This document shows, in pieces, positions 1 to 47,199 of a DNA stretch of 47,199 nucleotides. Within the stretch, counting starts at the first letter, position 1, and every line of letters starts with the position of its first letter. The position numbers were made by a program, and so were the translations under genes. Source of the DNA: Clostridia bacterium (GTDB lineage: Bacteria > Bacillota > Clostridia > Christensenellales > Aristaeellaceae). The stretch lies in assembly GCA_030530315.1 (NCBI GenBank), contig JAUMVG010000022.1, positions 1 to 47,199 on the forward strand, in the 5' to 3' direction. A model generated the notes under the pieces. The model was not told where the DNA came from. It ran no database searches and saw only the letters and a program-made list of their open reading frames with translations.

Positions 1-51
1 TCGCATCTCAAGGTTCGTTTCTCTCTCTTCTCTGTATCGTTTTCAAGGTTC
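1..51 (-). repeat. rRNA-operon leader, left copy
   Basis: Read on the minus strand, this segment contains GAACCTTGAAAAC followed by a purine-rich run and AACCTTGAGATGCGA. The same sequence is present on the plus strand at 47109-47159, with 33 identical bases, a 3-base patch with two differences, then 15 identical bases. The CTTGAAAAC core resembles the boxA-type antitermination element of Firmicute rrn leaders (family knowledge). With the strong promoter just upstream it most likely begins an rRNA operon that continues out of the window to the left. No 16S sequence is inside the window, so the rRNA assignment is an inference. Confidence 0.65.
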
Positions 52-85
52 GCTGTGCGCCTCCCTTTCGTTCAGCGCATGTGTT

Positions 86-114
86 ATTATATCAAAGCAG
101 CGCCCCTTTGTCAA
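86..114 (-). promoter_or_regulatory. Strong sigma-A promoter, likely rrn operon
   Basis: On the minus strand a perfect -35 TTGACA (109-114) is separated by 17 bp from a perfect -10 TATAAT (86-91). An A/T-rich block, like an UP element, lies just upstream of the -35. It reads towards the left window edge into the rrn-type leader. The rest of 115-235 holds no gene. It has a short ACAATATATTGT palindrome and a weak GGCGG/GCCGC hairpin that could end the ylbJ-like transcript. Confidence 0.75.
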
Positions 115-235
115 GTATTTTTTTCAAATTATTTTCTACGGAGACTTGTTGTTTAAGAACACCATGACCCACAATATATTGTATTTTCAGCATTTTCAGC
201 GGCAAATCCGCCGACTTTCCCGAAAAATCATTTTG

Positions 236-1333
236 TTAAGATATGGTGCCGCACAGTCGAATCAATCCCGGTACCGCCAGCAGCGCAGCTGAAAGCGCGG
301 CGAACGCCAGGGGCCTTCCCGATACGATTTTTCCAAAGAATAACACAGCTTCCGGCGTTTGAACCTGTATCGCCGCAAAGGCAGCGCACAGCAACGCCGC
401 AGCCAGCCGCAGCGCAAAGTATTCCATCACGGGAATACCGCAGCCCCGGAGCGCGTTCAGGTTTTGAACGCCGACGCAGACGCCGCCGAATCCTACCACC
501 GCCGCCGTAAGCACCAGCTTCCACCTCATCCCCATCGACAGCCTCGCCGTCACCGCCGCGCCGGAGGGCACGTCCAGCGCGCACACCAGCGCATCTGCAA
601 TGCCCTTCCCGACAACCGCCCGCAGAGCGAAGGCCAGCGCGCCGAACAACGTCATGTATCCGCAGATCGTCAGCGCGGTCAACACGGCGGCGCGCACCGG
701 CTGCTCCTCCGCCCGTCCGTCTCCAGCGGCAATCGGCTCCTTTCGATTCCGCCAGCAACCCCGCAGCAGCAGCGCCAGGGTCAGCTGGGTGAATAGCTGC
801 GCTCTCAGCAGGACCCAGCCCTGCGCCTCGCTCCCCAGCAGGCCCAGGCCGATGCCACCTATCAGAAAGGCGGGGCTGAACCCCGTGACGGCGAGCGCGA
901 GCCGCTGCAGCTGTCCCCGATTCATGCCTGAATGAACCGCCGCGCGCCTGGCGGCGATGGCGCCTGCCGGAGATCCCGCTATCATTCCGATGAACATCGC
1001 CGAAGCCGCCTTACCGGGCAAATTGAAGAGCCGGAGCATCAGCGGATCGAGGAGGCTCCTGCCGGCTGCAGCGGGCACGCTCGTCAACAGCGGCATCAGC
1101 GCCAGAAACGGAAACAGCGACGGAGCCACAACGGCGCACCACTGCGCCATCGCCCGCGCGGCACCCAGCGCCGCGGCGGCGGGTTCGGACAACAGCAGCC
1201 CGACACAGAGCATCCCCGCGGCGCACTTCAACCCCGCAAGCCTCGCGCGGCGACGGGAAGCGTCCAGCACGCCTCCGCTCCGCGCCTGACGACGCGCCTC
1301 CTTCAAGGCACAAAGCCCGTCTCCCGCTTGCAT
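236..1333 (-). CDS. ylbJ: YlbJ-like sporulation membrane protein
   Basis: A polytopic membrane protein of about 365 residues with roughly eight hydrophobic segments. The central part has the SLFPFLALMPLL and GSPAGA patterns typical of the YlbJ/SpmA nucleoside-recognition (Gate) superfamily; YlbJ is needed for spore cortex formation in Bacillus (established knowledge). The start is uncertain. ATG at 1333 follows a purine-rich GGGGCGGGAAG. ATG at 1390 would add 19 residues, but its only SD-like bases lie inside the terminator at 1404-1433. It follows the 1477-2229 gene in the same direction but behind that terminator, so it may have its own, probably sporulation-specific, promoter that I cannot place. 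Specific YlbJ assignment is moderately sure; membrane nature is certain. Confidence 0.7.
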   Translation of the reverse strand: MQAGDGLCALKEARRQARSGGVLDASRRRARLAGLKCAAGMLCVGLLLSEPAAAALGAARAMAQWCAVVAPSLFPFLALMPLLTSVPAAAGRSLLDPLMLRLFNLPGKAASAMFIGMIAGSPAGAIAARRAAVHSGMNRGQLQRLALAVTGFSPAFLIGGIGLGLLGSEAQGWVLLRAQLFTQLTLALLLRGCWRNRKEPIAAGDGRAEEQPVRAAVLTALTICGYMTLFGALAFALRAVVGKGIADALVCALDVPSGAAVTARLSMGMRWKLVLTAAVVGFGGVCVGVQNLNALRGCGIPVMEYFALRLAAALLCAAFAAIQVQTPEAVLFFGKIVSGRPLAFAALSAALLAVPGLIRLCGTIS

Positions 1334-1394
1334 CTTCCCGCCCCTACGCGGGACTTCCTCAGCCTTTCCAGCAGCGATCACCGATTCCATGCGC

Positions 1395-1433
1395 AAAAAA
1401 ACACCCCCTGGTGCAGCCTATGCATCCAGGGGG
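1395..1433 (-). terminator. Rho-independent terminator
   Basis: On the minus strand CCCCCTGG, one bulged A, TGCA, a 5-base loop, TGCA and CCAGGGGG form a long stem followed by TG and seven T residues. It ends the transcript of the 1477-2229 gene. It lies directly in front of the ylbJ-like gene, which implies separate transcription or readthrough for that gene. Confidence 0.85.
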
Positions 1434-1476
1434 AAGCGATATCCGTTTACATGAGCGGTGGAAGCGCCTCGTTTTC

Positions 1477-2229
1477 TCAGAAGCGCACGGTGCACTCGCC
1501 GCCCTCGCCCGCGCCGGGCTGGTCCACATAGAAGTGGACGGTGTTCTCGTCGTCCATCCATTCGACCATCAGCGTGCCCCTGGGAAGGGGCTCGGCAGGC
1601 ACGGCGTTTTCCTCACCCTCCTCCGCCGGCTGCTCCTGGGAGACGAGCCGGGAGGCGTCGTAGGTCAGGTAGATCTCACCCTCCACGTCGGCATTGGAGC
1701 GATAGAAGATGTTCATCACGCTGGGATACGCCTTGCAGATGACGCCCCAGTCCTGGATAGAGGTCTCCGGATCGCCGTTCGGGTCAGCCTCGAGTCGGGC
1801 GGCCTTGCGTTCCGCGAGCCGCTCCTCGTCCAGGTCGATGGCACGCATCACCACCACCTTGTGCGCACCGGAGGGGGAAGCCAGCGTGGCGTAGCGCTGG
1901 GGTACGGCGACGCTGCCCATGAAGCTGAGGTAGGTGAACACCACCACCAGCGCCAGGGCATAAACCAGCAACAACAGGCCGCCCACGACCACCTTCACGC
2001 CACGCTTGGAGATGCGGCGAACCAGAGCATAGCCGATCCAGCCCACCAGCACGACCACCGCCAGGAACGGGATGTGCAGCATGAGCATGCCGTTGATCAG
2101 CGTAAGTCCGCAGCGCTGCAAAATGCCCAGCACGATGACCACCAGCACCAGCATCGCAACGATGCAGAGGACGACCTTGTCCACGCGGCTCAGTTCAATG
2201 CGCCTCCGGCTTTCCTTCTCAGAATTCAT
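1477..2229 (-). CDS. Hypothetical three-helix membrane protein
   Basis: A protein of 250 residues that I do not recognise. A short charged N-terminus is followed by three transmembrane helices (about residues 20-40, 48-68 and 80-105). A soluble tail of about 140 residues comes next; it starts with a segment that could form beta strands and contains a glutamate-rich stretch near 205-215. The start codon is preceded by GGGTGAG. It lies 40 bp downstream of the nucleotidyltransferase gene and is probably cotranscribed with it, dut and the deacetylase-like gene. A strong terminator follows. The tail is probably extracytoplasmic if the N-terminus is inside (three helices), but no function can be given. 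Confidence 0.75.
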   Translation of the reverse strand: MNSEKESRRRIELSRVDKVVLCIVAMLVLVVIVLGILQRCGLTLINGMLMLHIPFLAVVVLVGWIGYALVRRISKRGVKVVVGGLLLLVYALALVVVFTYLSFMGSVAVPQRYATLASPSGAHKVVVMRAIDLDEERLAERKAARLEADPNGDPETSIQDWGVICKAYPSVMNIFYRSNADVEGEIYLTYDASRLVSQEQPAEEGEENAVPAEPLPRGTLMVEWMDDENTVHFYVDQPGAGEGGECTVRF

Positions 2230-2269
2230 AGGCTCACCCTTACCCTTTTCTCCTTTTCAGACAGGTTTG

Positions 2270-3169
2270 TCACAGCTTTTCGGGATAGACGCCCTTGGCG
2301 TGCAGCTCCAGCAACGCCTGCTGCACCAGGGGGCGATCCTCCTGATAGGTCACGCCAAACCAAACGGCCTCCGTCTCCAGCATGTCCACCGTGATGGCGC
2401 CGTCCTCGAGCAGGCTGTGCACCATCACCGGCAGCAGGCACTCCGCCTTGATGTCGGCGGGATCAGCGGCCTTCAGGAAGCCTTCGAAGTACGTCTGCAT
2501 GCTGTCAAAGATCTCGGGCTGGAAGCCCCAGAAGTTCATGGAGACCAGCGCGTTGGGATCCAGGTCCCGGCCGGGCTCGCCCGCGGAGGTATCGGCAATG
2601 CGGCCATCCTCGTACAGGCGGATCTTCGCCACCTCGTCCACGTCCACCATGCGGCCGTCCACGACCTTGCAGACGCCGCGGGTCACCGCGCCGTGGATGC
2701 TGACGGTGTTCTTCAGCCGATAGCCCACCATAGCGGCCTTGGAGGCATCGCGGTTGGCCACCAGGTAGTCGTGCATCTTCTGGAAGGAATCCACGCCGTA
2801 GTAGTCGTCGGCATTGATGACGGCAAAAGGCTCGTGGACGCACTCCCGGGCACACAGCACCGCGTGCACCGTTCCGAAGGGCTTGGTGCGACCCTCGGGC
2901 ACGCTGTACCACGCCGGCAGGGAGGAGTAATCCTGGAAGGCGTACTCCACCTTGATCTTCTTCGCCAGCTTGTCGCCGCAAATCTGCTTCATAGCGTCCA
3001 GCATATCGGGCCGGATGATGAAGACCACCTTGTTGAAGCCCGCGCGCATCGCGTCGCAGACAGAATACTCCAGCAGTATTTCATTGTTGGGACCCATGCC
3101 CGTGATCTGCTTGTTTCCGCCGTAGCGGGATGCCATTCCAGCTGCCATGACGACCAGCGTAGTATCCAT
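2270..3169 (-). CDS. Sugar-nucleotidyltransferase-like protein
   Basis: A 299-residue member of the NTP_transferase (GT-A fold) family. The N-terminus VVMAAGMASRYGGNKQ is a variant of the nucleotide-binding signature (L/V)AAGxGxR(x)K, and VINADDYYG supplies the usual metal-binding Asp pair. Such enzymes transfer NMP to sugar phosphates or related head groups; the substrate cannot be read from sequence. An upstream in-frame start exists, but ATG 3169 has AAGGGATGG 7-8 bp ahead and begins exactly at the conserved N-terminal strand, so I chose it. It sits between dut and a membrane protein in a minus-strand operon. A role in cell-surface polymer synthesis fits the neighbouring deacetylase but is only inferred. 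Confidence 0.8.
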   Translation of the reverse strand: MDTTLVVMAAGMASRYGGNKQITGMGPNNEILLEYSVCDAMRAGFNKVVFIIRPDMLDAMKQICGDKLAKKIKVEYAFQDYSSLPAWYSVPEGRTKPFGTVHAVLCARECVHEPFAVINADDYYGVDSFQKMHDYLVANRDASKAAMVGYRLKNTVSIHGAVTRGVCKVVDGRMVDVDEVAKIRLYEDGRIADTSAGEPGRDLDPNALVSMNFWGFQPEIFDSMQTYFEGFLKAADPADIKAECLLPVMVHSLLEDGAITVDMLETEAVWFGVTYQEDRPLVQQALLELHAKGVYPEKL

Positions 3170-3209
3170 AGTTATCCATCCCTTCATTCTTGTTTGTTCC
3201 TGTATTGTC

Positions 3210-3710
3210 TCAGCCGTTCTGGCCGGATTTTCCGGTGCTTCCAAAGCCGCCCGTGCGCTCGCCCTCCGCCGCGTCGTCCACTGTGAGGCCGAAGGGCACG
3301 AACACGCCCTGGGCGAAGGCCTCGCCCGCGGCCACCGAGACCGTCCGGTCCCCGGCGTTGATCATCTTGAAAAAGATGTGACCCTCGTTGCGGGCGCCGA
3401 AGTAGTCGGCGTCGATGATGCCCACGGTGTTGTTCAGCTGCAGCCGGTACTTGAAGCCCAGCCCGCTGCGGGGGAACAGCATCAGCACCCAGCCCGCGTC
3501 GATACGCGCGCGCACACCCGTGGGGATGCGGACAGTCTGCCCGGGCTCCAACCGAAAGTCCGCCGGCGCGTAAAAGTCATAGCCCGCGGAGCCCGCCGTC
3601 GCGCGGCGGGGAAGGGCCGGCAGCTCCGGCGGGTTCGCCCCGTCAAAGGCGTCGGCCCAGTCCGCGCGAAAGCGCTCCGGGCTGACGTGCATGAACTGCG
3701 CGACGCCCAT
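3210..3710 (-). CDS. dut: dUTP diphosphatase
   Basis: A 166-residue trimeric-type dUTPase that hydrolyses dUTP to dUMP and diphosphate, keeping uracil out of DNA and feeding dTMP synthesis. All five family motifs are visible in order: AGYDFYA (motif 1), PRSGLGFK (2), NNTVGIIDADYFG (3), GEAFAQGVFVPF (4) and the C-terminal RTGGFGSTG (5). The ATG overlaps the stop of the upstream deacetylase-like gene as TAATG, which indicates translational coupling. The next gene starts 40 bp downstream of the dut stop. Length and motif spacing are normal for the family, apart from an N-terminal extension of about 20-25 residues. Confidence 0.95.
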   Translation of the reverse strand: MGVAQFMHVSPERFRADWADAFDGANPPELPALPRRATAGSAGYDFYAPADFRLEPGQTVRIPTGVRARIDAGWVLMLFPRSGLGFKYRLQLNNTVGIIDADYFGARNEGHIFFKMINAGDRTVSVAAGEAFAQGVFVPFGLTVDDAAEGERTGGFGSTGKSGQNG

Positions 3711-4918
3711 TACGCCTGTCCCTCCAGGATTTGGCGCTGCAGCTCCGGATCGGCCACGCCGGTCTGCTCCAGGCCGTGGTCCTTCTGGTAGGCCTTGATC
3801 GCCGTCTCACAGCCATCGCCGTAGACGCCGTCCGGCTCGCCGGTCAGGTAGCCCAGCTCGATCAGCTTCTGCTGCAGCAGGTAGACGCCCCAGGAATAGG
3901 CCGTCTTCTTATAGGTGACATACACCCGCTCGTAGGGCTGGAGTTCGGGAATCACATGTTCCTCGATGGGCGTGGTCAATTCGCTGGTCTCGTTCGCCGG
4001 GTAGTCGAACATCTCATTCAGCGTGACCAGCTGGTAGCCCTGCTCCACCACCCAGGGAATGAAGCGCAACAGCTTTTCCAGGTCCTTGTCGGTGGTGTGG
4101 AACAGGTAGATGGCGCCGGGCTTCAGGCCCTTGGCCAGCTTGGCGTCGTCCGCCGAGCCGGAGACCGACCAGTGGGCGATGCCATAGTAGCCCATCTGCT
4201 CGGCGTACTTCTGCATACGCTGGTCGCCGCGGGCGTCGCCGCCCCGGGGGCGCAGGAAGTGGCACTGGTACTCGACGCCCAGTATGTAGCTCAGCGAGAG
4301 CTGCTGCTTGTAGACCTCCTCGGCCATCTCAGAATCGCTGCAGGCGAAGAGGCCGTTGTGGGTAAAGGTGTGGTTTTCCAGCTCAAAGCCGTTTTCCCAG
4401 GCGTATTTCAGGATCTCGCTCTGCCGCTTGCGGAGCACGTTCTTGCCGATGGGGAAGATCGTCAGCTTGCCGCCCACCTCGATGGCCTTGTTCACGATCT
4501 GCTCGAGGTTCTCCGCCTGGAAGCAGTCGTCCACAGTGATGGCCACGATCTTCTCCTCCGTGTCCGCCTTGGAGAACACGGGAATGAAGCCGGGCGCGGT
4601 GGCCGTGGGTCTGGACAGCGCGCGCATGGACACGTTGTTCGGCGGCGGCGGGGGGGCGGCGGTGGGCTCCGGCGTGGGCGCGGCGGTGACCGCCGGGGCC
4701 TCCGCCTCATTTTCAGCGGCGGGCGCCGGGGTGGGGGTGGGATCGTTCTGGGCCACCGCCGCCACGGCCGGGTCCGGCGTGCCGCCCTTGGGGATCACCA
4801 GCACGATCAGCGCGACCAGCAGCAGTACCGCCAGCGCGCCGCCGCCAATGAGAAGTCTCTTCTTTTGATATGCCCGCTGACGCTGGCGGGAAAAGGTGGT
4901 TCTGCTGCGACCTGCCAT
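3710..4918 (-). CDS. Membrane-anchored NodB-like deacetylase with PG-binding domain
   Basis: A 402-residue protein with a basic cytoplasmic start, one membrane helix (about 21-43), a Pro/Thr/Ala-rich spacer (44-95), a NodB polysaccharide-deacetylase domain (about 120-325) and a C-terminal peptidoglycan-binding type 1 domain (about 340-400). The metal site looks usable: TVDDC gives Asp130 and Asp131, and ENHTFTH gives His183 and His187. RPRGGD replaces the usual RPPYG. It probably deacetylates cell-wall sugar on the outer face of the membrane, although the TVDDC variant leaves substrate open. ATG 4918 has GGGGGGAG at good distance and is preferred over an upstream TTG. It is first gene of an operon with dut. 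A paralogue without the His ligands lies at 9386-10663. Confidence 0.85.
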   Translation of the reverse strand: MAGRSRTTFSRQRQRAYQKKRLLIGGGALAVLLLVALIVLVIPKGGTPDPAVAAVAQNDPTPTPAPAAENEAEAPAVTAAPTPEPTAAPPPPPNNVSMRALSRPTATAPGFIPVFSKADTEEKIVAITVDDCFQAENLEQIVNKAIEVGGKLTIFPIGKNVLRKRQSEILKYAWENGFELENHTFTHNGLFACSDSEMAEEVYKQQLSLSYILGVEYQCHFLRPRGGDARGDQRMQKYAEQMGYYGIAHWSVSGSADDAKLAKGLKPGAIYLFHTTDKDLEKLLRFIPWVVEQGYQLVTLNEMFDYPANETSELTTPIEEHVIPELQPYERVYVTYKKTAYSWGVYLLQQKLIELGYLTGEPDGVYGDGCETAIKAYQKDHGLEQTGVADPELQRQILEGQA

Positions 4919-5045
4919 GATGCTCCCCCCTCGTGCGATCTGTCCGCAAACCTGCTCAATAAACAAAAAACGAATAAGAACACGGAATCCAAGCCCGCTA
5001 TCCCATTCGAAAAACAACGACAGTATGCTCTCCCGATGCGCATTC

Positions 5046-5074
5046 AGTATAGCAGAATCCGCAATAAATGTCAA
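5046..5074 (-). promoter_or_regulatory. Sigma-A promoter for deacetylase-dut operon
   Basis: On the minus strand TTGACA (5069-5074) and TATACT (5046-5051) are separated by 17 bp. A leader of roughly 120 bases separates it from ATG 4918. Confidence 0.85.
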
Positions 5075-5081
5075 TTATGGA

Positions 5082-5110
5082 TGCGGCGCCAGCCACAGGG
5101 CGGCGCCGCA
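5082..5110 (-). terminator. Hairpin after BclA-like gene
   Basis: On the minus strand TGCGGCGCC and GGCGCCGCA form a perfect 9-bp GC stem with an 11-base loop, 14 bp after the stop of the 5124-5741 gene. The tail is only moderately T-rich, so termination may be partial. Confidence 0.55.
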
Positions 5111-5123
5111 GATTTGATGATTC

Positions 5124-5741
5124 TTATTCCTCTTCCAGCCTGACCAGGGACAGCGTGAACAGCGGCTGCGCCGAGGGTTCGGTGATGTTGATCGCCTCGG
5201 AGCTGCGCAGCGTCACCGTGGTATCGCCACAGGCGTCGAAAATGGCCTGCGCCGTAAAGCAACCGGGGCCCGCACCGCCGACCTGGGTGATCGCCGAGGA
5301 CTGGGAGGCGTCGTTCACGTTCAGCGTGATGGTGGAGTTCACATCGGCCCCCTCGGGCAGGCGCACGGTATAGGTGGCCAGATAGGTGCCTTCCTCCTTC
5401 ACGGTGACCAGGCCGCTGTTGACGTTGAAGTTCTCCCAGCCCGGGCAGCCACAGCTGCCCACCAGCGGAATGACGCCGTTGGCGGCCACCGCCATGGGCA
5501 GCATGGCGCTGAACATGCCGAAGCCGTTCCGCCGACCACAGTGCCTCCGCCTGCGGCCGCGGTGCTCGTCCCGGTCGCAGTCGCCGTCATTCGCGGCGCC
5601 GTTCACGTCCGGGCAGGGCCCGCCGTAATAGGGATAGTTGTCCCAGCGATAGCGGCTCTCCAGGCTGTTCAGGCAGCCGTAGCTTCTATTGGAATTGCGG
5701 TCGTCCCGCCCGGAGCAGCCGCAGCGATGTTTGTTTGCCAT
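5124..5741 (-). CDS. BclA-like C-terminal-domain surface protein
   Basis: A 205-residue protein in two parts. Residues 1-75 are rich in Cys, Arg, Asp, Asn, Gly and Tyr and look disordered. Residues about 80-205 form a predicted beta-sandwich with GTYLATYTVRLP, a DASQSSAI segment and CGDTTVTLRS, the pattern of the C1q/TNF-like BclA C-terminal domain found in exosporium and collagen-like proteins of Firmicutes. There is no signal peptide, as is common for spore-surface proteins assembled from the mother cell. The ATG has AGGAGC upstream. It is probably a single-gene unit, with a hairpin before and after. Spore or cell-surface role is inferred from the domain; no collagen GXY repeat is present. 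Confidence 0.65.
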   Translation of the reverse strand: MANKHRCGCSGRDDRNSNRSYGCLNSLESRYRWDNYPYYGGPCPDVNGAANDGDCDRDEHRGRRRRHCGRRNGFGMFSAMLPMAVAANGVIPLVGSCGCPGWENFNVNSGLVTVKEEGTYLATYTVRLPEGADVNSTITLNVNDASQSSAITQVGGAGPGCFTAQAIFDACGDTTVTLRSSEAINITEPSAQPLFTLSLVRLEEE

Positions 5742-5769
5742 AATAAAGCTCCTTTCATGGGGGTTCGCT

Positions 5770-5796
5770 GCATACTACGCGCCAAGCGCGATATGC
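5770..5796 (-). promoter_or_regulatory. Imperfect hairpin upstream of BclA-like gene
   Basis: GCATA and TATGC enclose CGCGC-CAA-GCGCG, giving a compact two-part stem-loop about 30 bp before the ATG at 5741. It could be an operator or an mRNA element. No -35/-10 pair was convincing nearby. Confidence 0.35.
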
Positions 5797-5846
5797 GTGC
5801 GTCCCCCCACGAAGGGAGCTCTGTTCTCTTATATATTTCTGTTTTT

Positions 5847-8186
5847 TCAGAACGCGACCGACGCCGCGCCGCCCTTTTCAAAGCGGAGCACCAGCGCGCC
5901 GTCCTCCATAGTCCAGTCCGCGCCGTCCACACGCTTCGGGGCGGGGGCGTTCACCAGGGCCACGGCGCAGGGCTTTTCGCCCTCAAAGGTCACCCGGCAG
6001 CCGCCGTCCAGCGCCTCCAGCTTCAGCGTGCAGGCCCTGCGGCAGTCGCCGTCGATGACATAGGTCTCTCCCTGGTACTTGCCGTCGCCCGCGGCATAGG
6101 CCCGGAAGGTCACGCCGTCAGCATAGTCGTACTCCGGACCGTCGTCCTTCGCGCCCATGGCCACGATGCTGCCGGGCCGGGCAAACAGGGGCACGCTCAG
6201 GTAGCCGCAGGGCTCGCTGACCCAGCGGCCGCCCTGCTTCACCTCGCCGGTGAGCACGTGGGTCCAGCTGCCCTCGGGCAGGTAGTATTCCGCCTGGCCG
6301 CGGTCGTTCAGCACCGGCGCCACCAGCAGGCTGTCGCCCAGCATGTACTGGTTGGCCAGGTAGGCGCAGTTGCGATCCTCGGGGAACTCCAGCACCATGG
6401 CGCGCATCATCGGCACGCCGGTGGTGTGGGTCTCCCAGGCATTGCGGTACAGGTAGGGCATCAGCCGCGCCTTCAGCCGGGTGAAGAACCGGCAGACGTC
6501 CACGGCCTCCTCGTCGTAGCTCCAGGGCACGCGCACGGTCTCGCTGCCGTGGAGGCGGGAGTGGGTGGACAGCAGGCCGAAGGCCAGCCAGCGCTTGTAC
6601 ACGTCCGCGGTGGACTTCTTTTCGAAGCCGCCGATATCGTGGCTCCAGAAGCCGAAGCCGCAGGAGGTGAGGGAGAGCCCGCCCCGCAGGCTCTGCTCCA
6701 TGGCCTCATAGCTGCTCCAGCAGTCGCCGCCCCAGTGCACGGGCATCTTCTGGCCGCCCACGGTGGCGCTGCGGGCGAACAGGAAGGCATCCTTTTCGCC
6801 CTTCTTCGCCACGAGCACGTCCCGGACGGTCTTGTTGTACAGGTAGGTGTAGTAGTTATGCATCTTCTCCGGATCGCTGCCGTCGAAGTACACCGCGTCG
6901 GTGGGCACGCGCTCGCCAAAGTCGGTCTTGAAGCAGTCCACGCCCATGTCCACCAGCTTCGCGAGCTTGCCCGCGAACCAGTCCCGGGCGGCGGGGTTGG
7001 TGAAGTCCACCAGCGCCATGCCGGGCTGCCACATGTCCCACTGCCAGACGCTGCCGTCCCTGCGCTTCAGGAAGTAGCCCGCCTTCGCCCCCTCCTCGAA
7101 CAGCGGGGAGGCCTGGGCAATGTAGGGGTTGATCCACAGGCAGACGCGCAGGCCCCTGTCCTTCAGCCGCTTCATGAAGCTCTCGGGATCGGGGAACATG
7201 ACCGGGTCGAACTCGAAGTCGCACCAGCGATAGCCCCGCATCCAGAAGCAGTCGAAGTGGAACACCGACAGGGGAATGCCCCGCTGGGCCATGCCGTCCA
7301 CAAAGGCGCTGACGGTCTTTTCGTCGTAATCGGTGGTGAAGGAGGTGGACAGCCACAGGCCGAAGGTCCACGGAGCCGGCATGGCCGGCTTGCCGGTCAG
7401 GTCGGTATAGCGGACCAGCACGTCCTTCGGGGAGGGGCCGTCGATCAGCAGGAAGTCCAGCGTCTCGCCCTTCACGGCAAAGCCCACCTTGCTGACGAAC
7501 TCGCTGCCCACCTCGAAGCTGACCCGCTCCGGGTGGTTCACCAGCACGCCGTAGCCCCTGCTGGAGAGGTAGAAGGGGATGTTCTTGTAGCTCTGCTCGG
7601 TGGAGGTGCCGCCGTCCTCGTTCCAGATGTCCACGCTCTGGCCGTTCTTCACGAAGGGGCCGAAGCGCTCGCCCAGGCCGTAGATGTGCTCGTCCACGCC
7701 GAGGTCCAGCTGGCCGCGTATCCACGCCTCGCCGGCGTCGTAGGCATAGCTGCCCTTCCAGCCGGTGTTGACGTAGGCCAGGTCCCTGCCGGACATGCCG
7801 GTGATCCGCCTGTCTCCGTGGAAGAAGGCCAGGTCCGCGGAATCCTTGTCCACCACCGCGGACAGCGCGCCGGAGCGCGCGACGATCGCCGTTTCCGTCT
7901 CCTCGACGGTCAGCGCGCCGGGCACGGGCGCCGCCAGCTCAAAGGCGGGGCCCCGGTCCAGGGCGCCGGCGTAGTGGGTGGTCCGCACCCGCAGCACCCC
8001 GGGCATCGGCGCGGTGATCTCCACCGTCAGGGCCACGCCGCCGAGGGTATCCCCCCGGGTGCGAATCTTCATGGTGGGGCAGATGAGCGTCACGCGATCC
8101 TCGTCGACGCGGCGCTCGTAGACCTGGGCGGCGCCGAACACGTTCACGCTTTCGGCGTTCAGCCAGCAGCCATTGCTGAATTTCAT
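5847..8186 (-). CDS. yicI: Alpha-xylosidase, GH31 (YicI type)
   Basis: A 779-residue glycoside hydrolase of family 31, close in length and layout to E. coli YicI (772 residues). It has an N-terminal beta-sandwich (about 1-240), a TIM barrel (about 260-600) and C-terminal beta domains. The nucleophile is Asp422 in CFKTDFGER and the acid/base is Asp488 in HWGGD; their 66-residue spacing equals that of YicI Asp416/Asp482. It should release alpha-xylose from xyloglucan oligosaccharides or isoprimeverose in the cytoplasm (no signal peptide). GGAGGAAAAG precedes the ATG. It starts 15 bp after the LacI-type regulator stops, so the two form one operon. No sugar transporter gene is adjacent. Confidence 0.92.
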   Translation of the reverse strand: MKFSNGCWLNAESVNVFGAAQVYERRVDEDRVTLICPTMKIRTRGDTLGGVALTVEITAPMPGVLRVRTTHYAGALDRGPAFELAAPVPGALTVEETETAIVARSGALSAVVDKDSADLAFFHGDRRITGMSGRDLAYVNTGWKGSYAYDAGEAWIRGQLDLGVDEHIYGLGERFGPFVKNGQSVDIWNEDGGTSTEQSYKNIPFYLSSRGYGVLVNHPERVSFEVGSEFVSKVGFAVKGETLDFLLIDGPSPKDVLVRYTDLTGKPAMPAPWTFGLWLSTSFTTDYDEKTVSAFVDGMAQRGIPLSVFHFDCFWMRGYRWCDFEFDPVMFPDPESFMKRLKDRGLRVCLWINPYIAQASPLFEEGAKAGYFLKRRDGSVWQWDMWQPGMALVDFTNPAARDWFAGKLAKLVDMGVDCFKTDFGERVPTDAVYFDGSDPEKMHNYYTYLYNKTVRDVLVAKKGEKDAFLFARSATVGGQKMPVHWGGDCWSSYEAMEQSLRGGLSLTSCGFGFWSHDIGGFEKKSTADVYKRWLAFGLLSTHSRLHGSETVRVPWSYDEEAVDVCRFFTRLKARLMPYLYRNAWETHTTGVPMMRAMVLEFPEDRNCAYLANQYMLGDSLLVAPVLNDRGQAEYYLPEGSWTHVLTGEVKQGGRWVSEPCGYLSVPLFARPGSIVAMGAKDDGPEYDYADGVTFRAYAAGDGKYQGETYVIDGDCRRACTLKLEALDGGCRVTFEGEKPCAVALVNAPAPKRVDGADWTMEDGALVLRFEKGGAASVAF

Positions 8187-8201
8187 ATCTTTTCCTCCGG
8201 T

Positions 8202-9230
8202 TTATGCGTTCTTTTCTTCCCAGGCTGCCAGGGATTCTCCCTCGATCAGCTCCGACGCGATGGTGACCGGGTCGCTGCTGGCGGTGTTGGGATGCTCGAT
8301 GTGGTCGATCAGCCGCAGGGCGGCCTCGCGGCCCATGGCCTCGGTGTCCTGGCGGATGGTGGTCAGGTGGGGCCGGATGGCCTGCACGTACTGTATGCCG
8401 TCATAGCCCGCGAAGGAGATGTCCTCCGGCACCCTGAGGCCCTTTTCCCGGGCGGCGGTCAGCGCGCCGAAGTACGACGCGTCGTCCGGCAGGAGGATGC
8501 AGCTGGGCCGGTCCTTCCGCTCCAGCAGCTTCAGCACGTGCCGATAAGCGCTCTCCGTGTCGTCATAGCGTCCCTGGTCCACGTAGCCGGCGGGCAGCTT
8601 CAAACCGTGGGCCTCCGCCGCGCGGTAGAAGCCCCGGATGCGGTTCTCCGTGACGGAGGAGTTGCGCTGGCCGTGAATGTAGGCGATGTGCCTATGTCCC
8701 AGCGCCACGGCCCTGTCCACCAGCATGCGGATGCCGTTGATGTTGTCGGAGATGATGTTGGGCCGGTTGTTGAACATGTGGTCGATGGTCACGCAGGGTA
8801 TGTCGCTGTTGACCAGGTCGGCCACCTCCGCGGAATAGAAATCCACGCAGGCCAGGCACACGCCGTCCACGTTGCGGTAGTGGCAGTGCTCCAGATAGGT
8901 CATCTCCATGGTGCCGATGTTGTGGTTGATGAAGGTGATGTCGTAGCCGTGGGACTCCGACTCCGCCTTGAAGGCATTCAGCACCGCCGCGAAGAAGGGA
9001 TGCATCAGGCCGCTGATGTTCTCGTCGACGAACAGCACGCCCAGGTTGTAGCTCCGGTTCGTCTTCAGCGCGCGCGCCAAGGCGTTGGGCCGGTAGCCGA
9101 TCTTCCTCGCCGTCTCCATGACCTGCTGGCGGGTGGCCTCGCTGATGTCGGAATAGCCGTTGAAGACCTTGCTCACCGTTGAGATGGACAGATCGCAGCT
9201 GCGCGCCACATCCTTGATGGTCACGGTCAT
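8202..9230 (-). CDS. LacI-family transcriptional regulator
   Basis: A 342-residue repressor with an N-terminal helix-turn-helix and hinge helix (TIKDVARSCDLSISTVSKVFNG, RKIGYRPNALARALKT) followed by a periplasmic-binding-protein-like effector domain (about 60-335). It probably responds to xylose or a xyloside and controls the alpha-xylosidase gene that follows in the same operon. ATG 9230 was chosen because GGGAGGAAAG lies 6-7 bp ahead; an alternative upstream start would swallow this site. Its promoter contains a perfect inverted repeat over the -10 and a LacI/CRE-like box near the start, which suggests autoregulation. Confidence 0.92.
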   Translation of the reverse strand: MTVTIKDVARSCDLSISTVSKVFNGYSDISEATRQQVMETARKIGYRPNALARALKTNRSYNLGVLFVDENISGLMHPFFAAVLNAFKAESESHGYDITFINHNIGTMEMTYLEHCHYRNVDGVCLACVDFYSAEVADLVNSDIPCVTIDHMFNNRPNIISDNINGIRMLVDRAVALGHRHIAYIHGQRNSSVTENRIRGFYRAAEAHGLKLPAGYVDQGRYDDTESAYRHVLKLLERKDRPSCILLPDDASYFGALTAAREKGLRVPEDISFAGYDGIQYVQAIRPHLTTIRQDTEAMGREAALRLIDHIEHPNTASSDPVTIASELIEGESLAAWEEKNA

Positions 9231-9255
9231 TGCTCTTTCCTCCCTCATCGCTTTC

Positions 9256-9286
9256 TAAAACGGTTTCGCCTATATACGAAGTATAT
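9256..9286 (-). promoter_or_regulatory. Candidate operators of the LacI-type regulator
   Basis: Two elements lie side by side. ATATAC-GAA-GTATAT (9272-9286) is a perfect 6-bp inverted repeat covering the -10. TAAAACGGTTTCG (about 9256-9268) resembles the AAxCGxTT core bound by LacI/CcpA-family proteins. Either could mediate autorepression or catabolite control; binding is not shown. Confidence 0.5.
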
Positions 9287-9308
9287 CGTCTCCCCGAGAA
9301 AAAAGCAA
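9280..9308 (-). promoter_or_regulatory. Sigma-A promoter for lacI-type/alpha-xylosidase operon
   Basis: On the minus strand TTGCTT (9303-9308) and TATACT (9280-9285) are separated by 17 bp. The -10 is embedded in the inverted repeat noted above. Confidence 0.75.
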
Positions 9309-9320
9309 GGGGTTTAACAG

Positions 9321-9354
9321 AAAAAGCCCCCGCTTTTCTGGGCCTGCGGGGGCT
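9321..9354 (-). terminator. Rho-independent terminator
   Basis: On the minus strand AGCCCCCGC and GCGGGGGCT form a perfect 9-bp stem with a 12-base loop, followed by TTTTTC. It ends the 9386-10663 transcript and insulates the downstream promoter. Confidence 0.9.
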
Positions 9355-9385
9355 GAAATCCAGTTTTGTTGAAAACGCGTTCGAC

Positions 9386-10663
9386 TCACTCATCCACGGT
9401 GGGGGCGTCGTCGGCAAAGAGGCGCTCCTGGGTGGTGATGTCCGCCGCGCCGGTGGCCGCCAGGCCCAGCTTTGCCTGGAAGGCGCTGAGGGCCGCGGCC
9501 GTGGTGCTGCCGAACACGCCGTCCGCGCTGCCGCTGGGCAGGTAGCCCAGCTCGATCAGGCGCTGCTGCAGCAGGTTGGTGGCCCAGGTGCAGTCGCCGG
9601 TCTTCATGAAATAGTAGGGGATGTCGGTGTCCTCCAGCTCCGGCATGTTCTCCGCCAGCACGTTGGAGGTCTCCTCCATCTCGTTCTCCTCGTAGCCGAA
9701 CAGCTTGTTCAGCGTGACCATCTCATAGCCCTGGTTGCGGGCCTCCTCCATCAACAGCTCCATCTTCAACAGGTCGTTTTCATTGGTCTTGAAGAAGTAG
9801 ATGTTGCCGGGAGCGATGTTCAGGCCGATGCGGCCGTTGTCCATGGAGCCTCCGTTGAAGGTCCACCCGGCGACGCCGCAGTAGCCGTTCTGCGCGAGAT
9901 AGGCGTGGGTGCGGCCGTCGTTTTCGCCGTCGCCGCCGTAGAGCCTGAGGAAGTGGGGGTGGTACTTCACGCCCAGCACATAGCTGACGGCGATGGACTG
10001 CTTCCAGATCTCGGAAGCCATCATCAGGTCGTTCATGGCGTAGAGCTTGGCCATGCCGCTGTAGCAGCGGTTTTCGATCTCAAAGCCCATGCCGTACACG
10101 CAGTTTCGAATGACGTCGGCCATGCCCCGCCGCATCACGTTTTCGCCGGTGGGGAACAGCGTCAGCTTCGCGCCGAAGTCATAGGCCTTCTTGGCAAACT
10201 TCGTGGTGATCGCCACGCCGGAACACTCGTCCACGGTGATGGCGATCATGCGCTCCTCGGTGTTGGCCTTCCTGAAGATCGGCAGGAAGCCCTCCGCCGA
10301 GGGCTGGGGCCGAACCAGCCCGTAGGGGTCGTCCGGGTTGTAGGTGGGCTCCGGCGTGGGGCTGGGCTCCGGGCTGGGCGTGGGGGAGGGCGTCAGCACC
10401 TGGATGTTTCCACCGGACTCCACGAAGCTGCCGGCCGTCAGCACCAGCTGGTGCTCGTCCACCGGCGGATCGTTGGCGTCCACATAGCCGCTGTCCTGCC
10501 CGGCGGTCGCCTGGGGCAGCTGGCCGTCCCGGGTCGGGCCCATCCGGTTGGTGATCACGATGGCCGCAACCAGCGCCAGCGCCGCCAATGCCAGCACGCC
10601 TATCACAAAGGACAGGCAGCCGCCCTGGGCGCGCATCCGGCGATGGAGGGTTCTTCTGGGCAT
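9386..10663 (-). CDS. Degenerate NodB-like protein with PG-binding domain
   Basis: A 425-residue paralogue of the 3710-4918 protein with the same plan: basic start, one membrane helix (about 15-38), Pro/Ser/Thr-rich spacer, NodB-like domain (about 130-345) and C-terminal peptidoglycan-binding repeat. The metal site is broken. TVDEC (Asp145, Glu146) replaces TVDDC, and ENRCYSG replaces ENHTFTH, so both His ligands are Arg199 and Gly203. RLYGGD replaces RPRGGD. It is therefore probably a non-catalytic wall-binding protein. ATG 10663 with an upstream GAGGA is preferred to a TTG at 10690. It lies 63 bp after the histidine-kinase stop; a TATAAT at 10692-10697 without a good -35 could give extra transcription. 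A strong terminator follows. Confidence 0.8.
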   Translation of the reverse strand: MPRRTLHRRMRAQGGCLSFVIGVLALAALALVAAIVITNRMGPTRDGQLPQATAGQDSGYVDANDPPVDEHQLVLTAGSFVESGGNIQVLTPSPTPSPEPSPTPEPTYNPDDPYGLVRPQPSAEGFLPIFRKANTEERMIAITVDECSGVAITTKFAKKAYDFGAKLTLFPTGENVMRRGMADVIRNCVYGMGFEIENRCYSGMAKLYAMNDLMMASEIWKQSIAVSYVLGVKYHPHFLRLYGGDGENDGRTHAYLAQNGYCGVAGWTFNGGSMDNGRIGLNIAPGNIYFFKTNENDLLKMELLMEEARNQGYEMVTLNKLFGYEENEMEETSNVLAENMPELEDTDIPYYFMKTGDCTWATNLLQQRLIELGYLPSGSADGVFGSTTAAALSAFQAKLGLAATGAADITTQERLFADDAPTVDE

Positions 10664-10726
10664 CTCTTTATCCTCGCAATTGTCGATCAATATTATATGG
10701 AAGAAAGGGGGACTCGAGGCGCGGGT

Positions 10727-12520
10727 CTACGCCTCCTCGCTGCCCTCATCCTCAGTCTTTTCCTTGGGCTTTTTGCGGTGAACGGTGAAGCTGAACTCCG
10801 TGCCGGAGCCCTTCTCGCTGGTCACCCAAATGTCCTCGTCCATGCGCTTCAGCAGCTCCTTGGCGATGGAGAGGCCGAGGCCGCTGCCCTTGCCGCTGTG
10901 GGCCTTGTCCACCTTGTAGAAGCGGTCGAACACGTAGGGCAGGTCGTTTTCCTCGATGCCGATGCCGGTATCCTTCACGTGGAGCACCACGCGCTCGTCG
11001 TCCCAATCGGCGGAGACGGACACGCTGCCCGACTCGGTGTACTTGATGGCGTTGTCCACCAGTATGATCAGCAGCTGCTCCACCCGGTCGCCGTTGGCAT
11101 AGACCTGGGGGCACTGGGCAAAGTCGGTCAGCACCTTCAGCTCCAGGCCCTTCTCCTTCGCGATGGCGACGTAGCGGTCGCACACGTCGTAGACGATGTC
11201 GTCCAGGGTCATGACGCTCTTCTGGATGGACAGGGTGCCGCTCTGCAGGCGCGACAGCTCCAGCTGGTCGTTAATCAGCCGGGACAGGCGCATGATCTCC
11301 CGCAGGATGATGTCGTAATAGCGCTGGCGGTCCGCCTCCTCGGTGACCAGGCCCTCCTTCAGGGGCTCGATCAGGGCGCGCATCGCCGTCAGCGGCGTGC
11401 GCAGCTCGTGGGAGACGTTGGACACGTAGTCCCTGCGGGTCTTCTCCAGGCGCTCCATCTGGGTGATGTCGGAGAACAGGCCCACCGCGCCGGCGATGCT
11501 GCCGATCTCGTCCACGATGGGGGTGATCGTCAGCCGCAGGATCATGTCCCTGGAATTGAGGTTCCGGGTCATCGGCTCGCCGGACTGTATGACGCCGTCG
11601 AAATCCTCCCAGATGCTCTTGTCCGGGATCAGCTTCATCCGCGGGTCGGGCAGGTGAAGCGCCAGCTTCTGCCGGGTGAAGAACTTCTCCAGCGCGGGGT
11701 TGGTGTGGGTCACCTTGCCCTCATGGTCGATGGCCACGATGGCCTCGGACAGGCCGTTGAGCATGTTGCGCAGGCGGTTGCGCTCCACGATGAGGGTGTA
11801 CAGGTTGCGGGACAGCTGGTCGGACAGGTTGTTGACCGCCTTGCCCAGCTCGCCCAGCTCGCCCTCCGCCGCCTCGTCGGCCCGGGCCTCCAGGTCGCCC
11901 TCGGACATGGACACCGCCACGTCCCTCAGCTTGACGATGGACTGCTGGCGGGCGTTGATGTAGCGCTGCAGCTTCTGCTGGCAGCGCAGGCCGACCGCCG
12001 AGATCGCCGCGCCGATCAGCGCGGAGGCGATGACCGCAATCAGCCACGCGACAGCGCCCGCACCTTTGACGGGCAGCGCGGCGGCCACCTTGCTCCACTC
12101 GCTGTTTTGAGGCTCGATCAGGGCATCCGCATAGACATAGCGAACGCCACCCATGCGAAACGCGCCTCTCTTCGCCTCCAAAACGCCGCTGTCGACGCCC
12201 TCCTTCAGGCCGGGAAGGGGCTGATCGCCGGTGAGGCAGGCCTCCCGATACTCGCCGCCCATGTACGCCAGCCACAGCTGTCCGCCGGAGGACGCGACAA
12301 GGCCCGCCTCATCCGCCAGGCGGTCTGGGGCGTTTGCCGGATCCTCCGAGGCCAGTTCCGCGAGGTACTCGACCATCGGATTCAGTTGTGCGCGCGCTGC
12401 GGCATTTGTCTGGATTCGGGTAATGACGGCAAAGGCAGACAGACTCACGGCCATCGTGACCGCGATCACGATGCCCGTGAACAACGCAGCGCGCTTCGTC
12501 AGCACGCTGCTATTTTTCAT
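10727..12520 (-). CDS. Sensor histidine kinase (WalK/PhoR-like)
   Basis: A 597-residue membrane kinase with a first helix (about 12-35), an extracytoplasmic sensor region (about 36-150), a second helix (about 152-178), a HAMP-like segment (about 180-245), a PAS domain (about 250-360), HisKA with the H-box HELRTPLTAM, and HATPase_c with NAIKYTESG (N-box), DTGIGI (G1), FDRFYKVDKA (F-box) and GSGLGLSIA (G2). All catalytic motifs are intact. It should phosphorylate the response regulator encoded immediately upstream, with which it shares an ATGA overlap. Domain order matches WalK and PhoR of Firmicutes. The stimulus is unknown, but the deacetylase-like wall protein directly downstream fits a cell-envelope regulon. 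Confidence 0.92.
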   Translation of the reverse strand: MKNSSVLTKRAALFTGIVIAVTMAVSLSAFAVITRIQTNAAARAQLNPMVEYLAELASEDPANAPDRLADEAGLVASSGGQLWLAYMGGEYREACLTGDQPLPGLKEGVDSGVLEAKRGAFRMGGVRYVYADALIEPQNSEWSKVAAALPVKGAGAVAWLIAVIASALIGAAISAVGLRCQQKLQRYINARQQSIVKLRDVAVSMSEGDLEARADEAAEGELGELGKAVNNLSDQLSRNLYTLIVERNRLRNMLNGLSEAIVAIDHEGKVTHTNPALEKFFTRQKLALHLPDPRMKLIPDKSIWEDFDGVIQSGEPMTRNLNSRDMILRLTITPIVDEIGSIAGAVGLFSDITQMERLEKTRRDYVSNVSHELRTPLTAMRALIEPLKEGLVTEEADRQRYYDIILREIMRLSRLINDQLELSRLQSGTLSIQKSVMTLDDIVYDVCDRYVAIAKEKGLELKVLTDFAQCPQVYANGDRVEQLLIILVDNAIKYTESGSVSVSADWDDERVVLHVKDTGIGIEENDLPYVFDRFYKVDKAHSGKGSGLGLSIAKELLKRMDEDIWVTSEKGSGTEFSFTVHRKKPKEKTEDEGSEEA

Positions 12521-13212
12521 GCGTTGACCTCAAACCTGTAGCCGACTCCGTAGACCGTCTTCAGCGCCCAGGGCACGTTTTCCTGGGGCAGCTTCTGGCG
12601 GATGCGCTTGATGTGGGCGTCCACGGTGCGGGTGTCTCCAAAGTAGTCGTAGCCCCAGACCCGGGAGAGGATCTGCTCGCGGGAGAAGACCTGGCCCACG
12701 TTGCTGGTGAGCATGTGCAGGATCTCGACCTCCTTGGGCGTGCAGGGGATCACCTTGCCGGCCACCTTGACCTGGTAATTCTCCAGGCTGATCTCCAGCT
12801 GGGGCAGGCGGATGATGCTGCTGTCCTCCTCGCCCTGCTTTTCGGAGAAGCGGCGCAGGACCGCCTTGATGCGGGCCAGCACCTCGCGGGGGGAGAAGGG
12901 CTTGACGATGTAATCGTCCGCGCCCAGCTCCAGGCCCAGGATGCGGTCGATCTCCTCGCCCTTAGCCGTGAGCATGATGATGGGCAGCGAACTGGTCTGG
13001 CGGATGGCGCGGCACACGTCGATACCCGAAACCCTGGGCATCATCAGGTCCAACACCACCATATCGGGGTGAAGGCTCTCCACCATCTCCAGCGCCTGCT
13101 GACCGTCATAGGCACTCTGATGCTCATAGCCCTCCTTGCTCAGGTAGAGGCCGAGGGACTCATGCACCACCGGATCGTCGTCAGCAATCAAAATAAGAGG
13201 ATACATTGACAT
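12517..13212 (-). CDS. OmpR/PhoB-family response regulator
   Basis: A 231-residue regulator with an N-terminal receiver domain and a C-terminal winged-helix DNA-binding domain. Phosphorylation residues are visible: the acidic pair in IADDDP, the acceptor Asp in MVVLDLMMP, Thr in MLTAK and Lys in YIVKPFSPRE. The C-terminus has the RTVDAHIKRIRQKL recognition helix and VYGVGYRFE wing of the family. GGGGTGA stands 8 bp before ATG 13212. Its stop overlaps the kinase start as ATGA, so the two are translated together. WalR/PhoB type is likely; orthology to WalR is not certain because walH/walI are absent and the walJ-like gene lies elsewhere (23927-24739). Confidence 0.93.
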   Translation of the reverse strand: MSMYPLILIADDDPVVHESLGLYLSKEGYEHQSAYDGQQALEMVESLHPDMVVLDLMMPRVSGIDVCRAIRQTSSLPIIMLTAKGEEIDRILGLELGADDYIVKPFSPREVLARIKAVLRRFSEKQGEEDSSIIRLPQLEISLENYQVKVAGKVIPCTPKEVEILHMLTSNVGQVFSREQILSRVWGYDYFGDTRTVDAHIKRIRQKLPQENVPWALKTVYGVGYRFEVNA

Positions 13213-13245
13213 TTATATCACCCCGAATATCACATTTGTATATTT

Positions 13246-13274
13246 ATTATATACATTCCTTCAACTTAGTGCAA
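13246..13274 (-). promoter_or_regulatory. Sigma-A promoter for two-component operon
   Basis: On the minus strand TTGCAC (13269-13274) and a perfect TATAAT (13246-13251) are separated by 17 bp, about 34 bp before the response-regulator ATG. Confidence 0.85.
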
Positions 13275-13339
13275 CCATCTCCCGAAGAAGCCCAGATTTT
13301 ATCACAATTCAGCCCGCCTCAAAACGCATATAACGGCGC

Positions 13340-13383
13340 AAAAAACGGCGGAAAAGACGCCCCTGGGCATCCCTCCCGCCGTT
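13340..13383 (-). terminator. Rho-independent terminator
   Basis: On the minus strand AACGGCGG and CCGCCGTT pair around a nested GATGCCC/GGGCGTC hairpin, and six T residues overlap and follow the stem. It ends the 13405-13839 transcript. Confidence 0.85.
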
Positions 13384-13404
13384 ACTTCTTTCGGAAAAAC
13401 GCAT

Positions 13405-13839
13405 TCAGTTCGCCAAAAACGCCTTCTGCCGGTCGATGGCCTCGTTCTGGCGGATCACAAAGTCGCTGGCGATGCCCCTGGCGTGGGGATCCGCGCCGTC
13501 GTAGGTGTTCAGCGACTTGGTCATCTCAATCACGCCCATGGTGGCGCCCTGGATCACGATCTCGGCGATGTGGGCGGAGGAGCGGTCCGCGAAGGTCTCC
13601 GCCTCGATGCCCATCCACATGCCCGCCCTGGCCATGAGCCCCGTGGGTTCCTCGCCGCCGCCTGCGGCCCGAAGGGCCTGCTCGCCCTCCCGCTGGGCCT
13701 CGGCGTAGCTGTCCCGCTCGGCCCTGAGTTCGCCGATCATGCCCTCGTCCTCCGCCTTCTTCATCAGCTGCTCCACTGCGTCCTTGCCCGTGCGCGCGTT
13801 GCGCACCACGTCCTGCAAGAGCTGAACCGTCTCATTCAT
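13405..13839 (-). CDS. Small helical protein of unknown function
   Basis: A 144-residue, highly helical and acidic protein that I do not recognise with certainty. It begins with MNETVQLLQDVVRNARTGKD and continues with long amphipathic helices rich in Glu, Ala and Lys. Length and pattern resemble ferritin-like or DUF2383-type four-helix bundles, but no di-iron motif can be asserted. It has no signal peptide or membrane segment. Its Shine-Dalgarno GGGAGG lies 8 nt from the ATG but is buried in a perfect 14-bp hairpin (13848-13886), so expression is likely controlled at translation or by an internal promoter. It is downstream of dnaX and the radC-like gene and ends in a strong terminator. Confidence 0.7.
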   Translation of the reverse strand: MNETVQLLQDVVRNARTGKDAVEQLMKKAEDEGMIGELRAERDSYAEAQREGEQALRAAGGGEEPTGLMARAGMWMGIEAETFADRSSAHIAEIVIQGATMGVIEMTKSLNTYDGADPHARGIASDFVIRQNEAIDRQKAFLAN

Positions 13840-13847
13840 AGAAATAA

Positions 13848-13886
13848 CCTCCCGCGCATGAATTCGGTATTATCATGCGCGGGAGG
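13848..13886 (-). promoter_or_regulatory. Perfect 14-bp hairpin sequestering an SD
   Basis: CCTCCCGCGCATGA (13848-13861) and TCATGCGCGGGAGG (13873-13886) are perfect inverted repeats around an 11-base loop. On the minus strand the 3' arm ends in GGGAGG, the SD of the 13405-13839 gene, 8 nt before its ATG. A GATAAT (minus strand, 13869-13874) lies across the loop. If used as a -10 it would start transcripts at about 13862, without the 5' arm and with a free SD. Confidence 0.7.
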
Positions 13887-13957
13887 CAATCCGTTTAACG
13901 CGGAAAAGAATGACACCCGGAGGGATTTCAACCAATCCCAAAGTATGGAAATAACGA

Positions 13958-14758
13958 TTATTCCCCGCCTTCCTCCCCGGCATAGCGCTCGTGCAGGGCC
14001 AGGTTTCCGGATTCGGCGCGGATGTTCTGCATCCAGCCCTCCTTGTTCATGCTGCGGAAGCCGCCGCTTCCCGCCAGCACGCAGTCCACCAGCTCCACGT
14101 CGGCGGCCCGCAGCGTGTTTGCGATGATCTCCAGCCGCTCGGCGCGCTCCTCGTCCGTCTCCAGGGGAATGGCGTTCGCCGACCGCACCAGAAACACGTA
14201 TTTCGCGCCGGCAGTGACCGCCTCCGTCACCATCCAGCGCACGTTGGCCGCGTCCCACCAGTTCGCCGAGCGCGCCGCCGGCTTCAGCGCCATAAGGTTG
14301 AAGTCGAAATCGGTGGTGATCATCCATAGCGGCGACGCCGACAGCTTTTCAGCAATGGGCTGCAGAAAGCGCAGCACCTCCTGGTAGCAGGTTAATCGCA
14401 ATTCCCTGCTTGTATGCAGGCTGTGATAGGCGCGCATCAACCGGCCGGTGATCCCCATCCACTCCGCCATGGCAGCGGTGACGCCCCTGACCGAGCGCAG
14501 CTCCTCCTCCGAGGCGCTGAACACGCCGCCCACCGAGCCGAAGCGGGCCACCAGCGCCCGGGAGACCTCCTCGATGTCCTGGCGGGGCACGGCGTGGTAG
14601 AGGATCAGCTCCACCATCTCGTGGGGCTTCAGGCTGTCCCAGCCCTCCCGCTCCATCCGCTGGCGCAGCCGCTTCCGATGGCCCAGCCACAGGGGCTTTT
14701 CCGCCGGCGCCTCCAGACTACTCGACGATGTCGATCTTTTCCCGTCCGAACACATCAT
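13958..14758 (-). CDS. RadC-like protein with degenerate JAB/MPN site
   Basis: A 266-residue protein with an N-terminal helix-hairpin-helix region (GHRKRLRQRM, VELILYHAVPRQDIEEVSRAL, VRGVTAAMAEWMGI) and a C-terminal JAB/MPN fold, the layout of RadC/UPF0758. The usual HxHPSG metal motif is replaced by RSANAIP, while the following EERAERLEIIANTLRAADVELVDCVLAG keeps the RadC pattern. The metal site is therefore lost, so a structural or DNA-binding role is more likely than hydrolysis. The start is uncertain: ATG 14758 lies inside the end of dnaX with no SD, and it overlaps the TGA of the dnaX -1 frame as ATGA. Translational coupling to dnaX is inferred. Most of the gap after the stop contains the SD-sequestering hairpin. 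Confidence 0.75.
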   Translation of the reverse strand: MMCSDGKRSTSSSSLEAPAEKPLWLGHRKRLRQRMEREGWDSLKPHEMVELILYHAVPRQDIEEVSRALVARFGSVGGVFSASEEELRSVRGVTAAMAEWMGITGRLMRAYHSLHTSRELRLTCYQEVLRFLQPIAEKLSASPLWMITTDFDFNLMALKPAARSANWWDAANVRWMVTEAVTAGAKYVFLVRSANAIPLETDEERAERLEIIANTLRAADVELVDCVLAGSGGFRSMNKEGWMQNIRAESGNLALHERYAGEEGGE

Positions 14759-16301
14759 AGGATTGATTGATGACCTCCCTGGCCACATCCGAGACCTTTT
14801 TTTCCGCCTCGCCGCTGCCCTCGACCTTCATGTTCAGTCCCACCGGCGCGCCGAAGGCTTCGGAGACCGCCGCCTCCAGCATGGACTTCTTGCGCTCCAG
14901 CAGCCGCATGTGCATCATGCTCTTGCGGGTGAACTCGACGGTCACCTGCTTGCCGTCGAAGCGTATGAACCGCATGGAATCCAGCGGGGCGCGTATGGAG
15001 GGATTCTCCTCCTGCAGGCGTGCCAGCGCGTCCAGCCACTGCTGGGGCGGCTCGTCGGCGGGCGTGGGCGCGGGCGCCTTGGGCTCCGCCGGCCTCTCCG
15101 CCTTCGGGGCGGCGGGCCTGGCCGCGGCCCGAGCGGGCCGCGCCGCGGCGCCGCTTTCGATCAGCTTTTCCACCCGCTCCAGGCGCTCTGAAACGGTGGC
15201 GTCCGGCTCGGACTCCGGGTGGCAGGCGCGCACGGCGGCCAGCTCCAGTATCGTCCGGGGCCGGGAGGCCCACTTGGTGTCCGGCTCGGCCCGCATGAAC
15301 AGCTCCATCATACGGTTCAGCGCGTCGGGGCCGATCCTGCCGGCCTGCTCCGCGAAGCGGGCGGCGTCCTCCGGCGTGATCTCCATCAGCTCCGCCAGGC
15401 CGTCCTTCACCGCGCCCGCCAGCATGATGCCCCGCAGGTGGGCGACGGTATCCCGGATGAACACCTGGGGATCGCTGCCCCGGCGCATGACCTGGTCGAT
15501 CTGGGTCAGGGCGCTTCCGGCGTCGCCGGCGATCAGCGCGTCAGTGAAGTCGAACATGGCCGCCCGGCCCGCCGTGCCCAGCACGTCCCGGGCCAGCTGG
15601 CCGGAGACCTCGCCGTCGGTGTAGGAGAGGCACACGTCCAGCAGGCTCAGCGCGTCGCGCATCGCGCCCTCCGCCGCCCGGGCAATCTCCATCAGCGCCT
15701 CCTCGGAGGCGGAGCGGCCGATGCCGCCCAGCACCACCATCAACCGTTCCACGATGACCTCCGTGGAGATCCTGTGGAAGTCGAACCGCTGGCAGCGGGA
15801 GAGTATGGTGGCCGGCAGCCGCTGGGGCTCCGTGGTGGCCAGTATGAACACCGCGTGGGCCGGAGGCTCCTCCAGCGTCTTGAGCAGCGCGTTGAACGCG
15901 CCGGTGGACAGCATGTGCACCTCGTCGATGATGTACACCTTGTAGCGGGTCAGCGCAGGGGGATACTTGATCTTCTCCCGCAGGTCGCGGATCTCGTCCA
16001 CGCCGTTGTTGGAGGCGGCGTCGATCTCCACCACATCCATGCTGGTCTCCTGCTTCAGCGCGCAGCAGATCTCGCATTCCCCGCAGGGGTCGCCGTCCCT
16101 GGGGTTCAGGCAGTTGATGGCCCTGGACAGCACCTTGGCCGCGGTGGTCTTGCCCGTTCCGCGGGTGCCGCAGAAAAGATAGGCGTGGGCGATGTGCCCC
16201 GTCATCACCTGGCGCTTCAGCGTGCGGGTGATTGCGTCCTGACCGCATATTTCCGTAAAGGTATCGGGCCGCCACGCGCGATACAGTGCCTGATAGCTCA
16301 T
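14718..16301 (-). CDS. dnaX: DNA polymerase III subunit gamma/tau
   Basis: The clamp-loader ATPase of the replisome, 527 residues. AAA+ motifs: Walker A GTRGTGKT (about 45-52), a four-Cys zinc module ending in CGECEICC, Walker B YIIDEVHML, and sensor 1 ILATTEPQ. Domain III follows to about 370, then an Ala/Pro-rich linker (RAAARPAAPKAE) and a short tau-type C-terminal domain (about 410-527). Codons 500-502 contain an in-frame A AAA AAG slippery heptamer (14796-14802). It has a good promoter at 16361-16389 and is divergent from murG. The 3' end overlaps the start of the radC-like gene by about 41 bp. Confidence 0.96.
   Translation of the reverse strand: MSYQALYRAWRPDTFTEICGQDAITRTLKRQVMTGHIAHAYLFCGTRGTGKTTAAKVLSRAINCLNPRDGDPCGECEICCALKQETSMDVVEIDAASNNGVDEIRDLREKIKYPPALTRYKVYIIDEVHMLSTGAFNALLKTLEEPPAHAVFILATTEPQRLPATILSRCQRFDFHRISTEVIVERLMVVLGGIGRSASEEALMEIARAAEGAMRDALSLLDVCLSYTDGEVSGQLARDVLGTAGRAAMFDFTDALIAGDAGSALTQIDQVMRRGSDPQVFIRDTVAHLRGIMLAGAVKDGLAELMEITPEDAARFAEQAGRIGPDALNRMMELFMRAEPDTKWASRPRTILELAAVRACHPESEPDATVSERLERVEKLIESGAAARPARAAARPAAPKAERPAEPKAPAPTPADEPPQQWLDALARLQEENPSIRAPLDSMRFIRFDGKQVTVEFTRKSMMHMRLLERKKSMLEAAVSEAFGAPVGLNMKVEGSGEAEKKVSDVAREVINQSYDVFGREKIDIVE
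14796..14802 (-). promoter_or_regulatory. In-frame -1 slippery heptamer in dnaX
   Basis: A AAA AAG, in the zero frame of dnaX at codons 500-502, is the same heptamer that directs -1 frameshifting in E. coli dnaX. A shift here adds 13 codons (ending in QSIL) and terminates at TGA 14755-14757, overlapping the candidate radC-like ATG at 14758. A GAGG-like SD core lies just upstream; whether frameshifting occurs is not known. Confidence 0.5.
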
Positions 16302-16360
16302 TTCAACAACCTCCGGGAACCCCTCCGACGCCGCATGTGCGCCGGTTTCAGATATATTTC

Positions 16361-16389
16361 CTTATATATTGTAACCTATTTTTCTTCAA
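16361..16389 (-). promoter_or_regulatory. Sigma-A promoter for dnaX
   Basis: On the minus strand TTGAAG (16384-16389) and TATAAG (16361-16366) are separated by 17 bp, about 60 bp before the dnaX ATG. The rest of the dnaX-murG gap holds a TTTACC/GGTAAA hairpin (16464-16492) and an isolated TATAAT (16514-16519) that may serve murG but lacks a clear -35. No SRP RNA was found here. Confidence 0.75.
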
Positions 16390-16578
16390 AGCGAAAGGGT
16401 GTTGGCCCCCTTTACGGAATATTTTGCCCGATCAGCCTCATATTTTGACCTGCCGGCACAAATTTTACCCCGTTTTTTAACAGCGCGGTAAAGGCGAATA
16501 CATCTGAGCCATTTATAATCGATTATGGTGGGCAATGTTTGTTGTTCATTTCATTCGCTTCAAGCGGAGGGCTTATCG

Positions 16579-17643
16579 ATGAAAAAAATCGTACTGACAG
16601 GCGGCGGAACCGCAGGGCATGTCACGCCCAACCTGGCGCTGATTCCCCGTCTGCTCAACGACGGCTGGGAAATCCACTACATCGGCGCGGCAAACAGCGC
16701 CGAGCAGGAACTGATCTCAAAGGTTCCTGAAGTGACCTTTCACACGGTTTCCGTCGGCAAGCTGCGCCGTTACTTCGATCCGAAGAACTTCTCCGACCCC
16801 TTTCGGGTCATCCGGGGCATCCGACAGGCCACGGGCATCATCCGCAGGATCAAGCCGAACATCGTGTTCTCCAAGGGCGGCTTCGTCTCCGTGCCGGTGG
16901 TCTACGGCGCGAAGCTGAACGGCGTGCCCGTCGTGACCCATGAATCCGACATGACCCCGGGCCTGGCCAACAAGCTGTGCATGCCCTTCGCGAAGGTCCA
17001 GTGCTGCACCTTCCCCGAGGCCGTGAAGTACGCCAAGGGCAAGGGCGTCCACACCGGAACGCCCATCCGCCCGGAGATCCTCCAGGGCGACAAGCGGCGC
17101 GGCCGCGAGAGGTTCGGCTTCAACGACAACCGGCCGGTCCTGATGGTGGTGGGCGGCTCCAGCGGCGCCCAGGCCATCAACCAGGCGGTGTGGCAGTCGC
17201 TGCCGAGGCTGACGGAGAACTTCCAGGTGCTTCACCTGTGCGGCAAGGGCAACCTGACCGCCGTCTACGAGGGCACCTCCAACTACGTTCAGCGGGAATA
17301 CCTGAACGAGGAGATGGCCGACGCCTACGCCTGCGCCGACATACTGATCTCCCGCGCCGGCGCCAACGCCCTGTGCGAGATCCTGGCGGTCCGCAAGCCC
17401 GCGCTGCTGATCCCCTATCCCAAGGGCGCCAGCCGGGGAGACCAGCTGCTGAACGCCGAATCCTTCAAAAACCGGGGCTTCAGCCACGTGCTGCTGCAGG
17501 AGGACATGACCCCCGACACGCTGATCAAGGGCGTGGAGCAGCTCTATCACGACCGCGGCGCGCTGTACGAGGCCATGGCCACCGAACCCACCAGCAACGG
17601 CATCGACAACGTGCTGGAGCAGATCTACAAATACGCCAAGTGA
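16579..17643 (+). CDS. murG: MurG-family N-acetylglucosaminyltransferase
   Basis: A 354-residue GT28 glycosyltransferase that adds GlcNAc from UDP-GlcNAc to lipid I to make lipid II on the inner membrane face. The G-loops TGGGTAGHVTPNLAL (N-terminal) and VVGGSSGAQAIN (C-terminal domain) are present. VFSKGGFVSVPVVYGAK, THESDMTPGLANK and ISRAGANALCEILA complete the MurG pattern. The last corresponds to the UDP-GlcNAc-binding region, and PYPKGASRGDQLLNA is a variant of P(x)SDGDHQ-like segments. GGAGGG precedes ATG 16579, so an upstream in-frame extension was rejected. It stands alone next to dnaA, outside a division/cell-wall cluster, so it may be a second MurG-type paralogue. A strong hairpin follows. 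Confidence 0.9.
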   Translation: MKKIVLTGGGTAGHVTPNLALIPRLLNDGWEIHYIGAANSAEQELISKVPEVTFHTVSVGKLRRYFDPKNFSDPFRVIRGIRQATGIIRRIKPNIVFSKGGFVSVPVVYGAKLNGVPVVTHESDMTPGLANKLCMPFAKVQCCTFPEAVKYAKGKGVHTGTPIRPEILQGDKRRGRERFGFNDNRPVLMVVGGSSGAQAINQAVWQSLPRLTENFQVLHLCGKGNLTAVYEGTSNYVQREYLNEEMADAYACADILISRAGANALCEILAVRKPALLIPYPKGASRGDQLLNAESFKNRGFSHVLLQEDMTPDTLIKGVEQLYHDRGALYEAMATEPTSNGIDNVLEQIYKYAK

Positions 17644-17668
17644 TCTCATTTTGATTTTACACAGATTC

Positions 17669-17699
17669 GATGACAGGACCGGCTCGCGGTCCTGTCATC
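17669..17699 (+). terminator. Terminator after murG
   Basis: GATGACAGGACC and GGTCCTGTCATC form a perfect 12-bp stem with a 7-base loop, followed by AATTTTC. It separates murG from the origin and dnaA. Confidence 0.85.
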
Positions 17700-17743
17700 A
17701 ATTTTCTGTACCGAAACCATCCACAAGCCGCTTTTCCCCTCGC

Positions 17744-17884
17744 TGTGGAAAACCCAATTTGACAAAACCTGCGCGAAAAAGGCGCTTTACGTGGCGTTCT
17801 ATGGACTTTTGGAAGGCCGGATGATACAATAACCTCGGTATGTTATCCACAACCTGATGCAAAGATCCGGTCTGTTTATCCACA
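17744..17884 (+). other. oriC: DnaA-box cluster upstream of dnaA (oriC, left part)
   Basis: Two perfect TTATCCACA boxes lie at 17843-17851 and 17876-17884, and one near-match on the other strand at 17744-17752 (TGTGGAAAA). CCATCCACA at 17717-17725 is weaker. The perfect boxes sit just downstream of the dnaA promoter, which fits both origin function and autorepression. Together with the segment at 19245-19391 this makes the bipartite origin typical of Firmicutes. Confidence 0.85.
17802..17830 (+). promoter_or_regulatory. dnaA promoter
   Basis: TGGACT (17802-17807) and TACAAT (17825-17830) are separated by 17 bp. The predicted start lies just before two perfect DnaA boxes, so DnaA could repress its own gene. 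Confidence 0.65.
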
Positions 17885-17908
17885 GCACGGACGGAGGAAC
17901 GATAAGCC

Positions 17909-19231
<1,323 letters not shown>

Positions 19232-19244
19232 GAAAACTCCGCGC

Positions 19245-19391
19245 TGTGGAAAATGGCGGGCTTATCCCCCTCGCTTCCACACCGCCTGTGGACGGTGGAT
19301 CGCCTGCCGCGCAGGGAAACCGAAGGGTTTTCCACAGTATCCACAGCCCTACTACGACAACTACATAGATATATATAATAATATATAAATA
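19245..19391 (+). other. oriC: oriC unwinding region: DnaA boxes, trios and AT-rich DUE
   Basis: In order: near-match boxes at 19245-19253 and 19287-19295 (both reverse), then two abutting forward boxes TTTTCCACA (19328-19336) and GTATCCACA (19337-19345), a GCCC block (19346-19349), CTA CTA CGA CAA CTA (19349-19363) and a pure A/T stretch to about 19391. This is the order of the Bacillus basal unwinding system: tandem DnaA boxes, GC cluster, DnaA-trios, unwinding element. Three of the five trinucleotides match the trio consensus exactly. Confidence 0.85.
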
Positions 19392-19460
19392 TCATCCGCC
19401 GGCCCAACCGGGCGGGCCCATACAGAGAAAGAGAGACAAACGGACAAGGAGGAATTGAAC

Positions 19461-20573
19461 ATGCGGTTTACCTGCGCCGCTTCCACGCTCATCGAGGCGC
19501 TTCAAATTGTCACCAAGGCGCTGCCCACGCGCACGCCCAACCAGATTCTGGAGGGCATACTGGTCGAGACGGATATGAACGAGGTCATCCTGACCTGCTC
19601 GGACGAGCGGATCACCATCGTCACCCGCATGGAAGCCTACGTCACCGAGCCGGGCCGCGGCGTGGTGCCGGGCAAGCTGTTCAATGAAATCGTCCGCCGC
19701 CTGCCCGAGGGCGACATCGAGATCGACATGAACGACCGGTTCGTGTTTACGATCCGTGGCTCCGGCAACCGCACCAATATCTCCGGCCAGGACGCGGACC
19801 TCTACCCCGCCCTGCCCCAGATCAGCGGCGAGAAGGAGATCGCCCTGCCCCAGGACATGCTGAAGGACATGATCCAGAAGACGGAATTCGCCATCGCGGT
19901 GGAGGACATGCGCGAGGTGCTGACCGGCTGCCTGCTGGAGATCGCCGCCGGCGACGTGACCATGGTGGCGCTGGACGGCTTCCGGCTGGCGCTGAAGCGG
20001 GCCAAGTGCGGCGACGTGCTGGAGAAGCTGTCCGCCATCATCCCCGGCCGGGCCGTGGGCGACATCGGCAAGCTGCTCTCCGACGATCCCGACGCCTTCG
20101 CCAACCTCTCCTTCGGCGGCAACAAGCTGCACATCAAGCTGGAGAAGACGGAGATCTTCGTCATACTGGTGGAGGGCGAATACGTCCAGTACCGCCAGAT
20201 CCTGCCGCCGCGCTTCGCCACCCGCGTGGTGGTGGACCTGGAGCCCTTCCGCAGGGGCATCGACCGCGCCGCGCTGATCGCCCGCGAGGGCAACAACAAC
20301 CTGCTGATTCTGAAGATCGCGGACGGCGAGATGGCCATCGAGGCCCACTCCCAGATCGGCGACGTCTACGAGAAGCTGGACATCCAGCAGGAAGGCGCGA
20401 ACCTGAACATCGCCTTCAACGTGAAGTACCTGATCGACGTGGTGCGCTTCATCGACGCCGATCAGATCGAAATCAACCTGAACAACGCCATCAGCCCCTG
20501 CATCATCACGCCCCTGGGCGATCCGGACTACCTGCACCTGGTGCTGCCGGTGCGCACGGGCGCGACGGCCTGA
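19461..20573 (+). CDS. dnaN: DNA polymerase III beta sliding clamp
   Basis: A 370-residue ring-forming processivity factor of the replisome. Three repeated clamp domains can be followed, with recognisable beta-clamp segments MRFTCAASTLIEALQIVTKAL at the start, DGFRLALKRA in the middle, and the C-terminal ISPCIITPLGDPDYLHLVLPVR, matching the usual P(M/L)R end pocket. AGGAGGA lies before ATG 19461; an in-frame TTG two codons earlier was rejected. It is downstream of dnaA across the unwinding region and is followed by a GC-rich terminator hairpin. Confidence 0.97.
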   Translation: MRFTCAASTLIEALQIVTKALPTRTPNQILEGILVETDMNEVILTCSDERITIVTRMEAYVTEPGRGVVPGKLFNEIVRRLPEGDIEIDMNDRFVFTIRGSGNRTNISGQDADLYPALPQISGEKEIALPQDMLKDMIQKTEFAIAVEDMREVLTGCLLEIAAGDVTMVALDGFRLALKRAKCGDVLEKLSAIIPGRAVGDIGKLLSDDPDAFANLSFGGNKLHIKLEKTEIFVILVEGEYVQYRQILPPRFATRVVVDLEPFRRGIDRAALIAREGNNNLLILKIADGEMAIEAHSQIGDVYEKLDIQQEGANLNIAFNVKYLIDVVRFIDADQIEINLNNAISPCIITPLGDPDYLHLVLPVRTGATA

Positions 20574-20587
20574 CGAACAAGAAGCGC

Positions 20588-20626
20588 GGGAAGCGGCGCG
20601 GAGGGCACTGACCCCGGCCGTTTCCC
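20588..20626 (+). terminator. Terminator after dnaN
   Basis: GGGAAGCGGC and GCCGTTTCCC pair with one G-U and are followed by GGTTTTATA. Confidence 0.65.
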
Positions 20627-20632
20627 GGTTTT

Positions 20633-20686
20633 ATACTAAGACCTGATTAAAATGAGACTTGTCTTGTTTTAGTCGGGGATTAGTAT
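20633..20686 (+). repeat. 54-bp imperfect palindrome upstream of mnmE
   Basis: ATACTAAG...GAGAC and GTCTT...TTAGTAT form arms of about 26 bases around a 2-base centre; as RNA most mismatches become G-U pairs. It lies 20 bp before the mnmE ATG and overlaps the best promoter candidate there (TTGTCT 20659-20664, TAGTAT 20681-20686). It may be an operator, an attenuator or a miniature insertion. Confidence 0.6.
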
Positions 20687-20706
20687 TATGATGGGGAATA
20701 TTCAAG

Positions 20707-22068
20707 ATGACCAGTCAGAACGATACCATCGCGGCCATCGCCACGGCCCGGGGCGCGGGCGGCATCGCCATCGTGCGCCTGAGCGGCGACCGGGCGGAGG
20801 CTATATTTTCAAAGATGTTCGTTCCCGCCGCGCGGCGGGAACATTTTGAGTCCCATCGGCTGATGTACGGCCACGTGACGGATGCCGAGGGAAGGGCGCT
20901 GGACGAGGTGATGGGCGTGCTGATGCGCGCGCCGTCCACCTATACCCGGGAGGATGTGGCCGAGCTGCATTGCCACGGCGGCGCGGTGAGCGCCGGTGAA
21001 GTGCTCGCCCGGGCGCTGGAGTTGGGAGCGCGGATGGCGCAGCCCGGGGAATTCACCAAGCGGGCCTTTTTGAACGGCAGGATCGACCTCTCCGAGGCGG
21101 AGGCGGTGATGCAGCTGATAGGCGCCAACAGCCAGGCGGCGGCCCGGGCCTCCCTGCGGCAGCTGGAGGGCGGCGTTTCGGGCTTTGTCCGTCAGGCTTC
21201 AGACCGGCTGATGGCGGTGATGGCCCTGCTGGAGGCCTCGACGGATTTCCCGGAGGAGGTCGAGGAGGAGGCCGCCGCGGAGCAGGTGTGCGCCGACCTG
21301 AGGTCGGTTGCCGCGGACATACGCGCCCGGTGCGACGGCAGGAGCGCGCGGCTCCTTCGGGAGGGCGCGGCCATCGTGCTGGCCGGGCGGCCCAATGTGG
21401 GTAAGTCCTCTCTGATGAACGCCCTTCTGAACCAGGAGCGGGCGATCGTGACGGACATCCCGGGCACGACGCGGGACGTCCTCACCGAGAGAATCAACAT
21501 CGGCGGCATCGTGGCGGAGCTTTCGGACACGGCGGGCCAGCGCAGCACCGAGGATCCCATCGAGCGCATCGGCGTGGACCGGGCCCGAAGGGCGGCGGAG
21601 GGCGCCGACGTGGTGCTGATCGTGCTGGATGCCGCCCAGCCCATCTCGGAATCGGACGCGGAGCTGCTGCGCTCGGCGGACGAGAGGGCCGTCGTGTGCC
21701 TGAACAAGCTGGACCTGGAGGCGGCAGTCACCGCCAATGACGTGCGCGCGCTGACCGGCGCGACGCTGTGCGAGGTCTCGGCGGCCACTGGCGCGGGCAT
21801 TCCTGAGTTGATGGAGGAGCTGGCCCGCCGCGTGGCGGTCAGCGAGGAGACTGACGGGCAGCTGACGGCCCAGCGCCACATCGAGTTGGCCCGAAGCGCG
21901 GCCGAGAATCTTGAGGGCGCCGTGCAGGGCATCGAGGCGGGCTACCCTCTGGACGCCGCGGCCGTGGACATCCGCCAGGCGCTGGAGGCGCTGTCGGAAA
22001 TCACCGGTGAAAACGCCACCGAAGCAGTGATCGACCGGGTCTTTTCCACATTCTGTGTGGGAAAGTGA
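20707..22068 (+). CDS. mnmE: tRNA modification GTPase MnmE
   Basis: A 453-residue GTPase that, with MnmG, installs the carboxymethylaminomethyl-type group on U34 of certain tRNAs. It has an N-terminal folate-binding domain (about 1-118), a helical domain, and an inserted G domain (about 215-370) with G1 GRPNVGKSS (from 227), G2/G3 PGTTRD and DTAGQR, and G4 NKLD. The C-terminal CVGK is the conserved CxGK motif that supplies the catalytic-site Cys. ATG 20707 follows a GGGG purine stretch. mnmG, rsmG and parAB, usual partners in Firmicutes, are not in the window. Confidence 0.96.
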   Translation: MTSQNDTIAAIATARGAGGIAIVRLSGDRAEAIFSKMFVPAARREHFESHRLMYGHVTDAEGRALDEVMGVLMRAPSTYTREDVAELHCHGGAVSAGEVLARALELGARMAQPGEFTKRAFLNGRIDLSEAEAVMQLIGANSQAAARASLRQLEGGVSGFVRQASDRLMAVMALLEASTDFPEEVEEEAAAEQVCADLRSVAADIRARCDGRSARLLREGAAIVLAGRPNVGKSSLMNALLNQERAIVTDIPGTTRDVLTERINIGGIVAELSDTAGQRSTEDPIERIGVDRARRAAEGADVVLIVLDAAQPISESDAELLRSADERAVVCLNKLDLEAAVTANDVRALTGATLCEVSAATGAGIPELMEELARRVAVSEETDGQLTAQRHIELARSAAENLEGAVQGIEAGYPLDAAAVDIRQALEALSEITGENATEAVIDRVFSTFCVGK

Positions 22069-22082
22069 GGCGGATTACAAGT

Positions 22083-22123
22083 AAAAAGCAAGGCCGACTG
22101 GAAAAACAGAGGCCTTGCTTTTT
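22083..22123 (+). terminator. Bidirectional terminator after mnmE
   Basis: AAAAAGCAAGGCC and GGCCTTGCTTTTT form a perfect 13-bp stem with a 15-base loop. The A and T tracts on both sides let it work for mnmE and for the convergent VanX-like gene. Confidence 0.92.
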
Positions 22124-22227
22124 GGAATTGTACAAGAGTTTGGAAGGCGGAACGTTTTCAGGGTCGGCGGGTCCTGTTGCCCCAGGCCTATCGAAGCGTT
22201 CAGAAACCCCTGGCAATCAATCGTAGT

Positions 22228-22860
22228 CTACCGCACGACGAAGTCGAACCAGGTGTCGGGAAAGGGTTCGTCGATCAATCGGAAATGCCACCACTCGGAT
22301 TCTATCGGCGCAAAGCCGCAGCGCGTCATCAGGTTGCGCAGCAGAGCCCGGTTGACGGCCTGTTCGGGTGTGAGTCCGGGCCAGCTGTAGCGGGAACGCG
22401 CGCCAAAGAAGTCGAAGGGTCCGCCCATGTCGGCCTCGCGGCCCGTCGCCATTTCCACGAGCGTCAAATCCACGGCGCTGCCGCGGCTGTGGGAGGATCT
22501 GCGACCGAGAAAGTCCAGGGCGTAGAGCTCGGACTTGTCCACGTCCGGGTAGAACCAGCGCTTCATGCGGATGTCTGCGGCGTCCCGCACCCAGCGGTTG
22601 AAGTGGTCTACGGCCCGCTGGGGCCGGTAGGCGTCGTAGACCTTCAGGCGCAGGCCCTGGTCGGCGGCAAGTTCGCAGGCATGGTGCAGAGCCGAGGCGG
22701 CGCGTTCGGTCAGCGCGGCACGGGGAGACTCGTAGCCGTCGATGGGCGTGCCGACAAAGTTGAAGCTGGTGGCGTACCGCAGCTCCTGCAGGGCGTCCGG
22801 AGCGGCCTCGGAGAGCAGGACGAACCCGCTTGGGAGCTCATAATTATTCATGATATTCAT
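22228..22860 (-). CDS. VanX-type D-Ala-D-Ala dipeptidase
   Basis: A 210-residue member of peptidase family M15D, which hydrolyses free D-Ala-D-Ala. The zinc site is intact: SSHSRGSAVDLTL supplies the SxHxxGxAxD His and Asp, and ESEWWHF supplies the catalytic Glu and the third ligand His. The N-terminal YATSFNFVG and YDAYRPQRA segments are also typical. It has no signal peptide, so it is probably cytoplasmic. It overlaps the end of the upstream membrane-protein gene (by 17 bp from ATG 22860, or 8 bp from ATG 22851), showing coupling. There is no vanS/R/H/A nearby, so a role in D-amino-acid recycling (as for DdpX) is as likely as glycopeptide resistance. Confidence 0.9.
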   Translation of the reverse strand: MNIMNNYELPSGFVLLSEAAPDALQELRYATSFNFVGTPIDGYESPRAALTERAASALHHACELAADQGLRLKVYDAYRPQRAVDHFNRWVRDAADIRMKRWFYPDVDKSELYALDFLGRRSSHSRGSAVDLTLVEMATGREADMGGPFDFFGARSRYSWPGLTPEQAVNRALLRNLMTRCGFAPIESEWWHFRLIDEPFPDTWFDFVVR

Positions 22861-23800
22861 CTTTATTCTTCTTCAGATTTCCGTAAAGCGCGAAGGAACA
22901 GGCGGCGGCAGCGGCGACGAGCACGCAGGCTGTTGGCAGCTGTGCCAGCAGGGATCCTGGCAGGGACGATGCGTCGATGCCGGCTGTCAGGCCGGGAATG
23001 AATGTCAGTACAACCCAGACCGCAGCTGTGGCTGCGAAGGTGATCAGCAGAGAGCGGTTCAGGGGAAGCGCCTCCATAGAGGAGCGCCGGAAGGGCGTGC
23101 GGCACAGGGCGCAGAGCGTCCAGCCCGCGAAGAACGGGAAGGCGCAGGAAGTGGGATTCATCGCCCAAAGGATCAGCAGGGCAATGGCGGGATAGAGGGC
23201 GACCTGCAGCGCCGCACGGGGCGCGCAGCGGAGGATCTGGGCGTTGAGGCGTCCCTTCAGGCCGTCGCCCATCGCGCAGCCGATGACGGCAGAGACGGCC
23301 GCGGAAATGCCGATCATGGCGACCAGCTTCCACAGGTCGTGGGAGCCCTCCGGGCCCTTCGCGAGGCTCATGCCGGCGATCAGGAAGGCGGCAGTGAGGC
23401 CGTGGCTCAGCATGGCGCTGCGCCAATCCCCTGCTGCATACAAGTATTCATAGAACGTATGTTCTATATTCAACAGCAAACCTGCCGCGACCAGCGGCAG
23501 GGCATCCCGCTCCCCCTTCAGAAACAGAGTTCCGAGCAGCGCCGCGATGAGTCCGCCGGCGAGCTGGAGCAGCAGCGCGCACTTTACCGTGCCGCGTACG
23601 CTGCGCATGGAGGGCTGCATGGCGAAGGCGGCGCGGACGCCAAAGCAGGAGAACAGGGAGAGCGCCGACACGGCAAAGCAGCCGACGAAGAGGCCCAGGG
23701 AAATATTCGGATTCCAAAGCAGGGCGCAGATTGCGAGGACGAAGGGGACAAAGGCGTCTGACGGGCGCGACAGGCGCAGGGCGCGTTTCAATTTTGGCAT
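22844..23800 (-). CDS. Polytopic membrane protein, unknown
   Basis: A 318-residue protein with about eight to nine hydrophobic segments, a basic start (PKLKRALRLSRPSD), several Trp and Cys residues in the membrane part and a charged tail KKNKDEYHE. I do not recognise a family. GGAGG is placed 5-6 bp before the ATG. It forms a coupled pair with the VanX-like dipeptidase, which suggests, without proof, a role in moving or sensing a wall-derived peptide or amino acid. The 126-bp gap to the next gene upstream (23801-23926) shows no clear promoter or terminator. Confidence 0.7.
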   Translation of the reverse strand: MPKLKRALRLSRPSDAFVPFVLAICALLWNPNISLGLFVGCFAVSALSLFSCFGVRAAFAMQPSMRSVRGTVKCALLLQLAGGLIAALLGTLFLKGERDALPLVAAGLLLNIEHTFYEYLYAAGDWRSAMLSHGLTAAFLIAGMSLAKGPEGSHDLWKLVAMIGISAAVSAVIGCAMGDGLKGRLNAQILRCAPRAALQVALYPAIALLILWAMNPTSCAFPFFAGWTLCALCRTPFRRSSMEALPLNRSLLITFAATAAVWVVLTFIPGLTAGIDASSLPGSLLAQLPTACVLVAAAAACSFALYGNLKKNKDEYHE

Positions 23801-23926
23801 GGAGTGCCTCCATAATCATTGGATTTAAAGTCCTTCGCAGGGAGCTGTTCCAATCAAAGATCAAATGACAGAGCGGAAAAGATCCTGCAACTTAATTGTA
23901 TATTTATGCATCACCGTAGATGGATA

Positions 23927-24739
23927 TTACGATTCAATGCCGGCGGTGATGCTGAACATGCCGGTGTTGCCGTCACGGCTTGCGATGTGCAGCATGGCGT
24001 CCTCGTTGGGGACCAGGCCCGCCTGCTGGAAATACAGCTCGCAGGAGCGCATGGCCAGCTCCGGGAAGTTATTTTCCTTGCTCAGGTGACCGAGGATGAT
24101 CCTGCGGGTGCCGGTGCGGGCCAGTTCGACGGCCACAGTGCTGGCGTCGTCATTGGAGAGGTGGCCGCGGCGGGAGAGTATGCGCTTTTTCAGCTCATAG
24201 GGATAGGGACCCGCCTTGAGCATGTCCGGATCGTAGTTGGACTCCAGGATCACGGCGTCCGAGCCGATGACGTGCTTCAGCCAGCTGTCCTTGATGCAGC
24301 CCAGGTCCGTGGCGACTGCCAGCTTGGCGCCGAACAGTTCAAAGGTATACCCCACCGACTGGGCCGCGTCGTGAGGGGTGGAGAAGGGGGTCACGTCGAT
24401 GGAACCGATGAAAAAATCCTGTTCTGGCTCAAAATAGATCCTGTTTTTGTCGGCGATGGGCCCGATTTTGTCGTACATTCCCTGCCACGTGCCCTCCGTG
24501 GCGTAGACAGGGAGGTCGAATTTCCTGGAGAGTATGCCGATTCCCTTGATGTGGTCGGAATGTTCGTGGGTCACGAGTATGGCGTTAAGGCTGCGCGGGT
24601 CCACCCCCACGGTTTCCAGCTCCCGAATGACCCGGGTGCCGGACATGCCCGCGTCCACCAGAATGTTGGCGTCGTCGCAGCCGACGTATATCGCGTTTCC
24701 GCTTGAGCCGCTGAAGAGCGGCGAGAAGCGAAGCTCCAT
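23927..24739 (-). CDS. WalJ/YycJ-like metallo-beta-lactamase-fold hydrolase
   Basis: A 270-residue MBL-fold protein. The metal motif THEHSDHIKG (HxHxDH), the later His in STPHDAAQSVGY, the Asp in AVATDLG and the His in ILGHLSKENN are all present. YycJ/WalJ proteins are exonuclease-like hydrolases usually encoded next to walRK (established knowledge). Here the two-component genes are about 11 kb away on the other side of the origin. ATG 24739 has GGAGGAAAC upstream and was preferred to a start 33 bp earlier. It follows the radical SAM gene by 44 bp in the same direction and is probably cotranscribed with it. Confidence 0.88.
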   Translation of the reverse strand: MELRFSPLFSGSSGNAIYVGCDDANILVDAGMSGTRVIRELETVGVDPRSLNAILVTHEHSDHIKGIGILSRKFDLPVYATEGTWQGMYDKIGPIADKNRIYFEPEQDFFIGSIDVTPFSTPHDAAQSVGYTFELFGAKLAVATDLGCIKDSWLKHVIGSDAVILESNYDPDMLKAGPYPYELKKRILSRRGHLSNDDASTVAVELARTGTRRIILGHLSKENNFPELAMRSCELYFQQAGLVPNEDAMLHIASRDGNTGMFSITAGIES

Positions 24740-24783
24740 GTGTGTTGTTTCCTCCGTTTGCCTTGGTGTCATATGTGATTCAG

Positions 24784-25683
24784 TCAGTCTTCGCCCTTTT
24801 GCGGCTCGACGCCCGTCAGGTCGAAGGCCGGGATGTATTTTTCGTCCGATGAGGAGAGCTCCTGGACGAAGCCGTCCTCCAAGCCGAGCTCCATCAGATG
24901 GTCCACCACGGCCTCATATTCCTCCGGGAAGAGGCGTCGATCCAGGGCGTCGATCCCCTCGACGCTGCCGAAGGGCAGATATTGGGCCATCAGGCTGACC
25001 CACGCGCCGGGAAGGTTTTCGGCGATCCAATCCAGTATGCGCATGGATTCCTCCGCGCAGCCGGGAAGGATCAGATGCCGCACGATGGTGCCGCGCCGGA
25101 TGATGCCATCCTCGTCCAGCTCCACCGGGCCCGTCTGACGCAGCATTTCCTTTAACGCCGGGCCGGCGAAATCGAAATAATCCCTTGCGGCGGAGTATTT
25201 CCGGGCAGAATCGGGGTCGATGTACTTCAAATCCGGAAGATAGACCTGGATTTTGCCTTCAAGCCGCCTGAGCGTCTCCACCTTTTCGTATCCGCCGGTG
25301 TTCCAGACCACGGGAACGGGCAAACCGCCCTCCAGGGATTTATCGATGGCGGCGGCAAAATGCGTCGGATTGACCAGGTTGATGTTGTGGCAACCCTTTC
25401 CGATCAGTTCAAAGTAGGTCTCCCGCAAGCGTTTCACGGTGATCTTTTTGCCGAATCCGTCGTGGGATATCGGATAGTTCTGGCAAAATCGGCACCGCAG
25501 CGCGCATCCGGAGAAAAAGATCGCGCCGGAACCCCGGGTCCCGCTGATGACGGGTTCCTCATCGTAGTGAGGCGCCGCCCGGGCGATGACCGGATCCGCG
25601 CCCATGCGGCAAAAGCCGTTGCCGAGCTCGCCCCGAAGGGCGCCACAGCCGTGAGGACAGTCCGAGCAGATATACGGCTCCAT
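24784..25683 (-). CDS. Radical SAM protein, PflA-like
   Basis: A 299-residue radical SAM protein of the COG1313 pyruvate-formate-lyase-activating-enzyme-like group. The N-terminal CSDCPHGCGALRG and GFCRMG carry extra Cys residues. The cluster motif is Cys60-Cys64-Cys67 in GCALRCRFCQNY, binding the 4Fe-4S cluster that cleaves S-adenosylmethionine. Downstream NTGGYE and IQVYLPDLKY follow the PflA-like barrel pattern. AAGGAGG precedes ATG 25683. The substrate is unknown. It is the first gene of a pair with the WalJ-like hydrolase, transcribed away from the parS-containing gap. Confidence 0.88.
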   Translation of the reverse strand: MEPYICSDCPHGCGALRGELGNGFCRMGADPVIARAAPHYDEEPVISGTRGSGAIFFSGCALRCRFCQNYPISHDGFGKKITVKRLRETYFELIGKGCHNINLVNPTHFAAAIDKSLEGGLPVPVVWNTGGYEKVETLRRLEGKIQVYLPDLKYIDPDSARKYSAARDYFDFAGPALKEMLRQTGPVELDEDGIIRRGTIVRHLILPGCAEESMRILDWIAENLPGAWVSLMAQYLPFGSVEGIDALDRRLFPEEYEAVVDHLMELGLEDGFVQELSSSDEKYIPAFDLTGVEPQKGED

Positions 25684-25821
25684 GGAGTTCCTCCTTTTGA
25701 ATTGATGTTTTGAAGGCTCTGGTTTGCTCTGCCTTCCGTCGAGCGCTTGCATTCTGTGCCTTCGGCTAGGAAAGGTCGCTCCAATTCATTATACCCTGCG
25801 ATTGTTATTATCGTTCAGCGA

Positions 25822-25837
25822 TGTTTCACGTGAAACA
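25822..25837. other. parS: parS site 1
   Basis: TGTTTCACGTGAAACA is a perfect 16-bp palindrome identical to the Bacillus-type ParB/Spo0J loading site. Confidence 0.95.
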
Positions 25838-25901
25838 ATGTTTTTGAGCAAATCCGGGCCGATTCTTCCAAATCCTCCATGCGTTTCGACGGAATGCGAG
25901 A

Positions 25902-25917
25902 TGTTTCACGTGAAACA
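25902..25917. other. parS: parS site 2
   Basis: A second perfect TGTTTCACGTGAAACA, 80 bp from the first. The gap 25684-26017 contains no gene apart from these sites and is otherwise mixed-composition sequence with no clear promoter. Confidence 0.95.
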
Positions 25918-25961
25918 TCTCAGAGGCTGCGCGACCCAGCTGTAAATGATTATCACAGAAT

Positions 25962-25977
25962 TGTTTCACGTGAAACA
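25962..25977. other. parS: parS site 3
   Basis: A third perfect TGTTTCACGTGAAACA, 60 bp from the second and about 40 bp beyond the 3' end of the phosphoesterase-like gene. Confidence 0.95.
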
Positions 25978-26017
25978 AGGAGAATGCTGCGTTGGCAGCC
26001 CTGTGATGGATCGATGG

Positions 26018-26941
26018 TCAGTCATTGGAGGAGCGCAGCGTCAGCATCCAAACCTCGGGCGCGGAACCAAGCCGAAGGTTCACGCCTTCGCAGCCGACGC
26101 CCTCTGTGGTGAGGATCGGCAAGCCGCTGTCCGTTCGCCAGCCGGAAAGGTATTGATCCTCGACGCGGGTCAGGGGCAGGATGCTTCTGCCGAACAGTCG
26201 TATCTGCCCGCCGTGGGTGTGCCCGGTGAGAATAAGGTCGCACCAACGGCCGCTGTTGGAGGCTTCACTGGTCAGCAGCACCGGAAGAAGCTCCGGGCTG
26301 TAGGAGATGACGACGACGCAGTCGCCTCGCGTGAAGCTCTGCCCGGCGGAGTTGTAGTTGGTGTCCCCGCCGCAGACGCCGGCGAGCCAGATCCTGTCGT
26401 CGCCGGAGGTGATCAATGTCCGGTTGTTAAAGAGGGGCTGAACACCGGCTTCCGTCAGCTGTTGCCGCAGGAGATCCCAATTCTCATCCTCGGGCGCGGC
26501 GACGGCATACTTTCCAAGAGGCGCGTCAAAGCTATATATATAATGGAAGAAACTCTGACGCAGGTCGGTCTGACTTTCGGAATCATCGCTGCCGGCGGGC
26601 GAGGTATTCAGAATCTCCAACAGGGATTTGGAGGTATAGTCGCCGCCCAGGATCAGCATGTCCGGCTTCAGCTCCTGAAGCTGCTCGAACAATCGACCCG
26701 CACGGGTAGGCGTGTTGACGCCGCACAGATCGATGTCTGAAGCGTACAATATGCTGACGTTCTCGAAGGCCGGCGGCAGGTCTGGCACCACGACGGTCGC
26801 ACGGCGAACGCGGACCATCGAGGCATTGAGGAAAGCGACCCCTGCCAGCAGAACCAGTGCCAGCAGCAGCGCCGCGAAGGCCTTCAGCGCGAGGATTCTT
26901 CCCCGGCTCAGCTTTCCGTTCTTCTTTTGACGTTTTGCCAT
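26018..26941 (-). CDS. Membrane-anchored metallophosphoesterase-like protein
   Basis: A 307-residue protein with one N-terminal membrane helix (about 15-40) and a calcineurin-like phosphoesterase fold resembling YkuE. Only part of the di-metal site survives. ASDIDL replaces the usual SDxH (His becomes Asp71), GGDYTS keeps the second Asp, the GNHD/E motif has become APEDEN, the HxP motif has become SYSP, but the C-terminal GHTHGGQIRLF is intact. Activity is therefore doubtful. ATG 26941 has GAGGAAG upstream and directly precedes the basic start of the anchor. It runs towards the parS cluster and is divergent from the DUF5711 gene. Confidence 0.8.
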   Translation of the reverse strand: MAKRQKKNGKLSRGRILALKAFAALLLALVLLAGVAFLNASMVRVRRATVVVPDLPPAFENVSILYASDIDLCGVNTPTRAGRLFEQLQELKPDMLILGGDYTSKSLLEILNTSPAGSDDSESQTDLRQSFFHYIYSFDAPLGKYAVAAPEDENWDLLRQQLTEAGVQPLFNNRTLITSGDDRIWLAGVCGGDTNYNSAGQSFTRGDCVVVISYSPELLPVLLTSEASNSGRWCDLILTGHTHGGQIRLFGRSILPLTRVEDQYLSGWRTDSGLPILTTEGVGCEGVNLRLGSAPEVWMLTLRSSND

Positions 26942-27062
26942 GTCTTCCTCATAATGTCGCAAAAAACGACGGTACTGCGGCGAATGCGGCCACAATATGT
27001 CCGGTCTGTGAAGAAATAGACGGAATTGTCCGCTTTTTGCCCGTTTTGTCACAGGAGCGTTG

Positions 27063-27091
27063 TTGAATCACGGACTATATTCCATTATAAT
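27063..27091 (+). promoter_or_regulatory. Sigma-A promoter for DUF5711 gene
   Basis: TTGAAT (27063-27068) and a perfect TATAAT (27086-27091) are separated by 17 bp, about 75 bp before ATG 27167. It may also drive cvpA. Confidence 0.85.
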
Positions 27092-27166
27092 AGCAATGAC
27101 AATGGCATACAAGGGACAATAGCCCTCCTATGCCGCGTCATATTTTAAACAATTCAGGAGGATTCC

Positions 27167-28267
27167 ATGGAAAGGAACCGAAATGGACGCCTTCCATGGG
27201 CAATCGCTCTGTTGATCGTCACCTTCACCATCGTGATAGCGCTGGCCGGAGGAAGGATAATCAGCAATGCCACCCACCGCAGCTCCTACGACTATAAGGC
27301 GGTTCAGCTGGCCTCGAACCGAAAGCTGCAGGTCGTGGACGACGGCTTTGTGTATTACGATGGAAGCTACATCGGCGCGGTGACGACGGACGGCCGCGTC
27401 AAGTGGTCCTACCTGATCGGCACCAACGCGGATTTCGCGGCCAATGCCAACGGCGTGGCTGCGTGGGCCGGCGACACGTTGACGCTGATCGACAGCCAGA
27501 CCGGCACGCCCTCCTTCAGCGGCGCGATGGAGACGGACGTTCTCTCCGCCACCATCGGCAGCCGCTATACCGCCGTTCTGCTGGGGCCGGAATACAACAG
27601 CACGATTGTTCTGATGGAACAGGGCGGTCGGCGTATCAACAGCATCACGTTGAACAGCCAGACCGTGATAGAGTATGGGTTTTTCTCAAATGGGTCCCTG
27701 TTGTGGCTGATGAGCCTGGACACCAGCGGCACGGTGCCGAGCTGTACGGTGAATACCTACAAGCCCGGCAAGGAAATGGTGGGCTCCATCCACGACAACG
27801 AGCAGCTGATGTACGGCGTGGTGTTCCAGTCCTCCTACTTCTGCTGCGCGGGAGACACCTACCTGAAGGTCTACGACTACACCGGCAAGGAGGACAAGTC
27901 CCGCAGGCGTAAGGTCTACGGCTGGTACATGGCCGCGCTGGACGAGAGCGTGCTGGACAACCCGCTGATGGCCTTCGTGCCCAACGCCCAGTACGATTCG
28001 GAGTCCGGCATGCAGGATGTGCGGATGATTCGATCCGACCTGGACCAGCAGGTGCGCATGCCCTACGGCTGCCAGTCGCTGATCGCCCGGAACGACAGGG
28101 TGTACGGCTTCTCCACGGAGGGCTACGTCGCCATCGCCACCCAGGGCAGCCCGAACGTCTACGCCTACGCGCTGCCGATGCTGTTCGACAAGGTCTACGG
28201 CGTCACGGCCAACAACATGGCCATACTGGGAAACGGAAACATCATCTACATCCTCAATCTCTCCTGA
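27167..28267 (+). CDS. DUF5711-like membrane-anchored beta-propeller protein
   Basis: A 366-residue protein with a basic start, one membrane helix (about 10-30) and an extracytoplasmic part built of repeated short beta-strand blades (for example VVDDGFVYYDGSYIGAVTTDG and GVTANNMAILGNGNIIYIL). The pattern matches PQQ/WD-type propellers and the clostridial DUF5711 family, whose function is unknown. AGGAGG precedes ATG 27167. It is followed 74 bp later by cvpA and then ftsK on the same strand, so an envelope or division-related role is possible but only inferred from position. Confidence 0.75.
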   Translation: MERNRNGRLPWAIALLIVTFTIVIALAGGRIISNATHRSSYDYKAVQLASNRKLQVVDDGFVYYDGSYIGAVTTDGRVKWSYLIGTNADFAANANGVAAWAGDTLTLIDSQTGTPSFSGAMETDVLSATIGSRYTAVLLGPEYNSTIVLMEQGGRRINSITLNSQTVIEYGFFSNGSLLWLMSLDTSGTVPSCTVNTYKPGKEMVGSIHDNEQLMYGVVFQSSYFCCAGDTYLKVYDYTGKEDKSRRRKVYGWYMAALDESVLDNPLMAFVPNAQYDSESGMQDVRMIRSDLDQQVRMPYGCQSLIARNDRVYGFSTEGYVAIATQGSPNVYAYALPMLFDKVYGVTANNMAILGNGNIIYILNLS

Positions 28268-28341
28268 CCGCCGCGCATAATACGGCAATAAATGGGAATA
28301 GATAAGGTATGTTAAACCGATCCGCTAAAGGGGGATGAAAA

Positions 28342-29079
28342 ATGAATCTGAACCTGCTGGATATTACGATCATCGTAATTCTCGCGTTCTACCTGATATC
28401 GGGCATGTATCGCGGCTTTATAACGTCGCTGCTGAGCACGCTTGGTTTTGTCGGCGCGTGGTTCGGCGCTCAGAAGCTGTATGCCAGGGTGGCCGAGCTG
28501 GCCCTCTCAAACCAGACGCTGATGGCAGTGCTCAACCAGTACCTGGAGCCGGAGAGCTTCTTCAAGACCCACAGCCAGGCCATCAGCACGGTGTCGGAGG
28601 TCATCGCCGGCGGCGAAGCGGCCATACAGAACGCCGTCAACTCCCTCTCGCCCCAGCTGTCCGTGTTTGCCAAGGCCTTTGAGGCAAACGTTCGGGCGCA
28701 GATGTTCCAGCGCCTGGGCATCAGCACTCTGGCCGACTACCTGGATCAGACGATCTGGCAGGCGGTGTTCAACGTCGGCGCGTTCCTGCTGTGCTTCATC
28801 GCGCTGTACGTGCTGGCCAGCCTGGTGGTCAACCTGCTGGACCACGTGATCTCCTTCCCCCTGGTGCGCGGCTTCGACTGGCTGCTGGGCGGCATCTTCG
28901 GCGTGGCCCGCGGTCTGGTGGTCGTCGTGCTGGTGCTGTTCCTGCTGCCGCCGATCGTGCAGATCGTCTCCCCCGAGTTCGTGGAGAGCCTGCGGGCGGG
29001 ATCGTCGCTGTACAGCATCGTCACACAGATGGATTTCCTGAATGTGAACAACATCGTGACCAGCCTGGTGGGCGGTTGA
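28342..29079 (+). CDS. cvpA: CvpA-family membrane protein
   Basis: A 245-residue protein with four membrane helices: two near the N-terminus (about 5-45) and two near 140-170 and 185-215, separated by an amphipathic region. NLLDITIIVILAFYLISGMYRGF and the GxxxG-containing VRGFDWLLGGIFGVARGLV are characteristic of the CvpA/colicin V production family. These proteins are linked to envelope homeostasis in other bacteria; the mechanism is unclear. GGGGGAT lies just upstream of ATG 28342. A long hairpin separates it from ftsK. Confidence 0.88.
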   Translation: MNLNLLDITIIVILAFYLISGMYRGFITSLLSTLGFVGAWFGAQKLYARVAELALSNQTLMAVLNQYLEPESFFKTHSQAISTVSEVIAGGEAAIQNAVNSLSPQLSVFAKAFEANVRAQMFQRLGISTLADYLDQTIWQAVFNVGAFLLCFIALYVLASLVVNLLDHVISFPLVRGFDWLLGGIFGVARGLVVVVLVLFLLPPIVQIVSPEFVESLRAGSSLYSIVTQMDFLNVNNIVTSLVGG

Positions 29080-29101
29080 GAAAACGTGACTTAACTTCGA
29101 C

Positions 29102-29146
29102 AAAACCCCATCTGATTCCGCAAAATTGGGATCAGGTGGGAGTTTT
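29102..29146 (+). terminator. Long hairpin between cvpA and ftsK
   Basis: AAAAC-CCCATCTGATTCC pairs with GGGATCAGGTGGG-A-GTTTT (two G-U pairs, one bulge). The T run is part of the stem, so it could be a terminator or an attenuator for ftsK. A second GC-rich stem-loop lies at about 29189-29215. Confidence 0.55.
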
Positions 29147-29247
29147 GCGTCAAAGGATCATCATCGATTGTAACAAAAATATGGCCGCGCCGCGGGAGCT
29201 GTCCCGGCGGCGGCGCCTGAAACGGTGGCTTCACCGGGGAGGTAAAA

Positions 29248-32109
29248 ATGTCTGTAAGCGCGATAAACAGAAAGCAATATGAGGACAGGGAAAGCGGCGC
29301 CAGCGTGCCGACCTTGGTGCTGTGCGCCCTGGTCCTGTTTACTCTTGCCATATTGCTGATGTACATCTGCGTGGCGACTCCCGTAGATGGCACCAGCATG
29401 GGCGCGATCAAGAATGTTCTGTGCGGCCTGGGCGGCAGTCTGCGCTTTGCGCTGCCGCTGGTGTTGGCCTGGGCGGGCGTGCTGTGCGTCGGCGCGGCCC
29501 GCGGCAGGGGCGTCTCCCCCGTGCGCGTCACGCTGGACGCGATGCTGATCCTCTGCCTGTTCACGGCGGTCCAGCTGTTCTTTGTGGAGCGGATCAAGCA
29601 CGATTACATGACCCTGAGCACCTTCTCCAACTTCGTGACCAAGTCCTACGGCTTTGGCAAGGGCGGCGGCGCCATCGGCGCGCTGCTGGCCTGGCCGCTG
29701 TACAACAGCCTGGGCGTGGCGGGCGGCTTCATCACCACGCTGCTGGTCTCCGTGGTGCTGCTGACGGCCACCGGGCGCGTGGGCCGCGTCGTGCGCTGGT
29801 ACAGGGACCGCGCGGAGAATGCGCCGGTCGAGCGCGTGGAGCGGACCAGAAACGAACGTGTGTTCGATAAAATGGAGACTTCAACCCGGCGTCGAGCCGG
29901 CAGGAACGCCTATGCGGAGCCCGCTCAGGCGGCTCGCGGCGCGGCGCGGCCCCGCCAGCAGGCCGGCCAGAGGATGCAGAGCACTGCGGCGCGCCGGACG
30001 GATGCCCACAGACCCCTTCGCGATCCCTCTGCCGACGAGGCCTTTGGCAGCCGCCCGGCCCGGGCCGTGAACCAGCCTGCCCGAAAGCGCGCTCCGGTGG
30101 CAGCCGATGCGATGCAGAGCGCTGCCCCGGCAAGGCGCAGGCCCGCTGCTGCTGCGGCGCAGCAGGCCCAGCCGACAAAGCGAAAGAAGCTGTATAACGA
30201 AAAGATCGTTACAGAGCAGAAGCCCGCGGTCGTTCAGAACAATGCGCCGGTGGAGGCGCTGTTCGACGCAAGCGACGATTTCGACGTCCCGACGGCGGGC
30301 CTGCTGAAGACCGATAAGGCGGAAAAGAAGGAGGTTCGCAGCACCTTCAAGCCCGACCGTCCGTCCATGATGCGAAATGCCGAGATCGTGGACATCCCCG
30401 ACGCGGAGCCGGAGGCAGTGCAGGCGGTCAAGCCCGAGGCGAAGGTCGCGCCCATCAAGGCTGACAAGAAGAGCAACATCAGTATCGACGACCTGAAGAT
30501 CCAACCGGAGGCCTACGAGCTGCCGGATGAGGACGAGGCTCCCTTCGACATTCCCGCCGAGAAGCCGAAGGCTTCCGCGAAGGCCGGCATTGCCGCCAAG
30601 GAGGACAATGCCGCGAAGGTCATGGAGTTCCCGAAGCTGAAGCGGGCGAAGGAAACCCAGGCCGTCGAGGACGTGCCGGAGTACAACTATCCCCCCATCG
30701 ACCTGCTGGCGCGGGGCGAGGTGGAGGACACCACCAGCCATGGCCAGCGGGACATCCAGAAGGCCCAGCTGCTGGAGGAGACGCTGCAGAGCTTCGGCAT
30801 TTCCGCCAAGCTGACGGGCATCGCCCATGGACCGGCGGTCACCCGCTTTGAGCTGCAGCCGGCCCCCGGCGTGAAGGTGAGCCGAATCACCGCCCTGGCG
30901 GACGACATCGCCCTGAACCTGGCGGCGATGTCGGTGCGCATCGAGGCGCCCATCCCCGGCAAGGCCGCGGTGGGCGTGGAGATCCCCAACGACAAGGTGG
31001 AGATGGTCCGCCTGAGGGACGTGCTGGAGTCCAGCGAGGCCCAGCGGCATCCCAGCCGCATCGCGGTGGGCCTGGGCAAGGACAACTCGGGCCGCTACAT
31101 CGTGGCGGACATCGCCAAGATGCCTCACGTGCTGATCGCCGGCCAGACCGGTTCCGGTAAGTCGGTGTGCATCAACGCCATCATCACGTCGATCCTGTTC
31201 CGCTCCTCGCCCGAGGAGGTCAAGCTGATCCTGATCGACCCGAAGATGGTGGAGCTGTCCATCTACAACAACATCCCGCACTTGGTGTGCCCGGTGGTCA
31301 CCGACCCGAAGAAGGCGGCCAGCGCCCTGGATTGGGCCGTGGCGGAGATGACGAAGCGCTACAAGCTGTTCGCGGAGAGCGGTGTGCGCGACATCAAGGG
31401 CTACAACAAGAAGCTGAAGCCCGGCGAGAAACCGATGCCCCAGATGGTCATCATCATCGACGAGCTGGCCGACCTGATGATGGTCTCCCCCGGCGAGGTC
31501 GAGGACAGCATCTGCCGTCTGGCGCAGCTGGCCCGCGCCTGCGGCATGCACCTGGTCATCGCCACCCAGCGCCCGTCGGTGAACGTCATCACCGGCATCA
31601 TCAAGGCCAACATCCCCACCCGAATCGCCTTCTCCGTGGCGTCGCAGGTGGACAGCCGCACGATGATCGACCATGGCGGCGCGGAGAAGCTGCTGGGCAA
31701 CGGCGACATGCTGTTCGTGCCCAACGGCATGAAGTCCATGCGCGTGCAGGGTGCCTGGGTCTCCGACGACGAGGTGCACGCCATCGTGGAGTACATCAAG
31801 CAGTCCGGCGAGGCGGTCTACGATCCCGATATGCTGGAGCACCTGGAGAACGCCAACCGCAGCGACGCCGAGAAGGAGGAGTTTGAGGCCGAATACGATC
31901 CCAAGCTGCCCGAGGCGGTGGACATTGCCCTGGACATGGGCCAGGTCTCCATCTCGATGCTGCAGCGGAAGATGCGCATCGGCTATGCCCGCGCGGGCCG
32001 CATCATCGACGAGATGGCGCGCCGGGGCATCGTGTCTGAGGCCGACGGCTCCAAGCCCCGCGTGGTGCTGATCACCCGCGAGCAGGCGCAGCAGATGTTT
32101 GAGGAGTAA
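29248..32109 (+). CDS. ftsK: DNA translocase FtsK/SpoIIIE
   Basis: A full-length 953-residue septal DNA pump. The N-terminus has four membrane helices (within about 10-175), followed by a long Ala/Arg/Pro-rich linker (about 180-460). The alpha and beta motor domains follow, with Walker A GQTGSGKS (632-639), Walker B MVIIIDELADL (Asp738, Glu739) and ATQRPSVNVITG. The C-terminal winged-helix gamma domain (about 885-953) contains RKMRIGYARAGRIID. It moves chromosome DNA through the septum at division or sporulation. GGGGAGG precedes ATG 29248. From about 30100 to the stop it is duplicated 3524 bp downstream; the last 416 bp are identical in both copies. Confidence 0.96.
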   Translation: MSVSAINRKQYEDRESGASVPTLVLCALVLFTLAILLMYICVATPVDGTSMGAIKNVLCGLGGSLRFALPLVLAWAGVLCVGAARGRGVSPVRVTLDAMLILCLFTAVQLFFVERIKHDYMTLSTFSNFVTKSYGFGKGGGAIGALLAWPLYNSLGVAGGFITTLLVSVVLLTATGRVGRVVRWYRDRAENAPVERVERTRNERVFDKMETSTRRRAGRNAYAEPAQAARGAARPRQQAGQRMQSTAARRTDAHRPLRDPSADEAFGSRPARAVNQPARKRAPVAADAMQSAAPARRRPAAAAAQQAQPTKRKKLYNEKIVTEQKPAVVQNNAPVEALFDASDDFDVPTAGLLKTDKAEKKEVRSTFKPDRPSMMRNAEIVDIPDAEPEAVQAVKPEAKVAPIKADKKSNISIDDLKIQPEAYELPDEDEAPFDIPAEKPKASAKAGIAAKEDNAAKVMEFPKLKRAKETQAVEDVPEYNYPPIDLLARGEVEDTTSHGQRDIQKAQLLEETLQSFGISAKLTGIAHGPAVTRFELQPAPGVKVSRITALADDIALNLAAMSVRIEAPIPGKAAVGVEIPNDKVEMVRLRDVLESSEAQRHPSRIAVGLGKDNSGRYIVADIAKMPHVLIAGQTGSGKSVCINAIITSILFRSSPEEVKLILIDPKMVELSIYNNIPHLVCPVVTDPKKAASALDWAVAEMTKRYKLFAESGVRDIKGYNKKLKPGEKPMPQMVIIIDELADLMMVSPGEVEDSICRLAQLARACGMHLVIATQRPSVNVITGIIKANIPTRIAFSVASQVDSRTMIDHGGAEKLLGNGDMLFVPNGMKSMRVQGAWVSDDEVHAIVEYIKQSGEAVYDPDMLEHLENANRSDAEKEEFEAEYDPKLPEAVDIALDMGQVSISMLQRKMRIGYARAGRIIDEMARRGIVSEADGSKPRVVLITREQAQQMFEE
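30655..30794 (+). repeat. 140-bp identical block, ftsK copy 1
   Basis: This block is identical to 34179-34318, at an offset of exactly 3524 bp. It covers the end of the linker and the start of the motor region. Confidence 0.9.
31694..32109 (+). repeat. 416-bp identical block, ftsK copy 1
   Basis: Identical base for base to 35218-35633 (offset 3524 bp), ending at the stop codon in both. It encodes the last 138 residues including the gamma domain. Confidence 0.93.
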
Positions 32110-32144
32110 GCCAGAATTATAGTCATTATCTTCATCTAAAAGCT

Positions 32145-32177
32145 ATCCAGTCTACTGTTTTCATCAGTGGACTGGAT
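32145..32177 (+). terminator. Terminator after ftsK
   Basis: ATCCAGTCTACTG and CAGTGGACTGGAT form a 13-bp stem with one G-U and a 7-base loop, followed by a T/A-rich tail. The remainder of 32110-32342 is AT-rich and carries an approximate direct repeat of TGTCTATAAAA(C/A)TACC (32189, 32301). Confidence 0.75.
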
Positions 32178-32259
32178 ATGTTTATATGTCTATAAAACTA
32201 CCTTGATTGAAATAGATAAAGGAAAGTGGATAATGTCGAAAACAATTGCGCATGTTACC

Positions 32260-32288
32260 TTGTTAAAATTCTGGTGATATACTATAAT
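32260..32288 (+). promoter_or_regulatory. Sigma-A promoter for Mrr-type gene
   Basis: TTGTTA (32260-32265) and a perfect TATAAT (32283-32288) are separated by 17 bp, 55 bp before ATG 32343. GGGGG lies 8 bp before that ATG. Confidence 0.85.
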
Positions 32289-32342
32289 AGAAAATGATAA
32301 TGTCTATAAAAATACCATGATAAAGAAAATGGGGGTTTCAAT

Positions 32343-33827
32343 ATGCCAACTTGTTCGAGGTGTGGAAAGAAGGGTATCTTCCTAAGAATTGATCCTGTTC
32401 TTCGAATGTGCGAAAAATGCGTAGAGCAGAAAAGAATAGAAGATCAAATAGAAAAAGACAGGAAAGAACAGAAAAGAATACAGGACCTAATAGAAAAGGA
32501 GAGGGAAGAAAAGGAAAGAATAGAAAAAATACAAGAAGAGAAAAGAGAACAAATAAGAATAGAAAAAGAGATAAAGAAGCAGGAATTCTTAATAGCGACA
32601 GCAAAGGAAAAAGAAGAAAAGGCACTTAAGGCAGACACTTTTGCTGCTTTTATGAAATTATATAATGATGCAATTTATTGCATGCGTGAAGCAGTGGAAA
32701 TAAGATTTGGCGCGAAAAGTGATTATGAGCGATTATTGAATGATAAACAATGGCATATAAGAGATGCCATTGAAAAAGAATGCAATGAAATAATAAAAGA
32801 TGCAAAGGGAAAGTTTAGAAATAACAAGGGAGTGATTATTGAGAGAAGCAAGAAATTTAGAACCAGTATACTAATATGCAAACAAAATAATGAATTTAAT
32901 GAAGAAACACTATTGTTTGCAGAAAAGATGCTGCATATATTATCTGTCAAAATAGGTCTTGATTCATTGGAACTGAATACAAAGAAAAGAAGAGTAAGAT
33001 TCTATGAAATTGACTCATTGGAGGGACATGCCTTTGAATACTGGTGCGCTGATTTATTAAAGAACAATGGATTTGAAAATGTGGAGGTAACGCAGGGCAG
33101 CAATGATCAGGGTGTTGATATTGTGGCCCAAAAGGGAGATATCAGATATGCCATTCAATGCAAATGTTATTCTTCTGATTTAGGGAATACTCCTATTCAA
33201 GAGGTTGTCGCTGGCAAGACATACTATAAATGTCACGTTGGTGTCGTTATGACCAATAGGTATTTTACAGGCTCCGCAAAAGCTTTGGCGAAAGCAACGG
33301 GAACGCTGCTATGGGATAGAGATAAACTGGAATCAATGTATTCTTACAGCTATGATAAAATGCAAGAAAAGTGGTTTAGGTCAAATGGCATGATGAGTGG
33401 ATACAGAAATGAATCAGGAATGACGAATGATATGATTCATGCCATATTGGATTACTCGGAGAAGTCTGACGAAGAGGACAGTGATCTCAAAATGATGTGG
33501 CAAATGAAATGGTTCATCTATTCCACCAACGCCGAAATAAAGAGATTATTGGCTGAGTATGATTCCAAGTATTCTTCGGAACTATTGAATCAGGCTGCCC
33601 AGGGGATGCAGACCGTTGCGGCCGATCCCATGGAGGCGGCCGCCCTGCAAAGGCGCCGTCTTGGTGCCGTAGAGGCACAGAACGCCCAGCCGATCAAGCG
33701 GAAGAAGCTGTACAATGAGAAGATCGAGGCGGTACAGAAGAAGGAAGCTGTCCAGGACAGCACGTCCAAGGAGGCATTGTTCAACGCGGGTGACGAAAAT
33801 AACTCACATATAATAAGCTTATTGTAA
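32343..33827 (+). CDS. Zinc-ribbon, coiled-coil, Mrr-type nuclease fused to FtsK linker
   Basis: A 494-residue chimeric protein. A zinc ribbon (Cys4, Cys7, Cys23, Cys26) is followed by a charged coiled coil (about 27-97), a helical region (98-220) and an Mrr-type restriction endonuclease fold (about 225-330) with an intact site: Glu232 in FEYW, Asp259 in QGVDIVAQ, Gln272 and Lys274 in IQCK. Residues 331-415 are unassigned. From about 417 the sequence switches to a diverged copy of the FtsK linker (QPIKRKKLYNEKIE). Up to about 33590 the DNA is strikingly AT-rich, unlike its neighbours, pointing to horizontal gain. The frame ends at TAA 33825-33827, but the same frame continues downstream as FtsK. 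It probably cleaves DNA; target is unknown. Confidence 0.8.
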   Translation: MPTCSRCGKKGIFLRIDPVLRMCEKCVEQKRIEDQIEKDRKEQKRIQDLIEKEREEKERIEKIQEEKREQIRIEKEIKKQEFLIATAKEKEEKALKADTFAAFMKLYNDAIYCMREAVEIRFGAKSDYERLLNDKQWHIRDAIEKECNEIIKDAKGKFRNNKGVIIERSKKFRTSILICKQNNEFNEETLLFAEKMLHILSVKIGLDSLELNTKKRRVRFYEIDSLEGHAFEYWCADLLKNNGFENVEVTQGSNDQGVDIVAQKGDIRYAIQCKCYSSDLGNTPIQEVVAGKTYYKCHVGVVMTNRYFTGSAKALAKATGTLLWDRDKLESMYSYSYDKMQEKWFRSNGMMSGYRNESGMTNDMIHAILDYSEKSDEEDSDLKMMWQMKWFIYSTNAEIKRLLAEYDSKYSSELLNQAAQGMQTVAADPMEAAALQRRRLGAVEAQNAQPIKRKKLYNEKIEAVQKKEAVQDSTSKEALFNAGDENNSHIISLL

Positions 33828-34178
33828 ACAGATAGAGAAAAAAGAAGGGCGCTTCGCAAACCTTTCAAACCTGATCGACCCTCCATGATGAGGGACGCTG
33901 AGCTGGTGGACATCCCCGATGCGGAGTCCAAGGCAGTGCAAGAGATAATACTCGAGGGGAAGATCGCGCCCATCAAGGCTGACAAGAAGAGCAACATCAG
34001 CATCGACGATCTGAAGATCCAGCCTGAGGCCTATGAGCTGCCGGACGAGGACGAAGCCCCCTTCGATATTTCCGGCGAGAAGCCGAAGGCTTCCGTTTCC
34101 GTGAAGGCTGGATTTGCCGGCAAGGCGGACAATGCCGCGAAGGTCATGGAATTCCCGAAGCTGAAGCGGGCAAAGGAC

Positions 34179-34318
34179 ACCCAGGCCGTCGAGGACGTGC
34201 CGGAGTACAACTATCCCCCCATCGACCTGCTGGCGCGGGGCGAGGTGGAGGACACCACCAGCCATGGCCAGCGGGACATCCAGAAGGCCCAGCTGCTGGA
34301 GGAGACGCTGCAGAGCTT
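34179..34318 (+). repeat. 140-bp identical block, ftsK copy 2
   Basis: Counterpart of 30655-30794, 3524 bp away, identical base for base. Confidence 0.9.
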
Positions 34319-35217
34319 TGGCATTTCCGCCAAGCTGGTGGGCATTGCCCATGGCCCGTCGGTCACCCGCTTTGAGTTGCAGTTGGCTCCCGGCGTAAAG
34401 GTGAGCCAGATCACCGCCCTGGTGAACGATATTGCCTTGCATATAGCGGCGACGTCCGTACGCATCGAGGCGCCGATCCCCGGTAAGACCGTGGTGGGCG
34501 TGGAGATCTCCAATGACAAGGTGGAGATGGTCTGCCTGAGGGAGGTGCTGGAGTCCAGCGAGGCCCAGCGGCATCCCAGCCGCATCGCGGTGGGTCTGGG
34601 CAAGGACAACTCGGGCCGCTCCATCGTGGCAGACATCGCCAAGATGCCCCACATGATGATAGCTGGCCAACTTGGTTCTGATATCTCGGTTTGCATCAAT
34701 TCCATAATTGCATCGATTTTGTTCCGCGCATCTCCCGAGGAGGTCAAGCTGATCCTGATCGATTCGAAGAAGGCTGAGTTGTCTATGTACAACAACATCC
34801 CGCATTTGGTGTGCCCAGTGGTCACGGACTCGAAAAAGGCGATAGGTGCATTGAATTGGGTTGTGGCAGAGGCAACAAAACGCAACAAGCTGTTTATGGA
34901 GTGTGGTGTGCACGATATCAAGGACTACAACAAAAAGTTGAAGCACGGTGAGAAGCCGATGTCTCAAATAGTTTTTGTTATTAAAGAATTGGCTGATATA
35001 ATGGTGGATTCTGATGATGACGTCGAAGATAAAATCTATCGATTAACAGCTGTAGCTCATTATTGCGGCATACACCTGGTCATCGCAACCCAGTGTATAA
35101 TAGTGAATGTCGTTACCAACATTATCAAGGCCAACATCCCCACTCGCATCGCCTTTTCCATGGCCTCCCAGCAGGACAGCCGCATGATAATTGACCAATG
35201 TGGCGCGGAGAAGCTGT

Positions 35218-35633
35218 TGGGCAACGGCGACATGCTGTTCGTGCCCAACGGCATGAAGTCCATGCGCGTGCAGGGTGCCTGGGTCTCCGACGACGAGGTG
35301 CACGCCATCGTGGAGTACATCAAGCAGTCCGGCGAGGCGGTCTACGATCCCGATATGCTGGAGCACCTGGAGAACGCCAACCGCAGCGACGCCGAGAAGG
35401 AGGAGTTTGAGGCCGAATACGATCCCAAGCTGCCCGAGGCGGTGGACATTGCCCTGGACATGGGCCAGGTCTCCATCTCGATGCTGCAGCGGAAGATGCG
35501 CATCGGCTATGCCCGCGCGGGCCGCATCATCGACGAGATGGCGCGCCGGGGCATCGTGTCTGAGGCCGACGGCTCCAAGCCCCGCGTGGTGCTGATCACC
35601 CGCGAGCAGGCGCAGCAGATGTTTGAGGAGTAA
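35218..35633 (+). repeat. 416-bp identical block, ftsK copy 2
   Basis: Counterpart of 31694-32109. Recombination between the two would remove 3524 bp including the Mrr-type gene and leave one intact ftsK. Confidence 0.93.
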
Positions 35634-35691
35634 ACTCAAGTAGCTGAGTCGGGAGGCTGTAGTATTTAGAAACTCCCGTACAAACAGAAAT

Positions 35692-35720
35692 GCCAGGGAC
35701 GTTGGAAATGCGTCCCTGGC
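35692..35720. terminator. Bidirectional terminator
   Basis: GCCAGGGACG and CGTCCCTGGC form a perfect 10-bp stem with a 9-base loop, followed by GTTGTTTTATT. It separates the convergent FtsK-copy and GH3 genes. A second, weaker CGGGAG/CTCCCG hairpin lies at about 35650-35678. Confidence 0.88.
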
Positions 35721-35736
35721 GTTGTTTTATTGTGAC

Positions 35737-38154
35737 TTAGTCCAGCTTCAAAATTAGCCCCAGTATGTGCCTTGCGGCGAGCTCCATCTGCTCCCGGGTC
35801 AGCACGCCCTTTTCGAGGGCGGCCAGCAGGCGCTCGGGATAGCCGCAGCCCATCTTCACGTCGTTACCGGCGGCGCACTCCTTGTAGTGCTCGCCGGAGG
35901 TCCACCAGTCGGTGGTGACCAGTCCCTCGTAGCCCCACTCGCCCCGGAGGATGCCGTTCAGCATGTCGGCGTTCTCACTGGCGCGGTGGCCGTTGATCAG
36001 GTTGTAGCTGGTCATGATGCTCCAGACGTCGTAGTCCTTGACGATGATCTCGAAGGCCTTCAGGTAGATCTCGCGGATCGCGCGCTCCGAGGCGCGGGAG
36101 TCCGCCTGCTTGCGGTTGGTCTCCTTGTTGTTCAGGGCGAAGTGCTTGGCGGTGGCGGCGACGCCGTTGCTCTGCACGCCGCGGATCAGCGCGCCGGCCA
36201 GGCGTCCGGTCAGCAGCGGGTCCTCGGAGTAGTATTCAAAGTTGCGGCCGCACAGGGGATTGCGGTGGATGTTCACGCCGGGGGCCAGCCACGCGCCAAT
36301 GTTGTTCTCCTTGACCTCGGCGCCGGCGGCGCGACCCACGGCCTCGGTGAGCTCCGGATCCCAGGTGCAGGCCAGCAGGCAGGCGCAGGGGAAGGCGGTG
36401 GTCTTGACGCCCACCTCCGGCAGGATGCGCAGGCCCGCGGGGCCGTCGGCGGTCATGGCGCTGGGCACGCCGAAGGCGGGCAGGTTGCCGTAGCCGAAGG
36501 TGTTGGCCACGCCGGCGTTGGGCTGTCCGCCCAGCAGCCAGGCCAGGTCCTCGTCGGAAAGCTGGGCGATGAAGTCCTCCAGGGACAGCTTGCCCTCGGC
36601 GACCTCGATCAGCTGGCGGTTGGGATTCGGGCGAAGGAAGTGGTCCACCGGCATCGGCCGCACGGCGGGGGACACGCATTCGCAGTCCTCGTCGGCCATG
36701 CGCTCCAGCGCGTCGGCGTTGGGGTCGTTGGGGGTGGACAGGGGCAGGGCCTCATAGCTGCCGTCGGCCAGCATGCGCCGCTCCAGCTGGGTGGGAACCA
36801 TGCGCGGGGAGAGCTGTTCCACCACGCGGTCCGCCTCCAGCGTCCAGGCATAGCCGGCCTGCGCGGCGGAGCGGGCGTCCGTACCCACGAAGAAGCGGTA
36901 TTCGCCGGCCTCCAGCAGCCAGGCGGACTTGCACACCTTGCCCAGGTCGTCGTAGGAGGCCATCTGGGTCACGGGGAAGCGGATCTCCACCCGCTGGGTC
37001 TCGCCGGGCTGCAGCAGGCGGGTCTTCTGCCAGCCGGCCAGCTGCCGGGCGGGCTTGCCCAGCTTGCCCTGGGGCGCGGAGAAGTACAGCTGTACGACCT
37101 CCTTGCCGGGAACGCCGCCGGCGTTGGTGACGCAGGCCCGGGCGGTGACGAGGTCGCCCTCGACGTCCAGCTCCACGCCGGTGATCTCGAAGCGGGTGTA
37201 GGAGAGGCCGTATCCGAAGGGGTAGTTCACCTTTTCCGCCGCGCCGGGAATGGTCTCGAAGTAGCGGTAGCCCACGTAGATGTCGTCCTCGTAGTTCACG
37301 AAGTCGTCCGACTCGTAGAAATTCGGGGAGGAGGGATAGTCCTCCAGCGTGGCGGCAAAGGTGTCCGCCAGCTTGCCAGAGGGGTTGTCCAGCCCCAGCA
37401 GCAGCTCCGCCTCGGCGGCGCCGCCCTCCAGGCCGGCCTGCCACGCCATCAGCGCGGCGTCGATGCCGGGATCATCCTTGAACCAGGTGGTGTCGAACAC
37501 GCCGCCCACGTTCAGCACGACGATCACCGTGTCAAAGGCGGCCTTGACCTTTTCCACCATGGCGGCCTCGGCGTCGGTGAGCACGAAATCGCCCTTGGGG
37601 AACAGGGTCTGGGAGAGGTCGTAGCGCACGTCGCCCTTCCAAACGCCTTTGTGATCGGCGATCCTGTCGAAGGCGCTCTTGCGGTCCCAGCCCTCGCTGG
37701 AGAAGCGGCTGATGGAGATGACCGCCGCGTCGGCGAAGGCCGCGGCCCGGCTGACCAGCTCGTCCGGCAGCTCCGGCTCGTCCACGATGCCGGGCTCCCG
37801 GCCCTCCGCGTAGCGGGCGGCCACGTGGGCGCGGTAGAAGTCGTCTGTCCCGGCGAACACCGTCACCCGGTCGGGGTAGCGCTTCATGCCCTCCGCCAGG
37901 TTCACCACGTAGGGCGTGGTGACGTCGCCGCTGCCGCCGCCGCCCTTCACGTAGTCGTAGGTACCCTTGCCGAACAGGGCCACCTTCGCGCCGCGCCGCA
38001 GCGGCAGGGCGCCGTTGTCATTCTTCAGCAAAACCATGCCTTCCCGGGCGGCGTCGCGGCTGAGCCTGATGTGCTCGGGGCTGGCGGTCACCCGCTGGCC
38101 CTCGGGGCCCAGGGGCAGGCTGGGATGATACTTGATGCGGCTCCACTTGTTCAT
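35737..38154 (-). CDS. Glycoside hydrolase family 3, swapped domain order
   Basis: An 805-residue beta-glycosidase of family GH3 with the two halves exchanged. The alpha/beta sandwich domain comes first (about 30-280, with GMVLLKNDNGALPL and the GLDNPSGKLADTF segment). A fibronectin-III-like domain follows (about 330-440). The TIM-barrel catalytic domain is last (about 520-800), with MTADGPAG, KHFALNNKETNR and the nucleophile Asp749 in LVTTDWWTSGEH. There is no signal peptide, so it acts in the cytoplasm, probably on beta-glucosides or xylosides taken up by the cell. Such order is known in some Ruminococcus and clostridial enzymes. It follows pgsA in the same direction, but a hairpin lies between. 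Confidence 0.92.
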   Translation of the reverse strand: MNKWSRIKYHPSLPLGPEGQRVTASPEHIRLSRDAAREGMVLLKNDNGALPLRRGAKVALFGKGTYDYVKGGGGSGDVTTPYVVNLAEGMKRYPDRVTVFAGTDDFYRAHVAARYAEGREPGIVDEPELPDELVSRAAAFADAAVISISRFSSEGWDRKSAFDRIADHKGVWKGDVRYDLSQTLFPKGDFVLTDAEAAMVEKVKAAFDTVIVVLNVGGVFDTTWFKDDPGIDAALMAWQAGLEGGAAEAELLLGLDNPSGKLADTFAATLEDYPSSPNFYESDDFVNYEDDIYVGYRYFETIPGAAEKVNYPFGYGLSYTRFEITGVELDVEGDLVTARACVTNAGGVPGKEVVQLYFSAPQGKLGKPARQLAGWQKTRLLQPGETQRVEIRFPVTQMASYDDLGKVCKSAWLLEAGEYRFFVGTDARSAAQAGYAWTLEADRVVEQLSPRMVPTQLERRMLADGSYEALPLSTPNDPNADALERMADEDCECVSPAVRPMPVDHFLRPNPNRQLIEVAEGKLSLEDFIAQLSDEDLAWLLGGQPNAGVANTFGYGNLPAFGVPSAMTADGPAGLRILPEVGVKTTAFPCACLLACTWDPELTEAVGRAAGAEVKENNIGAWLAPGVNIHRNPLCGRNFEYYSEDPLLTGRLAGALIRGVQSNGVAATAKHFALNNKETNRKQADSRASERAIREIYLKAFEIIVKDYDVWSIMTSYNLINGHRASENADMLNGILRGEWGYEGLVTTDWWTSGEHYKECAAGNDVKMGCGYPERLLAALEKGVLTREQMELAARHILGLILKLD

Positions 38155-38182
38155 GTGAATGCATTCCTTTCTTCTGTTTCAA

Positions 38183-38231
38183 AAGGCGTGGGCCCGACCT
38201 GGAGCAAAATCAGGTTCAGGCGCCACGCCTT
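38183..38231 (-). terminator. Terminator after pgsA
   Basis: On the minus strand AAGGCGTGG and CCACGCCTT form a 9-bp stem around a nested CCTG/CAGG hairpin, followed by TTGAAA. It lies in the gap before the GH3 gene. Confidence 0.65.
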
Positions 38232-38239
38232 GAAGTCGG

Positions 38240-38800
38240 TTACATGTCCCGGATGCAGTCCCGGTTGCGGATCAGGTAGTCCGCGCCACTGACGACGGTC
38301 AGGACCAGGGCGATATACATCAGCACGTTGGCGAAGACGATGCCCGGCTGGCCCAGCAGCGAAGCCTCCGGGCCGTTCACAGACACCAGCAGCATCAGCG
38401 CGATGGTGGCCGCCATCTGGAACACGGTCTTCAGCTTGCCCAGGGGTCCGGCGGCGATCACCCGGCCGTTTTCCACCGCCACCAGGCGGAAGCCGCTGAC
38501 CAGGAATTCCCGGGCCAGCATCAGTATGCACACCCAGTCGGGCATGCGGCCCTGGGCGGTCAGCACGATCAGGGCGCTCATCACCAGCAGCTTGTCGGCG
38601 ATGGGGTCCATGAACTTGCCAAAGTCGGTGATCAGGTGCCGTGAACGGGCGATGTGGCCGTCCAGCGCGTCGGTAATGCAGGCTGCCGCGTAGATACCCA
38701 GCGCCACCAGCTGCGCCCAGAGGGGCGACATCCTGGCAAAGACCACGAAAAAGGGGATCAGGCACACGCGCAGCAACGTCAGCTTGTTCGGAAGATTCAT
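38240..38800 (-). CDS. pgsA: Phosphatidylglycerophosphate synthase
   Basis: A 186-residue integral membrane enzyme that makes phosphatidylglycerophosphate from CDP-diacylglycerol and glycerol-3-phosphate. It has about five hydrophobic helices. The CDP-alcohol phosphotransferase signature is complete: DALDGHIARSRHLITDFGKF followed by MDPIADK, giving D-x2-DG-x2-AR-x8-G-x3-D-x3-D. The start NLPNKLTLLRVCLIPFF is typical of PgsA. It begins 25 bp after rimO stops, matching the rimO-pgsA order of many Clostridia. Confidence 0.94.
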   Translation of the reverse strand: MNLPNKLTLLRVCLIPFFVVFARMSPLWAQLVALGIYAAACITDALDGHIARSRHLITDFGKFMDPIADKLLVMSALIVLTAQGRMPDWVCILMLAREFLVSGFRLVAVENGRVIAAGPLGKLKTVFQMAATIALMLLVSVNGPEASLLGQPGIVFANVLMYIALVLTVVSGADYLIRNRDCIRDM

Positions 38801-38825
38801 ATTCGGTACTCCTCAATCGGCGGGG

Positions 38826-40136
38826 TTACAGGACCTCGCCCTCCAGGTCATAGGCGTCAGCGCCGGTGATGCGCACGTTCACGTACTGGCCGGGGGTCAA
38901 ATCCTCGGCGTCCAGCCAGATGCAGCCGTCGCTCTCCGGGGCCTCCAGCAGGCTGCGGCCGAAGAAGCGGCCGGATTCCTCGTCGAAACCGTCCACCAGC
39001 ACTTCGCACTCGGTGCCGATGCGGGCCTCGTTGATCTCCATGGCGATGCCCTGCTGCAGCATCATCAGCTGGTCCAGACGGGCGGTCTTCACGTCCTCGT
39101 CGATCTGGTCCGGCATCTTGGCGGCGGCGGTGCCCTCCTCGGCGGAGTAGGTGAACGCGCCGAGCCGGTCGAAGCGGGCCTCCTTCACGAAGTCCAGCAG
39201 GGTCTGGAACTGGGCATCGGTCTCACCGGGGAAGCCCACGATCATCGTGGTGCGCAGTATGATGCCCCGCTTGCGGCACTCGGCGATGCGGCTCTTGATC
39301 CAGTCAGCGCTGCCTCGTCGGTTCATGCGGCGCAGCAGGTCGTCATCGATGTGCTGCAGGGGCAGGTCCAGGTAGGGGGCCACCTTGGGCAGCCGCTGGA
39401 TGGTGTCCAGCAGCCGGTCCTCGGTGCTGTCGGGATAGCAGTAGAGCACCCGCACCCAGTGCACGCCCTCGATGGCGCTCACCGCCTCCAGCAGCTCGGG
39501 CAGTTGGTAGTGGCCGTCGCCGAGGTCGCAGCCGTAGCGGCTGGTGTCCTGGGCGATCAGGGTCAGCTCCGTGACGCCCTGCGCGGACAGGGTCTTGCAC
39601 TCCTCCACGATGTCGTCGAAGGGGCGGGAGCTGTAGCCGCCGCGGATCAGCGGTATGGCGCAGTAGGTGCAGCGGTTGTCGCATCCATCGGAGATCTTCA
39701 CGTAGGCGCTGTAGCCGGGGGTGGTCAGCACCCGGGGGGTGTGCAGGAAGCGGGCGCCGTTGGCGGTGTAGCAGGGCTTCTCCCCCTTGTCGGAGGCCTC
39801 CATCATGTCGAACAGGCGGGCGTATTCCGCCACGCCCAGTATGCCGTCGATCTCCGGGATCTCCTCCATCAGCGCCTCGGGATAGCGCTGGGCCAGGCAG
39901 CCGGTGACAAACAGCTTCTTGTTCCCCTGCTTCTTGTACTGGGCCATCTCGAATATGGCGTCGATGGATTCCTCCTTGGCGCTCTCGATGAAGCCGCAGG
40001 TGTTTACGAACAGCACGTCCGCCTCGGCGGGATCGCCGACGATCTCATAGCCCCGCTGGCGCAGCATGCCCAGCATGTTCTCGCTGTCCACGCGGTTCTT
40101 CGCGCAGCCCAGGGAAACCATTCCAACCTTTTTCAT
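38826..40136 (-). CDS. rimO: Ribosomal protein S12 methylthiotransferase
   Basis: A 436-residue radical SAM methylthiotransferase that modifies an aspartate of ribosomal protein S12. It has an N-terminal UPF0004 domain (VGMVSLGCAKNRVDSE, VNTCGFI, VTGCLAQRY, giving three cluster Cys), a radical SAM domain (CDNRCTYCAIP, CxxxCxxC) and a C-terminal TRAM domain (about 370-436). GCAKNRVD identifies RimO rather than MiaB. ATG 40136 was chosen because homologues start at MKKVGMVSLG; a GTG 18 bp upstream is possible. It is followed by pgsA and preceded by coaD on the same strand. Confidence 0.95.
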   Translation of the reverse strand: MKKVGMVSLGCAKNRVDSENMLGMLRQRGYEIVGDPAEADVLFVNTCGFIESAKEESIDAIFEMAQYKKQGNKKLFVTGCLAQRYPEALMEEIPEIDGILGVAEYARLFDMMEASDKGEKPCYTANGARFLHTPRVLTTPGYSAYVKISDGCDNRCTYCAIPLIRGGYSSRPFDDIVEECKTLSAQGVTELTLIAQDTSRYGCDLGDGHYQLPELLEAVSAIEGVHWVRVLYCYPDSTEDRLLDTIQRLPKVAPYLDLPLQHIDDDLLRRMNRRGSADWIKSRIAECRKRGIILRTTMIVGFPGETDAQFQTLLDFVKEARFDRLGAFTYSAEEGTAAAKMPDQIDEDVKTARLDQLMMLQQGIAMEINEARIGTECEVLVDGFDEESGRFFGRSLLEAPESDGCIWLDAEDLTPGQYVNVRITGADAYDLEGEVL

Positions 40137-40208
40137 ATCGGCTATCTGTCTCACTTTGCTTGTTATTTTGGTGTCGGTTCGCGGAACACAGTGTCCGGCG
40201 CGTGGGAT

Positions 40209-40691
40209 TCACGGGTCGTTTTCGCGGATCAGCCGGGCCACGGCCTCGGGGACGAAGGCGCTCACATCCCGGCCGAAGGCCAGCAGCTCCCGCACCACGC
40301 TGGAGGACAGGGCGGGCTCGTCGCCCCGCAGATAGAGGGTTTCCAGAGACGGGTTCAGCAGCCGGTTGACCTGGGCGGCTTTTTCCTCATAGTCGTAATC
40401 GGCGGTGTTTCGCAGGCCCCGCACGTACCAGCCCACGCCGTGGCTGGCGCAGTAGTCCGCCACCAGGCCGTCATGGGTGACCACGCGGACGTTGGCCAGT
40501 CCGTCGGCCTCCACGCTGGCTCGGATTGCCTCCGCCATGGCCTCGGCGTCGAAGGCGCGGCGCTTGGTGACGTTCACCCCGATCAGCACGACGACCTCGT
40601 CGAACAGCGCCGCGGCCTTGCGCACGATGTCGCGGTGGCCGTTGGTGAAGGGATCAAAGCTGCCGGCGTACAGGGCGGTTCGATGGGACAT
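40209..40691 (-). CDS. coaD: Phosphopantetheine adenylyltransferase
   Basis: A 160-residue enzyme of the coenzyme A pathway that transfers AMP from ATP to 4'-phosphopantetheine. The nucleotidyltransferase motif YAGSFDPFTNGH carries the TxGH-type ATP site, and YVRGLRNTADYDYE and SSSVVRELLAFG complete the CoaD pattern. The size is standard. The stop of the upstream PHP phosphatase gene is 15 bp away and the ATG has GGAGAG ahead, so these genes are probably cotranscribed. No recG or rsmD is adjacent, unlike in many Firmicutes. Confidence 0.95.
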   Translation of the reverse strand: MSHRTALYAGSFDPFTNGHRDIVRKAAALFDEVVVLIGVNVTKRRAFDAEAMAEAIRASVEADGLANVRVVTHDGLVADYCASHGVGWYVRGLRNTADYDYEEKAAQVNRLLNPSLETLYLRGDEPALSSSVVRELLAFGRDVSAFVPEAVARLIRENDP

Positions 40692-40706
40692 GTTGCTCTC
40701 CTCCGT

Positions 40707-41534
40707 TTATAGCGGGTATTCCACCGGCGTCGCCCCTTGGTATTCCCAGGCGGTTTTGAAGCCGCAGGCGCGGGCCAGTTCGACAGCCCCGGCAAAGCCG
40801 CAGTCCAGGTAGTCGCTGTTGTGGCAGTCGCTGGACAGGATCACGCGGCCGCCGCACTCCCGGACGCGCTTCAACATGGCGGGACCGGGATAGGGTTGGG
40901 TCCGGTAGCCCTTGGCGATGGCGCCGGTGTTGATCTCCACCAGCCTGCCGCTGCGGGCGGCCAGCTCGGCGCACTCCAGCGCGGGACCGAGGTACCTCGG
41001 GTCGGCGTCGTCGAACAGGTCCCGGGCCTCGTTGAACTTCATGACCAGCTCGATGTGGCCCAGTATGTCGGCGTTCGTGCCCTCGATGGATTCGCAGACC
41101 GTGCGGAAGTAGTCACGGCACAGACGGTAGAAGTCGCCGCCGTAGAACTCCCGCGCCGCGGCGACGAGCTTTTCCCGGGTCCAGTCCACGCTCCACAGCG
41201 CGCCGTCCTTCCGAACGTAGTGTACGGATTCGATGGTGTAATCGTAGCCGTAGGGAGAGGGCGGGGCCAGCCAATCGTGCTCGCAGCCCAGCAGGAGCTC
41301 GATCCGGCCGGCGTACTCGCTTCGCAGCCGCAGGACCTCCGTGCGATACTCCGTCTCCCGACAGGCGGGCATGGCGCTGTCGTCGTAGTCGGCGCAGCCG
41401 TGTTCAGAGAAGCCCAGGGTGTGAAAGCCCAGGGCCAGCGCGGCGCGAACCATGTCCTCGGCGGAATCGCGTCCGTCCGAGAAGGTGGTGTGGCTGTGAA
41501 CGTTGCTCTTGGGCAGGATGAGGCGCGTATTCAT
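40707..41534 (-). CDS. PHP-domain phosphatase, histidinol-phosphatase-like
   Basis: A 275-residue PHP-family phosphoesterase. Metal-binding motifs follow the family order: NVHSHTTFSDG (HxH plus Asp), FSEHG, GCEHD, GHIELV, and SSDCHN at the C-terminus. It resembles HisJ-type histidinol-phosphate phosphatases, but no other histidine gene is present, so the substrate is open. ATG 41534 was chosen because it directly follows a near-consensus promoter. The predicted transcript would start at or next to the A of ATG and lack a leader. An upstream in-frame extension would lie inside the terminator and promoter. Confidence 0.85.
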   Translation of the reverse strand: MNTRLILPKSNVHSHTTFSDGRDSAEDMVRAALALGFHTLGFSEHGCADYDDSAMPACRETEYRTEVLRLRSEYAGRIELLLGCEHDWLAPPSPYGYDYTIESVHYVRKDGALWSVDWTREKLVAAAREFYGGDFYRLCRDYFRTVCESIEGTNADILGHIELVMKFNEARDLFDDADPRYLGPALECAELAARSGRLVEINTGAIAKGYRTQPYPGPAMLKRVRECGGRVILSSDCHNSDYLDCGFAGAVELARACGFKTAWEYQGATPVEYPL

Positions 41535-41540
41535 AGCTTC

Positions 41541-41570
41541 ATTATAAGCGTTGCAAATGATTGGTGTCAA
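41541..41570 (-). promoter_or_regulatory. Consensus promoter for PHP gene, leaderless start
   Basis: On the minus strand a perfect TTGACA (41565-41570) and a perfect TATAAT (41541-41546) are separated by 18 bp. The A of ATG 41534 is the seventh base after the -10, so transcription and translation starts nearly coincide. The -35 begins right behind the upstream terminator. Confidence 0.85.
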
Positions 41571-41572
41571 CA

Positions 41573-41598
41573 AAAAGCCGCCCTTGCGGGCGGCTTTT
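41573..41598 (-). terminator. Terminator after YegP-like gene
   Basis: AAAAGCCGCCC and GGGCGGCTTTT form a perfect 11-bp stem with a 4-base loop. The T tract on the minus strand leads straight into the next promoter. Confidence 0.92.
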
Positions 41599-41609
41599 AA
41601 CAATATCGA

Positions 41610-41993
41610 TTACTTTTCCTCGGGGTCCACGACCACGATGGGGGCGTCGGGAGCATTCTTGGCGATGGAGGCGATGCCCTTCTTGGCGCTGGCCTTGGCC
41701 TTGTAGCCCTCGGACTTGCCGATGATCTGGCCGTTGGCAGCCTTCAGGCGGAAGCGGAACTCGCCGCCCTTGTCCTTGTACAGCTCGTACTTCGGATGAG
41801 AGAGCTTCTCATCGCGGGTCTGATCCTCGATCAAGGAGGCAGCGTTCTTTTTAACGGAATTGATGCCGTTTTCACAGGCGGTCTGGGTGGTATACGACTC
41901 GGAAGCGGTCAGGATGACCTCGCCATTGGAGGCCTTCAGGTTGAAGGTGAATTCCCCGTTTTTCGCGGTGGTGATAACGAACTTGCCTGCCAT
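41610..41993 (-). CDS. YegP-like DUF1508 double-repeat protein
   Basis: A 127-residue protein made of two tandem DUF1508 repeats. Each has the pattern K(F/Y)-x-(L/I)-x-K-(N/G)-G-E-F-x-F-x-L-K-A-x-N-G-(E/Q)-x-I (residues about 3-50 and 60-110), followed by GI-x-S-(V/I). This matches YegP-type small proteins of unknown function. The tail is acidic. GAAAGGGG precedes ATG 41993. It is a single-gene unit with a strong promoter and a strong terminator, which suggests high expression. Confidence 0.88.
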   Translation of the reverse strand: MAGKFVITTAKNGEFTFNLKASNGEVILTASESYTTQTACENGINSVKKNAASLIEDQTRDEKLSHPKYELYKDKGGEFRFRLKAANGQIIGKSEGYKAKASAKKGIASIAKNAPDAPIVVVDPEEK

Positions 41994-42041
41994 TGATATG
42001 ACCCCTTTCAAAATAATTATACGTTAATCACAACTGGTTAT

Positions 42042-42070
42042 AGTATACATGTTAACAACAGAAATGTCAA
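42042..42070 (-). promoter_or_regulatory. Strong sigma-A promoter for YegP-like gene
   Basis: On the minus strand TTGACA (42065-42070) and TATACT (42042-42047) are separated by 17 bp. The stretch 42071-42222 behind it holds a weak AAGCCC/GGGCTT hairpin (about 42146-42180) that may end the RsmF-like transcript. Confidence 0.87.
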
Positions 42071-42222
42071 TTTTAAATCGACCATTTTAATCGAAAAAAG
42101 CCGAAAAAACTGTGACTTTGCAGGGGATTTGGACGAGGACTGGGCAAAGCCCCCCGGCGGCATGGCACGAAGGGCTTCGTTGGAATTATACATGGTTGAA
42201 AAATAAGATTTCACGATGATCA

Positions 42223-43572
42223 TCATAAGTAATTCTGCCGCCGGAGTCCCTTGGGCAGGTGGTTTTTCAGCGTCGTCCCGGAGCGCTTGCCCCAGCCGAG
42301 GGGCATGCCCCGATACAGCGCCAGCGTCCAGCCCTTCTCCCCCTCCAGTTCGACGGCCTCTCCCCTCAGCCAGGCGCGGGCCTGGTGGTCGTCCAGCTCG
42401 GCGCGCCGGTAGGCACACTCCGGCGGAAGGGCCATGGCGAGCGCGTGGTCCGGCTCGAGGTGGTTCCTGCCGATCTTCAGCAGGCACAGGCCGGGGGCGG
42501 TCACCCGCAGGCCGGTCAGCGGCGGCGTCGATCGCGGCGCGCAGTAGAGCCGGTCGCCCTGGATGAAGGGCGTCATCCCCGAGAGCGCCTCGGGCAGCGC
42601 GCAGACCTCCCGGGCCAATGCTTCCAGGAGTCTGACGGCCTCCCTGTCCGCCTTTGGCACAGGCGCGTCGAGTGGCTTTGCGGAAGATTCCCCCGCTTCC
42701 CGGCGGAGCCTGGCGACGAAGTGCCCATCGCCGCGGACGCGGTGCGGAAGCAGGCGCAGCATGCCTCTGGCGGAGGCGCCAACCCCGGGCAGTTCGAAGT
42801 CCTCGGGGTGAAAATCCGGGTGGCGCGCCAGGAAGCCCAGCACGCTGCCCTCGTTTTCCAGGTCGTTGAAGGTACAGGTGGAGTAGACCAGCCGCCCGCC
42901 GGGCCGGAGCAGCTTCGCGGCGTGATCCAGTATGCCGGCCTGCCGCCTGGCGCAGCCCTCGGGGGAGGCCGGCTTCCACTCGGCTCTCGATTCGGGGTCC
43001 CGGCGGAACATGCCCTCGCCGGAACAGGGGGCGTCCACCAGTATGGCGTCGAAGAAGTCCGCGGGCCAGCGGGCGGAGAGCTGTTCCGGCAGCGCGCTGG
43101 TGACGACGGCGTTCATCGCCCCCATGCGCTCCAGGTTTCCGGCCAGCGCCCTGGCGCGCTGGGGCTCTGGATCGTTGGACACCAGCAGCCCCGAATCCGC
43201 CATCGCCGCGGCGATCTGGGTGCTCTTTCCGCCGGGGGCGGCGCACAGGTCCAGCACCCTCTCGCCGGGGCGGGCGTCCAGCACGGCGGCGCTGGCCATG
43301 GCACTGGCCTCCTGGATGTAGAACGCGCCGGCGGCGTGGGCGACGGAGCTTCCGGGTTTTACGTCCTCGCCCGACCTCAGGTAGCGGCCCAGCGCCGCCC
43401 AGGGCACGGCGGCCTCCGTGAAGGGCAGCGCGGCGGCTTCGGCGGCGGTGCGCTTGGGGTTCAGCCGCAGCGCGAGGGCCGGCGGGTCCTCCAGCGCGCG
43501 CAGAAAAGCCGAGCATTCATCGCCCAGCAGCCTTTGCATGTTCTCCTGGAATTCCTCCGGCAGGGGTATCAT
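42223..43572 (-). CDS. RsmF-like rRNA cytosine-C5 methyltransferase
   Basis: A 449-residue NOL1/NOP2/Sun-family methyltransferase, probably acting on 16S rRNA. The SAM site is VLDLCAAPGGKSTQ. The two catalytic Cys motifs are DAPCSGEG and VYSTCTF. An N-terminal RNA-binding segment (about 1-85) and a C-terminal region of about 150 residues containing a PUA-like part (YRGMPLGWGKR) match RsmF/YebU rather than RsmB. The gene is 31 bp downstream of the HAD hydrolase stop and reads in the same direction. The exact rRNA position methylated cannot be read from the sequence. Confidence 0.9.
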   Translation of the reverse strand: MIPLPEEFQENMQRLLGDECSAFLRALEDPPALALRLNPKRTAAEAAALPFTEAAVPWAALGRYLRSGEDVKPGSSVAHAAGAFYIQEASAMASAAVLDARPGERVLDLCAAPGGKSTQIAAAMADSGLLVSNDPEPQRARALAGNLERMGAMNAVVTSALPEQLSARWPADFFDAILVDAPCSGEGMFRRDPESRAEWKPASPEGCARRQAGILDHAAKLLRPGGRLVYSTCTFNDLENEGSVLGFLARHPDFHPEDFELPGVGASARGMLRLLPHRVRGDGHFVARLRREAGESSAKPLDAPVPKADREAVRLLEALAREVCALPEALSGMTPFIQGDRLYCAPRSTPPLTGLRVTAPGLCLLKIGRNHLEPDHALAMALPPECAYRRAELDDHQARAWLRGEAVELEGEKGWTLALYRGMPLGWGKRSGTTLKNHLPKGLRRQNYL

Positions 43573-43603
43573 AGGGATTCACCTCAATTTGAAGGAGGGC
43601 GGT

Positions 43604-44299
43604 TTACAACCCGCCCTCGAGCAATGCGTTCAGTTTTTCGAAGCTGCGCACCACCGGCCCGTCCCACAGCACGTCCGGCAGGAATTCCGACCGGGCCATC
43701 TGCACGGCCTTCATGCCGGCCTTTGCCGCACCTTCCAGGTTGCAGGCACGGTCGTCCACGAACAGGCAGTCCTCCGGAGTGGTGTTCAGTGCCGAGACGA
43801 TGGCCGCGTACATCTTCGGGTCGGGCTTGATGGCTCCCACCTGGGTGGAGATCACCACGCCGTCGAACAGCTCGGAGATGCCGAAGGCCTTCAGCACATT
43901 CAGTATGGAAGGCATGGCGTCCGAGAGTATGCCCAGGGAGTAGCGCGCCTTCCACCGGGGCAGCCAGGTCCTTACGTCGTCGAACAGGCCGTAGCGCTGC
44001 CAGTTGTCGGTGAAGTCGTCGGTCAGGCGATTGATCTCGTCCTCGGTCATGTGCCAGTCCATGCGAAGGTTGATGGCGCGGATGTACTCCCGGCGCAGGC
44101 GGCGCTCCTCCTCCGTGTCCGGCACCAGGCGGGACTCGTCCAGCCAGCCGACGGCCTCCCTATGGGCGGTCAGGTATTTGGCGGTGTGGATGTCCCTGGC
44201 CCGCTGCCCCAGGATCGGGGCGATGCCCACGGGCAGGCTCCAGTCGCCCATGCGGGGATAGACCAGCACGCCGCCGCAGTCAAATATCAGGTGTTTCAT
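43604..44299 (-). CDS. HAD-superfamily hydrolase
   Basis: A 231-residue haloacid-dehalogenase-like phosphatase. Motif I is FDCGGVLV, in which the usual second Asp is Gly, as in YihX-type proteins. Motif II is ILSDAMPS, motif III is the Lys in GAIKPDPKMY, and motif IV is LFVDDRACN. A helical cap lies at about 20-90. ATG 44299 overlaps the stop of the permease gene as ATGA, so the two are translationally coupled. YihX-type members act on sugar phosphates such as alpha-glucose-1-phosphate, but the substrate here is not known. Confidence 0.88.
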   Translation of the reverse strand: MKHLIFDCGGVLVYPRMGDWSLPVGIAPILGQRARDIHTAKYLTAHREAVGWLDESRLVPDTEEERRLRREYIRAINLRMDWHMTEDEINRLTDDFTDNWQRYGLFDDVRTWLPRWKARYSLGILSDAMPSILNVLKAFGISELFDGVVISTQVGAIKPDPKMYAAIVSALNTTPEDCLFVDDRACNLEGAAKAGMKAVQMARSEFLPDVLWDGPVVRSFEKLNALLEGGL

Positions 44300-45495
44300 T
44301 TCTTTTTCTCCTCTTGAAGGTTTTCCGGCGCGCCGGCGTAGAACTTGCTGCCCACGGGCAGGCGGCGCTCCTTCAGACGGTTGTCGATGATCGTGCGGAC
44401 GATGGCGTAGGCCAGCGCGAACACCGGCACGCCCAGCAGCATGCCCGTAAAGCCGAACAGGCCGCTGCCGATCAGTATGGACAGCATGATCCAGAACGGG
44501 GATAGCCCGACGTAGTCGCCCAGTATGAAGGGGCCGATCAGGTTGCCGTCCAGCTGTTGCAGGATCAGTATGAACACGCCGAACCACAGCGCGCTCCAGG
44601 GGTTGACCAGCAGGAGGATCAATACGCTGGGAACGGCGCCGATGAAGGGGCCGAAGAAGGGGATCACGTTGGTGATGCCCACGATCACGCTGATCAGCAG
44701 CGGGTATTCGATGTGGAACAGCAGCATGCAGATATAGCAGATTATGCCGATGATCAGCGAATCCAGTATCTTGCCGGTGATGAAGCCCGCGAAGATCTTG
44801 TTGGCGCGGCGGGTCCAGTAGATCAGCCGCTCACAGGTGGCGGGCTTGAACGTCGCGTAGCAGACCTTCTTGATCTGCGCGCAGAAGCGCTCCTTTTCCA
44901 TCAGCAGGTAGAAGGCTGCGATCATGCCCACGAACAGCTGCAGCACCATGGTGTAGATGCCGCTGGAAATAGCCATCAGGTTGTTCAGCAGCACGGAGGT
45001 GTAGTTCATCAGCTGGGAGACCACGTTTTCCCAGGCGATGACCAGCTGCTCGCCCTCGATGCTCAGGAATTCGTACTTCAACAGCAGCTGGTTGATGGTT
45101 TCCGAGTTCATCGAGACGAAGTTGGCGACGTATTGCAGGATGGACTTGATGGAGGTGATCAGCTGGGGGACCAGTATGGCGAAGAAGCCGGTCAACATCG
45201 TCAGCAGCACGATGTAGGCGATGATGGTCGCCAGCACCCGGCTCAGCTTTGGATGGGGCTTCCTTCGGGAAAAGACCAGGTTGAACAGGCGATCCATCCG
45301 GTTGACGATGGGCAGCAGCAAAAACGCGATGGCAAACCCGATGAAGAAGGGCATGACGGTGCTGAGTACGTCCCCTGCGACAGCCAGAATGTTTTTCAGG
45401 TGCAGCAGCGCGATGGCCAGCGTTATGCCGACGCATACCACCACGATCATCGAACGTGTCTTTCCTCGCAGATCCTCTGGAATCAGCGGTTTCAT
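44296..45495 (-). CDS. AI-2E-family (PerM-like) membrane permease
   Basis: A 399-residue polytopic protein with about eight helices. The family hallmarks are present: a conserved amphipathic middle (about 120-200), NVIPFFGPFIGAVP, and a C-terminal half with QQLDGNLIGPFILGDYVGLSPFW. Members export small molecules or act as Na+/H+ antiporters; the name AI-2E does not prove autoinducer transport. GGAGG precedes ATG 45495, which was preferred to an upstream start. The stop overlaps the HAD hydrolase start. Confidence 0.9.
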   Translation of the reverse strand: MKPLIPEDLRGKTRSMIVVVCVGITLAIALLHLKNILAVAGDVLSTVMPFFIGFAIAFLLLPIVNRMDRLFNLVFSRRKPHPKLSRVLATIIAYIVLLTMLTGFFAILVPQLITSIKSILQYVANFVSMNSETINQLLLKYEFLSIEGEQLVIAWENVVSQLMNYTSVLLNNLMAISSGIYTMVLQLFVGMIAAFYLLMEKERFCAQIKKVCYATFKPATCERLIYWTRRANKIFAGFITGKILDSLIIGIICYICMLLFHIEYPLLISVIVGITNVIPFFGPFIGAVPSVLILLLVNPWSALWFGVFILILQQLDGNLIGPFILGDYVGLSPFWIMLSILIGSGLFGFTGMLLGVPVFALAYAIVRTIIDNRLKERRLPVGSKFYAGAPENLQEEKKK

Positions 45496-45676
45496 GTCTT
45501 GCCTCCGTGCGTCTCGTACAGCGTTGTTGCGCATAGTTCCGTCTAATCTGTATTATAGCATAACCGAACGAATCTCTCAATAGTTGTCTGCCGGAGGTCA
45601 TCATTTGTCTAACTTTCTTCCTATTTATATAAGCGGGCGAAACGCGAATTTCCGAAACTGAATGAAGATTCCCTGT

Positions 45677-46903
45677 TTAATCGTTCGGAGTTTCGGTGAG
45701 GATTTCCCGCGCATCCCGCCAAAGCCGGGCCGCGTTCGCGTCATTTTCGATAAATTTCCGAACAATCTTTTCTGCGCCGTCGAAGCGGTCCCCGTCAAAG
45801 CAGCAGGGAACGCACAGCGTCTCGCTCCGCAGCGCCTGCTCCATTTGCAGCAGCGGATCGCCCTGGCCATAGCCGGAAGGCGCGTCCGTGACGCTGAACG
45901 CCCCCGCCTTTCTGAGGGCGCCCTGGCATGCGGGATCCAGGAGGTGCTCCAGGAATTCCCGGCAAAGATCCGGCCGGGGGTCGCCGTCGGGCCGGTCCAG
46001 GACGGCAAGGCACAACACCTGGTCGGTATAGGGGCAGTTGCCGGACAGCGCCCAGTCCGGCCCCCGGCCCTGGTCAGCCAGGGACTGGAGCCTGCGTACC
46101 TCCCGTTGGGTGACGGCAAGGGCGGCGGCCTGGCCGTTGATGAAGCTGTGCCAGGCACCCTCGTCGTAATCGAAATCCTCTGGCAGGCGGCAGGACGGCA
46201 GTTCACCGGGGGCGGGAGGGGGCGAGGCGGATGGCGCGGGCGTGATTTCCGGGAGAAGTCCCAGGTCCAGACCGGGAAGCGCAGGTTCAGCCGTGGCTTC
46301 GGCGGCGGAAGGCTTCGGTTCGGAACACAGCGCCATCAGCGCAAGATCCCAATGCCGCCAGTCCTCGGGGAACGGCACGGCGAGGACCGCGTCGCCATCC
46401 CGCCAGGATTGGGGCAGCGCGTCCAGCAGGGAGGCGTTGCGGGCAATGAGATAGCCGCCGGCGGCCACGGGCGCGGCGAAGATGCCGATGTCCCACGCGC
46501 CGACGTCGGAAAATGCCGGACGAATGCTTTGAGGCAGCTTCAGCTGAGCGAGTCCCTCCGGGGTGTCCAGCAGCCCCGGGGGAAACAGCAGCATGTCCGG
46601 CGGCAATATGCCGGAGTCAAGGAAGTCGGACAGAGCCTCTGCGCTCACGTATTCCGGCTGAACATAGAGGCCGGGATGGGACTTTTCAAATCCGGCGATG
46701 CAGCCGTTCAGCCAGCCGGACAGGCTTCCTGCGCCGGGCTGCCAACCCTCAAAGATCCACAGGCGCAGCACGCCGCTCCAGCCGGCATACTTTTCCGCGA
46801 TCAGCGGCTGGCGATCCAGGGGAAGGACGCGCCACGCGCGCAGCGCCAGGGGGATGAGCAGCAGCAGACACAGCGCGCACAGCGCCGAACGAAGCTTGCG
46901 CAT
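45677..46903 (-). CDS. Extracellular solute-binding-like protein with linker insertion
   Basis: A 408-residue exported protein. A basic start and hydrophobic segment (about 3-25) act as signal or anchor; no clear lipobox Cys is seen. The body resembles family 1 extracellular solute-binding proteins (LRLWIFEGWQPG, FEKSHPGLYVQPEY, a late QGALRKAGAFSVTD segment). A Pro/Ala/Ser-rich stretch of about 40 residues (near 200-245) interrupts the middle, which is unusual. GGGAGGG precedes ATG 46903. No ABC permease or ATPase gene is adjacent, so it may act alone, for example as a sensor, or with distant permeases. Confidence 0.7.
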   Translation of the reverse strand: MRKLRSALCALCLLLLIPLALRAWRVLPLDRQPLIAEKYAGWSGVLRLWIFEGWQPGAGSLSGWLNGCIAGFEKSHPGLYVQPEYVSAEALSDFLDSGILPPDMLLFPPGLLDTPEGLAQLKLPQSIRPAFSDVGAWDIGIFAAPVAAGGYLIARNASLLDALPQSWRDGDAVLAVPFPEDWRHWDLALMALCSEPKPSAAEATAEPALPGLDLGLLPEITPAPSASPPPAPGELPSCRLPEDFDYDEGAWHSFINGQAAALAVTQREVRRLQSLADQGRGPDWALSGNCPYTDQVLCLAVLDRPDGDPRPDLCREFLEHLLDPACQGALRKAGAFSVTDAPSGYGQGDPLLQMEQALRSETLCVPCCFDGDRFDGAEKIVRKFIENDANAARLWRDAREILTETPND

Positions 46904-46941
46904 GAGCAACCCTCCCATTATAGAAGAATTGAAAGAAACGG

Positions 46942-46972
46942 CTCCTGCATTTCACATAAGACTATGCAGGAG
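46942..46972. promoter_or_regulatory. Hairpin between solute-binding gene and rrn promoter
   Basis: CTCCTGCAT and ATGCAGGAG form a perfect 9-bp inverted repeat with a 13-base loop, between two divergent transcription units. It could be an operator or the leader structure of the 45677-46903 gene. The gap 46904-47199 otherwise contains only the rrn-type promoter and leader. Confidence 0.45.
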
Positions 46973-47037
46973 TTCCTCAAAACTGCCCTGGTTTGAGCCT
47001 TTGAATGTTAAGAAACGGATAAATCGAAAAACAGGTG

Positions 47038-47066
47038 TTGACAAGTGGAATTCGTTTTGATATACT
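47038..47066 (+). promoter_or_regulatory. Strong sigma-A promoter, likely rrn operon
   Basis: A perfect TTGACA (47038-47043) and TATACT (47061-47066) are separated by 17 bp, with A-tracts upstream. It reads towards the right window edge. Confidence 0.8.
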
Positions 47067-47108
47067 AATCAAGCTGTCGCGAGAACAGAGCGTTTGAGAG
47101 ACAGCGGC

Positions 47109-47159
47109 GAACCTTGAAAACGATACAGAGAAGAGAGAGAATCAAACCTTGAGATGCGA
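47109..47159 (+). repeat. rRNA-operon leader, right copy
   Basis: Inverted counterpart of 1-51, starting GAACCTTGAAAAC and ending AACCTTGAGATGCGA. The following 40 bases to the window edge are purine-rich leader sequence with no 16S start yet. Confidence 0.65.
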
Positions 47160-47199
47160 CGATCTGCATAAGCAGGGAGCGTCGAGAGGGGAGAAGAAC

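What the first reader, a model, noticed from the sequence alone, without database searches (positions are those of the whole stretch)
32343..35633. Chimeric Mrr-nuclease/FtsK gene, one reading frame split by a single TAA
The Mrr-type gene and the second ftsK copy are in the same frame. FtsK homology runs through the end of the first part (QPIKRKKLYNEKIE..., ISLL), is interrupted by TAA at 33825-33827, and resumes with the very next codon (TDREKRR). Without that codon this is a protein of about 1096 residues: zinc ribbon, coiled coil, Mrr nuclease, FtsK linker, FtsK motor fold, gamma domain. The membrane part of FtsK has thus been replaced by a nuclease module. A nuclease carrying the FtsK hexamer interface and the DNA-orienting gamma domain could be drawn to FtsK or its DNA target at division. 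I know of no described system with this layout. It may be a defence or competition module, a selfish element, or a recent accident in decay.
Basis: partly seen in the sequence, partly recalled or inferred. Interest (0 to 1): 0.9.

Follow-up and report, generated by a model that had tools for sequence, protein, structure and literature searches.

The report
Nuclease fused to dead FtsK copy
A DNA-cutting enzyme gene has been joined to a copy of the host's own DNA-pump gene whose engine has lost its fuel-binding residues, and some gut phages carry similar enzymes built from the same parts, which suggests a little-known way of steering a nuclease to DNA.

Summary
An AT-rich Mrr-nuclease ORF (32343-33827) runs in frame into a partial copy of the adjacent ftsK, cut by one TAA (33825-33827). 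The copy was constrained as a protein (third-position excess, no stop where 5.8 are expected), and is a mosaic: its motor core is more diverged than any genus orthologue. Only this genome of the genus was found to carry the fusion. Among Mrr relatives, 5 of 17 viral-contig loci, and a complete phage found later, are single ORFs with FtsK gamma and/or a degenerate FtsK motor before Mrr; 0 of 49 host-genome frames are. Best reading: an FtsK-capture nuclease, the FtsK part steering Mrr to FtsK-bound DNA, now split or made as two chains. The nearest published idea is 'HerA/FtsK capture systems' (PMC10853773); a dead motor with gamma and Mrr is a new variant. Decay, a homology-arm role and misassembly remain possible.

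The parts
29248..32109 (+). resident full-length ftsK (953 aa), intact Walker A and B
   Evidence: 0 of 274 genus-invariant residues changed in the diverged stretch
32110..32342 (+). AT-rich spacer (about 31% GC) with terminator-like hairpin 32144-32178 and promoter-like TTGTTA-17-TATAAT 32260-32288
   Evidence: consensus matches only; 11 promoter-like sites in 32000-35800 against 4.9 in shuffles
32343..33827 (+). Mrr-nuclease ORF, 494 aa; Mrr_cat domain 33009-33338 with D..QxK present (GVDIVAQKGDIRYAIQCK; motif recalled)
33585..33824 (+). FtsK linker sequence in frame at the end of the Mrr ORF (GC-rich, like ftsK)
   Evidence: tblastn, composition
33825..33827 (+). single TAA that splits the frame
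33828..35633 (+). ftsK' remainder: alpha, degenerate motor, gamma; first ATG at 33885, no obvious Shine-Dalgarno at a fitting distance (by eye)
34179..34318 (+). 140-bp block identical to resident ftsK 30655-30794
34651..35217 (+). diverged, AT-enriched motor core; dS 1.21-2.52 to 25 orthologues (ftsK1 included)
34665..34688 (+). ruined Walker A, GQLGSDIS (resident GQTGSGKS)
34971..34988 (+). ruined Walker B, VFVIKE (resident VIIIDE)
35218..35633 (+). 416-bp block identical to resident ftsK 31694-32109; gamma domain 35415-35600
35689..35723 (+). terminator-like hairpin after ftsK'

Best explanation
This is an FtsK-capture nuclease. An AT-rich Mrr-type nuclease gene of the kind carried by viral contigs has been joined in frame to a C-terminal copy of the host's own ftsK. 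The membrane part is gone, the motor keeps its fold family but has lost ATP-binding and hydrolysis residues, and the DNA-reading gamma domain equals the host's. Shown: the layout, the dead motifs, past protein-level constraint, derivation of the motor from this lineage's ftsK, identical flanks, and analogous single-ORF proteins (gamma and/or degenerate motor plus Mrr) in viral contigs and one complete phage genome. Inferred: the FtsK part is an address label, not an engine; gamma binds the same orienting DNA motif as FtsK and/or the dead motor docks with FtsK subunits, placing Mrr on DNA being handled by FtsK or on an invader's DNA at transfer, segregation or packaging. Inferred: its motor core aged in an AT-rich mobile setting and its flanks were renewed by recombination with resident ftsK. 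The TAA is either a recent lesion or tolerated because both halves are made separately.
For: Dead motor with constraint: of 249 substitutions 136 are at third positions (98.9 expected, 0 of 2000 simulations reach it), 97 nonsynonymous codons (140.9 expected, 0 of 2000 as low), 0 stops (5.79 expected, P 0.0015); 59 of 274 genus-invariant residues changed in ftsK', 0 in ftsK1. Motor origin: grouped with ftsK1 against 17 other motors (99.5/97; L053 was not in that tree). Mosaic: motor dS 1.21-2.52 against a maximum of 0.72 in 300 orthologue pairs, two flanking blocks 100%. Parallel proteins: 5 of 17 loci found with the window Mrr carry FtsK parts over Pfam's cut-offs. With local gamma and motor profiles 8 of 32 viral or phage Mrr ORFs (13 of the 32 gathered with FtsK-bearing queries) but 0 of 49 host-genome frames (29, 20) and 0 of 1220 shuffles score. 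Degenerate-motor alignment versus FtsK motors: hhalign probability 99.5, E 2.6e-23 for this one comparison; in L041, L043, L045 and P0001 no GKS is seen at the Walker A place and the Walker B Asp is Asn (read against ftsK1). Named phage copy about 1 kb from an integrase gene: PQ006094.1, XHH63544.1.
Against: The frame is broken by TAA and ftsK' has no clear ribosome site. The fusion was found in one genome only (28 genus genomes searched with ftsK'; the Mrr ORF against 300 family genomes). In phages the FtsK parts precede Mrr, here they follow it, so it is an independent fusion, not an orthologue. 12 of the 17 viral loci have no FtsK part. P0001 and L172 score below Pfam's cut-off for the motor (17.0 and 20.4 against 24), P0001 has no gamma hit, L172 keeps an Asp at the Walker B place (FDELSS), and L173's gamma is sub-threshold (17.4 against 30.6). 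The constraint may in part date from before the motor was lost. No function was tested. The raised synonymous rate of ftsK' is explained only by inference.
Confidence: 0.5

Rival explanations
1. Accident in decay: a partial ftsK duplication picked up an Mrr gene, lost function, and is being patched by gene conversion from resident ftsK. The fusion means nothing.
For: TAA in frame, no clear ribosome site, dead motor, found in one genome; gene-conversion-like identical blocks; G254's degenerate copy is truncated in gamma.
Against: No frameshift and no other stop in ftsK', third-position excess; the same kinds of parts are joined to Mrr in viral contigs. The constraint could in part date from before function was lost.
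Confidence: 0.25
2. Homology arm: a selfish nuclease cassette keeps a piece of ftsK only as a landing pad for recombination next to ftsK, restoring an intact ftsK on entry.
For: The extra 3524 bp sit exactly after the ftsK stop; the relative L053 has ftsK followed directly by the window's downstream sequence; the two exact blocks are the recombination-worthy parts.
Against: Protein-level constraint in the diverged motor; joining in frame is not needed for an arm; in G254 a degenerate copy sits beside a sigma-factor gene, not at ftsK.
Confidence: 0.12
3. Assembly artefact: the 3.5-kb unit is a circle or lies elsewhere, and short-read assembly joined it to the chromosome through the 416-bp identical repeat.
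For: Draft of 144 contigs; perfect 416-bp repeat; in G254 contigs break with an exact 99-bp overlap inside the counterpart of the alpha-side block; L053 lacks 37 bp at the edge of the repeat.
Against: The junction of Mrr to FtsK linker at 33585 lies outside the repeats, so the fusion itself would survive; both halves are in one contig.
Confidence: 0.12

Closest known systems
HerA/FtsK capture systems (DndH and relatives), PMC10853773 (passages seen, not the whole text)
   Same: A nuclease joined or linked to a HerA/FtsK domain captured from elsewhere, in some cases from cellular FtsK (FtsK-alpha kept); proposed to intercept invader DNA in segregation, transfer or packaging.
   Different: In the passages seen the HerA/FtsK part is discussed as a translocase or pump in multi-gene systems; here the motor is dead, gamma is kept, the nuclease is Mrr ('mrr' and 'gamma domain' occur 0 times in that main text), and no partner genes were found among 8 neighbours.
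Chromosomal FtsK/SpoIIIE
   Same: Alpha, motor fold and gamma; 416 bp identical to the resident gene.
   Different: No membrane domain, no Walker A lysine, no Walker B aspartate, N-terminal nuclease.
Mrr-type restriction nucleases, incl. the Mrr-like nuclease of ZorD (PADLOC hit 5.3e-20)
   Same: Mrr_cat with D..QxK.
   Different: No Mrr_N hit, no helicase hit; FtsK-derived tail.
SspH (PADLOC model hit by ftsK' at 2.1e-44)
   Same: Defence protein model that includes an FtsK-like ATPase stretch.
   Different: The match covers only the last 350 or so of over 1500 model positions; no other Ssp-type part was sought or found here.
FtsK winged-helix domain in polyvalent proteins of phages and plasmids, PMC5512222 (passages)
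   Same: FtsK wHTH reused as a DNA-binding module by mobile elements.
   Different: Described there as infrequent in large multidomain proteins; the passages seen mention neither Mrr nor a dead motor with it.

Membership tests
HerA/FtsK capture system | captured HerA/FtsK domain joined or linked to the restriction part | tested here: met
HerA/FtsK capture system | nuclease domain with intact catalytic motif | tested here: met
   Mrr_cat 9.7e-29 and D..QxK present in the sequence (by eye); activity itself not tested
HerA/FtsK capture system | working ATPase/translocase motor | tested here: not met
   Walker A G to D and K to I, Walker B D to K, at positions invariant in 6 genus and 12 further motors
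HerA/FtsK capture system | partner genes such as DndF/G, Orc/CDC6, D5 helicase | tested here: not met
   Pfam at E 1e-5 on 8 neighbours within 25946-41603: Colicin_V, GH3, CDP-OH_P_transf, UPF0004/radical SAM/TRAM, CTP_transf, PHP; two without a hit; the rest of the window was not scanned
Chromosomal FtsK | N-terminal membrane domain | tested here: not met
   homology starts at ftsK1 residue 274
Chromosomal FtsK | gamma domain | tested here: met
   4.2e-25, identical to ftsK1
Chromosomal FtsK | Walker A and B | tested here: not met
Mrr restriction enzyme | Mrr_cat nuclease domain | tested here: met
Mrr restriction enzyme | Mrr_N domain (recalled as typical) | tested here: not met
   no such Pfam hit at E 0.1
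Mrr restriction enzyme | cutting of modified DNA | not testable with these tools
   needs biochemistry
Phage-type Mrr proteins with a degenerate FtsK motor (L041, L043, L045, P0001, L172) | degenerate FtsK motor and Mrr in one open frame | tested here: inconclusive
   both parts are present and in frame, but in opposite order and split by the TAA here

The most novel reading that the evidence does not exclude
A previously undescribed class of nucleases, carried by phages and mobile cassettes of gut bacteria, that use dead mimics of the host chromosome pump FtsK (gamma reader and/or inactive motor) as a targeting head; the window shows one being born from, and kept in register with, the host's own ftsK by recombination. 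Fusions of FtsK to a TIR effector (L128, L186; motors intact) would extend the capture theme beyond nucleases.
Probability: 0.35. Interest if true: 0.85.

Novelty: new variant of a known kind. Interest (0 to 1): 0.7.

Why it matters
If the FtsK part is an address label, it gives a direct handle on how a nuclease can be aimed at DNA in segregation, transfer or packaging without a motor of its own, and it tests the capture idea with a case in which the source gene is known, adjacent and identical over its DNA-reading domain. It would also show prophages using parts of the host division machinery as weapons or shields.

Tried and rejected
Foreign ftsK as source of the motor: rejected, the protein tree puts it with ftsK1, although the nucleotide trees of the linker, alpha and motor segments do not settle whether it split before or after L053 (supports 23.9/71, 0/57, 53.9/68; 92 for ftsK1 + ftsK' over all diverged columns).

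Simple neutral pseudogene: rejected as the whole history, not as the present state.

The fusion as a widespread chromosomal gene: not supported. A search of 396 genomes of the order with L043 listed no full-length relative (only the best rows are shown). Of 308 family genomes, 16 have two or more gamma matches, G000 among them. The 15 others were re-searched; none of the gamma frames read shows an Mrr domain by eye or by the Pfam scans made. These include single genes split by contig ends (G068, G004); seven sub-threshold hits (L117-L123) were not pursued.

Host-genome Mrr control: one search lists 52 places in 48 genomes; leaving out G000 (2) and G201 (only the FtsK linker matched), all 49 others were read, 29; three of the 49 (G010, G263, G186) match only the N-terminal charged region. 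0 of 49 score with the gamma or motor profile; the window's ftsK' as positive control scores 4.1e-39 and 4.8e-119.

Scan of viral contigs with L047 alone found only itself, with L043 alone only itself. The plasmid search with L043 gave FtsK or Mrr names only, or none, in the 25 of 428 rows listed. A structure model could not be made.

Literature, open library only: 'ftsk'+'mrr'+'gamma domain'+'restriction endonuclease' 0 papers; 'ftsk'+'tir domain'+'anti-phage' 3 (which gave PMC10853773); 'ftsk-hera'+'nuclease'+'domain architecture' 12 (listing seen only); five-term searches; 'ftsk gamma' or 'domain fusion' 2657, of which 10 listed, none relevant. Two papers were looked into by passages, PMC10853773 and PMC5512222; none was read whole.

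In the clustal output the rows I labelled L053 and L061 are really L061 and L071; nothing rests on those labels.
Full report
What is there. The window is contig 85 of a 3.58-Mb, 144-contig draft genome; the nearest named relatives are Clostridiales/Clostridia MAGs, one from roe deer jejunum and others of the RUG series (titles; RUG as rumen is recalled). The resident ftsK (29248-32109) is followed by 233 bp of AT-rich DNA, then an ORF of 494 aa (32343-33827) with an Mrr nuclease domain (Mrr_cat 9.7e-29, residues 223-332), then, in the same frame after one TAA, an ORF of 582 aa with FtsK alpha, motor and gamma domains. FtsK homology begins near 33585, before the TAA, where GC rises from about 39% to 60%. 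The unit of 3524 bp sits between the ftsK stop and the sequence that follows ftsK directly in the nearest relative, L053.

The copy's motor is dead. Walker A reads GQLGSDIS instead of GQTGSGKS, Walker B VFVIKE instead of VIIIDE, and ATQRPS reads ATQCII. Against 25 orthologue rows of the genus (two of them, L053 and L077, from one genome), 59 of 274 invariant positions in the diverged stretch are changed in the copy and 0 in the resident gene. Of 49 motor positions that are invariant in six genus sequences and changed in the copy, 7 are invariant across 12 further FtsK motors as well, including a Walker A G, the Walker A K and the Walker B D; at 21 the new residue is seen in one of the 12.

It was constrained as a protein. 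Taking ftsK1 as the ancestor and redistributing the observed 249 substitutions at random, one expects 98.9 at third positions, 140.9 nonsynonymous codons and 5.79 stops; observed are 136, 97 and 0 (0 of 2000, 0 of 2000, and P 0.0015). By single segments the stop count is not significant (P 0.07 to 0.56) and the alpha segment's third-position excess is not either (P 0.056). The test does not say when the constraint acted; part could predate the loss of the motor.

It is a mosaic. Two blocks, 140 bp at 34179-34318 and 416 bp at 35218-35633 (which holds gamma), are identical to the resident gene. Between them the motor core has dS 1.21-2.52 to 25 orthologues (ftsK1 among them), while 300 orthologue pairs have at most 0.72; dN averages 0.209 against 0.033. 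GC at third positions falls from 0.96 to 0.45 in the worst segment. In a protein tree of 19 motors the core groups with ftsK1 (99.5/97), so it comes from this lineage. The simplest account is that a captured copy aged fast in an AT-rich setting and its flanks were renewed by recombination with resident ftsK; this is inference.

Relatives in the genus. 28 of 28 genus genomes match ftsK', but two (G274, G282) only by distant FtsK-like stretches; no other genome shows a second full copy. The Mrr ORF matched 48 of 300 family genomes. Of the genus, only G278 and G228 besides G000 have an Mrr match there, both without FtsK parts, and G201 matches only in the FtsK linker. All 49 places in other genomes were read and 0 have an FtsK part by profile. 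G254 carries a second, degenerate ftsK piece (contig 15, 850-1379) that ends inside gamma, is followed by an AT-rich 130-aa ORF, and lies next to a sigma-70-type gene (Pfam), not at ftsK; contig 15 switches from a normal to the degenerate copy at 849/850, probably a join error. Its contigs 126 and 15 overlap by exactly 99 bp inside the counterpart of the 140-bp block, which suggests, but does not prove, that this block is repeated there too. The relative L053 has one ftsK that lacks 37 bp at the edge of the window's repeat.

Relatives in phages. The Mrr ORF found 17 loci in viral contigs. In 5 of the 17 the Mrr protein carries FtsK parts over Pfam's cut-offs: L041 and L043 (gamma, degenerate motor, Mrr), L045 (degenerate motor, Mrr), L047 and L049 (gamma, Mrr). 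The other 12 have none by the local profiles; of these L033, L034, L035, L038, L039 (as L166), L040 and L048 were also scanned with Pfam. A wider search with an alignment of such proteins gave 21 loci, 9 of them the same contigs; among the 12 new ones L172 has a degenerate motor and L173 a weak gamma. A complete phage genome, bajarodcaudo virus 3 (PQ006094.1), has a 609-aa protein of this kind, annotated restriction endonuclease, about 1 kb from an integrase gene; its motor match is below Pfam's cut-off but clear with a family-built profile, and it has no gamma hit. Roseburia phage Jekyll's Mrr protein has no FtsK part. Over all, 8 of 32 viral or phage Mrr ORFs score; the 32 include 13 found through FtsK-bearing queries, so the unbiased figure is 5 of 17 loci. 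L174, the same protein as L173, was not counted. In the alignment of L041, L043, L045 and P0001 no GKS stands at the Walker A place and the Walker B Asp is Asn; L172 keeps FDELSS there. Their order, FtsK parts before Mrr, is the reverse of the window's, and the window's FtsK part is the host's own, so the joining happened more than once.

Mechanism. Shown: parts, dead motor, identical reader domain, past constraint, recurrence. Inferred: the FtsK part aims the nuclease. Gamma is known to read the DNA motifs that orient FtsK (recalled), and a motor fold without ATPase could still dock with FtsK subunits. Targets could be invader DNA during transfer, segregation or packaging, as proposed for HerA/FtsK capture systems (passages of PMC10853773), or the cell's own DNA. 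The phage-type genes lie near an integrase, a helix-turn-helix gene (L164) or a serine-recombinase gene (L172), which fits cargo of temperate phages; L043 lies among genes that look structural (by eye).

The TAA. ftsK1 has a sense codon there. No start with a good ribosome site follows it closely (by eye). It may be a recent lesion, or the two halves may be made apart. The data do not decide.

Comparison and novelty. The capture idea is published; a dead motor kept with gamma, joined to Mrr, with its source gene next door, was not found in what I could search (open library only). I call it a new variant of a known kind.

Noticed in passing
L128 4821-6785 (G243 contig 142); L186 (G115 contig 7): TIR domain fused to soluble FtsK with Walker A intact: 654 aa with TIR_2 2.7e-20, FtsK alpha, motor and gamma; a second one, 83% in the TIR part, whose frame ends before gamma. 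Found in 2 of 29 genus genomes; of 16 TIR places listed only 4 frames were read.
   Followed up: partly
L129 4838-6709 (G224): Second, soluble 623-aa FtsK with alpha, motor and gamma and an unknown N-terminal part.
   Followed up: partly
L130 3267-4451 (G099): 394-aa protein with an FtsK motor stretch and gamma but no alpha hit at E 0.01.
   Followed up: no
L131 5616-6329 and L132 about 5619-5795 (G119); L133 3990-4598 (G263): Small proteins ending in an FtsK gamma domain; the one in L131 lies about 1 kb from a Phage_integrase gene.
   Followed up: partly
L089 850-1773 (G254 contig 15): Degenerate ftsK piece truncated in gamma, with a 130-aa AT-rich ORF starting one base after its stop, beside a sigma-70-type gene.
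   Followed up: partly
L053 about 9394 (same genome as L077): Resident ftsK of the nearest relative lacks 37 bp, with a frame break, at the edge of the window's 416-bp repeat, perhaps an assembly fault.
   Followed up: no
L033 3495-5591 and L038 3678-6459: Viral contigs with two adjacent Mrr frames, one full and one partial in L033, two full in L038.
   Followed up: no
L093 (G228 contig 66), 798-aa frame: Mrr-like C-terminal domain on a protein that reads like a DNA methyltransferase (by eye).
   Followed up: no
window 32000-35800: 11 sigma-70-like sites against 4.9 in shuffles, among them an extended -10 site inside the ruined motor (34975-35002); likely due to AT-rich patches.
   Followed up: no
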